Both the position numbers and the translations under genes were made by a program. A stretch of DNA of 64,000 bases from Psychrobacter sp. ANT_WB68 (GTDB taxonomy: Bacteria; Pseudomonadota; Gammaproteobacteria; Pseudomonadales; Moraxellaceae): NCBI RefSeq assembly GCF_008369115.1, contig NZ_VOAZ01000001.1, forward strand, positions 682,001 to 746,000, in the 5' to 3' direction. How positions within the stretch are numbered: the stretch's first letter is position 1; each line of letters begins with the position of its first letter. Below are positions 1 to 64,000 of this stretch, piece by piece. The notes below the pieces were generated by a model. The model saw nothing but the letters and a program-made list of their open reading frames with translations. It had not been told where the DNA came from and searched no databases.

Positions 1-57
1 ATGGATGAAATCATGGCTGCTGTAAAAATTGGCACCCCTATCGAAATTGTGGATTGA
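1..57 (+). CDS. 3' end of an unidentified gene (partial)
   Basis: Frame 1 is open from the first base to a TGA at 55-57 and gives the C-terminal tail MDEIMAAVKIGTPIEIVD. The two other forward frames hit stops within a few codons. The tail is too short to assign a family, and the true start lies outside the window. It could also be non-coding, so this is only a probable gene end. Confidence 0.35.
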   Translation: MDEIMAAVKIGTPIEIVD

Positions 58-104
58 GTAACTTTCTAAGGTTTTTATAGTTGCTCCTAAATAAATGCCG
101 TTAT

Positions 105-190
105 GTTGTGACGCGAGACGAGTATAAATTTTTTTGGCTGACTGTGCGTATTCCGACAGAGACGGCAAAAAATTTATTCTAAGCGTGCTG
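105..190. repeat. Degenerate copy of a palindromic repeat
   Basis: The stretch contains TATAAATTTTTTTGGC, then a small CTGT...ACAG hairpin core, then GGCAAAAAATTTATTC. This is the same order of elements as the two 70-bp palindromes at 21768-21837 and 44736-44805. The outer arms pair poorly here, so it is listed as a decayed relative only. Confidence 0.3.
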
Positions 191-377
191 TGTCATGTCT
201 ATATTGAATTGACTATCTATACGTACAGTCTGACGTATTAACTGGCTGTTTCTAAAAGGCCATTTCTCAAACACCATATTCTTACTGTTTTTCAACGCTC
301 TCTTTATATGATCAACCTACCTTTTTATCTCTGTTTGGGTATAGCTAACTTTCCTATTATTTCTTTTATACATTCCC

Positions 378-406
378 TTGAAATAATTCATCTGTATAAC
401 TATTAA
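378..406 (+). promoter_or_regulatory. Possible sigma70-type promoter
   Basis: TTGAAA at 378-383 is separated by 17 bases from TATTAA at 401-406, close to the sigma70 consensus. It lies about 235 bases before clpB, which would imply a long leader. A heat-shock (sigma32) promoter, expected for clpB, was not convincingly found nearer the gene. The rest of 58-642 shows no supportable gene. Confidence 0.3.
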
Positions 407-642
407 TGGGGTATGATTAATATCATTGTTACGAGTAAGGTTTATCTTTCGAAGGTTATGCTTTGTTGTTTTATAATTGACAAAGACTAATACCAGTAAG
501 TCACTAAACACTATTGACAATATTTAAAACGACATTGAAATGTTGCTCAACAAACCTTATATAGATAACAACGAGAAGCTTGCGGTGATATTTAATACTT
601 ATAAAAAGCTGCCGCTACTACCAACTATAAGAGGACACAAAT

Positions 643-3240
643 ATGAGATTCGAAAAATTTACGCAAAAGTTGCAATCAGCTATTCAAGAAGCCCAAAGTC
701 TGGCCTTAGGACGCGACCACACAGGTATTGACCCTGTGCATTTGCTTGCCGTATTGCTGCAAGACGAGTCTAACTTATCTATCTGCCAACAAGCGGGCGG
801 GTCTATTCCTGCGCTAAAAAATGGCGTGGCAAAAGCGTTAGACAATCAAGCAACGATTAGCGAGCCAACTGGTGACGTTAATCTAAATCCAAATTCAGTT
901 AAAATTTTGAACTTGGCAGATCGTCAAGCACAAAAAGAAGGCGATGATTTTATCGCCACTGAATGGGTAATGTTGGCACTCGCTGAACAAGGCGACACTA
1001 AAAAGATATTTGAGAGCGCTGGCGTAACCGCAAGCAAGTTAAAAACAGTGATTGAACAATTACGTGGTGATGAAACTGTGAATAATCAAAATGCTGAAGA
1101 TCAGCGTGATGCGCTGAATAAATATACCATTAACCTGACTGAGCAGGCGGAACTTGGTAAGCTTGACCCCGTGATTGGTCGTGACGAAGAGATTCGCCGT
1201 ACCATTCAGGTATTGTCACGTCGTACCAAAAACAACCCAGTACTCATCGGTGAGCCAGGCGTTGGTAAAACCGCTATTGTTGAGGGCTTAGCACAGAAAA
1301 TTATCAGTGGTGATGTGCCAGAAGGTCTACGCCATAAAGAAGTATTGTCGTTAGATTTGGGCTCATTGATTGCGGGTGCCAAATTCCGTGGTGAGTTCGA
1401 AGAGCGCCTCAAAGCGGTACTCAGCGACTTATCAAAGCAAGAAGGCAATATCATTCTATTTATCGATGAGCTACATACCTTAGTCGGTGCCGGTAAAGCG
1501 GATGGTGCGATGGACGCTGGTAATATGTTAAAACCTGCGCTAGCACGTGGTGAGTTACATTGCGTCGGTGCGACGACTCTAGATGAGTATCGTCAGTATA
1601 TTGAGAAAGATGCCGCGCTTGAGCGTCGTTTCCAAAAAGTGCTGGTCGATGAACCAACAGTTGAGGATACCATTGCAATTTTGCGTGGTCTAAAAGACCG
1701 TTATGAGCTGCACCATGGTGTCGTTATTCAAGATAGCGCGATTATAGCGGCAGCGCGAATGAGCCATCGTTATATCACTGATCGCAAACTGCCAGATAAA
1801 GCGATTGACCTAATTGATGAAGCGGCAAGTCGTTTGCGCATGGAGATGGACAGTAAACCTGAAGCATTAGGTAAGCTCGATAGTCGCCGTATTCAGCTGA
1901 AAATGCAGCGTGAAGTGCTCAAAAATGAAGAGGATGCGGGCGCGCAAGCAGAGCTTAAAATACTAGATGCTCAGATCGAAGAGTTAGAGAAGGAATACGC
2001 GGATCTTAATGAGATTTGGCAGGCTGAGAAAGCTTTAGTTGAAGGGAGCAAACAGCATAAAGAAAACTTGGATAAAGCACGTATTCAGTTAGAGAAAGCC
2101 AGTCGAGAAGGCGATTATGCAGAGATGTCTCGATTACAATATGGTGTGATACCTGAGCTTGAAAAACAAATTGCCGAGATTGATTCGGCAGAGCAAAAAG
2201 AGCAAGCTGGCGAGCCAATCACTGTAAAATTGCTGCGCAATAAAGTCACAGATCATGAAATCGCTGAGGTCGTGGCGGCTGCGACTGGTATTCCAGTGAA
2301 TAAAATGATGCAAGGCGAGCGTGACAAGATGATAGCGATGGAAGAAAAACTTCATGAGCGTGTCATCGGTCAAGATGAAGCGGTCGAGGCGGTCGCCAAT
2401 GCGGTACGCCGTAGTCGTGCGGGCTTATCGGATCCAAATCGCCCTTCAGGTTCGTTTTTATTCTTAGGACCAACGGGTGTCGGTAAAACAGAGCTAACCA
2501 AATCATTGGCAAACTTCTTATTCGATAGTGAGGATGCGATCGTTCGTATCGACATGAGTGAGTATATGGAGAAGCATAGCGTCAGTCGTTTGGTGGGTGC
2601 GCCTCCAGGTTATGTTGGTTATGAAGAAGGCGGTGCATTAACTGAGGCCGTACGCCGTAAGCCTTATAGTGTAATTTTGTTTGATGAGGTTGAAAAAGCG
2701 CACCCTGATGTTTTCAATATCTTGCTACAAGTATTGGACGATGGTCGCTTAACAGATTCGCAAGGTCGCGTGGTGGACTTCAAAAACACCGTTATCATCA
2801 TGACCAGTAACTTGGGTTCGCACAAAATCCAAGAAATGGTTGGTGAAAGCTACGAAAGTATTAAAGCTGAGGTTATGGAATCGGTTGGACAGCATTTTCG
2901 CCCTGAATTCGTTAACCGTATTGATGAAATCGTAGTATTCCATCCACTGGGTATGTCGCAGATGTCAGGCATTGCTGCGATTCAATTGGATCGCTTGCGT
3001 CAGCGCTTGCATGAGCGTGAGTTGGATATCGAGTTATCAGCCGATGCGATGAACAAGCTGGTGGCAGTTGGTTATGATCCTGTGTATGGTGCGCGTCCAC
3101 TAAAACGCGCTATCCAGCAAGAGATTGAAAATCCATTGTCATTGAAACTACTGGCAGGTGATTTTGTCGCAGGCGATATCATCAAAGTCGATGTCGGTGC
3201 CGATGATAAACTGACCTTTGATAAGCTTAGAATGAGCTAA
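643..3240 (+). CDS. clpB: ATP-dependent chaperone/disaggregase ClpB
   Basis: ClpB is a hexameric AAA+ disaggregase that, with DnaK, threads proteins out of cytosolic aggregates after heat or salt stress. The 865-residue length fits the family. An N-terminal Clp repeat domain (about 1-145) is followed by a first AAA module with Walker A GEPGVGKT at 203-210, the ClpB-specific middle coiled coil (about 400-530), and a second AAA module with GPTGVGKT near 609-616. The pore loop [13 protein letters not shown] is visible in the second module. The start follows AAGAGGA. A strong terminator follows, so the gene is probably monocistronic. Confidence 0.97.
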
Positions 3241-3309
3241 ATCAAGCGTTTGTTACATTAGCTGAGTACACTTAGTTTCATTTTCTAGCTAATGGAAAGC
3301 TTAAAACTG

Positions 3310-3353
3310 CCCCTTATTTGCCTATTGTTTATACAGGCAAGTAAGGGGTTTTT
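3310..3353 (+). terminator. Rho-independent terminator after clpB
   Basis: A 14-bp stem (3310-3323 with 3335-3348, one G-T pair) with an 11-base loop is followed by TTTTT. It lies 70 bases after the clpB stop. Confidence 0.85.
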
Positions 3354-3454
3354 GCGTTGGGCGCTATAATTATTTTACCGTTGCCATACTTTGGCTGTGG
3401 TATAAATAACCTAGACGAGAATAAGAAAACTGCAAAATTAAGGGAGATAACATC

Positions 3455-4708
3455 ATGATGATGACCGATAAGAAACAGACAAGCAGACCATTAATGTTAC
3501 CGTTAATCATCACAGCACTACTGTTTAGTGCTTCTGCTTGCTCCAACCCTTCAGCCGTTAATACCAATGCAGATCTGACTGAATATAAAGAAGGGAAAGC
3601 ATCTGTCAGCGAATCCATAGCAAGCATGGAAAAACCTGCCTTTACAACCAAGTCTGTCGCTACCTTTAATGAACCTTGGGCAATGACAGCGTTGCCTACC
3701 GTTAATAATGAGCCGCCCAAACTGCTGGTGACCCAAAAGACAGGCGAGCTATTTGTTTTCAATACCACCACCGGTGCGAAAACCGCAGTGATTGGCGTAC
3801 CGAAAGTGGCTTACGGCGGGCAGGGTGGTCTTGGTGATATTATCCTTGCGCCAGATTTTGCCACGTCTAATACTGTATATATCAGCTACGTTGAAGCAGG
3901 TAAAAATACTGATGATAATAAATTTGGGGCAAAAGTAATCAAGGCTACATTGACTGGATTGGATACTGATACGCTAAGCTTGCAAGCCGTTACGCCCATT
4001 TGGGAGCAAACGCCAAAAATGAAAGGAAAAGGGCACTTTAGTCATCGCTTGCTCTTCTCACCCGACGGGCAGTATTTATATATAAGCTCAGGCGAACGTC
4101 AAGAAAAAACCCCAGCGCAAGACATGAGTGTCAATTTGGGCAAAATAATCAGGCTCAATGCGGACGGCTCTATCCCAGTGGACAATCCATTTGTGGGAAA
4201 TACCAATAATATTGCTAAGCAGTTTTGGACAATTGGTCATCGCAATGTACTGGGTATGGCGTTCGATGAAAAAAGTAGGCTTTGGGCGCATGAGATGGGT
4301 CCACGGGGTGGTGATGAATTTAATCTCATTGAAAAAGGCAGTAATTATGGCTGGCCAGTCGTCTCGAATGGCCGTAACTATACAGGGACTGATATTCCTG
4401 ATCACGATACGCGCCCTGATTTTGCTGCGCCCAAAATATCGTGGACGCCGGTCATATCACCTTCTTCAATAAGTATTTATAAAGCGGGTAAATACAATGA
4501 TTTCCCAGCATGGCAAGGCAATGTGCTAATCAGTGGCTTATCATCAAAAGCACTCATTGTGGTGAGTTTTGATGAAAATAACGGTGCTTCGGAACGCTAT
4601 CGCTATGATATGGGTGAACGAATTCGTAGTGTATTGAATGTAGATGGAAAGGTATGGCTATTAGAAGATGGCGCTGAAGGAAGGCTATTGCGATTGTTAC
4701 CTAGATAG
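3455..4708 (+). CDS. PQQ-dependent aldose sugar dehydrogenase, lipoprotein
   Basis: The protein belongs to the soluble glucose dehydrogenase / YliI (Asd) beta-propeller family, which oxidises aldoses in the periplasm with PQQ. The N-terminus is a lipoprotein signal: a hydrophobic stretch ends in SASAC (Cys about residue 29). Family motifs are clear: GGQGGLGDIILAPDF, FSHRLLFSPDGQYLYISSGE, GHRNVLGMAFD and EMGPRGGDEFNLIEKGSNYG. GGGAG sits upstream of a run of three in-frame ATGs; the first is used here. No pqq biosynthesis gene is in the window, so whether holoenzyme forms is unknown. The sugar substrate cannot be read from the sequence. Confidence 0.85.
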   Translation: MMMTDKKQTSRPLMLPLIITALLFSASACSNPSAVNTNADLTEYKEGKASVSESIASMEKPAFTTKSVATFNEPWAMTALPTVNNEPPKLLVTQKTGELFVFNTTTGAKTAVIGVPKVAYGGQGGLGDIILAPDFATSNTVYISYVEAGKNTDDNKFGAKVIKATLTGLDTDTLSLQAVTPIWEQTPKMKGKGHFSHRLLFSPDGQYLYISSGERQEKTPAQDMSVNLGKIIRLNADGSIPVDNPFVGNTNNIAKQFWTIGHRNVLGMAFDEKSRLWAHEMGPRGGDEFNLIEKGSNYGWPVVSNGRNYTGTDIPDHDTRPDFAAPKISWTPVISPSSISIYKAGKYNDFPAWQGNVLISGLSSKALIVVSFDENNGASERYRYDMGERIRSVLNVDGKVWLLEDGAEGRLLRLLPR

Positions 4709-4730
4709 CTATTTATCCGCGTAAATAGCT
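4707..4730 (+). other. Stem-loop at the end of the sugar dehydrogenase gene
   Basis: AGCTATTTA (4707-4715) and TAAATAGCT (4722-4730) form a perfect 9-bp stem overlapping the stop codon. No T-run follows, so it may protect the 3' end or be a weak terminator. Confidence 0.35.
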
Positions 4731-4885
4731 GGCTAAATAAGCTGAAAAAGAATACCTCCATAGGATACGAGAATAGCCAACCCACTTGTTAGCAAAAAAT
4801 ATCTTTATTGGTTTGTTTTGTAGTTAATTGATAATTAAAGGTTACTTTGTTAAGGTACCCTTTTTTAGATATGAGGTTTCAGCGA

Positions 4886-6535
4886 ATGAATGAAGTGAAA
4901 GTAGGTAAGCTCGGCCCATTTCCCAGGGTAAATAAACCTGTGTTTATTACGTCAGGCATCTTAATTGTCGGCTTCATTATTTTTGGCTCGCTATTTTCTG
5001 AAACTGCAGCAGCGCTTTTTAGCTTCTTACAGGATTTTATTGCCGAAAAATTCCGTTGGTTATTTATCATTTTATTTAACGTGGCGCTGGTTTTCTGTAT
5101 TTATCTTGCCGCCAGTCGCTACGGTGATATTCGTTTAGGTAAGCAGACGGAACAACCGCAATATACCCTGTTTTCATGGATTGCGATGTTATTTTCGGCG
5201 GGTATCGGGATTGGATTGGTATATTGGGGAACCGCAGAACCTTTATACCATTTTATGGCACCGCCGTTTGGTGAAGCACAGACTGTAGAGTCGGCAAAAC
5301 AAGCGATGAATCTCTCGTTTTTACATTGGGGTCTGCATGCGTGGGCGATTTATACCGTCGTTGCATTGTCATTAGCGTATTTTCATTTTCGCCGTGGTTT
5401 ACCGTTATCGATTCGCTCAACTTTGTATCCTATTCTTGGGCAAAAGATTTATGGTAAATGGGGACATACCGTTGATATCTTGGCGGTATTTGGGACGATG
5501 TTTGGGGTTGTGACATCCTTAGGTCTCGGGGTTATGCAGATTAACTCGGGTCTAGAAGGCTTATTTGGCATTCCTAATACGTTGCCCGTACAGTTTATTA
5601 TCATCGCCTTTGTGACTTCATTAGCTTGTGGCTCGCTGATGTTAGGTCTTGATAAAGGCATTAAGCGCCTCAGTGATATCAATATGGGACTGACCGGTAT
5701 TCTATTGGCCTTTATGGTGATTTTGGGTCCGACATTATTTATCTTTGACAGCTTTATTGAAAACATTGGCAACTATCTGGCAAACATCGTCACGTTATCG
5801 ACCTGGAGCGAAGCCTATAGTGGTACTGATTGGCAAAGTGCTTGGACGATATTTTATTGGGCATGGTGGGTCAGCTGGTCACCGTTTGTTGGCGTGTTTA
5901 TTGCGCGTATCAGTCGTGGTCGTACCATTCGTGAGTTTGTATTTGGCGTGCTGCTTATTCCTATGACGATTTTGTTTTTTTGGTTTACAGCTTTCGGCGG
6001 CGTTGCAATTCACATGGAGCTGCTAGCAGCCATCAGTCCTGATTTGGTCAGCCCAGGATTGGTTGCCGCGGTGCAAGCTGATACGGGTAGTGCCATTTTT
6101 AAATTGGTTGAATACTATCCACTTACCAAACCAATCACCTTATTAATTGTGGTGATGATTGTCCTTTGGTTTGTCACGTCATCAGATTCTGCTAGTTTTG
6201 TCATCGATATGTTGACCGCTGGTGGTGATACCAATCCACCTAAAATTCAGCGTTTATTTTGGGCGATTATGCAGGGCGTTATTGCGGCGATTTTATTAGC
6301 CGCAGGTGGTTTAGGCGCATTACAAGCCGCGGCCATTGTGGCAGGATTGCCGTTTGCTTTGGTCATATTTGTGATGATGTATGCGCTGTTACGTGGTATG
6401 AGTCGCGATCGTCTTATCTTATATCGTAACCAGCAGCGTTACATTACTGACGAGTCAGCTGATCATAATTCGGCCAATGAGTTTGTTGATGAGGAATTAT
6501 TAAAAGGTCCGCCTAAAATTGCTAAGGGTGATTGA
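4886..6535 (+). CDS. BCCT-family betaine/choline/carnitine transporter (paralogue 1)
   Basis: This is an inner-membrane secondary carrier with about 12 hydrophobic segments. The BCCT hallmarks are present: GIGIGLVYWGTAEPLYH in the glycine-rich TM3 region and FYWAWWVSWSPFVGVFIAR followed by ISRGRTIREF in TM8. The ATG at 4886 is preferred because it gives MNEVKVGKLGPFPRV, which aligns with the start of the next gene; a further upstream start at 4847 is also open. It has no long C-terminal osmosensory domain, unlike BetT at 49.8 kb. The glycine-rich loop differs from the BetT type (GIGID), which suggests a compatible solute other than choline, though the substrate is not determined. Confidence 0.9.
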   Translation: MNEVKVGKLGPFPRVNKPVFITSGILIVGFIIFGSLFSETAAALFSFLQDFIAEKFRWLFIILFNVALVFCIYLAASRYGDIRLGKQTEQPQYTLFSWIAMLFSAGIGIGLVYWGTAEPLYHFMAPPFGEAQTVESAKQAMNLSFLHWGLHAWAIYTVVALSLAYFHFRRGLPLSIRSTLYPILGQKIYGKWGHTVDILAVFGTMFGVVTSLGLGVMQINSGLEGLFGIPNTLPVQFIIIAFVTSLACGSLMLGLDKGIKRLSDINMGLTGILLAFMVILGPTLFIFDSFIENIGNYLANIVTLSTWSEAYSGTDWQSAWTIFYWAWWVSWSPFVGVFIARISRGRTIREFVFGVLLIPMTILFFWFTAFGGVAIHMELLAAISPDLVSPGLVAAVQADTGSAIFKLVEYYPLTKPITLLIVVMIVLWFVTSSDSASFVIDMLTAGGDTNPPKIQRLFWAIMQGVIAAILLAAGGLGALQAAAIVAGLPFALVIFVMMYALLRGMSRDRLILYRNQQRYITDESADHNSANEFVDEELLKGPPKIAKGD

Positions 6536-6634
6536 TAGGCTGCATATAGAAGTAATCGAGCTGTTTTTGTGAAATTAATCAGGCAGATATCTTTGATTTA
6601 TTCTCCTTAAAAACACTGTAATCAGTATCATTTA

Positions 6635-6669
6635 AAATCCTAAGATGCATCGTTATCTTAGGATTTTTT
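6635..6669 (+). terminator. Terminator between the tandem BCCT genes
   Basis: AAATCCTAAGAT and ATCTTAGGATTT form a 12-bp stem around an 8-base loop and end in a T-run. The two BCCT genes are therefore probably transcribed separately. Confidence 0.8.
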
Positions 6670-6758
6670 AATTTCTACCAGTAACAGATGACTGACCCGA
6701 TTTGATAGTTTGTAGATATCTTGTTAAGGTTGGCGTCCTAAAAAATTGAGACGACTGA

Positions 6759-8414
6759 ATGGATCACGTTAAAGTTGGCCGATTGGGCCCTTTTCCACGG
6801 GTAAGTAAACCTGTTTTTTTAACCTCAGCGATTTTAATCCTCGCGTTTATTATCTTCGGTGCCTTTTTTAATGAATTGGCAACCGAAGTGTTTGGCCAAG
6901 CGAAGGCATTTGTATCGATTCGCTTTGGTTGGTTTTTTATCATGGTGGTCAACTTAACGTTGGTGATGAGTATCTACCTGATATTTAGCCGCTATGGTGA
7001 TATTAGATTGGGTCACCAAAACGAGTCACCAGAGTACAATATCGTCTCTTGGATTGGCATGCTGTTTTCAGCAGGTATTGGTATTGGCTTGCTTTATTGG
7101 GGTACGGCTGAGCCGCTATATCATTTTATGGCGCCTCCATTAGGTGAGCCTGAAAGCATTGCTTCTGCTAAGCAGGCGATGAATATCTCGTTCTTGCATT
7201 ATGGTCTGCATGTCTGGGCAATCTATGGCATGGTGGCATTATCTTTGGCGTATTTTCATTACCGCCGTGGTTTGCCACTGGCTATTCGCTCAACCTTATA
7301 CCCGTTAATTGGTAAAAAAATCTACGGGCCTATGGGTCATATCGTCGATACGCTGGCGGTATTTGGGACGATGTTTGGTGTGGTGACTACCTTAGGTCTT
7401 GGGGTACTCCAAATAAACTCAGGGCTTGAGAGTTTATTTGGTATTCCGAATAACATCACGGTGCAAATTATCTTGATTGCATTTATCACGATGTTGGCAG
7501 GGTTGTCGCTATTGATGGGACTAGATAAAGGGATTAAGCGCTTAAGTGACATCAATATTTTCTTCACCATTGTGCTATTAAGCTTTGTTATTATTTTGGG
7601 TCCAACCCAGTTTATTTTTAATAGCTTTTTTGAAAATATTGGTAATTATCTGCATCAGATTATCCCGCTTGGGCTGTGGACGGAGTCTTATGAAGGTGAA
7701 GCAAACTGGCAGTCATCATGGACGGTATTTTACTGGGCATGGTGGATTAGCTGGTCGCCATTCGTTGGGGTATTTGTTGCTCGTATTTCTCGTGGTCGCA
7801 CCATTCGCGAGTTTATCTTAGGGGTGTTATTAATCCCTATCACTATTTTATTCTTATGGTTCACCGCCTTTGGTGGGTCAGCAGTCCATATGGAATTGAT
7901 GGCGGCCATTGACCCAAATATAGCAAGCCCTGGACTGGTGGAAGCGGTAAAAGCCGATACAGGTAGCGCTATCTTTAAGTTGATGGAGTCGTATCCAATG
8001 ACGGCAGCGCTGAACGGGCTTATTGTGGTGATGATTGTACTTTGGTTTGTCACCTCATCAGATTCTGCCAGTTTTGTCATTGATATGCTGACCTCAGGCG
8101 GTGACACCAACCCACCGAAAATCCAGCGGTTATTCTGGGCGGGTACAGAAGGGGTTATCGCGGCGGTGCTATTAGCCGCAGGCGGTTTGGGTGCGCTACA
8201 AGCCGCCTCTATCGTCTCAGGCTTTCCATTTGCCGTGGTCATTGTTATTATGATGTATTCATTACTGCGGGGTTTGAGCCGTGATAGATTGATACTTTAT
8301 CGTAATCAGCAGCGGTTTATTACCGAAGAATCAGCCGAGCATAACTCAGCCAATGAATTCCGCGATGAAGAGTTATTAACCGGCCCACCCAGTATAAAAC
8401 AGGCTGATGAGTAG
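6759..8414 (+). CDS. BCCT-family betaine/choline/carnitine transporter (paralogue 2)
   Basis: The 551-residue carrier is strikingly similar to the upstream gene along its whole length. It shares the start (VKVGRLGPFPRVSKPVF), GIGIGLLYWGTAEPLYH, WAWWISWSPFVGVFVAR and a C-terminal tail ending in SAEHNSANEFRDEELL. This points to a local tandem duplication. Divergence is mainly in TM2, the loop before TM8 and the extreme C-terminus. It should import a compatible solute with Na+ or H+. Specificity differences between the two copies are plausible but unproved. Confidence 0.9.
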   Translation: MDHVKVGRLGPFPRVSKPVFLTSAILILAFIIFGAFFNELATEVFGQAKAFVSIRFGWFFIMVVNLTLVMSIYLIFSRYGDIRLGHQNESPEYNIVSWIGMLFSAGIGIGLLYWGTAEPLYHFMAPPLGEPESIASAKQAMNISFLHYGLHVWAIYGMVALSLAYFHYRRGLPLAIRSTLYPLIGKKIYGPMGHIVDTLAVFGTMFGVVTTLGLGVLQINSGLESLFGIPNNITVQIILIAFITMLAGLSLLMGLDKGIKRLSDINIFFTIVLLSFVIILGPTQFIFNSFFENIGNYLHQIIPLGLWTESYEGEANWQSSWTVFYWAWWISWSPFVGVFVARISRGRTIREFILGVLLIPITILFLWFTAFGGSAVHMELMAAIDPNIASPGLVEAVKADTGSAIFKLMESYPMTAALNGLIVVMIVLWFVTSSDSASFVIDMLTSGGDTNPPKIQRLFWAGTEGVIAAVLLAAGGLGALQAASIVSGFPFAVVIVIMMYSLLRGLSRDRLILYRNQQRFITEESAEHNSANEFRDEELLTGPPSIKQADE

Positions 8415-8471
8415 TTATCTAGATAGCTATAAAATGAGGTTTTCTGAAAAACGCCAATAGCTAATCATATA

Positions 8472-8500
8472 AAAATCCCAGTTTTAAGCTGGGATTTTTT
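8472..8500 (+). terminator. Terminator after the second BCCT gene
   Basis: AAAATCCCAG and CTGGGATTTT form a 10-bp stem around a 7-base loop and end in a T-run, 57 bases after the stop. Confidence 0.85.
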
Positions 8501-8576
8501 ATGGGTGTTTATTATTTTATCGGTATTAAATGAATGATGAGTGTGTAACGATACCGTTTTAAAATAAGCGCAGCCA

Positions 8577-8924
8577 TTATAAACATTCACCTTTCACATA
8601 GCTGATTGCCTCAGGTGTGCTGCAAGCGGAGCAGGCATTGCCAGCCGTCTGATAGCTTATCACTGAACCCACTTGTGTTTTTACGCAGACCGGATCGTAT
8701 TGCGCCGTACACATGGTTTTTTCGGGGTCAAAGGTTGGACACTGCGCAACAATCCCTTGCGGAGGCTGGTTGGTATTGGAAGCAGGCGGCTTAGTAGGTG
8801 TGCTATCAGTCATAGGGCTGATATTGTTACAACCCGCTAAACCGAGCGTAAAAGTTATGATTAGTGATAGGGCGAGGGTAGAAGGCTTTAATAGAGATAG
8901 CCATGGTTTAGATAGAGTGCTCAT
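8577..8924 (-). CDS. Small lipoprotein with a Kazal-like cysteine domain
   Basis: The 115-residue protein starts after AAGGA and has a hydrophobic signal ending in lipobox LAGC (Cys about residue 32), so it is probably anchored in an envelope membrane. A Pro/Asn/Thr-rich linker follows. The last 60 residues contain six cysteines in a Kazal-like layout: C...C, YDPVCVKT, SYQTAGNACSAC and VKGEC. Kazal domains inhibit serine proteases; Kazal-like modules also occur in bacterial lipoproteins of unknown role. The spacing is approximate, so inhibition of a protease is only a hypothesis. Confidence 0.7.
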   Translation of the reverse strand: MSTLSKPWLSLLKPSTLALSLIITFTLGLAGCNNISPMTDSTPTKPPASNTNQPPQGIVAQCPTFDPEKTMCTAQYDPVCVKTQVGSVISYQTAGNACSACSTPEAISYVKGECL

Positions 8925-9080
8925 AATAAATATCCTTATATTTTATGTATACATACCTTTAATCATTCATTTTGCATCGGAAATTTGTGCTAAATAAAAA
9001 GCAAATAATCGAGGCAATTGTTATTAAGATATTTGATAGTAAAGGATTTGTAACCAGTCATCTAGTGCAAAACAGATAAA

Positions 9081-9111
9081 AGAACCCAAGCTTATAAGGC
9101 TTGGGTTCTTT
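9081..9111 (-). terminator. Terminator downstream of the DUF3144 gene
   Basis: AGAACCCAAGC and GCTTGGGTTCT form an 11-bp perfect stem with A- and T-rich flanks on both sides. It would serve the minus-strand gene ending at 9155. Confidence 0.75.
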
Positions 9112-9154
9112 ATGTTACTTCTTAATAAAATTCTGCAATCAGATTTTATACAGC

Positions 9155-9547
9155 TTACTGCGCAGGTTTATCATCTTTATTAAGCTGAACATATTTATCA
9201 AAATTTTGTGCGTAGTCAGTCAAGTTATCGCTTAGCATTTGGCGATATTGCTTGGTATAAAACTCAACGATATCATCTTTTTCTTTGGCGAAGTCATCAC
9301 CTTTGACAAAGCCAATAGAAGCAACTGACGCGCTATAACGTGCCGCTGCATAAAGCAGTGACGCGCCTACTTGACCTGAATGCGCTTCAGGACCTAGTTG
9401 ACTGTTTGCAACGCCTATAATGGCATCAGCACGCTGATAAAAGGCTTGCATTTCAGGGGTAATTTCAAGAGCGGCGTCAATATCGTCATTTTGAATATTG
9501 CTTTGAGCGTCGTTTTGAGCATTGTCTGGCATGTTGTCTTGAGACAT
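9155..9547 (-). CDS. DUF3144 family protein
   Basis: A 130-residue acidic cytosolic protein with no signal or membrane segment. After an Asn/Asp/Gln-rich head (1-30) comes the DUF3144-type core, with FYQRADAIIGVANSQ and the conserved LLYAAARYSASVAS helix. The C-terminal third is helical and charged (FYTKQYRQMLSDNLTDYAQNF). The family is widespread in proteobacteria and has no known function. It lies 86 bases after metK on the same strand and may share its transcript. Confidence 0.75.
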   Translation of the reverse strand: MSQDNMPDNAQNDAQSNIQNDDIDAALEITPEMQAFYQRADAIIGVANSQLGPEAHSGQVGASLLYAAARYSASVASIGFVKGDDFAKEKDDIVEFYTKQYRQMLSDNLTDYAQNFDKYVQLNKDDKPAQ

Positions 9548-9633
9548 CAGCGACTCCTAATAATAGTAGGTAAATTTGAATGTATCACGGCAGTCTAAAA
9601 ACTGGATAAAATAGTAAAGAGTCTAGCGTCAGA

Positions 9634-10800
9634 TTATAAACCTGCATCGGCTTTTAAGATTTCTGCTTTGTCGGTTTTTTCCCAGGTAAAGGCAGTCTCA
9701 GAACCTTGGCGACCAAAGTGACCAAAGGTTGCGGTTTGCTGATACATCGGCTGTAATAAGTTCAGCATACGCGTAATACCATAAGGACGTAGGTCAAAAT
9801 GCTTACGAATCAAGCTAATGATTTCATCATTACTGATTTTGTTAGTACCAAAAGTGTTAATTGAAATCGAAGTCGGTTCAGCAACCCCAATCGCATAGCT
9901 CACTTGTAACTCACAGCGATCTGCAATACCCGCAGCGACGATGTTTTTAGCCACATAACGCACCGCATAAGCAGCGCTGCGATCGACTTTTGAAGGATCT
10001 TTGCCGCTAAATGCACCGCCACCATGACGCGCCATACCGCCGTAAGTATCAACGATAATTTTACGACCGGTAAGACCAGCATCACCGACCGGACCGCCAA
10101 TGACGAATTTTCCAGTTGGATTGATATGATAGCGTGTACCGGCATGCAATAAATCTGCTGGCAATACTTGCTTGATGATAGATTCCATTACCGCTTCTTG
10201 CAGGTCTGCTTGCGAGATGCTTGGATCATGCTGCGTTGATAAAACCACGGCGTCAATGGCAACCGGTTTATTACCGTCGTATTTAAGGGTCACTTGGGCT
10301 TTGGCATCTGGACGTAACCAAGGCAGCTCACCGCCACGGCGCAGCTCAGATTGACGCTCCATCAAGCGGTGCGCATATTCGATCGGCGCTGGCATCAATA
10401 CTTCGGTCTCATTGCTGGCATAACCAAACATTAAGCCTTGGTCGCCGGCACCTTGTTCTTCAGGGTCGCTACGATCGACACCTTGAGCAATTTCAGGAGA
10501 CTGCTTACCCAGCATATTAATAACGGCACAGGTCTCGCCATCAAAGCCTAAGTCTGAGTGATGATAACCAATGCCGTTTACCGTATCACGCACGATACGT
10601 TCAACGTCGATATTGGCAGTCGTGGTGACTTCGCCTGCCAGTATCACCGCGCCAGTCTTAACCAGCGTTTCACACGCTACACGAGCATGTAGGTCTTGAC
10701 GTAAAATAGCATCAAGGATAGCATCTGAAATTTGGTCAGCCATTTTATCAGGATGGCCTTCGCTCACAGACTCTGAGGTAAATAAGTTGTATTCGCGCAT
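9634..10800 (-). CDS. metK: S-adenosylmethionine synthase MetK
   Basis: MetK makes S-adenosylmethionine, the main methyl donor, from methionine and ATP. At 388 residues it has normal family length. Signature motifs are [16 protein letters not shown] near the N-terminus, the hexapeptide region [12 protein letters not shown] (about 115-126) and the glycine-rich [16 protein letters not shown] loop. The ATP/Mg2+ and K+ site residues in these motifs look intact. No SAM riboswitch was recognised in the 144 bases upstream. Confidence 0.97.
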
Positions 10801-10944
10801 AGTGGGATCGCTTAATTGCAGGGACTGTAATATATAAACTCAGTCATTATTAAATGTTAACGGAAAATGGGAGGTAAAAGTGAATCAAAAAATTATGATA
10901 TTTTACCGTGAATTGAGGTAAAACTCTAGTGTCAGCCATGATGG

Positions 10945-11541
10945 CTAACAATTATAGAAGTCATCGAGGTGACTGTCTTCTTGCCAGCGGTATTCTGTAT
11001 AGTTAGCAACTTCTTTTGCGCTATCACGCCCGTGTCTATCAGCAATAAAACCGAGCGCCATATCCATGCCAGCGGTGACGCCTGAAGAGGTATAAAACTT
11101 GCCGTCTACGACCCAGCGTGCTTGCTTTACCCAATGCACTGCAGTTGATTGCTCGGTTACCCATTGCCAAGCACGCTTATTAGATGTGGCTCGTTTATTG
11201 TCTAAGATGCCCGCTTTCGCTAATAAAGCACTACCAGTACAGACACTGAGTACCCAGTCGGCGTTATCAGAGAGCATGGTAAGGGTCTGCAAAAAATGAC
11301 TATCATTGATGAGTAGACGTGTCCCTTTACCACCGATGACCAATAATATATTCGTTTGCTGGTCTAACTCTGCTACTGCGATAGTTTGTAAGGCAACACT
11401 ATGATGGTTATGGATGATACCACCTTTCATTGAAGCAAACTGAATATGAAAATATTCAGGCAGGCTACCGAATAGCTCAATAGGCCCAAATAAATCTAAT
11501 GTTTCAAAGTCATCAAATACGAGTGCGGTGAGGGTCTGCAT
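10945..11541 (-). CDS. DJ-1/PfpI family protein (isonitrile hydratase-like)
   Basis: The 198-residue protein has the class-I glutamine amidotransferase-like fold of the DJ-1/PfpI superfamily. The N-terminus reads LTALVFDDFETLDLFGPIE, typical of the GlxA/InhA branch. A nucleophile-elbow cysteine lies in VLSVCTGSALLAKAGILD, followed by ATSNKRAWQWV. Members include isonitrile hydratases and the sensor halves of AraC-type regulators; here no DNA-binding domain is attached. It lies 65 bases after nth on the same strand. The substrate is unknown. Confidence 0.8.
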   Translation of the reverse strand: MQTLTALVFDDFETLDLFGPIELFGSLPEYFHIQFASMKGGIIHNHHSVALQTIAVAELDQQTNILLVIGGKGTRLLINDSHFLQTLTMLSDNADWVLSVCTGSALLAKAGILDNKRATSNKRAWQWVTEQSTAVHWVKQARWVVDGKFYTSSGVTAGMDMALGFIADRHGRDSAKEVANYTEYRWQEDSHLDDFYNC

Positions 11542-11606
11542 TCTGCTTCCCTAAGTTAAAGTGTTTAGAAAGGGAATGTCTAAAAGTCTTTAAATCTCTA
11601 AAGCCT

Positions 11607-12302
11607 TTAAAGCTCTAAAAAATCGGCTTTATCCTTAAACATACATTCTTCGTACACAGGGCAAGCGCCGCATTTCGGGGTGCGAGCCTGACAAGTATAG
11701 CGTCCATGTAGAATCAAATAATGGTGTGCATCAACGATAAAGTCATCGGGTATACGTTCGACCAGCTTCTTTTCAACGATTAAGACGTTTTTACCTGTTG
11801 CAAGTCCAGTACGATTGCCGACGCGAAAGATATGGGTATCGACCGCCATCGTCGGTTGTCCAAAAGCGGTATTTAGAACCACATTTGCCGTCTTACGTCC
11901 GACGCCCGCTAGAGACTCTAAGTCGGTACGGTTATCAGGAACCGTGCTATCAAACTTTTCAATCAAGTCACGGCACGTTTTGATGACGTTTTTGGCTTTG
12001 GCATTGAATAAGCCGATATTCTTAATATACGCTTTAAGTCCTTCTTCCCCTAATGCCAAAATGGACTCAGGCGTGTTCGCTACCGAATAGAGCTGACTGG
12101 TGGCAATATTGACGCTGACATCTGTTGCCTGTGCCGACAATATGACCGCAATAAGTAGCTCAAAATTACTGTTATAATTCAGCTCAGTAACCGGCTCATC
12201 AATCGTCGCTGCCAATTTCTCAAAGAATGGGCGTACATCACGATTGGGCATACGCCTCGATGGCGGGGTGTCGGCAGTTTTATGTTTAACGGTTTTACTC
12301 AT
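11607..12302 (-). CDS. nth: Endonuclease III (DNA glycosylase/AP lyase)
   Basis: Nth removes oxidised pyrimidines in base-excision repair and cleaves at the abasic site. The helix-hairpin-helix motif LAGVGRKTANVV holds the catalytic lysine (K137), and D155 lies in AVDTHIFRV. The C-terminal [4Fe-4S] ligands C204, C211, C214 and C220 follow the C-x6-C-x2-C-x5-C pattern. About 20 N-terminal residues precede the usual core, so initiation at the internal Met (near 12251) is possible. In many gammaproteobacteria nth ends the rnf operon; here only rnfB precedes it. Confidence 0.95.
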   Translation of the reverse strand: MSKTVKHKTADTPPSRRMPNRDVRPFFEKLAATIDEPVTELNYNSNFELLIAVILSAQATDVSVNIATSQLYSVANTPESILALGEEGLKAYIKNIGLFNAKAKNVIKTCRDLIEKFDSTVPDNRTDLESLAGVGRKTANVVLNTAFGQPTMAVDTHIFRVGNRTGLATGKNVLIVEKKLVERIPDDFIVDAHHYLILHGRYTCQARTPKCGACPVYEECMFKDKADFLEL

Positions 12303-12464
12303 GGCATTTTTACTGTTTTTATGGCTATTGTTGTGATTGTTATTTTAACGGTTACTTTGGCTATTGGTGATTAATGCTAATGATGAATCGATGTAAGATA
12401 TCTGAGCACACTTAGCGTGCTAGCGATGCAAGGTAGATGGTTTAATGAAATGCTGATTATGGGC

Positions 12465-13403
12465 TTAAAGCTGACTCAATTCTATTTGTAATGCTTCAAG
12501 CTCTGCTTGTTTACTGTCATTTGAACGTACGCTAAGCTGTTTTTCTAGCCTTTTGACTTTACTACGGAGCTTTGCCGCTGCAATGGTGTTTTTTGCTTGT
12601 GCTTCGCTGATGTTTAACGATTGACTGGCGGCATTATTCAGTTTTGCCTCTACCATGCTGACCACAGGTTTGCTATTGCTGCTATCAGCCAGCTGTTCAC
12701 TGACACGTCTCAGATGCGTATGATAACGCTGGCGCAAGTCATCTTGTTCAAGTGTGCGCTCAGCTGTCGAAAGGGTACGCTCAACGGTGACTAAGTCGAT
12801 GCAGTCAACTGGGCAGGGCGCGATACATAGCTCACAGCCTGTACATAAGTCGGTAAAGATGGTGTGCATGTGCTTGCCAGTACCGACGATGGCATCAACA
12901 GGGCATGCAGGGATACATTTGGTACAGCCGATACAATCATCTTCCCGAATAACCGCACGCACTTCTACCGGACGCTGCGAGCTGGTATCTATTGGCCATT
13001 TTGACGGCTCAGCGCTAAGTAGTTGTATATTCTTATCTATATGAACGTTGGCGTGATCATTTAAATGATTATTGTCTAGGCTACTATTAATACTCGTTGA
13101 ATCCGCTGTCTGGTCATCGATATCATCTTGATTAATAATTTGCGCGATAGCATCAGTCACCGGCTGACCACCGGGCACACATTTATTATAAGGTTCTTTG
13201 TCGATAACAATAGCCACCGCATATGGCAAGCAGCCATCAGCATGGTCACAAAGTCCGCATTGGGTTTGCGGTAAGCAGGCATCAATACGTGCAATCTTTG
13301 CTTGGATTGCGGCGGGCAAGCTCTCTATGTTCAAGTCATCGAACAAAATAGGCAGATTGATTAGACGGATATGACGGCTGTTTTTACTCATGGTACTTTG
13401 CAT
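12465..13403 (-). CDS. rnfB: RnfB/RsxB-like ferredoxin-type iron-sulfur protein
   Basis: The protein has the Fe-S architecture of RnfB: a four-Cys motif (C43, C49, C52, C58) and a double [4Fe-4S] ferredoxin module (CIGCTKCIPACPVD at 157-170, CTGCELCIAPCPVD at 187-200). RnfB is the electron-entry subunit of the membrane Rnf/Rsx complex. This copy lacks the usual N-terminal membrane helix, carries a low-complexity Asp/Asn insert (about 93-130) and has a charged helical tail. No rnfA, C, D, G or E gene is adjacent, so it is an orphan that may be a soluble electron carrier. Fe-S assignment is secure; its partners are unknown. Confidence 0.8.
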   Translation of the reverse strand: MQSTMSKNSRHIRLINLPILFDDLNIESLPAAIQAKIARIDACLPQTQCGLCDHADGCLPYAVAIVIDKEPYNKCVPGGQPVTDAIAQIINQDDIDDQTADSTSINSSLDNNHLNDHANVHIDKNIQLLSAEPSKWPIDTSSQRPVEVRAVIREDDCIGCTKCIPACPVDAIVGTGKHMHTIFTDLCTGCELCIAPCPVDCIDLVTVERTLSTAERTLEQDDLRQRYHTHLRRVSEQLADSSNSKPVVSMVEAKLNNAASQSLNISEAQAKNTIAAAKLRSKVKRLEKQLSVRSNDSKQAELEALQIELSQL

Positions 13404-13424
13404 TTAATTTAAAACCTTTATATT

Positions 13425-13596
13425 AGGGCGTGTCTTCAATTCAATCGATAATCCTCTAAATGGGCTAAAAATGGCTAAATTTTGCCAAACAGCGTCAATT
13501 AGCTAGCTAATATCTCGATATTATCTGCGCTATTTTTCTTATTTGACGGCAATTTATCTCATTTTTATCACCATTTTTAAAATGAGGACATGCCCT
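13425..13596. mobile_element. MITE-like element with terminal inverted repeats
   Basis: The left end AGGGCGTGTCTTCA and the inverted right end AGGGCATGTCCTCA match at 12 of 14 positions. Each end is flanked by or includes TA, which fits a transposase duplicating a TA target (as IS630 and some IS5-group elements do). The 170-bp interior is AT-rich and has no reading frame worth noting, so it would be non-autonomous. It sits between nudC and rnfB in an otherwise gene-free gap. No partner transposase is in the window. Confidence 0.6.
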
Positions 13597-13698
13597 AGTG
13601 CTAAGTGCTGATATTAAAATAAATAGGGTAATAGCGCTATTTATTAAGAACATCTATATTTATAAAAAGACATCTTGCCCTTATGAATTAAATATCAA

Positions 13699-14766
13699 TT
13701 AAAGTGAGATGCCTTGTTCATGAGCAATTTGTGCAATCAGCGCATAAGCAATGCTGCCTTTTGACGGTATCTTTGGCAAATCTGATAGGTCAAAAAAATC
13801 GGCATGTGACAGCTCATCTTCTTGTATGACGATGTCACCACCAGCATGCGCCGCCCGAAAACCAAGCATCAAATTAGACGGAAACGGCCAAGGTTGACTG
13901 CTGACATAGCGAATATCTGTAAGGCGGATATTCACCTCCTCTGCCACTTCGCGTACCACCGCATGCTCTAAGCTTTCACCCACTTCTACAAAACCCGCAA
14001 TCAAACCATATTGTAACGTTTGTGAAGATGTTTTTTGCTGTCCATAACGATGATGATGCGCCAACAAAATTTGCATTTCACCGGTTTGCGGATTGGGTCG
14101 AGTAATGGCGGTAATGATACACGGCTGCACACGTGGATACTGGCGTAAACGGCAAACTTGGCAAACCATCGCGCGCTCACCACGTGAGGCATGCATCACT
14201 GGAGCGGCGCAGCGACTACAGAACTGCGTATCTGCTTGCCAACGCAACAATTGTATGGCTTGACTAAGTTGGTCAGATAAGGCGAATGGCAGCTGCGTGA
14301 TAAGCAGACGATAAGCAATAAAAGCGCAAGTATCAGTTTTTAGACTGCTGTTTTTAACATTATTATTTGTTAAATCGTTATTCTTTAGAGTGTTGCTTTC
14401 TAAATCATGACTTTCTAAAATTCTAGGCAAGTCAATATGATGGGTTATTGCATAGTCATAAGTCATCGCAATGGCAGCTTGTGCCGTAAAAGTATTGGCA
14501 GCCTCAGCTTCAACCAAACTATGGGCATCTTTATTGTCAATGCTATTACTACTACTATCGTCGTTAGGTAACCAATGAGTCGGTGCCAAACTTTCAAGGA
14601 GCGTCACTCGGCCAACTTGATAGGCTGGCTGCGTGTCATGAATGTCATGAGTGCTTAACGCTGTATCATTAACCGAATCTGGTAACTGAATCTGTACAGG
14701 CGACCAGCCATTAGGTGTTTGACGACATAAAACGGTTTCGTCATGGAGTATAAAGGCGTGGGTCAT
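13699..14766 (-). CDS. nudC: NADH pyrophosphatase / NAD-cap hydrolase NudC
   Basis: NudC is a Nudix hydrolase that cleaves NADH and removes NAD caps from RNA. The zinc ribbon ligands C183, C186, C202 and C205 are present. The Nudix box begins at G258 (GFVEVGESLEHAVVREVAEE), and the NudC-type SQPWPFP follows at 290-296. Two deviations are visible: the box ends in EEVNI, with Asn where the consensus has Gly, and the residues after SQPWPFP are SN rather than the usual xS. The N-terminal half is longer than in E. coli NudC because of low-complexity inserts, including a five-residue repeat at about 116-145. Confidence 0.92.
   Translation of the reverse strand: MTHAFILHDETVLCRQTPNGWSPVQIQLPDSVNDTALSTHDIHDTQPAYQVGRVTLLESLAPTHWLPNDDSSSNSIDNKDAHSLVEAEAANTFTAQAAIAMTYDYAITHHIDLPRILESHDLESNTLKNNDLTNNNVKNSSLKTDTCAFIAYRLLITQLPFALSDQLSQAIQLLRWQADTQFCSRCAAPVMHASRGERAMVCQVCRLRQYPRVQPCIITAITRPNPQTGEMQILLAHHHRYGQQKTSSQTLQYGLIAGFVEVGESLEHAVVREVAEEVNIRLTDIRYVSSQPWPFPSNLMLGFRAAHAGGDIVIQEDELSHADFFDLSDLPKIPSKGSIAYALIAQIAHEQGISL
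14332..14421. repeat. 15-bp repeat tract inside nudC
   Basis: About six degenerate 15-bp units each contain a TCTAAA/TTTAGA-like core. Read in the nudC frame they give HDLES, NTLKN, NDLTN, NNVKN and SSLKT, which resembles a pentapeptide-repeat pattern. The tract is an insert between the N-terminal domain and the zinc ribbon. A similar tract lies in non-coding DNA at 44942-45030. Confidence 0.6.
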
Positions 14767-14878
14767 AAATCAAACTTCCAAACAGTCAAAGACAGACTCA
14801 TATCTACTTCGGTATGAGCCTGTTGAAAATAAGCAATTAAATGATAGCTAAGCAGCTGAACATTTAGGCAGCCAGCAA

Positions 14879-16561
14879 TTAAGCAGCAAGTAGCTGGCTT
14901 AAGCTTTGTTGCCCAACGTCTAGCGCCTGTTTACTAACGGGACGATTATTCTCAAAACCATCTAAATGATGATCAACCGCCATAATGACATCGGCGATAT
15001 AAGCCAAGGTGCCATCATCGATACGGCTACCAGCATTAATACGCTGCTGCAAATAACTGGCTAATTGGCTGAGCATGCTGGCAGGTGTTGGTAATTGTAA
15101 AAAGCGTACCGCACCTGCTACTTGACGCAGCATTTCAGGGATGTTTTGAATGTTCAATACATCGCGCTCAGGCTCAGCCAAATAGTCATTGATGGCTTGT
15201 TCGGCACTGGCAATGGCGGTACGGCTTTCTTGTATTAACGTGTCATACGCGGTATTAAGTTGATGCAATGAGATATGTGGATTATTCAAAGGTAAGTAAA
15301 TTGCCCCTGGAGTATGCATCTCTGCCATAGCGATAGTGGCATTTTCAGCGTGCATCAATGCCAATAACAAGTGATCAAAATCTTCTGGAGTAGGCGCGCG
15401 CCATTTGCTCACGGCATCTGCTGCAGCGTTCAGGCTTTTTGCTGCATTTGCTAAACCCAATAACTGGAACGCTGAACGCAGTTCGATAAGCTGCTCGGTG
15501 ATTTGAGAGGTTTGCATATCAACAGGATTGATAGAGTCGCCGCGTGCGTAGCTATCGACATTTTCTTTAATGGTATTAATCTGCGCCTGAATAATCGTGT
15601 TTAACGTGTCTGTTAAAGCACGGTTTGGACCAAATAAGAAGCGTGCCATTTGTTCGAGCTGCGGTGTCTCTAATTGATTGGTAGCATATTGTTCACGCAG
15701 TATTTTGGCTTCTTCAGTATTACGCTGGCAGGCAAAACTGACCAAGTCTGCAAAACGCGTGTCCATTACTGGCAGATAGCTTTGGAACTGCTGTTCTAAG
15801 TAAATAAGCGTGTGTTTTTGGCTTAAGTTTAGCGGTAAGATACTGGCGATATCTGCAACGGCAGCGGTTGCTGCTTGCCAAAACAAGCGATTAGAATTTG
15901 CTGCTATCAAGGCGCAAGCTGCAGACATGGCATCCAATTTTTGCTGTTCTTCTTGGCTTACATTGCCGTCTTGATTTAACAAAGCGACTCCAAGTCCACT
16001 ACGATAAGCGTAAGTCAGTAAGTCGCTGTCAAGGTTAAGCTCGTGAAGCGGTTGAAAATTGTTCTCAGGATTGGCAATGATGACGCTGCTGCTACCAAAA
16101 GTGGAAAAATAATCGGCAGCGATCGGTGCCTCTTGCCCGTGAGCATTGAGCTTATTAATAATAGGCAGTAGTAATGTCGGCTCTACCGATTCGGTCAGTA
16201 GGACAAATTCCACATAGCGATCAAGCGTCATAATGGCTTCTGACAAGTCCATAATTAAAGCAGTATTACTATTGTCACCACTATCATAAAGTTTTTGTAA
16301 GCCATGCACGATTGCATTATTGAGCGCTTCTGCACCTGCCAAAGCAATCAGCTCAAAAATACAAGACAGCTGTTTTAACACAATAATAGAGTCTAACAAC
16401 AAAGGCGCTTGGCTATTATCATCATTAAATTCGCCCAAATGAATCTCAGTGTCTTTTAAGATGACATTAATTTCATCATGCAATAAATGCAAAGACGGTA
16501 GATTAAAATCAGTCACACTCAAGGTTGGGGCAGTTAATTTCATTTGTGTAGAATGGTTCAT
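14879..16561 (-). CDS. fimL: FimL-like scaffold protein (type IV pilus/chemosensory)
   Basis: The 560-residue, almost all-helical, cytosolic protein matches FimL in length (about 556 in Pseudomonas aeruginosa) and resembles the N-terminal region of the ChpA kinase. Visible features are helical blocks such as LSCIFELIALAGAEALNNA and SAFQLLGLANAAKSLNAAA, and a C-terminal region DGTLAYIADVIMAVDHHLDG. No transmitter His, kinase ATPase or receiver domain is present. In Pseudomonas FimL links the Chp system and FimV to cAMP signalling and twitching. The assignment rests on remembered family features without an alignment. Confidence 0.7.
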   Translation of the reverse strand: MNHSTQMKLTAPTLSVTDFNLPSLHLLHDEINVILKDTEIHLGEFNDDNSQAPLLLDSIIVLKQLSCIFELIALAGAEALNNAIVHGLQKLYDSGDNSNTALIMDLSEAIMTLDRYVEFVLLTESVEPTLLLPIINKLNAHGQEAPIAADYFSTFGSSSVIIANPENNFQPLHELNLDSDLLTYAYRSGLGVALLNQDGNVSQEEQQKLDAMSAACALIAANSNRLFWQAATAAVADIASILPLNLSQKHTLIYLEQQFQSYLPVMDTRFADLVSFACQRNTEEAKILREQYATNQLETPQLEQMARFLFGPNRALTDTLNTIIQAQINTIKENVDSYARGDSINPVDMQTSQITEQLIELRSAFQLLGLANAAKSLNAAADAVSKWRAPTPEDFDHLLLALMHAENATIAMAEMHTPGAIYLPLNNPHISLHQLNTAYDTLIQESRTAIASAEQAINDYLAEPERDVLNIQNIPEMLRQVAGAVRFLQLPTPASMLSQLASYLQQRINAGSRIDDGTLAYIADVIMAVDHHLDGFENNRPVSKQALDVGQQSLSQLLAA

Positions 16562-16744
16562 AGTTGTTTTTTTTCCATGACGTACTGATGAAAATAGTAA
16601 TGGTTTAGAGGATAGGTTAAAAAATTATATGAATAAGGTTTTAACGTGTATTGTCATAATAAAGACTAACGTACTTAACTGCCAGTATAAGACGTTATTT
16701 GGATAAAAAGAACGGTTTTAATGACAGCTACAATGACATGAGAG

Positions 16745-18379
16745 TTACATTTTAGCTTTAAGCTCAGGATAATCGTCTGCAAGCGCCGCATACCAGCTTT
16801 GATTGGCACTCTCATTGCTGCTCGATTCAAGTAATAACTCGGCCAAATCAGCAAAGGTTGCATGGGCTGTCTGTCCGCCGTCGGCTTTGGTATCTTCCTC
16901 AATGGCAAGGGCGACTTGTCCGCCGGTCATTGCCAGATAAACTTCAGCCAAAATCTCTGAGTCAAGTAAGGCCCCGTGGAAAGTACGGTCTTGTTTACCG
17001 ACATCTAGACGGCGAACAAGGGCATCTAGGGTATTTTTCTGCCCTGGATATTGCTGCTTTGCCATAACCAGCGAGTCAGTTACCTGTACGCGCTCAGCAA
17101 AGTCATGCATGCCCACTTTGGCAAACTCCATATTTAAGAAGTTCATATCAAACGTCGCATTATGAGCGATGATTTCGGCACCGTCCATAAAGTCATAAAG
17201 CGCCTGAGCCACTTGATCGAAGGTTGGTTTGTCGGTTAAAAACGCTTCAGAAATACCATGAATGCGAATCACTTCTTCATCCATACCGCGCTGTGGATTG
17301 ATATAGACGTGTAGCTTTTCACCAGTAAATTTACGCCCGACCATCTCTACGATACCAACTTCGATAATACGGTCGCCTTTTAGTGGATCAAGACCGGTGG
17401 TCTCGGTATCCATAATAAGCTGACGATCAGATTCATGACGATGGATAGGTTTGGGCAGCAGCGGTATAAAATACGGATTGGCGCGACTGGTATCACCATC
17501 GAATTTTGGTGTATCAGTTTCTATGCGAGCTTCCGTTTTAGCTTCTACTTCAGTATCCATATTGGTATCTATATCTGGCATATCGGTATTTCTCATGGGT
17601 TCGCTAGCATTATACTGATGTCGGTTTTGATATTGATGACGGTTTTCTTCGACGAAAATATTATTATTTATAACATTGTCATACTTACTATCGTCTTCTA
17701 ATACGTTGTTTTCTGCTGTATGGCTTTCTAACTCTGCATCAAGCTCATCATCCATCATATCAAACCCTAATGGATCAAATTTTAGCCAATCATCGCTAGC
17801 GCTTTGGGTTTTATCGGTCACAATGGGCTCTTTTTTTTTAGCGATATCTTGCAAGTTGGTCGTAGCCACAATCTCACTTTTTGAGGTCACGCCTAAATTT
17901 GCCAGCTCGTCCGCTTTTTCATTGCCCGCGTGTCCCGCATGACCTTTGACCCAATGCCAGTCAACAGCGCGCTGTTGGCACAGCTCATCGAGTTGCTGCC
18001 AAAGATCTTGGTTGGCGACAGGTTTTTTACTCGCCGTTTTCCAGCCCCTTTTTTTCCAACCGTCAATCCATTCGGTAATGCCTTTTTTGACATAGCTTGA
18101 ATCTGTCCAAATCTCGAGATTATGCTCGTGTGGAGTATGGGTCAGTGCTTGTATCGCGCCCATCAGCTCCATGCGATTATTGGTGGTTTCTTTATCACCA
18201 CCATACAAATCCTGCGTGCATCCATCACTAAATATCAGGTGCGCGCCCCAGCCGCCAGCACCCGGATTACCTTTACAAGCACCGTCTGTATAAGCAACCG
18301 TCGTGTTGGGTTTTGCGGCCAACGGATTCATGGCGTTGTTGGTGTTAAATGACAGCGCTGAAGTAGGAGTATCTGACAT
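16745..18379 (-). CDS. rnhA-dnaQ: Fused ribonuclease HI and DNA polymerase III epsilon subunit
   Basis: One 544-residue frame joins two enzymes that are normally separate. Residues about 24-165 are RNase HI, with carboxylates D32 ([11 protein letters not shown]), E71, D93 and D157, which degrades RNA in RNA-DNA hybrids. Residues about 318-490 are the DnaQ-type 3'-5' proofreading exonuclease: D324/E326 (MDTETTG), D411, H468 and D473 complete the DEDDh site. A 150-residue acidic low-complexity linker connects them and contains a duplicated NRHQY. Both sites look intact, so each half should be active. In E. coli rnhA and dnaQ are adjacent and divergent. A lipoprotein gene is divergent at 18660. 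Confidence 0.92.
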
Positions 18380-18659
18380 AAAAGCGTATTTACCTAATAG
18401 ATGATAAACATGGAGCAGGAAGGTTTCGGTAGTGCTATTTTATAGCGGCTAGCACGATATAATTTAGGTTTGAGTATAGCAAATCTATCCCAGCTATGGG
18501 CAGCTGCCATGCATAAAATCGTAAAAGCAAAGATGATAATAGTAACGTGATGGTTTTCTGTTAAAATAGCTTTAATGGTAGTGCGATGGCAGTGTTTGAT
18601 AATGTTCAATAATAATGCGCTCAATATAAGCTTTTCATGTCCAAATGCAGGATAACCCT

Positions 18660-19217
18660 ATGATGTCCGTACGCCCAAATGTGTTTTATAAAAGATTGAC
18701 GGCCTTGATGGTCGCTATGACGGCGAGTAGTGCGCTGTTTTTGAGCGCTTGTAATAATAGTGATACACAAGCTGATACTAAAAAGGTTGAAACGGCAGCA
18801 GATTTATCCATATTTGAAGGCTGCTACACCGTCAGCCATGACGAGCCTGCCCAGATAAAAGTCAGCCAACAAGGCGGCGCGTGGGTGATGCAAATGAAAG
18901 AGCCAGCAAGTGCCAAACGTGTTTGGGATGATGCTGAGCCGTTAGAGATGATTGCAAATAATGACATACCAACGTTTTTCTCTATTGATCCTGATAATGT
19001 CGATGCCGTCATCGGTCGTCCGGATAGAGTGTTAGTACTTGCGCATGTGAAGCCTGTTTACGCTAATATCGATCCGCTACTTGATAGTGAGTACTTATCT
19101 TATATCTATAAAGGTGCAAACACTATTTACCGTGTCGAATGTGACGACGTCAATACGGATATTTTAGCCAATCCTCATGCCAATATTGTCATTGATAATG
19201 TCGGTACGGGCAGCTAA
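18660..19217 (+). CDS. Predicted lipoprotein of unknown function
   Basis: The start at 18660 is chosen because AGGATAA lies just upstream; an in-frame ATG at 18645 lacks a ribosome site. The signal peptide ends in lipobox LSAC. The mature part (about 150 residues) has an Asp/Thr-rich linker and a compact domain containing FEGCYTVSHDEPAQIKVSQQ and ending IYRVECDDVNTDI; the cysteines of GCYTV and VECD may pair. I do not recognise the family. It is divergent from rnhA-dnaQ across a 280-bp gap. Confidence 0.7.
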   Translation: MMSVRPNVFYKRLTALMVAMTASSALFLSACNNSDTQADTKKVETAADLSIFEGCYTVSHDEPAQIKVSQQGGAWVMQMKEPASAKRVWDDAEPLEMIANNDIPTFFSIDPDNVDAVIGRPDRVLVLAHVKPVYANIDPLLDSEYLSYIYKGANTIYRVECDDVNTDILANPHANIVIDNVGTGS

Positions 19218-19353
19218 ATGAAGAGTTTGATAGAGACTGAAAGGTCTAATAAAAGTGAATTGCAAACAGTTATTAAGTGACCATTATTCATTATAAAACC
19301 TCTTTATAAATAATCGTTTCTCATAAATAGTTAAGTCATTAGAGTCAGGCAAT

Positions 19354-19659
19354 ATGAATTTTTTTAGTTATGTGGTGTTGGGCGGGTTTTCTTATGCGGC
19401 GGGTTGGGCAATCAGAACCTATGTGCTCGATAAGCAGCCTAAACCTGAGCAGCCTTATAATCTTAAACATCCGGCCATTTTAGCGTATCTTGGCGGGTTT
19501 TTTATTATTATGCTGATTGTCTCATGGCTCATCGGCCGCTATTTGCTTGGTCATATTGCCGTTGATTTACCCTTTATTATTGTGAATAGCCTCGTCGCTA
19601 CGTTTGTGTATTCGTTTGGTCTGAATCCAGAAAAAGCCAACTATGAGGTTCCAGATTAA
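19354..19659 (+). CDS. Small membrane protein of unknown function
   Basis: The 101-residue protein has three hydrophobic segments (about 4-24, 42-63 and 70-91) separated by a polar loop DKQPKPEQPYNLKHP. The third segment ends FVYSFGLNPEKANYEVPD, giving a short polar C-terminus. No catalytic motif is seen. The upstream sequence has only a weak AGGC ribosome site. It is followed by a strong shared terminator. Confidence 0.6.
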   Translation: MNFFSYVVLGGFSYAAGWAIRTYVLDKQPKPEQPYNLKHPAILAYLGGFFIIMLIVSWLIGRYLLGHIAVDLPFIIVNSLVATFVYSFGLNPEKANYEVPD

Positions 19660-19690
19660 CCTGTATAGATAAATGGCTCGTGATTGATAA

Positions 19691-19732
19691 AAAAGCCACG
19701 ACTGATAACTTACTTATCGGTCGTGGCTTTTT
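19691..19732. terminator. Bidirectional terminator
   Basis: AAAAGCCACGACTGATAA (19691-19708) pairs with TTATCGGTCGTGGCTTTT through an 18-bp stem containing one G-T pair, with A- and T-runs on the two sides. It separates the convergent genes ending at 19659 and 19768. Confidence 0.85.
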
Positions 19733-19767
19733 AGAATGCTCATTTGAGTAATATAACTTGCAAATAG

Positions 19768-20178
19768 TTAAGCATTTTTCTTTAAATTGGTTTCAGTTTT
19801 GACAGCTGATTGGCTTGTCTTCCACGTTTGATATTTTTGCAAATCCTTTTCAATGAGTTTTAAGCAAAAGGTGAGTACCAGCGCATCGTCTATATGACCG
19901 ATAAAAGGGATGAAATCTGGAATGATATCAATCGGGTTCAAGGTATAAAGCAGTCCGACGACGCCTGCTGAAATGGTTTTGTAAGGAATGTCGCGATAAT
20001 TGCCTTTGTAGTAATCTTTAAGCAAACTCATAAAAAGCATCAAATCTTTGGTGAAGCGCTCAAGATGGCTACTATCTTTTAGCTTTTCTTGCAGTTTTTC
20101 TTCCTCATTAATGAGATATTCTAAATCGGCATCCAATATTTCATCTTTTTTTTGCTTATCAGTCGCTTTGTCAGCCAT
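19768..20178 (-). CDS. DUF1232 (YkvA-like) membrane-associated protein
   Basis: The 136-residue protein has a highly charged N-terminus (Lys/Asp/Glu, possibly a short coiled coil, 20-45) followed by the DUF1232 core. That core reads ISAGVVGLLYTLNPIDIIPD and then FIPFIGHIDDALVLTFCLKL, with the conserved NPIDIIPD motif. It contains one or two short hydrophobic segments. The domain is common in bacteria and of unknown function. It is expressed alone between a shared terminator and a short AT-rich gap. Confidence 0.8.
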   Translation of the reverse strand: MADKATDKQKKDEILDADLEYLINEEEKLQEKLKDSSHLERFTKDLMLFMSLLKDYYKGNYRDIPYKTISAGVVGLLYTLNPIDIIPDFIPFIGHIDDALVLTFCLKLIEKDLQKYQTWKTSQSAVKTETNLKKNA

Positions 20179-20460
20179 TATTATTATCCTTATTTAAGCG
20201 CAATCGGTATTCTCATACTACAACAAAGTCGTGGCCTGTGCCAATATTGCGTATTATTGATGGGTTTAATTGAATTGTTTTTTTAGCGTATATAGTAGCG
20301 AGAAAGTAAATACGGGCAAAGGTTAGGCAACTCTTATAGCCAATAAAGCGTCTACAATATGCTGCTGTGGTGTTTAAGTAAATAGGTTGCAAAATTGTCA
20401 AGATAAAGAAAGATGGTTAAAAAGTAAATCAAAATAAAAAAGATAAGGTAGCAGCGAGAT

Positions 20461-21744
20461 ATGGTTTCTAAAAGTCAGTTGTTAAAAGATGATAAAAGTA
20501 AAAATGCTCATACAGCGAGTGAAGCCATCTCTGGACTTAATCGTCGCCAGTTTTTACGTCAAATCGGTATCAGTGCAGGGGCGGGGTTGTTGATGAGCCA
20601 AAGCATTAGTCAAGCATTAGCATCCAATACTATTGAGCTAGATAATACGTTATTAACCAAAGACGATTTGCCAACGGTTTTGATGGATAAGAGCCTGCCA
20701 TCAAAACAAGCAGCACCCGAAACAATGCAGGTGCAAACGAGTTGTATCACACCAAGTATAGAGACACGGCTTTTTGCCAGCTCCAATGTCGGTGGTAGTG
20801 ACGAGCGCAATCAATTGGCATTAGATCGTTTGGCTTGTGCAGGTTTTAAAGTCGACAATCCTGCGATTACCACTCGGCAGTATTTACGTTTTGCTGGTAC
20901 GGATTCGCAGCGAGCCAGTGACTTGCAAAATATCGCTACGGGTGCGATCAAAGCGCCAAAGCTGCTGCTGGGCGTACGAGGTGGTTATGGCGCCATGCGT
21001 TTATTACCGATGGTTGATTGGTCAACGCTGGGGCGCATTATGAAGGAGCGGGGCACGATACTGGCAGGCTTTAGTGATGTGACTGCGATTCAGTGCGCGC
21101 TACTCGCAAAAGGAGGCATGAGCTCACTTTCCGCCCCGATGCTTTATAGTGAGTTTGGCAAAATCAAACCCGACCAAGTCAGTTGCCGACAGTTTGTGCA
21201 AGCATTAGCCAATCCTAATCTAGCTATCAGCATACGTGATGCGTCTTTAACCAGTCAGAATTTACCGAGTATTTTGACAAATGGCGAGCCTAAAACACTA
21301 ACCGGCATTATCTGGGGTGGCAATCTGAGTGTGGTATCGGCGCTGGCAGGTAGTGAGTATTTACCACGTATTGACGGCGGTATTGTGTTCTTAGAAGATG
21401 TGGGCGAGCAAGCCTATCGTATTGAGCGCATGCTGTATGATTTGTATCTAGGAGGCGCGTTTAAAGGTCAGCAAGCAATCGTATTTGGTGCATTATCGAG
21501 TACAGGTGAGGACAGTTATGACAAGCGTTATGATGTCGCCACGGTGGTTCGTCAATTGCATAAGCTGACAGGATTGCCTATTTATAGCGGCATGAGCTTT
21601 GGTCATATTGGACAAAAACACAGCTTTCCACTGGGGGCAACGTGTCAAATTAGCCCCAATGCAATCGGCGGCTACCAATTAACATTTACGGATTATCCAA
21701 CAATTAAAACTGATGCGATTCATGTCGAAGGGTTGTGGCAATAA
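20461..21744 (+). CDS. LD-carboxypeptidase (peptidase S66), Tat-exported
   Basis: S66 LD-carboxypeptidases remove the terminal D-alanine from murein tetrapeptides during cell-wall recycling. The N-terminus carries a twin-arginine signal, NRRQFLRQIGISAGAGLL (RR at 28-29), so export through Tat is likely, in contrast to cytosolic LdcA. Family motifs are VRGGYGAMRLLP, GFSDVTA (probable nucleophile Ser), the FLEDVGE glutamate and the GHIGQKHSFPLGA histidine region. At 427 residues it exceeds typical LdcA (about 300) by the signal and a 70-residue linker. It is followed by a 70-bp palindromic repeat. Confidence 0.85.
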   Translation: MVSKSQLLKDDKSKNAHTASEAISGLNRRQFLRQIGISAGAGLLMSQSISQALASNTIELDNTLLTKDDLPTVLMDKSLPSKQAAPETMQVQTSCITPSIETRLFASSNVGGSDERNQLALDRLACAGFKVDNPAITTRQYLRFAGTDSQRASDLQNIATGAIKAPKLLLGVRGGYGAMRLLPMVDWSTLGRIMKERGTILAGFSDVTAIQCALLAKGGMSSLSAPMLYSEFGKIKPDQVSCRQFVQALANPNLAISIRDASLTSQNLPSILTNGEPKTLTGIIWGGNLSVVSALAGSEYLPRIDGGIVFLEDVGEQAYRIERMLYDLYLGGAFKGQQAIVFGALSSTGEDSYDKRYDVATVVRQLHKLTGLPIYSGMSFGHIGQKHSFPLGATCQISPNAIGGYQLTFTDYPTIKTDAIHVEGLWQ

Positions 21745-21767
21745 AATTTAGGTCTATAAAGTTTTTT

Positions 21768-21837
21768 GCTGTGATAAATTTTCTTTGCTTGATGTGTAAC
21801 TTCGCCACTTCAGAGTCTGCAGAGAACATATCACAGC
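21768..21837. repeat. 70-bp palindromic repeat
   Basis: The outer arms GCTGTGATA (21768-21776) and TATCACAGC (21829-21837) are perfect inverted repeats. The interior shares ATAAATTTTCTTTGCTTG with the 70-bp element at 44736-44805. It lies between convergent genes, where a folded RNA could stabilise or end transcripts. Confidence 0.55.
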
Positions 21838-21874
21838 AGCAACCTATTACTTTCAAAAGGCATCTGCTATAAAG

Positions 21875-22897
21875 TTAAATCGCTAAGCGCGAAAACTTAT
21901 CTTGATACTCTTTCGGGGTCAGCTCAGTGGCACGCTTAAAAAGCCGAGTGAATGATGAGATATCATCGTAGCCAACTTGCTCCGCCAGCGATTTTATCGT
22001 GACATTCTCTGACTCTAATAAACGTTTTGCCTGTTCAATTCTGACCGCTTGAATATATTCGATCGGACGCATAGCGACAGACGACTGAAAGCGTCTGTTT
22101 AAAGTGCGCGGGGTGATATTAATCATCGCAGCCAAAGTGCTCACTTGAATAGGATTTTTAAAGTTTTCCTCGATAAACTCTTGCACTTGCTTGACCTGCG
22201 GGTCTGAATGCGGCTTATGTAAGGTCACATTGGTATAGCTGTTCTGATTGCCTCGTTTACTATCAATAATCTGAGTTTTTGCAACTTGAGTCGAAATCTC
22301 GCGCCCACAATAACGCTCTATCAATAATAATCCCAAGTCATAAAAGGCACTACCGCCCGCTGCACAAAATATATTGCCTGATTGGTCTTTTGACTGGGTT
22401 TTTGAGTGAGTGACAAATTGGTTCTCTTGCAAATCAACCAGTGGGAAGTCTGCCTTAAATTTACTCGCATAGCCCCAATGGGTCGTGGCTATCTTATTGT
22501 CCAATAATCCTGCCTTTGCCAAAAAGAAAGCACCGCTACAGTTGCTGGCAATATCCGCCTTGGTGTTAGCTAGCCGCTTTATATGAGCAATTAAATCGCT
22601 ATTTTGGCTCAATACTTTATCGATTGAATCGCCAATCGTTGGGATTAATAATAAATCGCACTCTGTCACTTCCTTAATATCGCAATGCGCTTGCATGATT
22701 AAGCGGTTGCTGCATCTGATGTCAACACCACCTAGGCTGGCGATTTGTACATTAAACCTCGGCTCTACTGCCTCATTTAAAAATCGTTGCCAACTGACGC
22801 CAGTAAATGAAAATAGGTCCAACGCCCCTGCCAGTACGCTACCGAGCACCCCATCGAAACCTACGATGATGACTTTAAAGGGTTTAAAGTAGGGCAT
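21875..22897 (-). CDS. GlxA/FtrA-type AraC family regulator
   Basis: A 340-residue transcription factor with an N-terminal DJ-1/PfpI-like sensor domain (about 5-190; elbow-like cysteine in ASNCSGAFFLAKAGLLD) and a C-terminal AraC helix-turn-helix domain (about 230-335). The second half contains NPIQVSTLAAMINITPRTLN and the signature AEQVGYDDISSFTRLFKR. It is transcribed away from the acyl-CoA dehydrogenase cluster across a 181-bp gap, which suggests it controls that cluster. The inducer is unknown. Confidence 0.88.
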   Translation of the reverse strand: MPYFKPFKVIIVGFDGVLGSVLAGALDLFSFTGVSWQRFLNEAVEPRFNVQIASLGGVDIRCSNRLIMQAHCDIKEVTECDLLLIPTIGDSIDKVLSQNSDLIAHIKRLANTKADIASNCSGAFFLAKAGLLDNKIATTHWGYASKFKADFPLVDLQENQFVTHSKTQSKDQSGNIFCAAGGSAFYDLGLLLIERYCGREISTQVAKTQIIDSKRGNQNSYTNVTLHKPHSDPQVKQVQEFIEENFKNPIQVSTLAAMINITPRTLNRRFQSSVAMRPIEYIQAVRIEQAKRLLESENVTIKSLAEQVGYDDISSFTRLFKRATELTPKEYQDKFSRLAI

Positions 22898-23078
22898 AGT
22901 TGTGTAATTTCCTTTAGAAACGTTTTAAAAATATTATTTTCTAACTACGTTTTTCTAATTAAATGCAATTACGCTTGTCTTATTTGACCATAATTATGTC
23001 ATAAATGACAATACGGCAATAGGCTAAATTAGATTAATATCAATGCATCACTAAATTTCATAAGCTAATGAGAATACT

Positions 23079-24884
23079 ATGGCAGCAGATACGCTTATCA
23101 ATGATTTTGAATTACCGTTCCAATTATATGATGTATTGGACGCTGAACATTTAACCGAGCATCCGAAGTTTGCAGAACACAGCCGCGAAACCTTCGATGC
23201 AGTATTAGATACCGCTAATAAAATCGCGACCCAGTTATTCTTACCGCATAACCATGTCGCGGATAAAAACGAACCACAGTTTGACGGTAAAAAAGTGACC
23301 ATGATAGACGATGTGAAAGTCGCCTTTGATGCGTTTCGTGAATCAGGCTTTATCGCAGGTCGTTATAGTTTTGAAGATGGCGGGATGCAATTGCCCGAAA
23401 CAGTGATGACAGCGGTGGCAGGCTATTTTATGGCGGCCAATCCATCGACTACTGCTTATCCTTTTTTGACCACTGCGGCGATTAATGTCATCTCACATTT
23501 TGCCAGTGACGACATTAAAAATGCCTTTATGCCGCGTATGTTAACCGGTGAATTTACCGGAACGATGGCGTTAACAGAGCCGCATGCTGGTTCATCACTT
23601 GCTGACATCAAAACCATCGCAGTGAAACAAGAAGACGGGTCATACCGTGTGAAAGGCAGTAAGATTTATATCTCAGCGGGCGATCACGAACTGTCTGACA
23701 ATATCGTCCATTTGGTACTAGCTAAAGTGCCCGGCGGTCCTGGTGGCGTCAAAGGTATCTCGCTATTTGCCGTACCGAAATATCGCTTAAACGATGATTT
23801 ATCGGTAGGTGAGCGCAATGATGTGCATTTGACTGGGCTCATTCATAAGCTTGGCTATAGAGGCGCGACTTCTACAGCATTAAGCTTTGGTGATGCAGGT
23901 GAATGTCACGGCTATCTTATCGGCGAAGAGCATTTTGGTTTGCGCTACATGTTTAAAATGATGAACGAAGCGCGCATTGCCGTTGGCTTTGGCGCAGCGA
24001 TGATCGGTTATCGAGGTTATCAGTATTCGTTAGATTATGCCAAAGACAGAATGCAAGGCAGAATCGCGCCTAATAATAAGCCTGAAGATGCGGCAACGGC
24101 AATTATTAATCATGGTGATGTGAAGCGTATGCTACTGGCGCAAAAAGCCTATACCGAAGGTGGTATTTCGCTGTGCTTATATGGCTCAAACCTTATTGAC
24201 CGTATTAATACTTGTGAAGAGGCTACATTGAAAAATGAGCTTTCAGAATTGCTGGATTTATTAACCCCAGTGTTAAAAGCATGGCCGTCTGAATTTGGGC
24301 CTAAAGCCAATGATTTGGGTATTCAAGTATTGGGCGGCGCAGGCTATACACGTGAATATCAGGCCGAGCAATTTTGGCGTGACAATCGGCTGAATCCTAT
24401 CCATGAAGGCACAAATGGCGTGCAAGCGTTAGATTTGTCATTTCGTAAGTTATGGCAAAACAAGGGTCTTGGTATTCAAATTCTGAAACGTGAAATCACG
24501 CGAGATTTAGAAAGCATTAGTACGCCCGAGACTGCCAAACTTGCTGGTAAATTGATGCCTTATATGGGTCATCTGCATGAAGTGTTGGTTCATTTAAGCA
24601 AAATCTTGCAAACGGAAAAAGCACTAACGCTGACTGGCAACGCGCAAGCATTGATGAATATCTTTGCCTCCATCGTGGTGAGTTGGATTTGGATTCGCCA
24701 AGCCAGTAAAGCGGAGCAATTATTAAGCGCAACACAGGATATTGAAAAGCAAAACTTCTATCACGGTAAAATACAAGCAGCAAAATACTTTATTGATTGG
24801 GAATTGCCATTAATAAATCGCGATATTGCTTTGTTAAATAACGACAATGCCGTATGTACCGATATGCAAGCAGAGTGGTTCTAA
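23079..24884 (+). CDS. Acyl-CoA dehydrogenase, long form (DmdC/FadE-like)
   Basis: A flavoprotein that introduces a 2,3-double bond into an acyl-CoA. At 601 residues it belongs to the longer subfamily with an extra C-terminal domain, which includes 3-methylmercaptopropionyl-CoA dehydrogenase DmdC. Motifs are MALTEPHAGSSLADIKT, VKGSKIYISAGDHEL, EARIAVGFGAAMIGYRGYQY and LNPIHEGTNGVQALDL (about residue 438-453, containing the probable catalytic Glu). It leads a four-gene run of oxidoreductases divergent from an AraC regulator. The chain substrate cannot be read from the sequence. Confidence 0.88.
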   Translation: MAADTLINDFELPFQLYDVLDAEHLTEHPKFAEHSRETFDAVLDTANKIATQLFLPHNHVADKNEPQFDGKKVTMIDDVKVAFDAFRESGFIAGRYSFEDGGMQLPETVMTAVAGYFMAANPSTTAYPFLTTAAINVISHFASDDIKNAFMPRMLTGEFTGTMALTEPHAGSSLADIKTIAVKQEDGSYRVKGSKIYISAGDHELSDNIVHLVLAKVPGGPGGVKGISLFAVPKYRLNDDLSVGERNDVHLTGLIHKLGYRGATSTALSFGDAGECHGYLIGEEHFGLRYMFKMMNEARIAVGFGAAMIGYRGYQYSLDYAKDRMQGRIAPNNKPEDAATAIINHGDVKRMLLAQKAYTEGGISLCLYGSNLIDRINTCEEATLKNELSELLDLLTPVLKAWPSEFGPKANDLGIQVLGGAGYTREYQAEQFWRDNRLNPIHEGTNGVQALDLSFRKLWQNKGLGIQILKREITRDLESISTPETAKLAGKLMPYMGHLHEVLVHLSKILQTEKALTLTGNAQALMNIFASIVVSWIWIRQASKAEQLLSATQDIEKQNFYHGKIQAAKYFIDWELPLINRDIALLNNDNAVCTDMQAEWF

Positions 24885-24940
24885 GCGATTCTGGACCATA
24901 TTCGATATTAATAACGGATAAAATTTTAAAGGAATAAATA

Positions 24941-25948
24941 ATGACAACAATCAATAAGCAGTGGCGCTTAAAAGCAAGACCAGTTGGCGAACCAAGCGCC
25001 GATACGTGGGAGTATACCGAGACGGAACTGCCGACTATTACAGACGGTGAACTGTTGATAAAAATTGAGTATATCTCAATGGATCCTGCAATGCGTGGTT
25101 GGCTAAACGATGCTAAATCTTATATACCGCCAGTACAGATTGGCGAGGTGATGCGTGCAGGAACGGTGGGCAAAGTCATCGAAAGTAAGCATGAAAAGTT
25201 TGCCATCGGCGATTATGTCGTAGGTCATAACGGCGTGCAGTCCTATGCAGTCAGTGATGGTACTGGATTACATAAAGTCGATCCAAGCCTTGCGCCATTG
25301 CCTTATTACTTGGGTGTGCTTGGCATGCCGGGTATGACGGGCTACTTTGGCTTATTAAAAACGGGGCAGCCAAAAACAGGTGAAACCGTCGTCGTCTCTG
25401 GCGCTGCCGGTGCGGTCGGTGGCTTAGTTGGTCAGATTGCTAAATCCAAAGGCTGCCGTGTTGTCGGTATCGCCGGCGGTGCTGAAAAATGTAAATTCTT
25501 AGTAGATGAGTTGGGTTTTGATGCGGCAATCGACTATAAGAATGAGAATGTAAAAAAAGCGTTAAAGGAAACTTGTCCAAAAGGCGTCGATGTCTATTTT
25601 GACAACGTCGGCGGCGATATTTTAAATGATGTGCTGACACAAATTAATCTGCACGCGCGTATTGTGATTTGCGGTGCGATTAGCCAATATAACAACACCA
25701 CAGAAGTCAAAGGTCCATCAAACTATCTGTCACTGTTGGTTAATCGTGCGCGTATGGAAGGCATTGTCGTCTTTGATAATATTAAAGAATACCCGACAGC
25801 GATGAAAGACATTGCTGGCTGGATTCAATCGGGCGACATTAAAGTAAAAGACCATATCGTTGAAGGTATCGAGACGTTCCCTGATACCTTGATGATGCTG
25901 TTTAAAGGTGAAAACTTCGGCAAACTGGTACTTAAGGTAGAGGGATAA
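24941..25948 (+). CDS. NADP-dependent MDR oxidoreductase (CurA/PTGR-like)
   Basis: The 335-residue protein belongs to the zinc-independent branch of medium-chain reductases (leukotriene B4 dehydrogenase / PTGR / CurA type), which reduce the C=C bond of enones. The N-terminus contains YISMDPAMRGWL, characteristic of this branch, and the Rossmann fold is marked by SGAAGAVGGLVGQIAKSKGC. No zinc-ligand cysteine set is present. AAAGGA precedes the start. It lies between the acyl-CoA dehydrogenase and an SDR gene and probably acts in the same catabolic route. Confidence 0.88.
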   Translation: MTTINKQWRLKARPVGEPSADTWEYTETELPTITDGELLIKIEYISMDPAMRGWLNDAKSYIPPVQIGEVMRAGTVGKVIESKHEKFAIGDYVVGHNGVQSYAVSDGTGLHKVDPSLAPLPYYLGVLGMPGMTGYFGLLKTGQPKTGETVVVSGAAGAVGGLVGQIAKSKGCRVVGIAGGAEKCKFLVDELGFDAAIDYKNENVKKALKETCPKGVDVYFDNVGGDILNDVLTQINLHARIVICGAISQYNNTTEVKGPSNYLSLLVNRARMEGIVVFDNIKEYPTAMKDIAGWIQSGDIKVKDHIVEGIETFPDTLMMLFKGENFGKLVLKVEG

Positions 25949-25951
25949 ATC

Positions 25952-26734
25952 ATGACATTGAATACAAATGGAATTGCATCAGACGTCTCTGGTAAACGCA
26001 TTTTAATCACCGGCGGCGCGTCTGGTATAGGTGCTGCCAGTGCGCTATTGTTAGCCAGTCGCGGTGCGAAAGTGGTGATTGGCGATTTAGCCGAAGAGAT
26101 GGGTGCAGCCGTTGCTAAGCAAGCCCAAGACGCTGGCAATAGTATCGTCTTTAAAAAGGTGGATGTCACCAGTGGCGATGAAGTACGAGCGTTGTTTGAC
26201 TTTGCAATGGACACATTGGGTGGTCTTGATGTCGTTATAAATAATGCGGGTATCGACCATCAACCTGCGCCGATGCATGAGCTTAGCGATGAGGATTTTG
26301 ATCGCAATATCGCCGTTAATTTAAAAGGTGTTTGGCATTGTATGCGTGCGGCTGTTGCATGTATGGCACCTAATGGCGGTGGACATGTGATCAATGTTGC
26401 CTCGATTGCTGGTTTGCGTTCTGCGGCATTACTGTCAGCTTACAGCGCTGCTAAACATGGCGTGATGGGGCTGACTAAATCTGCTGCTCATGAATATGCT
26501 CGAGTCAATATCCGCTTTAATGCCGTTTGCCCAAGCTTTATCGATACACCAATGGTGCGTAATACCATGGCAAAAATGGACGAGCGCGCCCAGCAAGCGA
26601 CTATCAAAGCCAGTCCAATGCGCCGTTTGGGTGAAGTTGATGAAGTATCGGGAGCCATTGCTTGGCTGGCGAGCGATGAAAGCAGCTTTATGAATGGTCA
26701 TGCGTTTACTCTTGATGGCGGTATGTTGGCTTAA
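25952..26734 (+). CDS. Short-chain dehydrogenase/reductase (SDR)
   Basis: A classical SDR of 260 residues. It has the NAD(P) motif ITGGASGIGAASALLL, an Asp after the second strand (GDLAEE) suggesting NAD+ preference, INNAG, an active-site Ser in NVASIAGL and the YSAAK catalytic pair. It starts three bases after the upstream oxidoreductase, so the two are almost certainly co-transcribed. A role as a 3-hydroxyacyl-CoA or alcohol dehydrogenase in the same pathway is plausible; the substrate is undetermined. Confidence 0.88.
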   Translation: MTLNTNGIASDVSGKRILITGGASGIGAASALLLASRGAKVVIGDLAEEMGAAVAKQAQDAGNSIVFKKVDVTSGDEVRALFDFAMDTLGGLDVVINNAGIDHQPAPMHELSDEDFDRNIAVNLKGVWHCMRAAVACMAPNGGGHVINVASIAGLRSAALLSAYSAAKHGVMGLTKSAAHEYARVNIRFNAVCPSFIDTPMVRNTMAKMDERAQQATIKASPMRRLGEVDEVSGAIAWLASDESSFMNGHAFTLDGGMLA

Positions 26735-26954
26735 TAGTTTTATGACAATCCCAAAAATATGATTAGCGGTGTCAAACTCGCTTAGCCTACGAATTGTAGT
26801 ACTGGCACTCGTTTTCCTTGCTACTCAAATTTTTGGAAATGTCGATAATCTCTTAAAAAATTTAATAAATTTTGTAGAGCTGATAGTGACCTTGCTCAGC
26901 TCTGCTACACATTTAAAATGTATAAATAATATATTCAAAATAAAAGGAACACCT

Positions 26955-27716
26955 ATGAAAGATTTATTTGATTTAACCGGTAAAATTGCTTTGGTGACGG
27001 GTGCTAGCCGCGGTATTGGCGAATCTATCGCCCGTCTATTGGCTTCAAGAGGCGCGCATGTCATCGTCTCTAGCCGTAAGATTGATGCTTGCCAAGCAGT
27101 GGCGGATAGCATCGTCGCTGACGGTCATAGAGCCAGTGCATTTGCTTGTCATGTGGGCGTTATGGCGCAGATTGAGGCGATTTTTGAGCATATAAAAAGT
27201 GAGTTTGGTCAAATCGATATCTTAGTCAATAACGCCGCAGCAAATCCTTATTACGGTCATATTTTAGATACTGACTTAGCTGCTTTTGATAAAACCGTTG
27301 AAGTCAATATTCGCGGTTATTTCTTTATGTCGACGGCTGCGGGTAAGATGATGCGCGAGCAGGGCGGCGGGGTGATTTTAAATACCGCATCGGTCAATGG
27401 CTTGGTCGCGGGTGATAAGCAAGGTATCTATTCAATCACTAAAGCGGCTGTCATCAGCATGACCAAAGCTTTTGCCAAAGAGTGCGGTCCATTAAACATT
27501 CGCGTCAATGCCTTGTTGCCTGGTCTGACGGATACTAAATTTGCCTCAGCATTGACTACCAATGATAAAGTCTTAAAAATGGCACTACATGCAATTCCGT
27601 TAGGGCGTGTTGCCCATCCTGATGAAATGGCTGGCACAGTGTTGTATCTAGTGTCTGATGCCTCAAGTTATACCACGGGTGCAACAGTGGTTGTAGATGG
27701 CGGTATGCTTGCCTAG
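26955..27716 (+). CDS. Short-chain dehydrogenase/reductase (SDR), second copy
   Basis: A 253-residue classical SDR with VTGASRGIGESIARLL, VNNAA, an active-site Ser in NTASVNGL, and YSITK. The ATG at 26955 is preferred because AAAGGAA lies just upstream and it gives the usual SDR start; a longer frame from a GTG at 26769 would add about 60 hydrophobic residues with no SDR homology. The Ser-Ser-Arg-Lys after the second strand suggests NADPH use, unlike the preceding SDR. It closes the cluster and is followed by a terminator. The 220-bp gap before it may hold its own promoter. Confidence 0.88.
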   Translation: MKDLFDLTGKIALVTGASRGIGESIARLLASRGAHVIVSSRKIDACQAVADSIVADGHRASAFACHVGVMAQIEAIFEHIKSEFGQIDILVNNAAANPYYGHILDTDLAAFDKTVEVNIRGYFFMSTAAGKMMREQGGGVILNTASVNGLVAGDKQGIYSITKAAVISMTKAFAKECGPLNIRVNALLPGLTDTKFASALTTNDKVLKMALHAIPLGRVAHPDEMAGTVLYLVSDASSYTTGATVVVDGGMLA

Positions 27717-27760
27717 TTATCAATGAGTAGTTTGAAAAATAAAGACAGCACTTAACATAG

Positions 27761-27795
27761 AAAAACCGCATGATATTAAAATCGTGCGGTTTTTC
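27761..27795 (+). terminator. Terminator at the end of the acyl-CoA dehydrogenase cluster
   Basis: AAAAACCGCATGAT and ATCGTGCGGTTTTT form a 14-bp stem with one mismatch-type pair and a 6-base loop, with A- and T-runs at both sides. It can also serve the convergent uvrA-like gene. Confidence 0.85.
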
Positions 27796-27845
27796 TTATT
27801 ACATATTTCCATTTTTTAGTTAGTGTACTGTCTTTTATATCAATA

Positions 27846-30413
27846 CTAAGTGAATAAAAAAGGCGCAGTGCGACTCTCTGTTGATTTCGCCACCTCTTTA
27901 GGCGTACCTTCTGCGACAATAAGACCACCTTCATCGCCAGCACCCGGGCCCATATCGATAATCCAATCGCTGTTGCTAGCAACTTGCATATCGTGCTCAA
28001 CCATAATCACCGTATTACCGGTTGCGACCAGCCCATTTAATTGTGCCATCAGCATCGCGACATCAGAAGGATGTAAACCAGTGGTCGGTTCATCGAGCAC
28101 ATACAGCGTATCGCCGCGCTGGGTACGCTGCAGTTCGGTAGCAAGTTTGATGCGCTGTGCTTCGCCACCAGACAGTTCGGTCGCTGGTTGCCCAAGTCTT
28201 AGATAGCCAAGCCCAACTTTTAATAGCGCGTCTAATGCGCGCATTATCGGGGCGTCATCAACGAAAAATTCAGAAGCGGCTTCAACCGTTAAATCGAGCA
28301 CTTCAGCGATGTTTTTACCTTGATAATTAATTTTTAAGGTTTCATCGTTGTAGCGCTGACCATGGCAAACTTGGCAAGGCGAGTAAACACTCGGCAGAAA
28401 TAGCAGCTCAACACTGACAAAACCGACGCCTTCGCAATTTGGGCAACGTCCTTTTTTAACGTTAAATGAAAAACGTCCAGCATCATAGTGCCTCGCTTTT
28501 GCTTCTTTGGTAGCAGCAAATAATTTGCGCACATGGTCGAACAGTCCAGTATAAGTCGCCAAATTCGAGCGCGGCGTGCGCCCGATGGCTTTTTGGTCGA
28601 CGGTGACTAAGCGTTTTATATGCTCCATACCACTGACTATCTCACCGCCTATTGGCGTTTGTTGTTCTTGCTCAAGTAAAGCCGCTTCATCAGTGGGCGT
28701 TTCAATCACGGTTTTTTGCCCTAGCGTATTGTAGACCAGTTCAACCAACGCTTGACTGACCAAACTTGATTTCCCCGAACCTGACACACCCGTTACCGTT
28801 GTTAATACTCCTAAAGGGAATGCGATATCTAACCCTTGTAAATTATTGTGCTCGATATTAGCAAGCTTTAGCCAATGATTAGGTTGTCTTGGCTGCTGGC
28901 TTGTTAATTGCTGGCTTTTCGATTGATGGTCTGTGGAATCATGATTGAAAAGATATTGTCCAGTATAGGAATCAGATATCTCTCGCAAGCCTTCGATAGG
29001 GCCGCTATACATGATTTCACCGCCATGACTGCCTGCTTTTGGTCCGACATCGACTATCCAATCGGCATGGCGAATGACGCTGACATCATGCTCAACAATA
29101 AATAATGAATTACCCGCGGCTACTAGTTCATCTAGAGCGCCTAATAGCGCCTGAGTATCGGCAGGGTGCAGGCCAGCGGACGGTTCATCGAGTACGTAAA
29201 CCACGCCAAATAGTTTAGAGCGAATTTGGGTGCCAAGTCTTAGGCGCTGTAACTCGCCGGGCGATAAGGTAGGCGTAGTGCGTTCAAGGGATAAGTAACC
29301 TAGCCCAAGTCTGGTTAAGGCTTGCACACGCGATAAAATATCACTGGAAATACGCTTGGCAACGATGGCTTTTTCACGGTCGGGCATATCATTGCTGAGT
29401 TTTTTATTAGCAGCGTCTTGAATTTTTAGCGCCAGTTCAGTTAAGGTTAATTGTGACAGTTCACCAATATCAAGCCCCGCAAATTTAACCAATAGCGATT
29501 CTTTTTTGAGTTTTTTACCATAGCAGCTCGGGCATTCTGAAATTTGCATAAACTGCGCCACGCGTTTTTTGGTACGCGGACTTTGGGTCGTGGCAAAAGA
29601 ATGTAAGACGAAATTTTTTGCACTGGTAAAGGTGCCTTTATAATTGGGCTTTTCACCTTTTTTAATCGCCTCGCGTACTTGCTCGAGATTGTATTCTGGG
29701 TACACCGGCACTTCTGGGGTTTCATTGGTAAATAAAATCCAATCGCGGGTTTCCTTGGGTAACGTGTTCCAAGGTTTATCGATATCGTAGCCAAGTGTCG
29801 TCAATATCCGACTTAGGTTTTGCCCTTGCCATGCCGGTGGCCATGCAGCAATGGCGCGTTCTCGAATGGTTTTAGTCTTGTCGGGCACGAGCAAATCTTC
29901 TGTGACCTCAAACACGCGACCAATACCTGAGCAAGTAGGGCAAGCACCTTCTGGCGTATTTGGCGAAAAGGCATCGGCATACAGCATGTCTTGCCCAACA
30001 GGATATTCGCCCGCTCGCGAGTACAGCATACGCAGACCATTTGAGATGGTGGTCACGCTACCAACCGATGAGCGTACCGATGGCGTACCGCGTTGTTGTT
30101 GTAGGGCGACGGCTGGTGGCAAGCCTTCTATCGAATCGACATCAGGCTCGCCAACTTGGTCTATCAAGCGCCGCGCATAAGGCGATACTGAGTCAAGATA
30201 GCGATGCTGTGACTCTGCAAAGAGAGTACCAAATGCCAGCGAAGATTTGCCCGAGCCTGATATACCCGTAAAAACAACCAACGCATTGCGCGGTAAATCA
30301 ACATCGACATTTTTGAGATTATGCACCCGCGCGCCTCTGACCTGAATGCTGTTATCAGCTGAGACTTGGTTGGTGGTAAAAGAAGATTTAGTTTTATTAT
30401 TATTGTTGCTCAT
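27846..30413 (-). CDS. UvrA-like excinuclease ATPase (class II, UvrA2-type)
   Basis: A twin-ABC ATPase of the UvrA family. It has Walker A GISGSGKS (50-57) and a second GVSGSGKSS, signature loops [12 protein letters not shown] and [12 protein letters not shown], and zinc-finger pairs [24 protein letters not shown] and CQVCHGQ. At 855 residues it is shorter than housekeeping UvrA (about 940), as expected for class-II UvrA proteins that lack the UvrB-binding domain. Class II members are linked to DNA-intercalating drug tolerance in antibiotic producers. The gene stands alone, so its role here is inferred from the family. Confidence 0.85.
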
Positions 30414-30761
30414 AAAGGACTTATTCCTATCAGCTCGTAGTTTTAGTTTTAAAAGTATGGGCTAAGAATTTGTTTATTAAAAAGTTTGCTTGTTAAATAG
30501 ACAGCTAATCAAAAAATGTCTTAGTAATTTAAAATCATCCTAGCATGGCAAAAAAGAATTTTTGGACGGGCTTACGCTTTACAGACAGAGGATAGACATA
30601 GTGACGTCAAACGATAACATTTATGAGGTTTACCTTATAAATTGCAGATTATAGATGTTAAGAAATATGGATTTTTGAGAACCGTTAAGCAGGCAAGTAG
30701 CGAGTTAATTTAGAATGCTTTATCATTAACCTTATCTATCCATGATTTATAAAAGTATTTT
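30414..30761. other. Intergenic region between divergent genes
   Basis: A 348-bp AT-rich gap separates the divergent uvrA-like gene and arfB and must contain both promoters. I see no gene, repeat or convincing operator in it. Confidence 0.5.
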
Positions 30762-31175
30762 ATGATTTTTATCAGCAGTAATATCAGTCTTAATGACAGT
30801 GAAGTTGAAATTAGCGCCATACGCGCACAAGGGGCAGGTGGGCAAAACGTTAATAAAGTGTCCTCTGCGATTCATTTGCGCTTTGATATTCATGCTTCGA
30901 GCTTAAGCGATGTCATTAAACAGCGTTTATTAGACAGTAAAGACAGCCGAATCACCAAAGAAGGCGTGTTTGTGCTTAAAGCTCAGCAATTTCGTACGCA
31001 AGAGCGCAATAAAATAGATGCCTTTGAGCGGTTGCAAAGCTTTATCACCAAGGCTACCTATGTCAATAAAACCCGCCAACCTACCAAGCCTAGCAGAAAT
31101 GCCAAGCGTAAACGCGTTGATGCAAAGACTCAGCGCGGTAAAACCAAAGTGTTACGCGGTAAAGTAGATTTTTAA
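30762..31175 (+). CDS. arfB: Alternative ribosome-rescue factor ArfB
   Basis: ArfB (YaeJ) is a peptidyl-tRNA hydrolase that frees ribosomes stalled on mRNAs lacking a stop codon. The 137-residue protein has the release-factor GGQ motif at 26-28 (RAQGAGGQNVNKVSSA) and a strongly basic tail (KPSRNAKRKRVDAKTQRGK) that enters the mRNA channel. The length and the absence of codon-recognition domains separate it from RF1 and RF2. It is flanked by a strong terminator. Confidence 0.93.
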   Translation: MIFISSNISLNDSEVEISAIRAQGAGGQNVNKVSSAIHLRFDIHASSLSDVIKQRLLDSKDSRITKEGVFVLKAQQFRTQERNKIDAFERLQSFITKATYVNKTRQPTKPSRNAKRKRVDAKTQRGKTKVLRGKVDF

Positions 31176-31216
31176 ATAAGCAGCTTATTCAGTATTGTTT
31201 AATAAACCAAACAGCA

Positions 31217-31249
31217 AAATGCCAGCCCCTTTAAGTGGCTGGCATTTTT
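31217..31249. terminator. Bidirectional terminator after arfB
   Basis: AAATGCCAGCC and GGCTGGCATTT form an 11-bp stem followed by a T-run, between convergent arfB and the efflux gene. Confidence 0.85.
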
Positions 31250-31278
31250 CATATACTTATTTACTATCAGATTTTTAG

Positions 31279-32487
31279 CTAGCCAAGTCTTCTGCTTAAT
31301 TCAGGAAATCGCTTTATCATAAACAACATCAATAGCAGCGACACACTAGCGATAGCGGCGCCAACATAGCCCACGCTTGATATGGAAATATGCGTCACTG
31401 CATAACCACCGAATAGCGCACCTGCACCAATCCCTAAGTTAATAATCCCTGAGAACATCGACATCAGCATGTCTTGTGCTGTGACATCTACCATGATGAC
31501 CTTTGCTTGCATGGAGATAATCAGCAGCATAAGCGCCGCGCCCCAAAGTAACGCAATCAAGCTGAGTGCCCAGATGGAGGTCACGGCAAACAATAGCACC
31601 AGCATAGAGATTAGCATTAATATTATCGATATCAGCATCAATCTGGTATTAAAACGATCACCCCAGCGGCTGAATACCACACTGCCCGCAATCCCTGCCA
31701 CCCCAAACAAGAGTAGCACAACAGTCGCAGCATTTTCACTGATAGCACCAACCTGCCGCATGAAAGGTTCGATATAAGAATAAGCGGTGTAGTGGGCGGT
31801 AAAGACCAGTAAAATAAGTAAATACAGACAGACCAATAACGGGTTTTTGAGCAGTTCTGGGATTTTTCTAAACGAGCCTTCAAACATACTCGGCAGTATT
31901 GGCAACAACCTTGCTTGTAGAATAAACACGATAAAAGCAATCACGCCAATACCGCCAAAGGTTGCCCGCCAGCCAAACCATTGGCCGACTAAGCGCCCTA
32001 ATGGCACGCCTAGCACCATCGCCAATGAAGTACCGGTCGCGAGCACGCTAAGTGCTAGCGCCTTTTTACCTTTTGGTGCCACGCGGATAGCAATTGCGGC
32101 GGTGATGGACCAAAATATCGCGTGTGATAGCGCAATGCCCACTCGGCTGATAAGCAATACATCAAAGCTCCATGCGAATACTGACAAGGCGTGGCTGGCA
32201 ATAAAAACCACAAACAAGCCTAAGAGTAAGCTTTTACGCTCAAAACGGCTGGTGAGCAGCATCAATGGTAACGACATGGCCGCGACAATCCACGCATACA
32301 GCGTCAACATCCAGCCAGTCTCAGCCGTGGTAATGGAAAAATCTTGGGCGATGTCACTTAATAGAGCAACGGGGACAAATTCGGTGGTATTCATAATAAA
32401 GGCGCTGACGCCCATCAAAAATACTTGAAAATACTGAGTTCGGCGAGCGTCTGAGCTCACCTCAAGGTTATGTTTCATATGATCCAA
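31279..32487 (-). CDS. sotB: Sugar efflux transporter, SotB/YdeA-like MFS
   Basis: A 12-helix major facilitator protein in the inner membrane. It closely follows E. coli SotB over most of its length: FIMNTTEFVPVALLSDIAQ, LTLYAWIVAAMSLPLMLLTS, LSHAIFWSITAAIAIR, VLGVPLGRLVGQWFGWRATF and AHYTAYSYIEPF. SotB exports arabinose, IPTG and related sugars by proton antiport. The physiological substrate in this organism is unknown. The gene is divergent from the LysR gene at 32895 across 407 bases. Confidence 0.87.
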   Translation of the reverse strand: MDHMKHNLEVSSDARRTQYFQVFLMGVSAFIMNTTEFVPVALLSDIAQDFSITTAETGWMLTLYAWIVAAMSLPLMLLTSRFERKSLLLGLFVVFIASHALSVFAWSFDVLLISRVGIALSHAIFWSITAAIAIRVAPKGKKALALSVLATGTSLAMVLGVPLGRLVGQWFGWRATFGGIGVIAFIVFILQARLLPILPSMFEGSFRKIPELLKNPLLVCLYLLILLVFTAHYTAYSYIEPFMRQVGAISENAATVVLLLFGVAGIAGSVVFSRWGDRFNTRLMLISIILMLISMLVLLFAVTSIWALSLIALLWGAALMLLIISMQAKVIMVDVTAQDMLMSMFSGIINLGIGAGALFGGYAVTHISISSVGYVGAAIASVSLLLMLFMIKRFPELSRRLG

Positions 32488-32894
32488 TACAAATAAAGAA
32501 GGCGCTAACAGATAACGTTAGCTGAAAAATAATTCATGAGTTTAAGAATAACGGCGGCATAGGTCGTAATGATGAAAAAGAGGAGGGCAAGATAGCAAAT
32601 CAGTTGCGGTATGTCAGAGCCTATCATCAGACCCTACTATTTTATCAGGAATTGATGGTGTTTTTTGTACGAGAGTCTTTAAAATTGGCGACTGAATAAT
32701 TAAGTGGACTTTCAAATTCATGATTAAGTAAAACCGATAATGGTAGCAGTGTCAGTTACATAGTGCTTATGGTGAGGTATCGCTATTTAAGCTTGAATAT
32801 AGGTATGATGACGCCATAGGCTAGAAATGCCTGATAACGTGATTTTAAATAGTTATTAATATTTTACTAAGATGGGATAAAAGAAAAACAATCT
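32488..32894. other. Intergenic region between divergent genes
   Basis: A 407-bp AT-rich gap separates the sotB-like gene and the LysR gene. It must hold both promoters. I see no gene or clear repeat in it. Confidence 0.5.
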
Positions 32895-33842
32895 ATGAAA
32901 ACCGACACCAATAAACCATTAGCCTTTAGAAGATACCCTTCAACGACGGCGCTGCAATGTTTTGAGACCGCTGCCCGTCATTTGAGTTTTACCAATGCCG
33001 CGCAAGAGATGCACATGACCCAAAGCGCCATTAGTAAGCAAGTGGCGCAGTTAGAGGAGATGTTAAACCTGTCTTTATTTTATCGGACACCGCACCGGAT
33101 TTCGTTGACCCCTGCTGGCAAGGCATATTATCTTGAAGTTTTAGAGATTTTAAAACATATCGAGGTGGCGACCACCAATTTGATGTCACATAGCAGTAAT
33201 ACTGAGCTGCTAAAAATCGTCTCGCATCCGACATTTTGTGCTCGTTGGTTGATTCCAGCACTCAGTGGCTTTAGTCAAGAATACCCGCTTATCAACCTAG
33301 ATATCAAAGAATTAGTAGGTCCATTTTTTTCTGAAGACCAAAATGTCGATATTGCTTTTTTATATGGTGATGGAATGTGGAGCAATATGGAGGCCATAAA
33401 ATTATTCGATGAATATTGCGTTGCTGTTTGTCAGCCGCAGTATTTGCAAGATAAGACGCTGAGTACTGATTGTTTGGATGACTATGTGTTATTGCAAATA
33501 AGTTCGCGTTTAAGTGCGTGGTATGAGTACTTTAAGCAACAAGATATTAGCGTCGATGGCACCTTTGTAGGTCCACGCTTTGAGACTTTTCATGCCTGCA
33601 TTTCTGCCGCCTTACTTGGCTATGGCATTGCCTTGGTGCCGTTACGTTTGGTTGAGCCTGAGCTACAATCAGGCGCTTTAGTCATGGCGTGGGATTATGC
33701 GGCAAAGGGTCGCGGCAGCTATTATGTGACTTATCCTATCTCTTCAGGACAATCACATAAGGTCAAAGCAGTTTTAGAATGGATTACAGCTTATTTAGCA
33801 ATCTCAGATGAGCGTGAAAAGGCGTTAGGTCTGGTTTTATAA
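32895..33842 (+). CDS. LysR family regulator (GcvA-like)
   Basis: A 315-residue LysR-type regulator. The N-terminal winged helix reads TTALQCFETAARHLSFTNAA and then MHMTQSAISKQVAQLEE, with LFYRTPHRISLTPAGKAYY following. The effector-binding domain spans about 95-300. The domain layout is of the GcvA / AmpR branch, whose members often act on amino-acid genes. It is encoded 270 bases upstream of, and on the same strand as, the aminotransferase gene and is a candidate regulator of the pipecolate genes. A terminator separates it from them. Confidence 0.88.
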   Translation: MKTDTNKPLAFRRYPSTTALQCFETAARHLSFTNAAQEMHMTQSAISKQVAQLEEMLNLSLFYRTPHRISLTPAGKAYYLEVLEILKHIEVATTNLMSHSSNTELLKIVSHPTFCARWLIPALSGFSQEYPLINLDIKELVGPFFSEDQNVDIAFLYGDGMWSNMEAIKLFDEYCVAVCQPQYLQDKTLSTDCLDDYVLLQISSRLSAWYEYFKQQDISVDGTFVGPRFETFHACISAALLGYGIALVPLRLVEPELQSGALVMAWDYAAKGRGSYYVTYPISSGQSHKVKAVLEWITAYLAISDEREKALGLVL

Positions 33843-33945
33843 TGTCACTTACGTTTATTTATGATCTAAAGTATTTATCTATAGCACTGGTCTTGTGAAT
33901 TCCATCCTGTAATATTGTTTGCTGTAAACATTTAATAAGCTAAAC

Positions 33946-33976
33946 AAAAAAACTGCATTAATACGCAGTTTTTTTG
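33946..33976 (+). terminator. Terminator after the LysR gene
   Basis: AAAAAACTGC and GCAGTTTTTT form a 10-bp stem with a T-run, 104 bases after the LysR stop. Confidence 0.8.
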
Positions 33977-34112
33977 TTTTTAAAGGATTTGTTTAGGAAG
34001 TTAATTTACTGGTAATGACAAAAAGGAATGCCACCACAACTATTATTCGTTTGCTGCTGGAATAATGTTTTGTTGAAATGAGTCTAACTCAAGGAAGAGA
34101 TAGAGATTCATC

Positions 34113-35384
34113 ATGGACAAGCTTTATAACGTGACCGATGCCTTTACGATGGTGCATCCGCTCACGCTCATCAAAGGCAAAAATGCCAGAGTTTGGGACG
34201 ACAACGACCGCAGCTATATCGATTTTGTCGGCGGTATCGGTGTTTTAAACTTTGGTCATTGTCACCCTCACATCGTTGACGCCATCATTCATCAAGCCCA
34301 GTCGCTCATTCACTATGCCTACAATGCGGCAGCACATCAGCCGTACCAAACCTTTATGCCTCGATTGTGTGAGCTGGTGCCTATCAACGGCGAACTGGCA
34401 GGCATGCTGACTAACTGCGGTGCAGAAGCCACCGAAAATGCCATAAAAATCGCTCGTCTAAAGACAGGGCGCACAGGTGTCATTGCCTTTGATGGTGGCT
34501 TTCATGGGCGCACGCTGGCTGCCGTCAATCTCAATGGTAAGGTCGCGCCTTATAAGCGCGGGATCGGGCCTTTGGCAGGTGGCGTTTATCACATACCTTT
34601 CCCCAGTCCTGATAACAATATCAGCGACGAGCAAGCGATTGATGCGCTACAGCGTTTATTTATGGTAGAAACCGATATCGATAATATCGGTGCCATTATC
34701 GTCGAACCTGTACAAGGGGAGGGCGGTTTTCAATTGTTGTCGCCTACCTTTGCGCAATATCTACGTAAGTTTTGCGATAAGCATGGCATGTTACTTATCA
34801 TGGACGAAATCCAATCTGGCTATGGACGTACTGGCACGCCATTTGCTTTTACCCATTTAGGGATTGAGCCTGATCTTATTTTACTTGGCAAAAGCATCGC
34901 AGGTGGCTTGCCTTTAGGTGCGGTCATCGGAAAGGCTAGTGTGGTCAATGGTCTACCCAAAGGCAGCTTAGGCGGCACTTATTCGGGCAATCCAGTCGCC
35001 TGCGCCGCTGCCAATGCCACGCTCGATATCATGGAAGCTGATGACGTTTGGCAGTCAGCCAAACATTATGCAGAGACAATTCAGACGACCATCAGCCAAT
35101 GGCAACAAGAAGGTATCTCGCCTTGGTTGTTTGGTCTTACGGGTATCGGTGCGATGCGCGGTATCGAGCTGCGTCATCCTGAGCATGATGTGCATCCGAG
35201 TGTGATGGCGCAAGTATTAGTGCAAGCACGCGAACGTGGTCTACTGCTGATGCCAAGTGGGCAATATCGCCATATCATCCGCTTATTGCCACCTCTCACT
35301 ATAGAGCCTGACACCCTAAAAGAAGGGTTGGATATTCTAAAAGAGGTGCTCATCGGGCTTCCTGATGGGTTACCTGTCGCTTAA
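34113..35384 (+). CDS. Class-III aminotransferase, probable 2-aminoadipate aminotransferase
   Basis: The PLP-dependent fold-type-I enzyme resembles GabT. It has TNCGAEATENAIKIAR, FDGGFHGRTLAAV, LIMDEIQSGYGRTG and the Schiff-base lysine K260 in LLGKSIAGGLPLGA; length is 423 residues. By itself it would be annotated 4-aminobutyrate aminotransferase. Its position directly before the DUF1338 dioxygenase and the AmaB-type dehydrogenase argues instead that it converts L-2-aminoadipate to 2-oxoadipate, as reported for a GabT-family enzyme in Pseudomonas putida lysine catabolism. GGAAGAG precedes the start. Confidence 0.85.
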   Translation: MDKLYNVTDAFTMVHPLTLIKGKNARVWDDNDRSYIDFVGGIGVLNFGHCHPHIVDAIIHQAQSLIHYAYNAAAHQPYQTFMPRLCELVPINGELAGMLTNCGAEATENAIKIARLKTGRTGVIAFDGGFHGRTLAAVNLNGKVAPYKRGIGPLAGGVYHIPFPSPDNNISDEQAIDALQRLFMVETDIDNIGAIIVEPVQGEGGFQLLSPTFAQYLRKFCDKHGMLLIMDEIQSGYGRTGTPFAFTHLGIEPDLILLGKSIAGGLPLGAVIGKASVVNGLPKGSLGGTYSGNPVACAAANATLDIMEADDVWQSAKHYAETIQTTISQWQQEGISPWLFGLTGIGAMRGIELRHPEHDVHPSVMAQVLVQARERGLLLMPSGQYRHIIRLLPPLTIEPDTLKEGLDILKEVLIGLPDGLPVA

Positions 35385-35514
35385 TGCTTAGGCATGTTTA
35401 GGAATATTTAAGAGTACTTAGGACAGATAGCGCATCGTTATAACCAAATGCTCGAAATAAAATACTTATTATTAAGCTAAAAATTTATTAACTCTATTAC
35501 AAGGATGTTTATTT

Positions 35515-36984
35515 GTGAAAAATAATAGCGTCAGTCTAGATGAGGATTTTATCTGCAGCGATGATATACGTCATCATTTTTCTATGGCCATGTCAGCCAT
35601 GTACCAAAATGAGGTGCCGCTATACGGTGACTTGGTTGATTTGGTCAGTGATGTCAATGCAGAGGTGTTGACCTCACATCCCGATGTCAAATCACAACTG
35701 CTACATACGGGCGAGATTGAGCGTCTGAGCATGGAGCGCCACGGGGCGATTCGACTGGGTACCGCAGCAGAGCTGAGCATGATGCGCCGTCTCTTTGCGG
35801 TGATGGGTATGTACCCTGTTGGCTACTACGATTTAGCACCTGCTGGTGTGCCAGTCCACTCAACAGCCTTTCGTGCGCTTGACTCGCACGCATTGCATAA
35901 AAGTCCTTTTCGAGTATTTACCTCGTTATTGCGTTTAGATTTGATTGCCGATGAGACCTTACAACAAGAAGCCACGGCCACATTGGCGCAGCGTCAGATA
36001 TTCACTACTGAAGTTATTGAGCTAATTAAGATTTTCGAGGCGCAAGGTGGCTTGACCACTGAGCAAGCACAGCAGTTTGTCCAAGAAGCGCTAGAGACAT
36101 TTCGTTGGCATGATAAAACGCCGGTGGCAAAAGCGCTCTATCAGCGCTTACTAGATCAGCATCCACTTGTCGCTGATGTGGTCGGCTTTAAGGGCCCGCA
36201 TATCAATCATTTAACGCCTCGAACCTTGGATATTGATGCCGTACAATATGGTATGCAAGCCCGCGGCATACCCTCAAAAGCCATCATCGAAGGGCCACCG
36301 CGTAGAGCGTGTCCTATATTATTAAGGCAAACCAGTTTTAAGGCGCTACAAGAAGCGGTTGGCTTTAAAGTTGCTAATAACTTAGACGCTAGCCATGAAG
36401 AGTATGAGCAAGGGTATCATACCGCGCGCTTTGGAGAGATTGAGCAACGCGGTGTGGCATTAACGCAAAAGGGTCGCGCGCTTTATGATGAATTATTGGC
36501 TGCAGCTCGCCGCCAGCTTGGCGCTACCCCAAATGAGGATAATGCGGCTCAGTACAATCAAATTTTAGCCGAAGTATTTACCGCTTTTCCTGATAATTAT
36601 CAAACTCTACACGATGAAGGGCTGGCGTATTTTTATTACCAGTTGACGGATAGCACCCTAGATTCTGAAGATGGTCAAGCATTATTGGCCGCTACCTTAA
36701 CCAATGATGATTTGAATAAAGTGCCTAATGCTAAGCTGAGCGCTCTGATTAATGATGAGGTGCTTCGCATTGAACCTATCGTTTATGAGGATTTTTTGCC
36801 CGTCAGTGCCGCCGGTATCTTTCAATCAAACCTACAACAGGCGCAGCCAAACCAATATGACGGTCGCTCAAGCCAACAAAGTTTTGAGCGTGATTTGGGA
36901 GCAGCTATTCACGATGAGATGGCATTGTATGAAGCGATGCAAGCTCAAAGTCTTGAGCAGTGCCTGTCTAGTGTTAGTATCTAA
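35515..36984 (+). CDS. hglS: 2-oxoadipate dioxygenase/decarboxylase, HglS-type (DUF1338/YdcJ)
   Basis: HglS converts 2-oxoadipate to D-2-hydroxyglutarate with an Fe(II) centre in a vicinal-oxygen-chelate-like fold. The 489-residue frame carries family motifs ERHGAIRLGT (H76, probable metal ligand), GFKGPHINHLTPRTLDID (H232 region) and YHTARFGEIEQRGVALT (glutamate region), plus the Arg-rich RRACPILLRQTSFKAL. It starts with GTG, 10 bases after AAGGA; the nearby ATG at 35506 is out of frame. Co-location with the aminotransferase and AmaB-type dehydrogenase supports a lysine-derived 2-oxoadipate substrate. Confidence 0.85.
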   Translation: MKNNSVSLDEDFICSDDIRHHFSMAMSAMYQNEVPLYGDLVDLVSDVNAEVLTSHPDVKSQLLHTGEIERLSMERHGAIRLGTAAELSMMRRLFAVMGMYPVGYYDLAPAGVPVHSTAFRALDSHALHKSPFRVFTSLLRLDLIADETLQQEATATLAQRQIFTTEVIELIKIFEAQGGLTTEQAQQFVQEALETFRWHDKTPVAKALYQRLLDQHPLVADVVGFKGPHINHLTPRTLDIDAVQYGMQARGIPSKAIIEGPPRRACPILLRQTSFKALQEAVGFKVANNLDASHEEYEQGYHTARFGEIEQRGVALTQKGRALYDELLAAARRQLGATPNEDNAAQYNQILAEVFTAFPDNYQTLHDEGLAYFYYQLTDSTLDSEDGQALLAATLTNDDLNKVPNAKLSALINDEVLRIEPIVYEDFLPVSAAGIFQSNLQQAQPNQYDGRSSQQSFERDLGAAIHDEMALYEAMQAQSLEQCLSSVSI

Positions 36985-37029
36985 CAAATTATGCTAGAAA
37001 TGTCTAGCGTATAGCCGACTTATTAGCAC

Positions 37030-37050
37030 GTCATTCCAAAAAGGAATGAC
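37030..37050 (+). other. Short perfect hairpin
   Basis: GTCATTCC and GGAATGAC form an 8-bp stem around five A residues, 46 bases after the hglS stop. No T-run follows, so it may be a REP-like element or an mRNA-stabilising hairpin in the hglS-amaB gap. Confidence 0.45.
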
Positions 37051-37152
37051 TGCAAGAAATTTATTATTTTGCAACTTAGTAGGTAGCAGGGTAATTTTAT
37101 AAGTCAGTCAAGGACGTAGTAAACCATTATACCAATATGCAAGGGATTGATT

Positions 37153-38643
37153 ATGATTAAGCAATATATGTCTGCAATGGGCGTAGAAGAAGCACACTAT
37201 CAAAATGGCGACTTTGAAGTCACCACCCCAATTGATGGCTCAGTCATCGGTAAAGTCACATTAGATACAGTCGCCGACGTCGATACTAAAATCCAAAATG
37301 CCAAACAAGCTTTTCAAGAATGGCGTGTCGTTCCTGCCCCTAAACGTGGTGAGTTGATTCGTCTGTTGGGTGAAGTCCTGCGTGAGCACAAAGAAGATTT
37401 AGGTATCTTAGTATCATTAGAAGCCGGAAAAATCAAAGAAGAAGGCCTTGGCGAAGTCCAAGAAATGATTGATATCTGTGACTTTGCCGTGGGCGTATCG
37501 CGTCAGCTTTATGGTCTAACCATCGCCTCAGAACGCCCGGGTCACCACATGCGTGAGACATGGCATCCACTTGGTGTCATCGGCGTCATCTCTGCCTTTA
37601 ACTTCCCCGTCGCCGTTTGGTCTTGGAACACTGCGTTGGCCATCGTCTGTGGCAACCCTGTCATCTGGAAGCCTTCAGAAAAAACCCCGCTCGTCGCCTT
37701 AGCGTGCCAAGCATTATTTGAAAAAGCGTTGGCAAAATTTGGTGAGGCACCAGCACATTTATCGCAAATCATATTGGGCAAGACCGATATCGGTAATGCC
37801 TTGGTTGAAAATAAAGACATCGCTTTAGTCAGTGCCACCGGCAGTACACGCATGGGCCGAGAAGTAGGACCGAAAGTGGCTGAGCGTTTTGGTAAATGTT
37901 TGCTCGAGCTTGGTGGTAATAACGCCATGATTTTGGCACCCACTGCCGATTTAGATTTGGCGCTACGTGGCATTCTATTCTCAGCAGTAGGAACGGCAGG
38001 TCAGCGTTGCACCACCTTACGCCGTCTGTTTGTTCATGAGTCGGTCAAAGACGATATCTTACCGCGCGTTAAGTCTGCTTACGAGACGGTGAGCATCGGC
38101 CATCCGCTTGAAGGCAATTTGGTCGGTCCACTGATTGATGAAGACAGCTTTAATAACATGCAAGCGGCGTTAGAAAAGGCTCGTAAGACTGGCGGTAAAG
38201 TCACAGGCGGCGAACGAGTTCTGATGGATAAGTTCCCAGATGCTTATTATGTGACCCCTGCGATTGTTGAGCTTGATGAGCAAAATGACGTGGCACGTAG
38301 TGAGACGTTTGCACCGATTTTATATGTCATGCCCTATAAAGAGTTTGACGATGCACTAGCGATGCAAAACGATGTCCCACAAGGATTATCGTCTTGTATC
38401 TTTACCAATGACTTACGTGAAGCTGAAACTTTCCTCAGCGACCGCGGCAGTGATTGCGGTATCGCCAACGTCAACATCGGCACCAGTGGTGCTGAGATTG
38501 GCGGCGCATTCGGCGGCGAAAAAGAAACCGGCGGTGGTCGTGAATCAGGTTCAGACGCATGGAAAGCCTATATGCGTCGTCAGACCAATACGGTCAACTA
38601 CTCAACCGAGCTACCACTCGCGCAAGGCATCAACTTTGGCTAA
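37153..38643 (+). CDS. amaB: ALDH7-type dehydrogenase, probable piperideine-6-carboxylate dehydrogenase
   Basis: AmaB oxidises 2-aminoadipate semialdehyde (in equilibrium with piperideine-6-carboxylate) to L-2-aminoadipate. The protein belongs to the antiquitin (ALDH7) branch: LELGGNNAMI with general-base E252, and GTAGQRCTTLRRLF with nucleophile C286. The C-terminal NIGTSGAEIGGAFGGEKETG is also typical of ALDH7. The ATG at 37153 is chosen because AAGGGA lies six bases upstream; a TTG at 37147 is in frame. A strong terminator follows. Confidence 0.88.
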   Translation: MIKQYMSAMGVEEAHYQNGDFEVTTPIDGSVIGKVTLDTVADVDTKIQNAKQAFQEWRVVPAPKRGELIRLLGEVLREHKEDLGILVSLEAGKIKEEGLGEVQEMIDICDFAVGVSRQLYGLTIASERPGHHMRETWHPLGVIGVISAFNFPVAVWSWNTALAIVCGNPVIWKPSEKTPLVALACQALFEKALAKFGEAPAHLSQIILGKTDIGNALVENKDIALVSATGSTRMGREVGPKVAERFGKCLLELGGNNAMILAPTADLDLALRGILFSAVGTAGQRCTTLRRLFVHESVKDDILPRVKSAYETVSIGHPLEGNLVGPLIDEDSFNNMQAALEKARKTGGKVTGGERVLMDKFPDAYYVTPAIVELDEQNDVARSETFAPILYVMPYKEFDDALAMQNDVPQGLSSCIFTNDLREAETFLSDRGSDCGIANVNIGTSGAEIGGAFGGEKETGGGRESGSDAWKAYMRRQTNTVNYSTELPLAQGINFG

Positions 38644-38772
38644 TAACAACGGTATGTCACTAATAAATAGTGTCATTTAATAGTCTTTATCAATCACGTG
38701 TTGTGATGTTTGTTAAGTAGGCTCAGAGCCTATATTAACAAACCAATTATCAAGTATTTTTATTTTATTAAT

Positions 38773-38825
38773 AAAGCCTGCGGAAGTGATGAATAAATAT
38801 TCATGATTTCAAAAACAGGCTTTTT
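38773..38825 (+). terminator. Terminator after amaB
   Basis: A long stem pairs AAAGCCTG with CAGGCTTT at its base and GATGAATA with TATTCAT near its tip, with a T-run at the end. It separates amaB from the transporter gene, so the latter probably has its own promoter. Confidence 0.8.
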
Positions 38826-38863
38826 ATCCCCTTTTCAGCATTATCGGCAGCCATGGATTGGTT

Positions 38864-38905
38864 GTTTCCACTACTGTTATTTTTATGGCAGTAGTTTCCA
38901 CTACT
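38864..38905 (+). promoter_or_regulatory. Direct repeat in the leader of the NhaC-family gene
   Basis: GTTTCCACTACT occurs twice, at 38864-38875 and 38894-38905, with 30-bp periodicity. The second copy is also part of an AGTAG...CTACT dyad just before the AAGGAAGG ribosome site. It may be a regulator-binding or translational control site. Confidence 0.35.
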
Positions 38906-38923
38906 AAGGAAGGTAGGTGTCTT

Positions 38924-40390
38924 ATGATGGATAATAAACCTTATGACGAAGCTAAAGATGGCTATGGTCCGTCTTCTAGTTTTTTATTAGATATTGCACC
39001 TCTGGTGTTGACTGCCATTATTCTGATGGTTCAGTTTTTTGTATTCAAAGATTTTACCCCTCACATTCCTTTGGCTTGCGGTATTTTAATTACTGGCTTG
39101 TTTATGAAGCTGCGGCGCCGTGACTGGCATGGCATGGAAGAGAGTTTCTTAAAGGTCGTGAAAATCGGTCTACCTGCCATGATCATCTTGATGGGCGTTG
39201 GTATGCTCATCGGTGCTTGGATTATCGCTGGTACCGTTCCCACGATTTTATATTATGGCTTTAGCATTTTTTCTCCCTCGTCATTCCTAGTCTCTGTTTG
39301 TCTTATCTGTTCCATTATATCTGTCGCAACGGGTACCTCGTGGGGCACGGTCGGCACGGTCGGCCTTGCGATGATGGGTATTGGTTTAGGACTAGGTATT
39401 CCGCCGTCACTAACAGGCGGTGCTATTGTTTCTGGCGCTTTTTTTGGTGACAAAATGTCTCCATTATCTGACACCACCAACTTAACACCAGCCGCTGCCG
39501 GTGTTGACCTTTGGGAACACATTCGCGGTATGTTGCCCACCACGGTACCTGCCATGGTGACTGCCCTAATTATCTATGCTTGGATTGGGATGGGCTACGG
39601 CGCAGAAAATGTCGATTTAACATCAATCAGAGACATTCAAGCCTCACTAGCAGCTAACTATAACCTTAGTATTATTACTTTATTGCCTGCTGTTGTCGTT
39701 GTCATTGCGGCGGTGATGAAAATGCCAGCCATTCCAACGGTATTATCAGGTGTGGTGGTTGCAGGGTTAGTCGCTTTCTTTATGCAAGGTGTGGGCGTTC
39801 ACGATATCTTTAACGTCCTACAAAATGGCTTTGTCAGTAAGACTGGATTTGCTGTCGTTGACCAACTGCTGTCTAAAGGCGGTGTCATGTCGATGACATG
39901 GGTTGTGACCTTAACCATATTTGCCTTAGCATTCGTCGGTGCCATTGAGCATTACGGTACGCTCAAAGCCATCATGGCAAAAATCAATAAAATGGTGAAA
40001 TCGAGATTCGGTTTAGTGATTACCACTTATGCTAGCACGCTCGGTGTGGGTACCCTCATCGGTGACGTCTATACCACATTGGTGTTGCCAGGTCGCCTAC
40101 TCAAAGACAAGTATCAAGAGATGGGCTACAAGCGCACGACGCTTACCCGTTCTATCGAAGATACTGGCACCCTGTTATCTCCCCTTATTCCTTGGAACAT
40201 GGGCGGTAGTTTCGTCGCCGCAACCTTAGGTATTGCGACACTCACTTACGCGCCATTCGCTTTTGCTTGCTGGTTATCGCCTCTATTTGGTTTGTTATGG
40301 GTGGTCTTGAACAAATTTATCCCCCGCGAAGAACCTACTATTAATAAAGACACAAGCGAGCTTCCCACTGTAGACAATGTGTTAATTTAG
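38924..40390 (+). CDS. NhaC-family antiporter/transporter
   Basis: A polytopic inner-membrane protein of about 488 residues with roughly 11-12 hydrophobic segments. NhaC-family hallmarks are ATGTSWGTVGTVGLAMMGIG, GGAIVSGAFFGDKMSPLSD followed by TTNLTPAAAG, and SIEDTGTLLSPLIPWN. The ATG at 38924 follows AAGGAAGG; an upstream in-frame TTG would add 22 residues. NhaC proteins exchange Na+ for H+, and the family also contains amino-acid exchangers. Being 12 bases before the amaA-type oxidase, it may import lysine or pipecolate, but this is inferred from context. Confidence 0.85.
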   Translation: MMDNKPYDEAKDGYGPSSSFLLDIAPLVLTAIILMVQFFVFKDFTPHIPLACGILITGLFMKLRRRDWHGMEESFLKVVKIGLPAMIILMGVGMLIGAWIIAGTVPTILYYGFSIFSPSSFLVSVCLICSIISVATGTSWGTVGTVGLAMMGIGLGLGIPPSLTGGAIVSGAFFGDKMSPLSDTTNLTPAAAGVDLWEHIRGMLPTTVPAMVTALIIYAWIGMGYGAENVDLTSIRDIQASLAANYNLSIITLLPAVVVVIAAVMKMPAIPTVLSGVVVAGLVAFFMQGVGVHDIFNVLQNGFVSKTGFAVVDQLLSKGGVMSMTWVVTLTIFALAFVGAIEHYGTLKAIMAKINKMVKSRFGLVITTYASTLGVGTLIGDVYTTLVLPGRLLKDKYQEMGYKRTTLTRSIEDTGTLLSPLIPWNMGGSFVAATLGIATLTYAPFAFACWLSPLFGLLWVVLNKFIPREEPTINKDTSELPTVDNVLI

Positions 40391-40402
40391 AAGGAATATG
40401 AG

Positions 40403-41689
40403 ATGTTGCAAGAGCAATGTTTGTGGAATATGACCGCACCCCTTATCGATACCTACAGCCAGATGAGTAGCGATACTGAAGCGACTATCTGTATCATAGG
40501 CGGCGGTTATACAGGGTTATCGGCTGCGATTCATTTGGCTGAACAAGGCGTCAAAGTCATCCTCTTAGAGAGCCATACGATAGGCAGTGGTGGCTCTGGT
40601 AAAAGCGTAGGGCTCGTCAATGCAGGTACTTGGGCGCGCCCTGATGATTTGAATATTGCGCTAGGTGAAGCGGCAGGTGAGCGTTTAACTGAAGCCCTCG
40701 GACAAGCGCCAAGCTTAGTATTTGATTTAATCAAACGTTATAATATCGACGCCCAAGTCACTCAAGCCGGTAATATCCATATGGCACATAACGCTAAAGG
40801 TGAAGTCGATGTCGATATTAGATACGAGCAGCTTAGCCGTCGCGGTGCGAATATTGAGGTATTAACTGGCAGTAAATGCCATGAGTATTGTGGTACCAAG
40901 AATATCAATAAGGCACTACTCGATCATCGTGCTGGTACCATAAACCCGCTGGCTTATGTCAGAGGATTGGCCAAAGTAGCAAAAGATCTTGGCGTCACTA
41001 TCTATGAGCATTCCGCTGTTGAAGCCTTAGAAAAGGTGGATGGCTATTGGTATGCAAGGACTTCTAAAGCGCGCGTGAAATCTGAGCGCGTCATTATTGC
41101 AACCAACGCTTATACCGAAGGCGAATGGACAGAAATTAAAAAGACATTTTATCTGGTTTATTATTATCAGATTGCATCTGAGCCGCTCAGCGGAGAGGCG
41201 GCAGATCGGATTTTGCCATACAAAACAGGGGCATGGGATACACGCTTGGCCTTGTCTAGCTTTCGCCGTGATGACGATGATCGCCTATTATTGGGAACGG
41301 TGGGTGGTACACAGCTTAAACCAAAATCCTTTTATCAATCATGGGCCAATGCGGTGCAAAAAAGCTATTATCCAGATTTGCCAGCATTTAAGTGGCAGTA
41401 TGAATGGACTGGTAGCTTTGGCTTTACGCAAGATCATATTTTTCGAGTCATGGAGCCCGCTGAGGGCTTGCTGACAGCAACGGCTTATAACGGTCGCGGC
41501 ATTACGACAGGCACGCTAATGGGTAAGTGCTTTGCAGACTATATAATGACGGGTAATAGAGACAGTATCCCCTTACCATTTAAGACTTTAGAAGAGGCAA
41601 AAGTCTCTTTTGGAAGTATCAAGTCTGGCTTTACTGAGCTGGGACTGACTTTGTATCATGCAGGTCAATGCTTGAGAATCATTGGGTAG
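40403..41689 (+). CDS. amaA: DAO-family FAD oxidase, probable L-pipecolate oxidase
   Basis: The 428-residue flavoenzyme of the D-amino-acid-oxidase superfamily has the FAD motif IIGGGYTGLSAAIHLAEQG (residues 31-49), SGGSGKSVGLVNAG, and a C-terminal NGRGITTGTLMGKCFADY. P. putida AmaA, of the same superfamily, oxidises L-pipecolate to piperideine-6-carboxylate, the substrate of AmaB. Its presence in one island with AmaB-, aminotransferase- and HglS-like genes supports this role, though related enzymes oxidise gamma-glutamyl-putrescine or sarcosine. AGAAGGA precedes the start, and the transporter stop is 12 bases away. Confidence 0.78.
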   Translation: MLQEQCLWNMTAPLIDTYSQMSSDTEATICIIGGGYTGLSAAIHLAEQGVKVILLESHTIGSGGSGKSVGLVNAGTWARPDDLNIALGEAAGERLTEALGQAPSLVFDLIKRYNIDAQVTQAGNIHMAHNAKGEVDVDIRYEQLSRRGANIEVLTGSKCHEYCGTKNINKALLDHRAGTINPLAYVRGLAKVAKDLGVTIYEHSAVEALEKVDGYWYARTSKARVKSERVIIATNAYTEGEWTEIKKTFYLVYYYQIASEPLSGEAADRILPYKTGAWDTRLALSSFRRDDDDRLLLGTVGGTQLKPKSFYQSWANAVQKSYYPDLPAFKWQYEWTGSFGFTQDHIFRVMEPAEGLLTATAYNGRGITTGTLMGKCFADYIMTGNRDSIPLPFKTLEEAKVSFGSIKSGFTELGLTLYHAGQCLRIIG

Positions 41690-41743
41690 GAAAGTTGGGT
41701 AGGGAATAAGAACACGCCCTATTCTGAGAAGAATGCTGAACTT

Positions 41744-41779
41744 TGCCTAAACCGCTGAATAGGTTTAGGCAGTATTTTT
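41744..41779 (+). terminator. Terminator after amaA
   Basis: TGCCTAAACC and GGTTTAGGCA form a perfect 10-bp stem around 8 bases, followed by GTATTTTT. Confidence 0.85.
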
Positions 41780-41825
41780 CTCTAAATTGAATCGGCTATA
41801 CCTTTTTATATTGAGCTGACTATAC

Positions 41826-42761
41826 TTAAATAAATTTGTTCTCATGAGTGGACAACACTTCTGCAAATAGCCAATCGCGAAAGGCTTTAAGCTTTGTCAT
41901 ATTGGCAGATTCCGCTTGATAAACGACGTAATAAGCCAGTGGCGAGCTAAAGGTAATCTCAGGAAATAATCGCATCAAACGTCCGGCAGCGACATCATCA
42001 TGTGCCATCACACTACGCGCCAACGCAACACCATGACCATTGATGACCGCTTGTAGCACCGCTGCTGAGTTATTGATTTGCATCCCTCGCGAGGTATCTA
42101 CTTTGGTGAGCGCTGCATTGGTTAAACTTGCTTGTGCAAGCCAATCATCCCACGAAGGAAAACCAATATAACCATCCACTGAGCGGTCATGAATGAGCGT
42201 TTCTTGGGTCAAATAAAGCGCGCTTTTTCCTTGTAATAATTGCGGCGAGCAAACCGGATAAATCTCCTCTTCCATCAGCTTTTCGCTCAGCAATCCTGCC
42301 CAAAAACCAGCACCATAGCGTACGCCGATATCCACGTCTTGAACGGCAAAGTCTATCGATTTGGCACTGGTATCAAGCCGTACATCGATATCTGGTTGTA
42401 GGCTTTGGAATCGATCGATACGCGGCAACAGCCATTTAGCGGCAAAGGCAGGGCTGACGGTCACCGTGAGCACGCCGCTATTTGATCCTGCTTGTAACTG
42501 CGCCAATCCTTTTGCCAAATTATCTAAGCCCGCCCGAATATGAGGCAATGCCAGCTCGACTGTTTTTGTGGGGATTAAGCGCGATTTACCACTGGTTTTG
42601 CGATAAAACAGCGGTAGTCCTACCGAATCCTCCAAACTACGAACCAGTTGTCCAACGGCAGCAGGAGTCACGTTTAGTTCCTCTGCTGCCGCAGAAAAAC
42701 TTTGATGACGGGCGCTCGCTTCCAAGGCACGTAGGGCATTTAAATACACAACTTTTTTCAT
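41826..42761 (-). CDS. LysR family regulator (GcvA-like)
   Basis: The 311-residue protein has the LysR helix-turn-helix (about 7-62: LRALEASARHQSFSAAAEEL, NVTPAAVGQLVRSLEDSVG) and a substrate-binding-like effector domain with CSPQLLQG and the long C-terminal loop. It is divergent from the cupin and amine-oxidase pair with a 106-bp shared promoter region that contains a dyad. Divergent arrangement is typical for LysR proteins and their targets, so it probably regulates that pair. Confidence 0.88.
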   Translation of the reverse strand: MKKVVYLNALRALEASARHQSFSAAAEELNVTPAAVGQLVRSLEDSVGLPLFYRKTSGKSRLIPTKTVELALPHIRAGLDNLAKGLAQLQAGSNSGVLTVTVSPAFAAKWLLPRIDRFQSLQPDIDVRLDTSAKSIDFAVQDVDIGVRYGAGFWAGLLSEKLMEEEIYPVCSPQLLQGKSALYLTQETLIHDRSVDGYIGFPSWDDWLAQASLTNAALTKVDTSRGMQINNSAAVLQAVINGHGVALARSVMAHDDVAAGRLMRLFPEITFSSPLAYYVVYQAESANMTKLKAFRDWLFAEVLSTHENKFI

Positions 42762-42781
42762 AGCGACAAATATTTTCTTTT

Positions 42782-42800
42782 AGATAAGTGAATATTATCT
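42782..42800. promoter_or_regulatory. Candidate LysR operator
   Basis: AGATAA and TTATCT form a 19-bp dyad between the divergent LysR gene and the cupin gene, the usual position for a LysR activator site. It is supported only by symmetry and position. Confidence 0.35.
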
Positions 42801-42867
42801 CGTTTGTCAGCCGATGTAAATCAGTTGATAATTGACGGTATTAAACCTTATCTTTGGAAAACATTCT

Positions 42868-43566
42868 ATGCTTATCAATGCAGATTTTACCCGCCGTGCT
42901 TTATTAGCGTCCGAAAACTATCAATGGGTGTCATCACCGCAAAATGGTGTTGAACGGGTCATGCTTGACCGTGTCGGCGCAGAAAAAGCCCGTGCCACCA
43001 GTATCGTGCGCTATGCCCCTGATTCTAATTTTCCACATCACTTGCACCCGGGCGGCGAAGAGATTTTGGTGTTGTCGGGTACTTTTTCGGCAGATAATAT
43101 CGATTATCCAGCGGGTTGGTACTTACGCAATCCGCCAAATTCTGGACACCAGCCGTATAGTAAAGAGGGCGCGGTCATTTTTGTCAAACTTTGGCAAATG
43201 CCAGCAGAAGAGGCACGTTATGTCGCCATCGATACCAACGATGCGGCAAATTGGCAGAAACAAGGTAATCGTGATGTTTGTCATTTATTTTCAGACGCCA
43301 GCGAACAGGTCAGCTTAAAGCGCTTAAATGCCAATGAGGCGCTATTTACCGGCACAGTTAGAGGCGGCGCAGAGATACTAGTGCTAGACGGCGAGTTAAT
43401 AGATGATGACATAATTGATAATGCTCAAACCTATACTCGCGGTAGCTGGATACGCTTACCAGTAGGTGCGCTGTCCAAAATAAAAGCAGGCGCGCAAGGT
43501 GTTACGGTTTATCTCAAAACCGGTCATTTGTCTCATGTCATCGGCGCTGATGTGGAAGGAGCATAA
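42868..43566 (+). CDS. ChrR-like double-cupin protein
   Basis: The 232-residue protein has a first cupin with HHLHPGGEEILVLSGTF, a metal-binding His/Glu pattern as in the ChrR anti-sigma cupin domain, followed by YPAGWYLRNPPNSGHQPYS. A second, weaker cupin half (about 140-230) reads GGAEILVLDGELI and ends in KAGAQGVTVYLKTGH. No N-terminal zinc anti-sigma domain is present, so it is not a full ChrR. The ATG at 42868 is preferred over an upstream start at 42832 for its GGA site. It is one base before the amine oxidase, so the two are coupled. Confidence 0.8.
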   Translation: MLINADFTRRALLASENYQWVSSPQNGVERVMLDRVGAEKARATSIVRYAPDSNFPHHLHPGGEEILVLSGTFSADNIDYPAGWYLRNPPNSGHQPYSKEGAVIFVKLWQMPAEEARYVAIDTNDAANWQKQGNRDVCHLFSDASEQVSLKRLNANEALFTGTVRGGAEILVLDGELIDDDIIDNAQTYTRGSWIRLPVGALSKIKAGAQGVTVYLKTGHLSHVIGADVEGA

Positions 43567-43567
43567 T

Positions 43568-44701
43568 ATGCAAACAGTATCTGTAGCGATTATTGGCGGC
43601 GGCTTAAGTGGCTTATATGCGGCTTATTTATTAGAGAAAAAAGGCGTTGATTATGTGCTCTTAGAGGCGCGTCCAACCTTGGGTGGTCGTATTGTGACAG
43701 TGCGGCCAACGGATTTAAATACTGCACAAATAACGGATAAAATGAATGGTTTTGATTTGGGACCATCATGGTTTTGGCCAGAATATCAGCAGCAGTTGGC
43801 GCGTTTGATTGATGAATTGCAATTAGAGAGTTTTGCGCAATTCGAGGAGGGCGATATGCTGGTTGAGCGCTCGCCTAATGAGTCTGCTATGCGTACACAT
43901 GGCTATAAAAGTGCGCCGCCGTCTATGCGGCTTAAGGGTGGTATGGCGACATTGATTGAAGCGCTTTATCAGCGTTTAGATGCCACGCGAATTTTGACCA
44001 ATCAAAAAGTGCATCAGTTGCATAATACTGGGCAGTATATTGAAATCACTAGCGAATATGAGTCTGGGCAAGTGGCTGTTTTTCAGAAACAGCAGTGGCA
44101 AGCGCAGCATGTACTACTCGCGCTGCCGCCTCGATTGGCAGAAAAAAGCATAACCTTTGAGCCAGCTTTACCCGCTAATATCACGACACAGTGGCGAGGA
44201 ACGGCTACTTGGATGGCGCCGCACGCTAAGTACCTTGCTGTTTATGACAGTCCGTTTTGGCAAGAACAAGGGTTGTCAGGCTCAGCACGCAGCGGACAAG
44301 GACCAATGGTTGAGATTCATGATGCATCGGTGGCAGATGGCAGCGGGGCATTATTTGGCTTTATAGGTGTACCTGCAGCCGCACGCCAAAGTGTCTCCGC
44401 AGAAGTATTGAAGGCGCATTGTCGTGCGCAACTGGTGCGTTTATTTGGGGAGCAAGCAGACTCGCCTAAGGCTGAGTATCTTAAAGATTGGGCGCAAGAG
44501 CCATTTACGGCAACCGCTACCGACGCTAATAGTGATGGTCAGCATGCCGCTGCACCTATGTCTAAAGCGCTATCTGGCGTATGGGAAAACAGTCTGACCG
44601 GTATTGGTAGCGAGTGGTCAGAACAGTTCCCCGGTTATATTGCGGGTGCTATCGATGCAGCAAGTATCGGCGTTAAAAATTTACCTGAGTTGATAGTATA
44701 G
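43568..44701 (+). CDS. Flavin-dependent amine oxidase family protein
   Basis: The 377-residue protein starts MQTVSVAIIGGGLSGLYAAY, the FAD dinucleotide motif, and continues YVLLEARPTLGGRIVTV, typical of monoamine-oxidase-like flavoenzymes. A C-terminal FAD-contact region reads LTGIGSEWSEQFPGYIAGAIDAAS. It is slightly shorter than most MAO-like enzymes (about 420-500). GGAGC lies before the chosen ATG; an in-frame ATG at 43499 overlaps the cupin gene. The substrate is unknown; the pairing with a cupin and a LysR regulator is its main clue. Confidence 0.85.
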   Translation: MQTVSVAIIGGGLSGLYAAYLLEKKGVDYVLLEARPTLGGRIVTVRPTDLNTAQITDKMNGFDLGPSWFWPEYQQQLARLIDELQLESFAQFEEGDMLVERSPNESAMRTHGYKSAPPSMRLKGGMATLIEALYQRLDATRILTNQKVHQLHNTGQYIEITSEYESGQVAVFQKQQWQAQHVLLALPPRLAEKSITFEPALPANITTQWRGTATWMAPHAKYLAVYDSPFWQEQGLSGSARSGQGPMVEIHDASVADGSGALFGFIGVPAAARQSVSAEVLKAHCRAQLVRLFGEQADSPKAEYLKDWAQEPFTATATDANSDGQHAAAPMSKALSGVWENSLTGIGSEWSEQFPGYIAGAIDAASIGVKNLPELIV

Positions 44702-44735
44702 TCAGTTCAAAATAAAAGCGCTACGTTATAGCTAT

Positions 44736-44805
44736 GTGCGACTGGTATAAATTTTCCTTGCTTGCTGTTATCACAGAGGCTACGAAAAATTCATCCCAGT
44801 CGCAC
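44736..44805. repeat. 70-bp palindromic repeat
   Basis: GTGCGACTGG (44736-44745) and CCAGTCGCAC (44796-44805) are perfect inverted arms. Inside are TATAAATTTTCCTTGC, a CTGT/ACAG core and ACGAAAAATTCAT, so the whole element folds on itself. It has the same length and interior motif as the element at 21768-21837. Confidence 0.65.
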
Positions 44806-44941
44806 TGTATCGATTTTAAAGCAATTCTACTATAGCTGATTGATACTGCCAGAGCCTAAGATTGATACTTAATACTCCCCATCAGTCTACTTGATTGAAA
44901 ACTTCAAAATTCACTTCTCTTTATATTTAGACAATGCGGCA

Positions 44942-45030
44942 TTATCTAAGCCAGTGTGGTCTAAATCAGCATCTTCTAAAATAGTATTTTCTAAAACAAT
45001 TTTATCTAAAATAGTGTTCTGTAAAACCCA
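44942..45030. repeat. Intergenic 15-bp tandem repeat tract
   Basis: Five to six degenerate 15-bp units (for example TCTTCTAAAATAGTA and TTTTCTAAAACAATT) lie in phase. On the minus strand they read as NTILD, KIVLE, NTILE, DADLD, HTGLD and NAALS, a pentapeptide-repeat pattern, but no start codon or ribosome site gives a convincing gene. It may be the relic of a pentapeptide-repeat gene or a repeat that expands by itself. Confidence 0.6.
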
Positions 45031-45405
45031 GATACATACTAGCCCTTCACATTGCTGTATTATTTCTATAAAATACCGACCGTGTGGTTTCTTTTATATG
45101 GTAGATTACTTTATCCTTATAAAACTGCTTTTTGAGCTTAGGATAAATAAATAATCCATATTTTTCGTAAAGCTGAAACTCCACAGCTGGGTACTAGTAT
45201 CACTAATGAGAGCTTATGACGAGCTTGCAAGAGTCATCATTTTTTAAATGCTTGGCGCGAGATATTTACTAAAGACTGGTTATACGGTGGTAGTTGCCAT
45301 CACTAGTATTGTGAATATTGTCAAAATTATCGGTAGCACAGAAAGCGACAATAGTGGCGACAAACTTATCCTCAAACTCTTTGGTGCATTAACATCGAGA
45401 TAAAA

Positions 45406-45978
45406 ATGAAAACAGAAAATGCTTATAAACGTAAAAAACAGCCAGAAATCGTACGTCGTGCGCTGCTTGATCAGGCAGCACGCATCACGCTAGAGCAAGG
45501 GTTGTCTAAAGTTACCTTTCAAGCGGTGGCTGATGCAGTTGGCGTGACCAAAGGTGGGGTGATGCATCATTTCACTACCAAGAATGCTTTGATTTTGGAA
45601 GTATTCCATGACGCGATGAAAAAGTTTGAGACAGAGGTCGATACGGCGATGGCCAAAGACCCAGTGCCTTACGGTTCGTTTACCCGTGCCTACATCAATG
45701 CCACGATTAGCTTGGGCGAAAAAGGGCAGGAAGAGTTTGATAATCAAGCAACCTTATATGTATTGATGCTGGCGGACAGTGAGCTGCGCAAGCTGTGGGC
45801 TGAGTGGTCAAATGCGCAATTAGATAAGCATAAACCAACTGATAATACTGAAACGCTATGTATGGTGCGTCTGGTCGCTGATGGTATTTGGCTCTCTGAT
45901 TTTTCCGGCATTAATATATCCGATAAAAAATCATTACGTGAGCGTTTGCTAAAAATGACCCAACCTGAGCATGAGTAA
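45406..45978 (+). CDS. TetR/AcrR family regulator
   Basis: The 190-residue protein has a TetR helix-turn-helix at about 30-60 (ITLEQGLSKVTFQAVADAVG and VTKGGVMHHFTTKNALILE). The ligand-binding half contains LYVLMLADSELRKLWAEWSN and ends VRLVADGIWLSDFSGINISD. It occupies the position of betI in choline operons, 200 bases before betB, and so may respond to choline. Its sequence does not resemble the BetI pattern I know, so I do not give the name betI. Confidence 0.82.
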   Translation: MKTENAYKRKKQPEIVRRALLDQAARITLEQGLSKVTFQAVADAVGVTKGGVMHHFTTKNALILEVFHDAMKKFETEVDTAMAKDPVPYGSFTRAYINATISLGEKGQEEFDNQATLYVLMLADSELRKLWAEWSNAQLDKHKPTDNTETLCMVRLVADGIWLSDFSGINISDKKSLRERLLKMTQPEHE

Positions 45979-46178
45979 AACGCTAGTTTTCCTTTGATTC
46001 AAAAACAATGCTTTAAATGCGTCGCTTCAAGCGTTTATCAAAGAAATACTTAAAGAAACACTGAAAGAAAATATTTTAGAAATAGACGATATAAATTTTT
46101 TTAAATACTTAACCCATGACGACATTATTTGGTATTGGCTTTTGATAAAGCCTTTACCAGTCGTCGATAGGAGAACCT

Positions 46179-47705
46179 ATGACAGCTACAAATATTGATT
46201 CAAAAACAGAGCTGAACAACTTAAAAGACATCATCGATTTAGAGCAAATACAAACCGCTTATATCAACGGTCGTTATTTGGCTATCGATGAATCCTTAGC
46301 GATTTTTGAAGATATTAATCCAGCGACGGGTGAAGTGCTAGCAACCATTCAGCAAACAACTAATGAGCAGATTAATGAGGCGGTAAAAGCGGCGCAAAAA
46401 GGCCAAAAGGTTTGGGCGGCAATGACAGCGGTTGAGCGCAGTCGCATTTTATTAAACGCAGTTGCCATATTGCGCGAGCGTAATGATGTGCTGGCATTGC
46501 TCGAAACCAAAGATACGGGTAAAGCGCTCTCTGAAACCAAATATGTCGATATCGTCACCGGTGCTGATGTCGTTGAATATTATGCGGGTCTCGCACCAAT
46601 GCTTGAAGGTCGTCAGATTCCGCTACGTGATACTAGCTTTGTTTATACCCGTCGCGAGCCACTTGGCGTGGTCGCAGGTATTGGTGCATGGAATTATCCG
46701 ATTCAGATTGCGATGTGGAAGGCTGCACCGGCATTAGCCGCTGGGAATGCGATGATTTTCAAACCATCAGAAGTCACACCGTTAACGGCACTAAAATTGG
46801 CAGAAATCTTCACAGAAGCAGGCTTACCAGACGGCGTTTTTAACGTTGTGCAAGGGGATTATAAAGTCGGCGAAGCATTAACCCAGCATCCTGATATCGC
46901 TAAAGTATCGTTTACCGGTGGTGTACCAACGGGTAAAAAAGTCATGGCGAGTGCGGCATCATCGTCTCTTAAAGACGTGACCTTAGAGCTTGGTGGTAAG
47001 TCGCCACTGATTATATTTGATGATGCGGACATCGATACCGCCGCTGATATTGCGATGATGGCGAATTTCTATAGCACAGGTCAGGTCTGTACCAATGGCA
47101 CACGCGTCTTTATCCCGAAAGCCTTACAAGCCAAGTTTGAAGAAGCTATCTTAGCGCGTGTCAAGCGTATCAAGCTTGGCGATCCGATGGATGAAAATAT
47201 TAATATGGGTCCACTGGTTAGCTTCCCGCATATGGACAGAGTGCTTGGCTATATCCAGCAAGGAAAGGAGGGCGGCGCGCGTTTATTAACGGGTGGTGAA
47301 CGTATCACGACAGGCGAGCTTGCCAACGGTGCATTTGTCGCGCCGACCGTGTTTACAGATTGCAGCGATGATATGACTATCGTACGTGAGGAAATCTTTG
47401 GTCCAGTAATGTCAATATTGACGTATGAGACGGAAGAAGAGGTCATTCGCCGTGCCAATGATACCGAATACGGCTTGGCGGCAGGGGTCGTGACTACAGA
47501 CCTAACCCGCGCGCATCGCGTGATTGCGCAGATTGAAGCCGGTATTTGCTGGTTAAATACCTGGGGTGAGTCCGCAGCGCAAATGCCAGTTGGCGGTTAT
47601 AAACATTCAGGTATTGGCCGCGAAAATGGCATTGAAGCCCTTGAGCACTATACGCAGACTAAATCTATCCAAGTAGAGCTGGGTAAGTTTGAATCGGTAT
47701 TTTAA
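46179..47705 (+). CDS. betB: Betaine aldehyde dehydrogenase BetB
   Basis: BetB oxidises betaine aldehyde to glycine betaine with NAD(P)+. The 508-residue ALDH has [11 protein letters not shown] (general base E270), [15 protein letters not shown] (nucleophile C304) and [20 protein letters not shown]. Glycine-betaine ALDH type is supported by the adjacent choline dehydrogenase gene. The start follows AGGAGA. The head (about 20 residues) is longer than in E. coli BetB. It precedes betA by 116 bases and is probably co-transcribed. Confidence 0.92.
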
Positions 47706-47821
47706 TCAGTTGCATGGTAAGAGTTTTAAAACAGTAAGGTTGGCGTATTAGGAATAATTTGTCCTTTTACACCGCATTACTGATATCAAATGATGGATTT
47801 TTTAATATTATGGAGCGTTTT

Positions 47822-49522
47822 ATGACATCAACCACACCTGAATATGACTACATCATCGTTGGCGCAGGTTCAGCAGGAAATGTGCTGGCCACCCGCTTGA
47901 CCGAAGATGCCAACATTAAGGTGTTGCTGTTAGAGGCGGGTCGTCCGGACCATCGCTTAGACTTTCGCACACAGATGCCAGCGGCGCTCGCGATGCCGTT
48001 ACAAGGAACCACTTATAACTGGGGCTATAAAACCGATCCCGAGCCGTATATGAACAACCGTATTATGGACTGTGGTCGCGGCAAAGGACTGGGCGGCTCA
48101 TCACTGATTAATGGGATGTGCTATATCCGTGGCAATGCGTTGGATTTTGACGATTGGGCCAAAATCAAAGGTTTAGAAGACTGGACCTATTCAGACTGCC
48201 TACCGTATTTTAAAAAACTAGAAAATAGTGACGCTGGTGAGAACGACTATCATGGCGTCGGCGGTCCGGTTGAAATAACCACCTCCAAGCCAGGTGTCAA
48301 TCCGCTATTTGAAGCGATGATTGAAGCGGGCGTGCAAGCTGGCTATCCACGTACGGATGACCTAAACGGCTATCAGCAAGAAGGCTTTGGGCCAATGGAT
48401 CGTTTTGTGACGCCAAATGGTCGCCGCGCATCAACAGCGCGCGGTTATCTTGACCGTGCTAAACCGCGTAGCAATATCACCATTTTAACGGCTGCATTGA
48501 CTGATGTGATTTTGTTCGATAGCAAACGTGCTGTCGGCGTTAAAGTCGCACATCAAGGTCAAACCAAAAAATTCTATGCGTCTCGTGAAGTGATTGTATC
48601 TTCTGGCGCGATTGCCTCGCCGCAATTATTGCAACGCTCAGGCATTGGTCCTGGTCAATGGCTTAAAGATTTGGGAGTCAATGAGATTCTAGATTTACCA
48701 GGTGTCGGTAATAATCTACAAGACCATTTAGAGCTGTATATGCAGTATGAATGTAAGCTGCCGGTCTCGATTGCGCCCGCCAATAAATGGTGGAATAAGC
48801 CGGCGATTGGTGCTGAATGGCTATTTAATGGCACAGGGCTTGGCGCGTCAAATCAGTTCGAAGGCGGCGGCTTTATTCGTACCGATGAAAAGTTTACCCA
48901 TCCTAATATTCAGTATCATTTTCTACCGTTAGCAGTGCGTTACGATGGTCGCAGTGCGGTGAAATCTCATAGCTTCCAAGCACATGTGGGCTCATTGCGC
49001 TCGCCAAGTCGCGGTCGCGTCAAACTGACCTCGAAAGACCCAAGCGCGCATCCGAGTATCTTATTTAACTATATGTCGCATGAGCAGGACTGGCAAGAGT
49101 TCCGCGCCGCCATGCGTATCACCCGTGAGATTATGCATCAGCCAGCGCTTGACCCTTATCGTGGTCGCGCCATTGCGCCAACCGATGACTTGTTGACCGA
49201 TGCGCAGTTAGACGAGTATGTCCGTAACCATAGCGAAACGGCTTATCATCCGTCATGTACCTGTGCGATGGGCGAAGGCAATGATTCGGTAGTTGATGGA
49301 GAAGGGCTGGTACACGGTATCGATGGCTTGCGCGTCGTCGATGCATCGATTATGCCAAATATCATCAGTGGTAACCTGAACGCGACCACCATTATGCTCG
49401 CCGAAAAAATCGTCGATAAGATGCGCGGCATACAGCTACCACGCTCGACGGTAGATTATTACGTTGCAAATGGTGCACCGCTCAGAGCCGAGCCGATGCG
49501 CGTTTATAAATCTGTTGTTTAA
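47822..49522 (+). CDS. betA: Choline dehydrogenase BetA (GMC oxidoreductase)
   Basis: BetA oxidises choline to betaine aldehyde, and can take it on to glycine betaine. It is a membrane-associated FAD enzyme of the GMC family: [57 protein letters not shown], and the C-terminal catalytic [15 protein letters not shown] with [13 protein letters not shown]. The ATG at 47822 is preferred because GGAG lies eight bases upstream and it gives the usual BetA start; a TTG further upstream would add 21 residues. A terminator lies 78 bases after the stop. Confidence 0.95.
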
Positions 49523-49599
49523 AAGACTGTCTAAATGAGTGTCTAAACAACGGTATAAGCTATTGGACAATAAATAATATAAGACCATTTCAAGAAGAC

Positions 49600-49625
49600 G
49601 ACCTTTCACAGTAAAGGTCTTTTTT
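49600..49625 (+). terminator. Terminator after betA
   Basis: GACCTTT and AAAGGTC form a 7-bp perfect stem around 6 bases, followed by TTTTTT. Confidence 0.8.
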
Positions 49626-49840
49626 ATCAGCGCTTATGTTAAGCAGGTCGAGCCTTTAAGGCGGCCTCTGTTTAGCGTTTGCTTTGCTATGTTAATAACA
49701 GTTTATATATAGCAAATCTTATTTATTGGTACTGCTTTGTGCGTCATGCGGTGATACATATCTTATGTGACTATCAGTCATAAAGTTATGACGGACAAAG
49801 CAATATCAGACCCTGTTTAATTTACCTATTGAGGTCTTTT

Positions 49841-51886
49841 ATGTACAGCTCGCCATCAGAAGATGCGACGAAACCCCTGACTCTAAATAAAACGGTTTTT
49901 TTAGGTTCAGCTATTATTTCTATTTTATTGATCATCTGGACGATTGTATTTCCAGATTATAGTCAGACATTATTAAGCGCTAGTATGGCATGGGTATCAG
50001 AAAGCTTTGGCTGGTATTACATGCTGGTAGTAGCTGCTTATAGTATTTTCGCCTTGTTTGTTGGTTTTTCTAAATACGGCGATATCAAGCTTGGGCAAGA
50101 TCACGAAAAAGCCCAGTTTCCATTTTTAGCATGGGCGGCGATGCTATTTTCCGCGGGTATCGGGATTGATTTATTATTCTTTGGTGCCTCTGAGCCGTTG
50201 ATGCATTATTTGACGCCGCATACTGGTTTAGAGCCTGCCAGTGCAGAAGCGATGCGTGAAGCACTGTCGCAAACCTTTTTACACTGGGGTCTTCATGGTT
50301 GGGGTATTTATGCACTAATCGGTATGGCATTGGCGTACTTTGCTTATCGTAAAAACATGCCATTGGCACTACGTTCACCACTGACACCTATCTTTGGCGA
50401 GCGCTTAATAAAGGGCTGGCTTGGTGATGGTATTGATACTTTTGGTGTCGTCTGTACGCTGATGGGAATTGCGACTAGCTTAGGTATTGGGGTATTGCAG
50501 GCCAATGCGGGCTTGACTCATGTTTTCGGTATCGAGTCTAGCAAAATGGTACAGAGCCTGATTATCTTAGGGGTGGTTGTTGCTGCGGCTATCTCTGCGA
50601 TGACGGGTGTTGAAAAAGGCGTACGCCGTTTATCCGAATTTAATATGCTGTCATCAATATTGCTACTATTGGCAATATTAGTGCTAGGTAATACCGTTTA
50701 CTTGCTCAATACCTTTACCCAAAATATTGGTCAGTACTTTCAAACCATTATTTTTAAGACCTTTGATGTCTATGCTTATGATGGTACGGCTGGTGCCGAA
50801 TGGAAGTCAGGTTGGACGATATTTTTCTGGGCATGGTGGGTCGCTTGGGCACCCTTTGTAGGATTATTTATCGCGCGTATTAGCCGTGGCCGTACCCTGC
50901 GAGAGTTCGTCTTTGGTGTGATGTTTATCCCACTTGGTTTTATCTTTGCATGGTTTTCTATCTTTGGTAATTCAGCGATAGATTTGGTCGCCAATGGCGC
51001 CACCGAACTTGGTGAAATCGCCGTTAATGACGCGGCGATGGGTATGTTTGCCTTGTTTGAATACTTTCCTTATAGCGATATTTTCTCATTAGCAGGCGTG
51101 ATTATTGGACTGATATTTTTTGTGACGTCCGCTGACTCAGGCGCTTTAGTCCTTGCGAACCTCAGCTCAAGAGGTATGACCAATGATACCGACGCACCTG
51201 TTTGGTTACGTTTATTTTGGGCGGCAGCTACAGGTTTGATTACTCTGGGTCTATTGTTTGCGGGTGGTTTTGCCTCGCTACAATCCGTCTCTGTGATTGC
51301 AGGTTTGCCGTTCTCTCTTATTTTAGTGCTTTACATGATGGCTATGTGGAAGTCATTAAAAGAGGAGGGCAATAAGCGCAAAGCCAGTACCGTTGGCACG
51401 GCAAACGTGCTCGATAGTGGTAAAGGTTGGAAAGCGCGCTTGCAACGTATCGTTAGCTTCCCCAGTCATAAACAGGTCGAACGCTTTTTACAGACGGTGG
51501 TTAAGCCTGCGATGATTGAGGTTGAAAGCGAGCTAAAAGCGGGTGGTCTTCAGACGGCATTGGATATCCGAAATCTGGCGAGTATCGGTAAAGATATAGA
51601 TGCTGGGATGGATGAAGATGACGGTCAGATAGATGGGGTAAAACTGCGCGTCGGTCATGGTGATGAAGATGACTTTATTTATGAAGTCAATCTAATCAAA
51701 GCTGAGAGACCGAACTTTACACTCAATACTTCAAGTAAGCAGGCCGAGTTTTATTACCGTGCTGAGGTGTTTTTAAGTGATGGCTCGCAAGAGTATGACT
51801 TAGTTGGCTATACCAAAGAGCAAGTGCTGGTCGATATTTTGCATCAGTACGAATGTCATATGCAGTATCTCCATTTAGAACGTTAA
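49841..51886 (+). CDS. betT: High-affinity choline transporter BetT (BCCT)
   Basis: BetT takes up choline by proton symport to feed BetA and BetB. The BCCT core has GIGIDLLFFGASEPLMHYL, the GIGID variant of choline carriers, and WAWWVAWAPFVGLFIARISR. Beyond residue 510 it has a cytosolic C-terminal extension of about 170 residues, typical of BetT and involved in osmotic activation, ending VLVDILHQYECHMQYLHLER. The ATG at 49841 follows GAGG; an in-frame TTG lies upstream. It has its own promoter region after the betA terminator. Confidence 0.93.
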   Translation: MYSSPSEDATKPLTLNKTVFLGSAIISILLIIWTIVFPDYSQTLLSASMAWVSESFGWYYMLVVAAYSIFALFVGFSKYGDIKLGQDHEKAQFPFLAWAAMLFSAGIGIDLLFFGASEPLMHYLTPHTGLEPASAEAMREALSQTFLHWGLHGWGIYALIGMALAYFAYRKNMPLALRSPLTPIFGERLIKGWLGDGIDTFGVVCTLMGIATSLGIGVLQANAGLTHVFGIESSKMVQSLIILGVVVAAAISAMTGVEKGVRRLSEFNMLSSILLLLAILVLGNTVYLLNTFTQNIGQYFQTIIFKTFDVYAYDGTAGAEWKSGWTIFFWAWWVAWAPFVGLFIARISRGRTLREFVFGVMFIPLGFIFAWFSIFGNSAIDLVANGATELGEIAVNDAAMGMFALFEYFPYSDIFSLAGVIIGLIFFVTSADSGALVLANLSSRGMTNDTDAPVWLRLFWAAATGLITLGLLFAGGFASLQSVSVIAGLPFSLILVLYMMAMWKSLKEEGNKRKASTVGTANVLDSGKGWKARLQRIVSFPSHKQVERFLQTVVKPAMIEVESELKAGGLQTALDIRNLASIGKDIDAGMDEDDGQIDGVKLRVGHGDEDDFIYEVNLIKAERPNFTLNTSSKQAEFYYRAEVFLSDGSQEYDLVGYTKEQVLVDILHQYECHMQYLHLER

Positions 51887-51955
51887 TTCATTCATCAAAC
51901 GCCAGTATATGGCTTGCTAGATTTTAGATATTTGATTAACAATTTGGCAAAAGAT

Positions 51956-51992
51956 AACCCCATAAGTTGCGTGCAGCTTATTGGGGTTTTTT
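51956..51992 (+). terminator. Terminator after betT
   Basis: AACCCCA-TAAGTTGC pairs with GCAGCTTATTGGGGTT (one bulge) and is followed by a T-run. Confidence 0.8.
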
Positions 51993-52618
51993 ATATAAAT
52001 TGGTTCAATGAATAGTGAATTTAATGAGAAATCTAGTGATAAATCTAATAATCAATGATTGAGCGACAGCAGTTGTCGCGCGGCTTATTTTAGCCTCTTT
52101 ATTTTCATCAGGTTTTATATTATAGTTATTGAGTCAGGCAAAAATAACATGACAAACCGTTAACCCTCGGAGCGCAACGCTTCACTTCTTAACTGAGTTG
52201 TCTTTAGCAAGCATTTTTAATAATGTCCTTTGAACAATGTTATTTTCGTTTATTCCCAAACCGCTTCGCCTGCAAAAATCCAAACCTAAGCCCCAAAAAA
52301 TATATTGATTGATAATCAGAAACACTGAATAGAAAAATGCTCTTCAATTTTCATTTTTTAAGAGTAATAACGATAAAAAGTAGCTTTACGATAATGCAAA
52401 ACTGCGGCTAAAAAACCAGCTAAGCATAAAACTTATATGCAACCAAACTAATTAACTTATTCTACTTTATAGCTAATGATGTCATTTAACCAAATGGCAA
52501 ATAGACTCGGCTGGCTTAAAATTGCGCTTAACAAAAACCAAAAAATAAGAAAGCAAGAAAAAAAATACGAAAAATACTGCAACGAGCAAACTAAAATCAA
52601 AATAATAAGGATATGACG
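51993..52618. other. Gene-free AT-rich region
   Basis: About 625 bases between the betT terminator and the next gene show no supportable gene, repeat or RNA. A minus-strand frame at 52482-52769 overlaps the next gene's start and has no ribosome site. Confidence 0.5.
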
Positions 52619-53533
52619 ATGACAAAGTTAACGTATCAATTTGAGCAAAAACGGATAGACAATATGCAGTGGTCGCATGGCGCAAAACTGTTTGGAATAA
52701 CGGCACTGGCGAGTGATGAGAAAGGGCGCGTACGTAAAAGCCCATTATTTTATCTTGAGACGGTTTCAATAAATAATTATGAAGATGATGTGTATTTTGT
52801 CAATAATACCGATGACACACTGAGTTTTGTCGCGCCGTTTAGGCTGTGCCGGAACATAGATGAAGCGAGGGCTAAGCTTAATGATGTCAATGTTGAAAAC
52901 GTGGAAAAAGTAAAACTTTATAGCGATGATATGGATCGTTTATACGCGGACGTTTTACCCAAGCAAGGGGTGCGTATTGGCAGTATTCATATCATTTATG
53001 ATAGCGATGCGCTGATGCAGTGGTTTATCAGTGTGCCTTATAAGGGCGTTGATACGCATTATGGTATTTGGCGTTTTAACATAGTAGAGAAGGGCGGTAT
53101 TGGCGGGTCTTATCCACTACTTTGGGAGGATTTTAGTAAGCCCTCGCATGTGGTGAGTAGCGAGTGTGTGACTGAGCGTGATGAGATGCCGATAGAGCCT
53201 TCACTTTATGAGGAGCGCTGTTGGGTGTTAGAGCAATTTATCGAACAGTATGACGTGGCTGACGCCATATTTATATTAGCCATTAATGATGTACTCTATC
53301 GCTATTGTGTGGGCTGGAGTGCGCCCTACAATGAGTCTGATATTCAGGCAAAAGACATTGCGCGCAAATTAAAAGAGCAAAAGCCAAAAGATGCTGAGGC
53401 GGTAAAAGCTATTGTCCAAGCCGTTTACGATTTTTGGTTTGATAAAGGCTTTGCAAAAAATATCTCAATGCAAGCTTGTGCAGAGATTTTGAGTTTATAC
53501 CAAGCGCAGATAACCAATAAAAAATCGGTTTAA
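52619..53533 (+). CDS. Hypothetical protein
   Basis: A 304-residue soluble, acidic protein with no signal peptide or membrane segment. Two regions stand out: an N-terminal beta-rich half (about 10-150) with GIWRFN and SVPYKGVDTHYGI, and a helical C-terminal part with FIEQYDVADAIFILAINDVL and DAEAVKAIVQAVYDFWFDKG. I do not recognise a family or catalytic motif. AAGGA sits seven bases before the ATG at 52619, which is preferred to the ATG at 52613. It may be co-expressed with the esterase 54 bases downstream. Confidence 0.7.
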   Translation: MTKLTYQFEQKRIDNMQWSHGAKLFGITALASDEKGRVRKSPLFYLETVSINNYEDDVYFVNNTDDTLSFVAPFRLCRNIDEARAKLNDVNVENVEKVKLYSDDMDRLYADVLPKQGVRIGSIHIIYDSDALMQWFISVPYKGVDTHYGIWRFNIVEKGGIGGSYPLLWEDFSKPSHVVSSECVTERDEMPIEPSLYEERCWVLEQFIEQYDVADAIFILAINDVLYRYCVGWSAPYNESDIQAKDIARKLKEQKPKDAEAVKAIVQAVYDFWFDKGFAKNISMQACAEILSLYQAQITNKKSV

Positions 53534-53587
53534 ATGACAAAGCAAATGAATAAAAATAGGTCTAAACAATAATAAAAGGAGAAAGCT

Positions 53588-54172
53588 ATGATGTTTCCTA
53601 TCGAGAATAAAGACACATTCTTACTATTTTTTCATGGTCTCGATTCGAGTTGCGAGACTAGTAAATATACTTGTATTACGCGTGAGCCAAAATATTGTCA
53701 AACGGTCAATTATCGAGATGATTTTGTAGAAATATTTGAGATTTATGACGCTTTAATTCAAGAGAAGATGCATGAGTATCCACGCGTAGTATTGGCAGGG
53801 CACTCGCTTGGTGGTTGGTTTGCCAATCATTTTGCCCACAAATATAACTTGCGGGCGCTATTGATTGCGCCTTGTATTTATCCAAGTGAGGTTTTAGCAG
53901 ATCGTATTCCAGCAGTGGCGGATATGAAATTGTCTTTTCCGACCTCAAACTCTGAGATGGTACGAGTCATGGTGGAAGTCGACGATGAAAGCTTAGATGT
54001 GGCGGTGGCTAAACGAACCTTAGTCAATCTGCCTGATAGCTGGGAAGTCGATTATTTTGACGGCGGTCATCACCGTATCGCCCGTAGCAGTGATATTTGG
54101 TATCACTTGGTACATTTGTGTGAAGACCCTATCGTTTGGATGGATGAGGCGACGTATCATGGTGAAGACTGA
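53588..54172 (+). CDS. YqiA/YcfP-like alpha/beta-hydrolase esterase
   Basis: The 194-residue protein resembles the YqiA/YcfP group of small alpha/beta hydrolases. LLFFHGLDSSCETSKY is the oxyanion region, VLAGHSLGGWFANHFA contains the GxSxG nucleophile elbow (Ser about 79), and DYFDGGHHRIARSSD carries the catalytic His. AAGGAGA precedes the start. YqiA of E. coli is a carboxylesterase of unknown physiological role. It probably forms a transcript with the preceding hypothetical gene. Confidence 0.75.
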   Translation: MMFPIENKDTFLLFFHGLDSSCETSKYTCITREPKYCQTVNYRDDFVEIFEIYDALIQEKMHEYPRVVLAGHSLGGWFANHFAHKYNLRALLIAPCIYPSEVLADRIPAVADMKLSFPTSNSEMVRVMVEVDDESLDVAVAKRTLVNLPDSWEVDYFDGGHHRIARSSDIWYHLVHLCEDPIVWMDEATYHGED

Positions 54173-54257
54173 AGCGCGTGCTCAACCTAGAAGAGTAGAC
54201 AATCTGAAAAAGCAGGTATTTAAGGGTAAACAAAAAGCCCTGTTAAAGAATAAGTAA
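54159..54257 (+). CDS. Possible small basic protein
   Basis: A 32-codon frame starts at an ATG overlapping the end of the esterase gene and is rich in Lys and Arg (14 basic residues out of 32: MVKTEARAQPRRVDNLKKQ...). Overlap by 14 bases could allow translational coupling. No ribosome site stands out, and such short frames arise by chance, so this is a weak call. Confidence 0.25.
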   Translation: MVKTEARAQPRRVDNLKKQVFKGKQKALLKNK

Positions 54258-54516
54258 ACATATCAGTATTTATTTTCTATCAGCTGATGTGCTATCATCA
54301 TTGAGTCCTTCATCGTGGGTTTAACAGTTTTGTCATTGCCATTCGCTATTGCAAATTATCATAATTGCAATGGGTGGCGGCGTACAAACCTTGCAACTTC
54401 CAGCACGATATAAAACAATCCTGGTAAAGCGCATGAGCCTGTACTCCGACATCCTCATTTGTGCCTGATTTTATAATTTTTCGTCGGAGTTATAGGAATC
54501 TAAGGTCTTCACTATC

Positions 54517-55152
54517 ATGAGCCAATCTAGCAATCCATCCAAATATACTCGCCGTTATCAGCCGTGTCATCCTCTCGCACAATACGTCATCGCTCAAATA
54601 GATACGTTAGAATATCGTGCGCAAGATATTGTCAAAGCCATGGGTTACCCTTTAAAACATACCATGCCTGCCTGTGAACGCTTACGTCATGTGTTGTCTA
54701 ATAAACATATTGGCCTTGATGGCAGCTATAGAGATAAATACTTTACCGCCGATGAGTTTTTAGCCAAGCTATTTTTGGTGCTCGATTTGCCTTATGAGCC
54801 ATTTGCAGAAGATATCGCCCAGATTAAGGATGAGATAGCACAGGGTTCTAAGCCGCAACCTCAATATCGTTTACACGCCGATGTTGATTTTAATTTTGAT
54901 GGTAACGCAAATTGGTTGTCTCGTTGGGGCGCTTCACTTTGGACTCATGTAGATTTGCCAATTGGATTTGCTAAACTAGAGGAAGCTGCGCGTAAAAGCA
55001 TTATTAAAGAGCGTATCCGCACGCATTATCAAGAGCGTGGGGCTAATGTACCGTACGATGGCACTATAAAAGGCTATCGCTTGATTATTGAACTGCAAGA
55101 TAAAGAAGTCGAGAGATTCGAGTACGACTTACCAAAATCTAAAAGTGTTTAA
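54517..55152 (+). CDS. Hypothetical protein, possibly DNA-binding
   Basis: A 211-residue soluble protein. The first half is helical and contains IDTLEYRAQDIVKAMGYPLK and ACERLRHVLSNKHIGLDGSY, which could fold as a helix-turn-helix or Xre-like domain. The second half is beta-rich (RLHADVDFNFDGNANWLSRW) and ends in a charged strand-helix pair. I do not recognise a family, and the helix-turn-helix reading is a guess from the spacing of helices. It stands alone and is followed by a terminator. Confidence 0.65.
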   Translation: MSQSSNPSKYTRRYQPCHPLAQYVIAQIDTLEYRAQDIVKAMGYPLKHTMPACERLRHVLSNKHIGLDGSYRDKYFTADEFLAKLFLVLDLPYEPFAEDIAQIKDEIAQGSKPQPQYRLHADVDFNFDGNANWLSRWGASLWTHVDLPIGFAKLEEAARKSIIKERIRTHYQERGANVPYDGTIKGYRLIIELQDKEVERFEYDLPKSKSV

Positions 55153-55225
55153 TAGCCTAAGCAATATTAATTTTATAATCTTATAATTCTAAAAAACCGC
55201 CTTTATAATGTTTTAGATTAAACAC

Positions 55226-55260
55226 AAGTCTTACTACTTTTTATGATAGTGAGGCTTTTT
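55226..55260 (+). terminator. Terminator after the hypothetical gene
   Basis: AAGTCTTACTA pairs with TAGTGAGGCTT through an 11-bp stem containing G-T pairs, followed by a T-run. Confidence 0.65.
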
Positions 55261-55469
55261 GTATGGTGTGAACTTAATTAACATCACTGATCTTAACGCA
55301 CTATCTTTTTAAGCATCAAACCTACCATTGAAGGCAACTACTGGCATTGCTATCATGAGCAAGCAAAGGGGCTAATACAATCATTTTTAAAATCGAAACG
55401 TGCCTTCATAATAAATAATAGCTTTTACCTATAAGGCTATTAACTTTAATCAAACTGCGAACCATACTC

Positions 55470-56144
55470 ATGATCTCCTCTTATCCTTGTCTTTACTCTT
55501 TTCGTCGTTGCCCTTATGCCATGCGTGCCCGACTTGGCATACTGTTTGCCGAGCTGCAGGTGGAGCTGCGCGAGATAACGCTGAAAAATAAGCCGCCACA
55601 GATGCTAGCGATTAGCCCCAAAGGTACGGTGCCTGTTTTACAGCTTTTGGATGGGACGGTGATTGAAGAGAGTAGAGAGATAATGATATGGGCGCTTGCG
55701 CAGCGAGATTCGCAAGGATTAATTAATGCAGAGACTTTGCTTGAAGCGAATGCGCTGATTGATAAAAACGACAATGAGTTTAAATATTGGCTTGATCGCT
55801 ACAAATACGCCGACCGTCATATCGAGATGACCCAAACAGAGTATCGACAAAAAGGGGGAGCCTTTTTACAGCTTTTAGAGGAACTCCTGACTAAAAATCC
55901 TTATCTGCTAGGGAAAAGCGTGACGCTTGCTGATATTGGAATTGTGCCTTTTGTCCGTCAATTTGCTCATGTCGATCGCGATATTTTTTACAGTCTTCCT
56001 TATCCGAATCTACAGCGATGGCTACAGGACTGGCTCTCCCATCCGCTATTTTTACAATCGATGACTAAGTTCCAGCCGTGGCAAGAAGAGGATGAGGTGG
56101 TGATTTTCGCCAAAACTTCCTATAAAGGCTTTGATGATTGCTAA
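55470..56144 (+). CDS. Glutathione S-transferase family protein
   Basis: The 224-residue protein has an N-terminal thioredoxin-like domain with LYSFRRCPYAMRARL, the CPYAMRAR hallmark of this GST subgroup, and SPKGTVPVLQLLDGTVIEES, the glutathione-contact cis-Pro region. A helical C-terminal domain contains LGKSVTLADIGIVPFVRQF. The catalytic cysteine of the omega/beta-like type is at position 14. Neighbours give no hint of the electrophile handled. It is separated from the urease operon by 490 bases. Confidence 0.85.
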   Translation: MISSYPCLYSFRRCPYAMRARLGILFAELQVELREITLKNKPPQMLAISPKGTVPVLQLLDGTVIEESREIMIWALAQRDSQGLINAETLLEANALIDKNDNEFKYWLDRYKYADRHIEMTQTEYRQKGGAFLQLLEELLTKNPYLLGKSVTLADIGIVPFVRQFAHVDRDIFYSLPYPNLQRWLQDWLSHPLFLQSMTKFQPWQEEDEVVIFAKTSYKGFDDC

Positions 56145-56633
56145 GCCTTTTAAATATTAGCCTCATTTTTTTAGATATCCCATCCTCTAGATTTTTATCT
56201 GATTGAATTTCTACACGATTGACTGTGCAGCTCAACTATAAATAGCGATAATTAACCGCATTTTTTTAAAAATTAGCAAATTAATAGTTTGACAGTTATA
56301 TACTTTTGGTTTATAAGAGATGAATAGTAAGGTTGTTTACCGATAAGTATCTTTTTGGTGTCAATATTTAACGCAATTAAGCTCATACACATACCAAGGG
56401 CAGTGTCTACTACCCTGATGTTACATCGTAATTTATCTGCAGTATTCGTTTTATGGTTTTTAGGCAGTCACTGCCCAACTCATGACATTCGCTGACAGCT
56501 ACTAAGCTGCCACTGTCACTCTAACCTCACCCACGCGCGTGAATGTATTTTATCATTTTGCTATCGTCAGCCAATTTGTTGACGATTCAGCGATGTATGT
56601 CGCGTTGGGCCTATAAAAAAGGTTTTCATTCGC
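56145..56633. other. Region upstream of the urease operon
   Basis: This 489-bp stretch should contain the urease promoter. It is AT-rich and includes the short palindromes GGCAGTCACTGCC near 56463 and ATCGTCA...TGACGAT at 56563-56586. No gene or obvious NtrC-type site was identified by eye. Confidence 0.5.
56563..56586 (+). promoter_or_regulatory. Dyad upstream of ureD
   Basis: ATCGTCA and TGACGAT are a perfect 7-bp inverted repeat separated by 10 bases, 48 bases before ureD. The size suits an operator for a dimeric regulator, or a hairpin. No regulator gene is adjacent. Confidence 0.35.
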
Positions 56634-57542
56634 ATGACGATTCTATCTTCTATGCCAGTGCATCAACAGTCAATTATAGATTCTGGGCATCGTTTTGATG
56701 CCAGCCGTCACTGGCCAGCCTCCTTAACTCTTGGGTTTGCAGCCTATCCTGAAGCAGATACTCGCATTACCCGCATGAATGTCGCACGCCATTATGGTCC
56801 ACTTCGTGTACAGCGAGCCTTTTATCCTGAAGGCCGTGATGGCTGCTGCCATGTGTATCTTTTGCACCCGCCCGGTGGTATTGCCAGCGGTGACTCTCTA
56901 ACCATCGATGTTACGATTTCTGAAAATGCTCACGCTTTACTAACCACACCAGCGGCTAACAAGCTGTATCGAGCCGATAGCAATGGTGTCGCTTGGGCAC
57001 AGCACACTCATCTTAAAGTCGAAGACGGCGCCACGCTTGAATGGTTGCCTCAAGAAACGCTGGCTTTTGATGGTTCACGCGGTGAGCAAACGGTGATTAT
57101 CGATTTGGCTGAAACGGCTAAATGCTTGGGCTGGGAGATTATTGGACTTGGCCGTCCAGCCAGCGACCTGCCTTATGTCAGCGGCATCATTGAGCAGCGT
57201 TTTCAGCTCAGCCGAAATGGTAAACCGCTATGGTTAGAGCGCCAAGTCATTGACCCAACCCATCCTCGCTTTTTAGGCAAATGGGGACAAGGCGGCGCTA
57301 CGGTACATGCTACATTATGGGCAGTGGGATTGGACGATCCTACTGATACCATTACCGAACTCCGCGACAAAATCCCTGCCAGCCATCATTGGGCGGTGAC
57401 CTATCGTCGCGGTGTGCTCTTACTACGATATTTGGGCATGGAGCGAAATGAAGCTTGGGATCTATTGCAACAAGCACGAGATATTTTGCGTCCTAGATTA
57501 ACGGGTCACAAAGCCGTCATACCGCGCATTTGGTTGACCTAA
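56634..57542 (+). CDS. ureD: Urease accessory protein UreD
   Basis: UreD (also called UreH) binds apo-urease and, with UreF and UreG, delivers nickel and CO2 to the active site. The 302-residue frame has family motifs RHYGPLRVQRAFYPEG, HPPGGIASGDSL, LLTTPAANKLYRAD and LEWLPQETLAFDG. The gene opens the urease operon. Length is typical. Confidence 0.94.
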   Translation: MTILSSMPVHQQSIIDSGHRFDASRHWPASLTLGFAAYPEADTRITRMNVARHYGPLRVQRAFYPEGRDGCCHVYLLHPPGGIASGDSLTIDVTISENAHALLTTPAANKLYRADSNGVAWAQHTHLKVEDGATLEWLPQETLAFDGSRGEQTVIIDLAETAKCLGWEIIGLGRPASDLPYVSGIIEQRFQLSRNGKPLWLERQVIDPTHPRFLGKWGQGGATVHATLWAVGLDDPTDTITELRDKIPASHHWAVTYRRGVLLLRYLGMERNEAWDLLQQARDILRPRLTGHKAVIPRIWLT

Positions 57543-57617
57543 TAAATTTGAAATTCACTTATGCCACGCTTGGCACAAGGCTTTAAAAAACAATAGCAAT
57601 AAAAAACGGAGCAAACA

Positions 57618-57920
57618 ATGGAGCTAACCCCTAGAGATAAAGACAAGTTGATGTTATTTACAGCAGGACTGCTCGCCGAACGGCGTAAGGCAAAAGGGCT
57701 GAAGTTAAACTATCCAGAAGCGATTGCTTTAATAAGCTGTGAGATTATGGAAGGCGCGCGCGAAGGACGTACCGTAGCAGACATGATGAGTGCTGGTCGC
57801 GAAATCTTAACCCGAGACGACGTGATGGAAGGCGTCCCTGAGATGATTGAGAGTATTCAGGTCGAAGCCACTTTTCCCGATGGCACCAAACTGGTGACTG
57901 TTCACAGTCCTATTATCTAA
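57618..57920 (+). CDS. ureA: Urease gamma subunit UreA
   Basis: The 100-residue gamma subunit of cytosolic urease. It begins [20 protein letters not shown], and the core motif is [20 protein letters not shown]. Family length is normal. A,B,C are separate genes, as in Klebsiella-type urease; in Helicobacter they are fused. AAACGGAGC lies upstream. Confidence 0.96.
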
Positions 57921-57945
57921 CAAGAGCATAAAGCTTAAGGAGAAC

Positions 57946-58284
57946 ATGATGATTCCGGGTGAATATCAATTAAAGAAAGGTGATATTGAACTGTGCGTAG
58001 GCCGCGACAGCTTTGTGATTGAGGTGGCCAATACGGGCGATCGTCCTATACAAGTCGGCTCTCATTATCACTTCGCTGAAACCAACAGCGCGCTGAGCTT
58101 TGATCGCAAAAAAGCGTATGGCCATCGCCTAGCTATTCCAGCCGGCACCGCCACGCGCTTTGAGCCGGGTCAAAAACGTGAGGTATCGTTACTGCCTTAT
58201 GCCGGATTGCGCCGCATCTTTGGCTTTAGAGGTGAGGTGATGGGTGCGCTAGATGACAACTCAGATTCAGGAGACATACGATGA
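57946..58284 (+). CDS. ureB: Urease beta subunit UreB
   Basis: The 112-residue beta subunit. It shows [34 protein letters not shown] and [27 protein letters not shown] precedes two adjacent ATGs; the first is used, the second (57949) is as likely. The last four bases overlap the ureC start (ATGA), indicating translational coupling. Confidence 0.96.
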
Positions 58285-59984
58285 AAATATCTCGCGACGC
58301 CTATGCCAATATGTATGGCCCGACCGTTGGCGACCGCCTCCGTTTGGGTGATACCGAGCTTTGGATCGAGATTGAAAAAGACCACACTCATTATGGTGAA
58401 GAGGTAGTATTCGGTGGCGGTAAAGTGATTCGTGATGGTATGGGTCAAAGCCAGTTATGTTCAGACTCAGTGATGGATACTGTAATTACCAACGTGATTA
58501 TTATTGATTGGTGGGGCATCGTGAAAGCCGATGTTGGCTTAAAAGACGGTCGCATTGCGGCTATTGGTAAAGCCGGCAACCCAGATACGCAACCGGATGT
58601 TGATATTATTATTGGCGCAGGTACTGAAATTATTGCTGGTGAAAATCAAATCTTGACCGCAGGTGCGGTAGACACTCACGTTCACTATATCTGCCCGCAA
58701 CAAGTAGATGAGGCGTTAATGAGTGGTTTAACCACTATGATTGGCGGCGGTACAGGCCCCGCAACTGGCTCAATAGCTACAACCAACACCCCTGGTCCAT
58801 GGCACATCGGCAAAATGATGCAAGCGGTAGATGACCTACCTATTAATATCGGATTTTTGGGTAAAGGCAGTGCCAGTACTCCCGAAGCACTTGAAGAGCA
58901 AGTCAAAGCAGGTGTGATGAGCTTAAAAGTCCATGAAGACTGGGCGGCAACGCCAGCAACTATTAGTAATGCGCTTGATGTTGCTGATCGCTATGACATT
59001 CAGATAGCGCTACATGCTGATAGTTTAAATGAGTCAGGCTTTGTTAAAGATACGCTAGAGGCCTTTAAAGATCGCTGTATTCATTCGTACCATACCGAAG
59101 GTGCTGGTGGTGGTCACGCCCCAGACATTATTGTCGCTTGTGGTCAGCCAAACGTTTTACCCTCATCGACCAACCCAACCCGCCCGTATACCATCAACAC
59201 CGTTGACGAGCATCTCGACATGCTGATGGAGTGTCACCACTTAGATCCAAATATTCCTGAAGATGTGGCATTCGCTGATTCGCGTATCCGCCGTGAGACC
59301 ATTGCTGCAGAAGATATTTTGCACGATCTTGGCGCGATTTCGATGATTTCATCGGATTCTCAAGCCATGGGCCGTATTGGTGAAGTGGTCTGCCGTACGT
59401 GGCAAACTGCGCACAAAATGCGCTTGCAGCGTGGTCTACTGCCAGAAGATAAAGCGCGTGGTACTGACAATTTCCGAGTGAAACGTTATATTGCCAAATA
59501 TACCATCAACCCTGCCATCACCCATGGCGTATCACATGAAGTGGGCTCGATAGAGATTGGAAAAATGGCAGACCTCGTACTATGGCGTCCTAAGTTTTTT
59601 GGTGTTAAGCCGTCCATTATTTTAAAAGGTGGCATGATTGCTGGTGCTGCAATGGGCGATCCTAATGCAGCGATCTCGACCCCGCAGCCGGTACATTATC
59701 GTCGTATGTTTGGCGCGTTAGGCCGTGCCGTGTCTGCTACTCGCGTTACCTTTGTTAGCCAAGCCGCCATGAACACAGGTCTTGAAGAAAAACTGGGACT
59801 AAAAAGCCGATTTGTAGCGTGTAAAAACGTACGTAGCATGCGCAAAAAAGACATGAAGCTGAACGATTACTGCCCGAACATCACGGTAGATCCAGAAACT
59901 TATGAAGTTCATGTAGACGGTGTGCTCTTAACTTGCGAGCCGCTCTCTGAATTACCGTTAGCTCAGCTTTATCATTTGTTTTAG
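58281..59984 (+). CDS. ureC: Urease alpha subunit UreC (catalytic)
   Basis: UreC holds the dinuclear nickel site that hydrolyses urea to ammonia and carbamate. The 567-residue frame has every active-site residue: H133 and H135 ([11 protein letters not shown]), carbamylated lysine K216 (SLKVHEDW, with H218), H245 (ALHADSLNE), H271 ([11 protein letters not shown]) and D359 (ISSDSQAMG). The mobile flap has C318-H319. Activity therefore looks intact. The start overlaps ureB by four bases. Confidence 0.98.
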
Positions 59985-60019
59985 GCCATTTGTTTTAAAT
60001 CGTTGGTAAGGATAATAAT

Positions 60020-60592
60020 ATGCTTGAATTAATAAAAAGAATGGATGGTAATACGTCGGTCGATATTTATGACACCTTAACTTTGCCTTATGAGTTACGT
60101 ATTCGTGGCCGTCTAAAAGCAGTTAGTGATAACGACCGTGACGTGGGTCTATTTCTTGATCGAGGCCCTGTGCTTCGTCATGGTGATTTGCTACAAGCTA
60201 ATAGCGGTGAGGTGATTCAGGTACTTGCTGCTGATGAGCCAGTAGCTACCGCTTATATCGAAAGCGGTCTACCACTAGCCAGACTTTGCTACCACTTAGG
60301 TAACCGTCATGTGTCGCTTGCCCTTGGTAGCGATGAAGATGGGCGCCATTGGGTGCGCTTTCCTCCAGATCATGTGCTTGAAGAGCTAGCAGTGCTATTG
60401 GGAGCAGACTTGACGCATCATGAAGCACCGTTCGACCCAGAGTCTGGTGCTTATGCGCAGGCTGGTCGCGAGCACTCGCATTCAAATGGGCATGCGCATT
60501 CTCATCATCACGACCATGACCACGACCATTCACATAGTGTGACTCAGCATCATAACCACTCTCAGCACGACGGCCATAACCATGCGCCTTAA
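60020..60592 (+). CDS. ureE: Urease accessory nickel chaperone UreE
   Basis: UreE binds nickel and passes it to UreG. The 190-residue protein has a peptide-binding N-terminal domain (LPYELRIRGRLKAVSDNDRD) and a nickel-binding domain with RHVSLALG (H97). Its C-terminus is an extreme His-rich tail: 17 histidines among residues 151-190, in SHSNGHAHSHHHDHDHDHSH-type sequence. Such tails buffer nickel, as in Klebsiella UreE. The end overlaps ureF by 11 bases. Confidence 0.94.
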   Translation: MLELIKRMDGNTSVDIYDTLTLPYELRIRGRLKAVSDNDRDVGLFLDRGPVLRHGDLLQANSGEVIQVLAADEPVATAYIESGLPLARLCYHLGNRHVSLALGSDEDGRHWVRFPPDHVLEELAVLLGADLTHHEAPFDPESGAYAQAGREHSHSNGHAHSHHHDHDHDHSHSVTQHHNHSQHDGHNHAP

Positions 60593-61289
60593 TGAGCCAT
60601 CAAATGCGGTTAGCGATCTGGCCTTATTGGGCTTGATACAATTGATTAGCCCTGCATTACCTATTGGTGCTTTTGCTTGGTCGCAAGGTTTGGAAAGTGC
60701 GTTTGAGCTTGGTTGGGTCAATAACGAAACTCAACTGGGTGAATGGTTGGAAGGTGTATTAGGAGATGGTTTGACGCGGTGTGAGCTGCCTGTCTTAGCA
60801 CGTTTACAGAGATGTTGGGCCAATAACGATAGTGATGGTCTGGCTTTTTGGAATGACTGGTTACACGCCAATCGGGAAACGGCGGAGCTTAGCGATGAAG
60901 ATACACGTTTGGGTCAAGCATTGATGCGCTTACTCAACAGCTTAGAGTTGCAGCCACAAACAGTGTTAGGTCATGCCGAGCTACCAAAAGATCCGGGTTA
61001 TGTCACCGTTTTTGCATGGACCGCTCATCAAAGGCAGGTACCTGTACGTCAAGCTCTATTGGGATTTGCTTGGAGTTGGCTGGAAAATCAGCTGGCGGTA
61101 GCCTGTAAAGCCATGCCACTCGGTCATACCGCTGCACAACGTTTGAACGAGATCTTACGTCCGCAACTGGTGGCGGCAGTTGATAAAGCTTTAACGCTAA
61201 CTGACGAGCAGCTGGGTCCGATTTTACCCGGCTTAGCACTGGGTAGTGCTCAGCATGAAACTCAATATTCACGATTATTTCGAAGCTAA
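60582..61289 (+). CDS. ureF: Urease accessory protein UreF
   Basis: UreF is an all-helical protein that joins UreD to UreG and controls GTP-dependent nickel loading. The 235-residue frame contains LISPALPIGAFAWSQGLESA near the N-terminus and LGFAWSWLENQLAVACKAMP, GHTAAQRLNEIL in the core. The start lies within the end of ureE, so translation is probably coupled. Confidence 0.94.
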   Translation: MRLNEPSNAVSDLALLGLIQLISPALPIGAFAWSQGLESAFELGWVNNETQLGEWLEGVLGDGLTRCELPVLARLQRCWANNDSDGLAFWNDWLHANRETAELSDEDTRLGQALMRLLNSLELQPQTVLGHAELPKDPGYVTVFAWTAHQRQVPVRQALLGFAWSWLENQLAVACKAMPLGHTAAQRLNEILRPQLVAAVDKALTLTDEQLGPILPGLALGSAQHETQYSRLFRS

Positions 61290-61324
61290 ATTAAAGGCTT
61301 CGTTTTTAGATAAGGAAAATATCC

Positions 61325-61963
61325 ATGAAACATTGTTTAAGAGTAGGCGTTGGTGGTCCGGTTGGTTCTGGAAAAACAGCTTTGTTACGTCAGTTATGTA
61401 GTGCGCTAAAAGATCACTATGACATCGCGGTGGTGACTAATGATATTTATACGCGTGAAGATGCCGATTTTTTATTAAAACACGATGCCTTGCCTGCCGA
61501 TCGTATTTTGGGTGTAGAAACGGGTGGCTGTCCGCATACGGCTATCCGCGAAGATGCCTCGATGAATTTAGCTGCCATTGATGATTTGCAAACGCGCCAT
61601 CCTAACCTGGAGCTGGTGTTAGTAGAGTCTGGCGGTGACAATTTGGCCGCGACCTTTAGCCCAGAGCTCTCGGATTTGACCTTGTATGTCATTGACGTCG
61701 CTGCTGGTGACAAAATTCCTCGTAAAGGTGGCCCAGGTATTACTAAGTCGGATCTGCTGATTATTAATAAAATTGATATCGCCGAATATGTACATGCTTC
61801 GCTAGATGTAATGGAACGTGACTCGAAAAAAATGCGCGGAGAACGTCCTTTTATCTTCACCAACTTGTATGACGGTGTGGGTGTAGAAGAAATCATTAGC
61901 TTTATTTTAAAGCAAGGCATGTTACCTGAGCGTCGTCCTGGAAAGCTAAGCGCCAATGCTTAG
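61325..61963 (+). CDS. ureG: Urease accessory GTPase UreG
   Basis: UreG is a SIMIBI GTPase that carries nickel into the UreDF-urease complex. The P-loop GPVGSGKT is at 11-18, the metal-binding [13 protein letters not shown] (CPH motif) follows, then [16 protein letters not shown], and the guanine-specificity motif NKID. Length 212 is typical. AAGGA precedes the start. It lies 35 bases after ureF. Confidence 0.97.
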
Positions 61964-62073
61964 GTGCTTAATTGCTCGCACTTAATAATTAAAAGTGTTA
62001 ACAGTATTTCAAAGTATTATCTATACCAATCAATCAGTTAGATAATAGAAAACAAGAAAAATAGGAGAAAAAG

Positions 62074-62658
62074 ATGAATAAAATGACTAGATTTCTGCTG
62101 ACAGTAGGGCTAATGATGACCGCTACTTTGGCGATTGCTCATCCTGGCCACGGCGAACATGTGAGCAATGGTTTTCTTAGCGGTTTACTGCATCCGATGA
62201 TGGGTCTTGACCATTTATTGGCTATGGGTGCGATTGGTTTTTGGAGTATTCGCCAAAATACCACGATGAAACGTGGCACGCCTTTATTTGTCGTAGGGGG
62301 CATGATAGCGGGCGCAGGCCTTGCTTGGGCGGGTGTTAGTTTGGCTGGGATAGAAACTGGCATCGCGATGTCAGTACTGTTGGTTGGTGTATTGATCGCT
62401 ACATTGACAAAACTGCCGACTGCTGTTGGTGGAACTTTGGTTGCACTGTTTATGGTCGCCCATGGTTATGCCCATGGTACTGAAATGACCCAAGGTTCAA
62501 GCTTGCTGCTTTATATGGCTGGTTTCGTTGTTGCAACTTTAGCTATTACCTTTATCGGTCGAGGTCTAGGTACCATGATGCTCAAAGCCGACAATCGTAT
62601 TACCCGTGCATTAGGCGGCGTGGTTGCTATCATTGGTGGAGTATTAGCTGCTGGCTAA
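62074..62658 (+). CDS. ureJ: HupE/UreJ family metal permease
   Basis: The 194-residue membrane protein has a cleavable signal (MTRFLLTVGLMMTATLAIA) followed by the metal-binding motif HPGHGEH, then HPMMGLDHLLAM and six hydrophobic segments. HupE/UreJ proteins are nickel or cobalt permeases. Position at the end of the urease operon points to nickel supply, which is inferred from the neighbours and not proved. TAGGAGAAA precedes the start. A terminator follows. Confidence 0.9.
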   Translation: MNKMTRFLLTVGLMMTATLAIAHPGHGEHVSNGFLSGLLHPMMGLDHLLAMGAIGFWSIRQNTTMKRGTPLFVVGGMIAGAGLAWAGVSLAGIETGIAMSVLLVGVLIATLTKLPTAVGGTLVALFMVAHGYAHGTEMTQGSSLLLYMAGFVVATLAITFIGRGLGTMMLKADNRITRALGGVVAIIGGVLAAG

Positions 62659-62704
62659 TATGTATTAATCAAAAAGTTCTATCTTTTCGCATTAAGCTAA
62701 GAAG

Positions 62705-62730
62705 CCGTAGGGACTTCCTACGGTTTTTTT
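62705..62730 (+). terminator. Terminator of the urease operon
   Basis: CCGTAGG and CCTACGG form a 7-bp stem around 5 bases followed by seven T residues, 46 bases after ureJ. Confidence 0.85.
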
Positions 62731-62834
62731 CGTTTCTCATATTCCTTTTCGCATCTATTAAAGATCTTAAAGCGACGACAGCGGGCTAGATGCCTGCTTC
62801 ATTAGTAAATATATTAAATAGGGACTATCACGAT

Positions 62835-64000
62835 ATGAATGATACCATCATCAAATTATCTAGAAACACGGACCGTGCGCCGATCAGCTCAACGTCAACT
62901 CAGAGCGTTGCTTTTTCTCATTACAACAATATCTCAGCGCAATTACCAATTGATCTAAATACCGGAAAATTAGTCGCCGCTGATATCGCAGCACAAGCCA
63001 AACAGTGCTTGGACAATATCAAGGCGATTGTAGAAAGTACCGATCATCTCATGGATGATGTGATTAAGATTACGGTATTTTTAAAAGATATTGCAGATAT
63101 GACGGCGGTAGATGCTGTCTACCGTACCTTCTTTAGCGACTATTTGCCGACACGTAGCGTAGTGATGGTCGCAGAATTTCCTATGGACGGTGCTTTAGTA
63201 CAAATGGATGCACTACTTTCAAATGGTGAAGGTACTCATCCGCAAGCACCTTGCGAGCTTGTAAAAGTGGCGAAAAACACTCATAACGCGCCAATAGATG
63301 CTTTATCTACCCAGACGGTTGCTTTTTCTCATTATAATAACGTCTCAGCACAATTACCCATTGATCCTGCTTCAGGACAATTAGTGGCAGGCGGTATAGC
63401 AGAGCAGACGGCGCAGTGCTTAACCAATATTAAGGCAATTTTGGCCAGCATCGCTGTCGGTGTTGATGACATTGTCAAAATCAATATTTTTATCACCAAT
63501 CTCGCTGATAGTGCAGCCGTGGATGACGTTTATAGCACTTTTTTCCCAGACACTGCTATTGCCAGAACCGTCAATTATGTACCAGCGCGTACAGTGACCA
63601 TGGTTTCAGGGCTACCTATGGGTGCTTTAGTACAGATTGAAGCCGTAGTATCACATGGAGACGGCACACCGCCACAAGCCGTTGAAGATCGACATGGCAT
63701 TGTAATTAAAGCCAATAATACTCAGCAAGCGCCAAAGCATCTCTTAAGCACGCAGACAGTTGCTTTTTCTCACTATAATCACTTTTCGGGTCAATTACCT
63801 ATCAGTCCTGCAACGGGTAAGCTCATCGATGGTGATATCAAAGCGCAGACTAAGCAGTGCTTAGAAAACATCAAAGCCATTGTCGAGAGTATTGATCATA
63901 AAATGGATGATATCGTTAAAGTAACCATGCAGCTAAAAGACATTAGCGATATTGACACGGTCAATGATATTTATAGCCCATTTTTTGATGGTGAGCTGCC
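62835..64000 (+). CDS. Tandem triple-RidA domain protein (partial, runs off the window)
   Basis: An open frame starts at ATG 62835 and stays open for at least 388 codons to the window end. It contains three consecutive RidA (YjgF/YER057c/UK114) units, each opening with a near-identical TQxVAFSHYNxxSxQLP motif at residues about 22, 159 and 306. RidA hydrolyses reactive enamine/imine intermediates. The arginine that binds the substrate carboxylate is kept in units 1 (PTRSVVMV) and 2 (PARTVTMV). The final acidic residue is Asp in unit 1 (QMDALL) and Glu in unit 2 (QIEAVV). Unit 3 is cut before that region. It follows the urease terminator, so it is not clearly part of that operon. Confidence 0.85.
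   Translation, partial: MNDTIIKLSRNTDRAPISSTSTQSVAFSHYNNISAQLPIDLNTGKLVAADIAAQAKQCLDNIKAIVESTDHLMDDVIKITVFLKDIADMTAVDAVYRTFFSDYLPTRSVVMVAEFPMDGALVQMDALLSNGEGTHPQAPCELVKVAKNTHNAPIDALSTQTVAFSHYNNVSAQLPIDPASGQLVAGGIAEQTAQCLTNIKAILASIAVGVDDIVKINIFITNLADSAAVDDVYSTFFPDTAIARTVNYVPARTVTMVSGLPMGALVQIEAVVSHGDGTPPQAVEDRHGIVIKANNTQQAPKHLLSTQTVAFSHYNHFSGQLPISPATGKLIDGDIKAQTKQCLENIKAIVESIDHKMDDIVKVTMQLKDISDIDTVNDIYSPFFDGEL

Follow-up and report, generated by a model that had tools for sequence, protein, structure and literature searches.

A probable L-pipecolate catabolic operon with a linked NhaC-type carrier in Psychrobacter

Six genes of a cold-loving Psychrobacter close to P. immobilis very probably constitute an inducible L-pipecolate catabolic operon that would feed 2-oxoglutarate to the TCA cycle. 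An open reading frame check of the window (the whole stretch of 64 kb that was analysed) recovered all six on the + strand, exactly where the original prediction had placed a six-gene island. The features are as follows.

32895..33842, + strand: LysR-type regulator (PF00126/PF03466), first gene of the island
34018..34087, + strand: conserved 70-bp element before the aminotransferase gene, from an alignment of 27 intergenic regions
34113..35384, + strand: 2-aminoadipate transaminase (NF049976)
35515..36984, + strand: HglS, 2-oxoadipate dioxygenase/decarboxylase (DUF1338; PF07063, NF049974)
37147..38643, + strand: ALDH7-type L-piperideine-6-carboxylate (aminoadipate semialdehyde) dehydrogenase of the AmaB/Pcd type (NF050084)
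38858..40390, + strand: NhaC-superfamily transporter (TIGR00931)
40403..41689, + strand: AmaA-type FAD L-pipecolate oxidase (DAO; NF050086)
41743..41772, + strand: probable intrinsic terminator 3′ of AmaA, an 11-pair stem followed by TATTTTT

The true starts are probably internal ATGs for both the NhaC gene (about 38924) and the ALDH7 gene (37153). Gaps of 130–270 bp precede four of the six genes and leave space for internal promoters. The terminator hairpin, which is a consensus match only (14 such matches found in the region vs. 9.7 expected), probably closes the operon.

In the proposed pathway, L-pipecolate would probably enter through the NhaC-type carrier and be oxidized by AmaA to Δ1-piperideine-6-carboxylate, the ALDH7 enzyme would oxidize the semialdehyde in its open-chain form, giving L-2-aminoadipate, from which the aminotransferase would make 2-oxoadipate, and HglS would turn this into D-2-hydroxyglutarate and CO2. 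A D-2-hydroxyglutarate dehydrogenase (D2HGDH)-like enzyme encoded outside the operon (G000:C3:613043-614434) would then deliver 2-oxoglutarate to the TCA cycle. Enzymes were called at the function-specific curated cut-offs of NCBIfam release 20.0, and each of the four exceeds the cut-off for its predicted function. The aminotransferase, a class III PLP enzyme with its lysine within GKSIAGGLP, reaches 723.8 bits against the 2-aminoadipate transaminase model (cut-off 650); GABA transaminase was rejected, as TIGR00700 gives 405.3 bits, below its cut-off of 506.65. HglS scores 700.7 bits (cut-off 550) and matches PDB 6w1g with 516.6 bits, an alignment in which H76, R80, H232, E308, V430, and S431, covering the metal triad, the substrate arginine, and the loop residues, are all present. 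The reference HglS has an HHE metal triad, the substrate-binding Arg74, and a loop with Val402/Ser403 (PMC7286885).

The aldehyde dehydrogenase scores 825.1 bits against the L-piperideine-6-carboxylate dehydrogenase model (cut-off 730) and retains the Cys of GQRC and the Glu of LELGG. Its best structure matches are 6dbb (713.3 bits) and then the Pcd semialdehyde dehydrogenase 6rtr (652.6 bits), with an alpha-aminoadipic semialdehyde dehydrogenase structure (515.6 bits) ranked after 10fm, so that the possibility of a family other than ALDH7 is not borne out. AmaA, at 692.8 bits against a cut-off of 600, is the sole above-cut-off match to the L-pipecolate oxidase model in the genome. Among the best 25 of its 52 NCBIfam matches the runner-up model reaches 131.2 bits, glycine oxidase 57.4, and sarcosine oxidase (beta) 34.3, while no gamma-glutamyl-putrescine oxidase model appears; a closer kinship to sarcosine or gamma-glutamyl-putrescine oxidases, which the original prediction had named as a possible refutation, is thus not what was found within those best matches. 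Solved structural relatives of AmaA are distant (best E 3.1e-9) and uninformative. The LysR and NhaC assignments likewise held, by PF00126/PF03466 and by TIGR00931 above cut-off, respectively. On the other hand, the expectation that automatic annotation would miss the pathway proved wrong, since all four enzymes receive their names from NCBIfam release 20.0. We regard the enzyme identities as established at the family level, and infer activities, transport, and regulation from sequence.

The pathway had also been called complete, and this is nearly so: the four enzymes are present, but the step from D-2-hydroxyglutarate to 2-oxoglutarate is encoded elsewhere in the genome. The PF02913 protein that may carry it out falls below every NCBIfam cut-off; its top structure is 3pm9, an unnamed oxidoreductase (316.5 bits), and its best specifically named one is human D2HGDH 6lpn (261.6 bits). 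None of the three PF02913 matches of this genome is of YdiJ size. A D2HGDH-like gene follows AmaA in 13 of the 48 loci of the genus, which supports D-2-hydroxyglutarate as the predicted product, and next to the clusters of Acinetobacter and Pelistega stands a YdiJ-type protein, whose scores of 1330.1 and 1349.3 bits narrowly miss the cut-off of 1350.

Identical gene order across Psychrobacter and in Gallibacterium indicates that the island is not a chance grouping. Within the genus, HglS lies on the same contig as AmaA and at most 8 kb from it in 45 of 48 loci. Two of the three others sit at contig ends, and in the third (G083) AmaA and NhaC share a contig and the genome's sole HglS lies on another, in the short form of the cluster described below; the aminotransferase gene is missing between lysR and hglS in three genomes (G046, G055, and G098). 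Outside Psychrobacter, AmaA of at least 50% identity was found in 8 of the 55 loci fetched, four of which also have NhaC. The enclosed aminotransferase had been put forward as distinctive; it is indeed present here, but one also stands beside hglS in 15 of the 55 non-Psychrobacter loci, two of them from Pseudomonas. The Pseudomonas pathway (AmaA, AmaB, aminotransferase, HglS, and YdiJ) shares the four enzyme families, the reaction order, and a nearby LysR regulator. The present operon differs in forming one co-oriented block with the aminotransferase and NhaC genes inside it, whereas three Pseudomonas loci (L116, L117, and L144) have AmaA-AmaB and LysR-HglS in divergent orientation, and the stretch fetched, which in L116 and L117 ends right after HglS, contains no match to the aminotransferase. 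It should be mentioned that, relative to our usage, the names amaA and amaB are swapped in one legend of PMC6667623.

A short relative of the operon, found in other Psychrobacter and in Oligella, reads LysR-aminotransferase-HglS-D2HGDH, usually with a symporter of the sodium:dicarboxylate (SDF) family. It has the same regulator, aminotransferase, HglS, and 70-bp element, the last weaker in Oligella, and differs in lacking the pipecolate oxidase, ALDH7, and NhaC and in carrying the D2HGDH-like gene at its end, 3′ of HglS. NhaC hence follows the pipecolate half, and the carrier is probably an L-pipecolate importer, a candidate role suggested by gene context. In the genus it adjoins AmaA (at most 174 bp apart) in 46 of the 48 loci with AmaA, and the other two sit at contig ends; among the 46 linked matches, four contain internal stop codons (one each in G001, G083, and G085, nine in G075) and two are shortened (G017 and G051). 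The link that had been predicted is therefore real, although it is a lineage feature, being shared by Psychrobacter, Gallibacterium, Pelistega, and Moraxella. We know of no precedent for L-pipecolate as a substrate in the NhaC superfamily. The carrier scores 447.3 bits against TIGR00931 (cut-off 370) and fails the ArcD arginine/ornithine antiporter model (360.2 bits vs. a cut-off of 650), as would suit an ordinary Na+/H+ antiporter that maintains ion balance and does not transport amino acids; five close copies (77–79% identity) that are not next to AmaA, of which two belong to the AmaA-less genomes G039 and G047, speak for the same reading. These stand-alone neighborhoods gave no hint of a substrate, holding glutathione-transferase-like, PepSY, and Pot polyamine ABC genes in L155, an IS4 transposase upstream in L154, and a second NhaC-family gene in L156. 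We nevertheless consider a pure ion-balance role unlikely, for it would not obviously be expected to track the pipecolate half, yet NhaC is missing from the short form along with AmaA and ALDH7 and an SDF-family symporter is found instead. Returning to the importer, a more specific version, about evenly balanced in our judgment, is that NhaC is a dedicated, probably ion-coupled L-pipecolate importer and forms, together with ALDH7 and AmaA, a cassette that a common 2-aminoadipate core operon gains and loses; the other form of that operon would import 2-aminoadipate through the SDF-family symporter.

Pipecolate could also be made from lysine inside the cell, in which case the island would be the lower half of lysine catabolism and NhaC would import lysine. 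The equivalent Pseudomonas enzymes serve D-lysine breakdown, according to PMC12930750, and LysW of the NhaC superfamily is a riboswitch-linked lysine transporter candidate in PMC5584792. The likeness to such LysW candidates, a superfamily carrier linked to lysine-related metabolism, holds at the superfamily level, and they differ in their riboswitch linkage: the window contains no lysine riboswitch at the Rfam gathering score, and the linkage here is to pipecolate oxidase. As for the upstream enzymes, no DpkA-type PF02615 enzyme was found in this genome (the one genome searched), which makes pipecolate import probable. One ornithine-cyclodeaminase-family protein could serve as a piperideine-2-carboxylate reductase, and in a Moraxella MAG (L097) a gene of this family neighbors the short cluster (396.6 bits, cut-off 322), but the protein of this genome stays at 219.4 bits, below that cut-off. 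On the evidence of these two enzyme families and the riboswitch, a lysine-fed island appears doubtful, and we retain L-pipecolate import as the favored reading.

The regulator is nearest to the GcvA subfamily (NF008352, 247.5 bits, below the cut-off of 288), and its gene holds an equivalent position in relatives. The conserved 70-bp element is a probable LysR operator with an overlapping promoter. It is the single site above 5 bits on either strand of the window, its 33-bp core has no second match in the genome at up to 3 mismatches, and it contains a proposed −35 TTGCTG (34051-34056) and −10 TGAAAT (34074-34079) with a 17-bp spacer, hexamers that were read by eye and are absent from computed promoter predictions. 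That the element sits immediately 5′ of the aminotransferase start codon, and that its frame is open into the aminotransferase at L051 with similarly longer reading frames at L056, L159, and L160, might instead suggest an RNA switch or a leader peptide. This is very unlikely: the RNA fold is no better than that of shuffled sequences (z −0.40) and no Rfam match at gathering score lies nearby, the reading frame is not conserved, being shut in this window and others while the DNA letters are kept in the alignment, and the element is retained ahead of hglS at L055, where the aminotransferase gene is missing. LysR would most likely activate from this operator, and its presence in both the full and the short form suggests that the inducer is probably 2-aminoadipate or 2-oxoadipate.

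The pathway itself is already known from Pseudomonas, and the enzymes are unsurprising given that the chemistry is known; what is new is the operon design and the NhaC link. Our literature search found no paper linking pipecolate with an NhaC transporter and none on an Acinetobacter pipecolate catabolism operon with a transporter, and titles and abstract openings described no pipecolate catabolic cluster in Psychrobacter, nor did the records listed in a broader search. The finding is of value because the full and short operons form a natural comparison, which proposes a specific substrate, open to test, for one carrier of a superfamily that usually goes by the name of Na+/H+ antiporter, and 2-aminoadipate as a candidate substrate for an SDF-family symporter. 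The compact six-gene module and its candidate 2-aminoadipate-responsive promoter would be usable in laboratory host studies. Furthermore, pipecolate can initiate systemic acquired resistance in plants and bacteria often degrade it to 2-oxoadipate, as PMC7286885 states, and it would therefore be of ecological use to know which bacteria import and consume it.

The six co-oriented ORFs of the operon lie at the positions that the original prediction gave them, and family scans confirmed the identities proposed there, namely LysR, 2-aminoadipate transaminase, HglS, L-piperideine-6-carboxylate dehydrogenase (ALDH7), NhaC and L-pipecolate oxidase (AmaA), separated in this order by gaps of 270, 130, 162, 214 and 12 bp. 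All of these proteins except LysR (5/6) pass the NCBIfam cut-off of the matching name, and LysR passes both of its Pfam models. HglS aligns with 6w1g over almost its entire length (516.6 bits), in which H76, R80, H232, E308, V430 and S431 are the counterparts of His70, Arg74, His226, Glu294, Val402 and Ser403, with His70, His226 and Glu294 presumably forming the HHE triad. An HHE triad is described together with Arg74, Val402 and Ser403 in an earlier report (PMC7286885). The operon is well conserved and the pathway is already known; automatic annotation, once expected to overlook it, does not do so today, NCBIfam naming the enzymes. The genome comprises 3.12 Mb in 11 contigs, and its closest relatives by HglS in a search of genome contigs are P. 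immobilis (96–99% identity). The features of the window are as follows.

32895-41689, + strand: the six-gene operon.
34018-34087: 70-bp element before the aminotransferase gene.
41826-44701: second LysR gene (- strand) facing a ChrR-cupin-like protein and a flavin amine oxidase, a set found only in L067, L069, L071 and L072 among 80 named loci.
45406-51886: TetR regulator, aldehyde dehydrogenase, GMC oxidoreductase and BCCT transporter, which look like a choline-to-betaine set.
58431-58713, - strand: Rfam 5_ureB_sRNA match antisense to ORF 58281-59984, which is probably urease since it comes after a UreD gene; the match may merely mirror conserved coding sequence.

HglS was found in 51 and AmaA (E<=1e-100) in 48 of the 105 Psychrobacter genomes, three of which (G027, G068, G094) have HglS without AmaA. 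NhaC of at least 77% identity lies 15–174 bp from AmaA in 46 of the 48 cases, the other two (G061, G080) being at contig ends; internal stops were reported in four of these NhaC matches (G001, G083, G085, G075), and those of G017 and G051 are shortened. HglS lies within 8 kb of AmaA in 45/48, the misses being the two contig-end genomes and G083, whose sole HglS sits in a short-form cluster (LysR-aminotransferase-HglS-D-2-hydroxyglutarate dehydrogenase, D2HGDH) with AmaA-NhaC on a separate contig. The aminotransferase gene is missing between lysR and hglS in full-form loci of G098 (L055, L080), G046 (L082, L039) and G055 (L038), where a different transaminase must be needed if the pathway functions. 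Among 55 non-Psychrobacter loci fetched, from 80 named, matches of at least 50% identity were found for the aminotransferase in 15, AmaA in eight and NhaC in four (Gallibacterium twice, Pelistega, Moraxella catarrhalis), each of which has AmaA as well. Both Acinetobacter loci carry AmaA (62–63%) without NhaC, and one (L096) has a GABA-permease-like gene close by (614.2 bits; cut-off 678.1).

Nine HglS places lack AmaA within 8 kb, including the two at contig ends. The other seven have a D2HGDH-like gene nearby, at 105–174 bp in six and at 2079 bp, past two ORFs, in G017, where the gene lacks its first part (L062:6058-8771), as if by insertion. An SDF-family symporter adjoins LysR in six of the seven (L051, L056, L060, L062, L159, L160), the seventh (G027) being an HglS fragment without LysR or aminotransferase match; none of 21 full-form Psychrobacter loci has this symporter (>60% identity) within the stretch examined. 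The short form with the symporter also occurs in Oligella, whereas NhaC and the symporter occur together in Pelistega and M. catarrhalis; G017, G052 and G102 carry both operon forms. An HglS tree, in which 8 of 30 inner forks are open, rows are not independent and L096 is labelled noPip solely for missing NhaC, splits the Psychrobacter short forms between two positions. We read this as a common 2-aminoadipate core with a pipecolate cassette (ALDH7, NhaC, AmaA) gained or lost, and NhaC is thus likely the pipecolate carrier and the symporter likely the 2-aminoadipate carrier, although five NhaC copies apart from AmaA (G038, G039, G045, G047, G056) count against this.

AmaA ends the operon in the window, and a D2HGDH-like FAD-linked oxidase comes next within 331 bp in 13 of the 48 genus loci. 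With the short-form copy of G102 as query, such a gene was found in 102/105 genomes (E<=1e-60), the only match in the window genome (C3:613043-614434) being 95% identical to the query; the best structure match of its protein is an unnamed oxidoreductase (3pm9) and the second is human D2HGDH. A YdiJ-length protein stands at the cluster instead in Acinetobacter L096 (1330.1 bits) and Pelistega L093 (1349.3; cut-off 1350), and in E. coli and Pantoea YdiJ has been reported to act as a D-2-hydroxyglutarate dehydrogenase (PMC9504171). The two D2HGDH types at such clusters support D-2-hydroxyglutarate as the pathway product.

A family search found no DpkA-type PF02615 protein in the window genome, and its one OCD-family protein scores 219.4 against a piperideine-2-carboxylate reductase cut-off of 322, so import of pipecolate is tentatively favoured over internal production from lysine. 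A Moraxella short cluster holds a reductase gene over this cut-off (L097:11373-12344; 396.6), a possible lysine feed.

Aligning 27 LysR-to-aminotransferase regions revealed a core, AAAAGGAATG-N6-CAACTATTATTCGTTTG, common to most Psychrobacter rows, varying by a few letters in L064, L065, L090 and L162 and by more in Oligella and two Gallibacterium rows. This core occurs once genome-wide allowing up to 3 mismatches, and a 70-bp matrix from 11 of 24 gap-free Psychrobacter rows scores above 5 bits at a single position of the 64-kb window. Among 18 other loci scanned, Oligella scored 45.9, Gallibacterium 14.2 and 18.0, Pseudomonas (L105) 16.9 and Wohlfahrtiimonas (L110) 8.7, with no site above 5 bits in L093, L094, L096, L097 and L098. 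Each of five scanned Psychrobacter loci of the short form has the same single site and no matrix site before the symporter, and all six loci of that form contain the exact 17-bp half of the core a single time; L055 retains the element before hglS. RNA of the element folds no better than shuffles, and the simplest reading is a putative promoter activated by LysR. Since the two operon forms have in common just the reactions that lead from 2-aminoadipate to D-2-hydroxyglutarate, 2-aminoadipate or 2-oxoadipate is the probable inducer. The original prediction was right in substance; new here are a conserved link to NhaC, two contrasting operon forms and the proposed operator.
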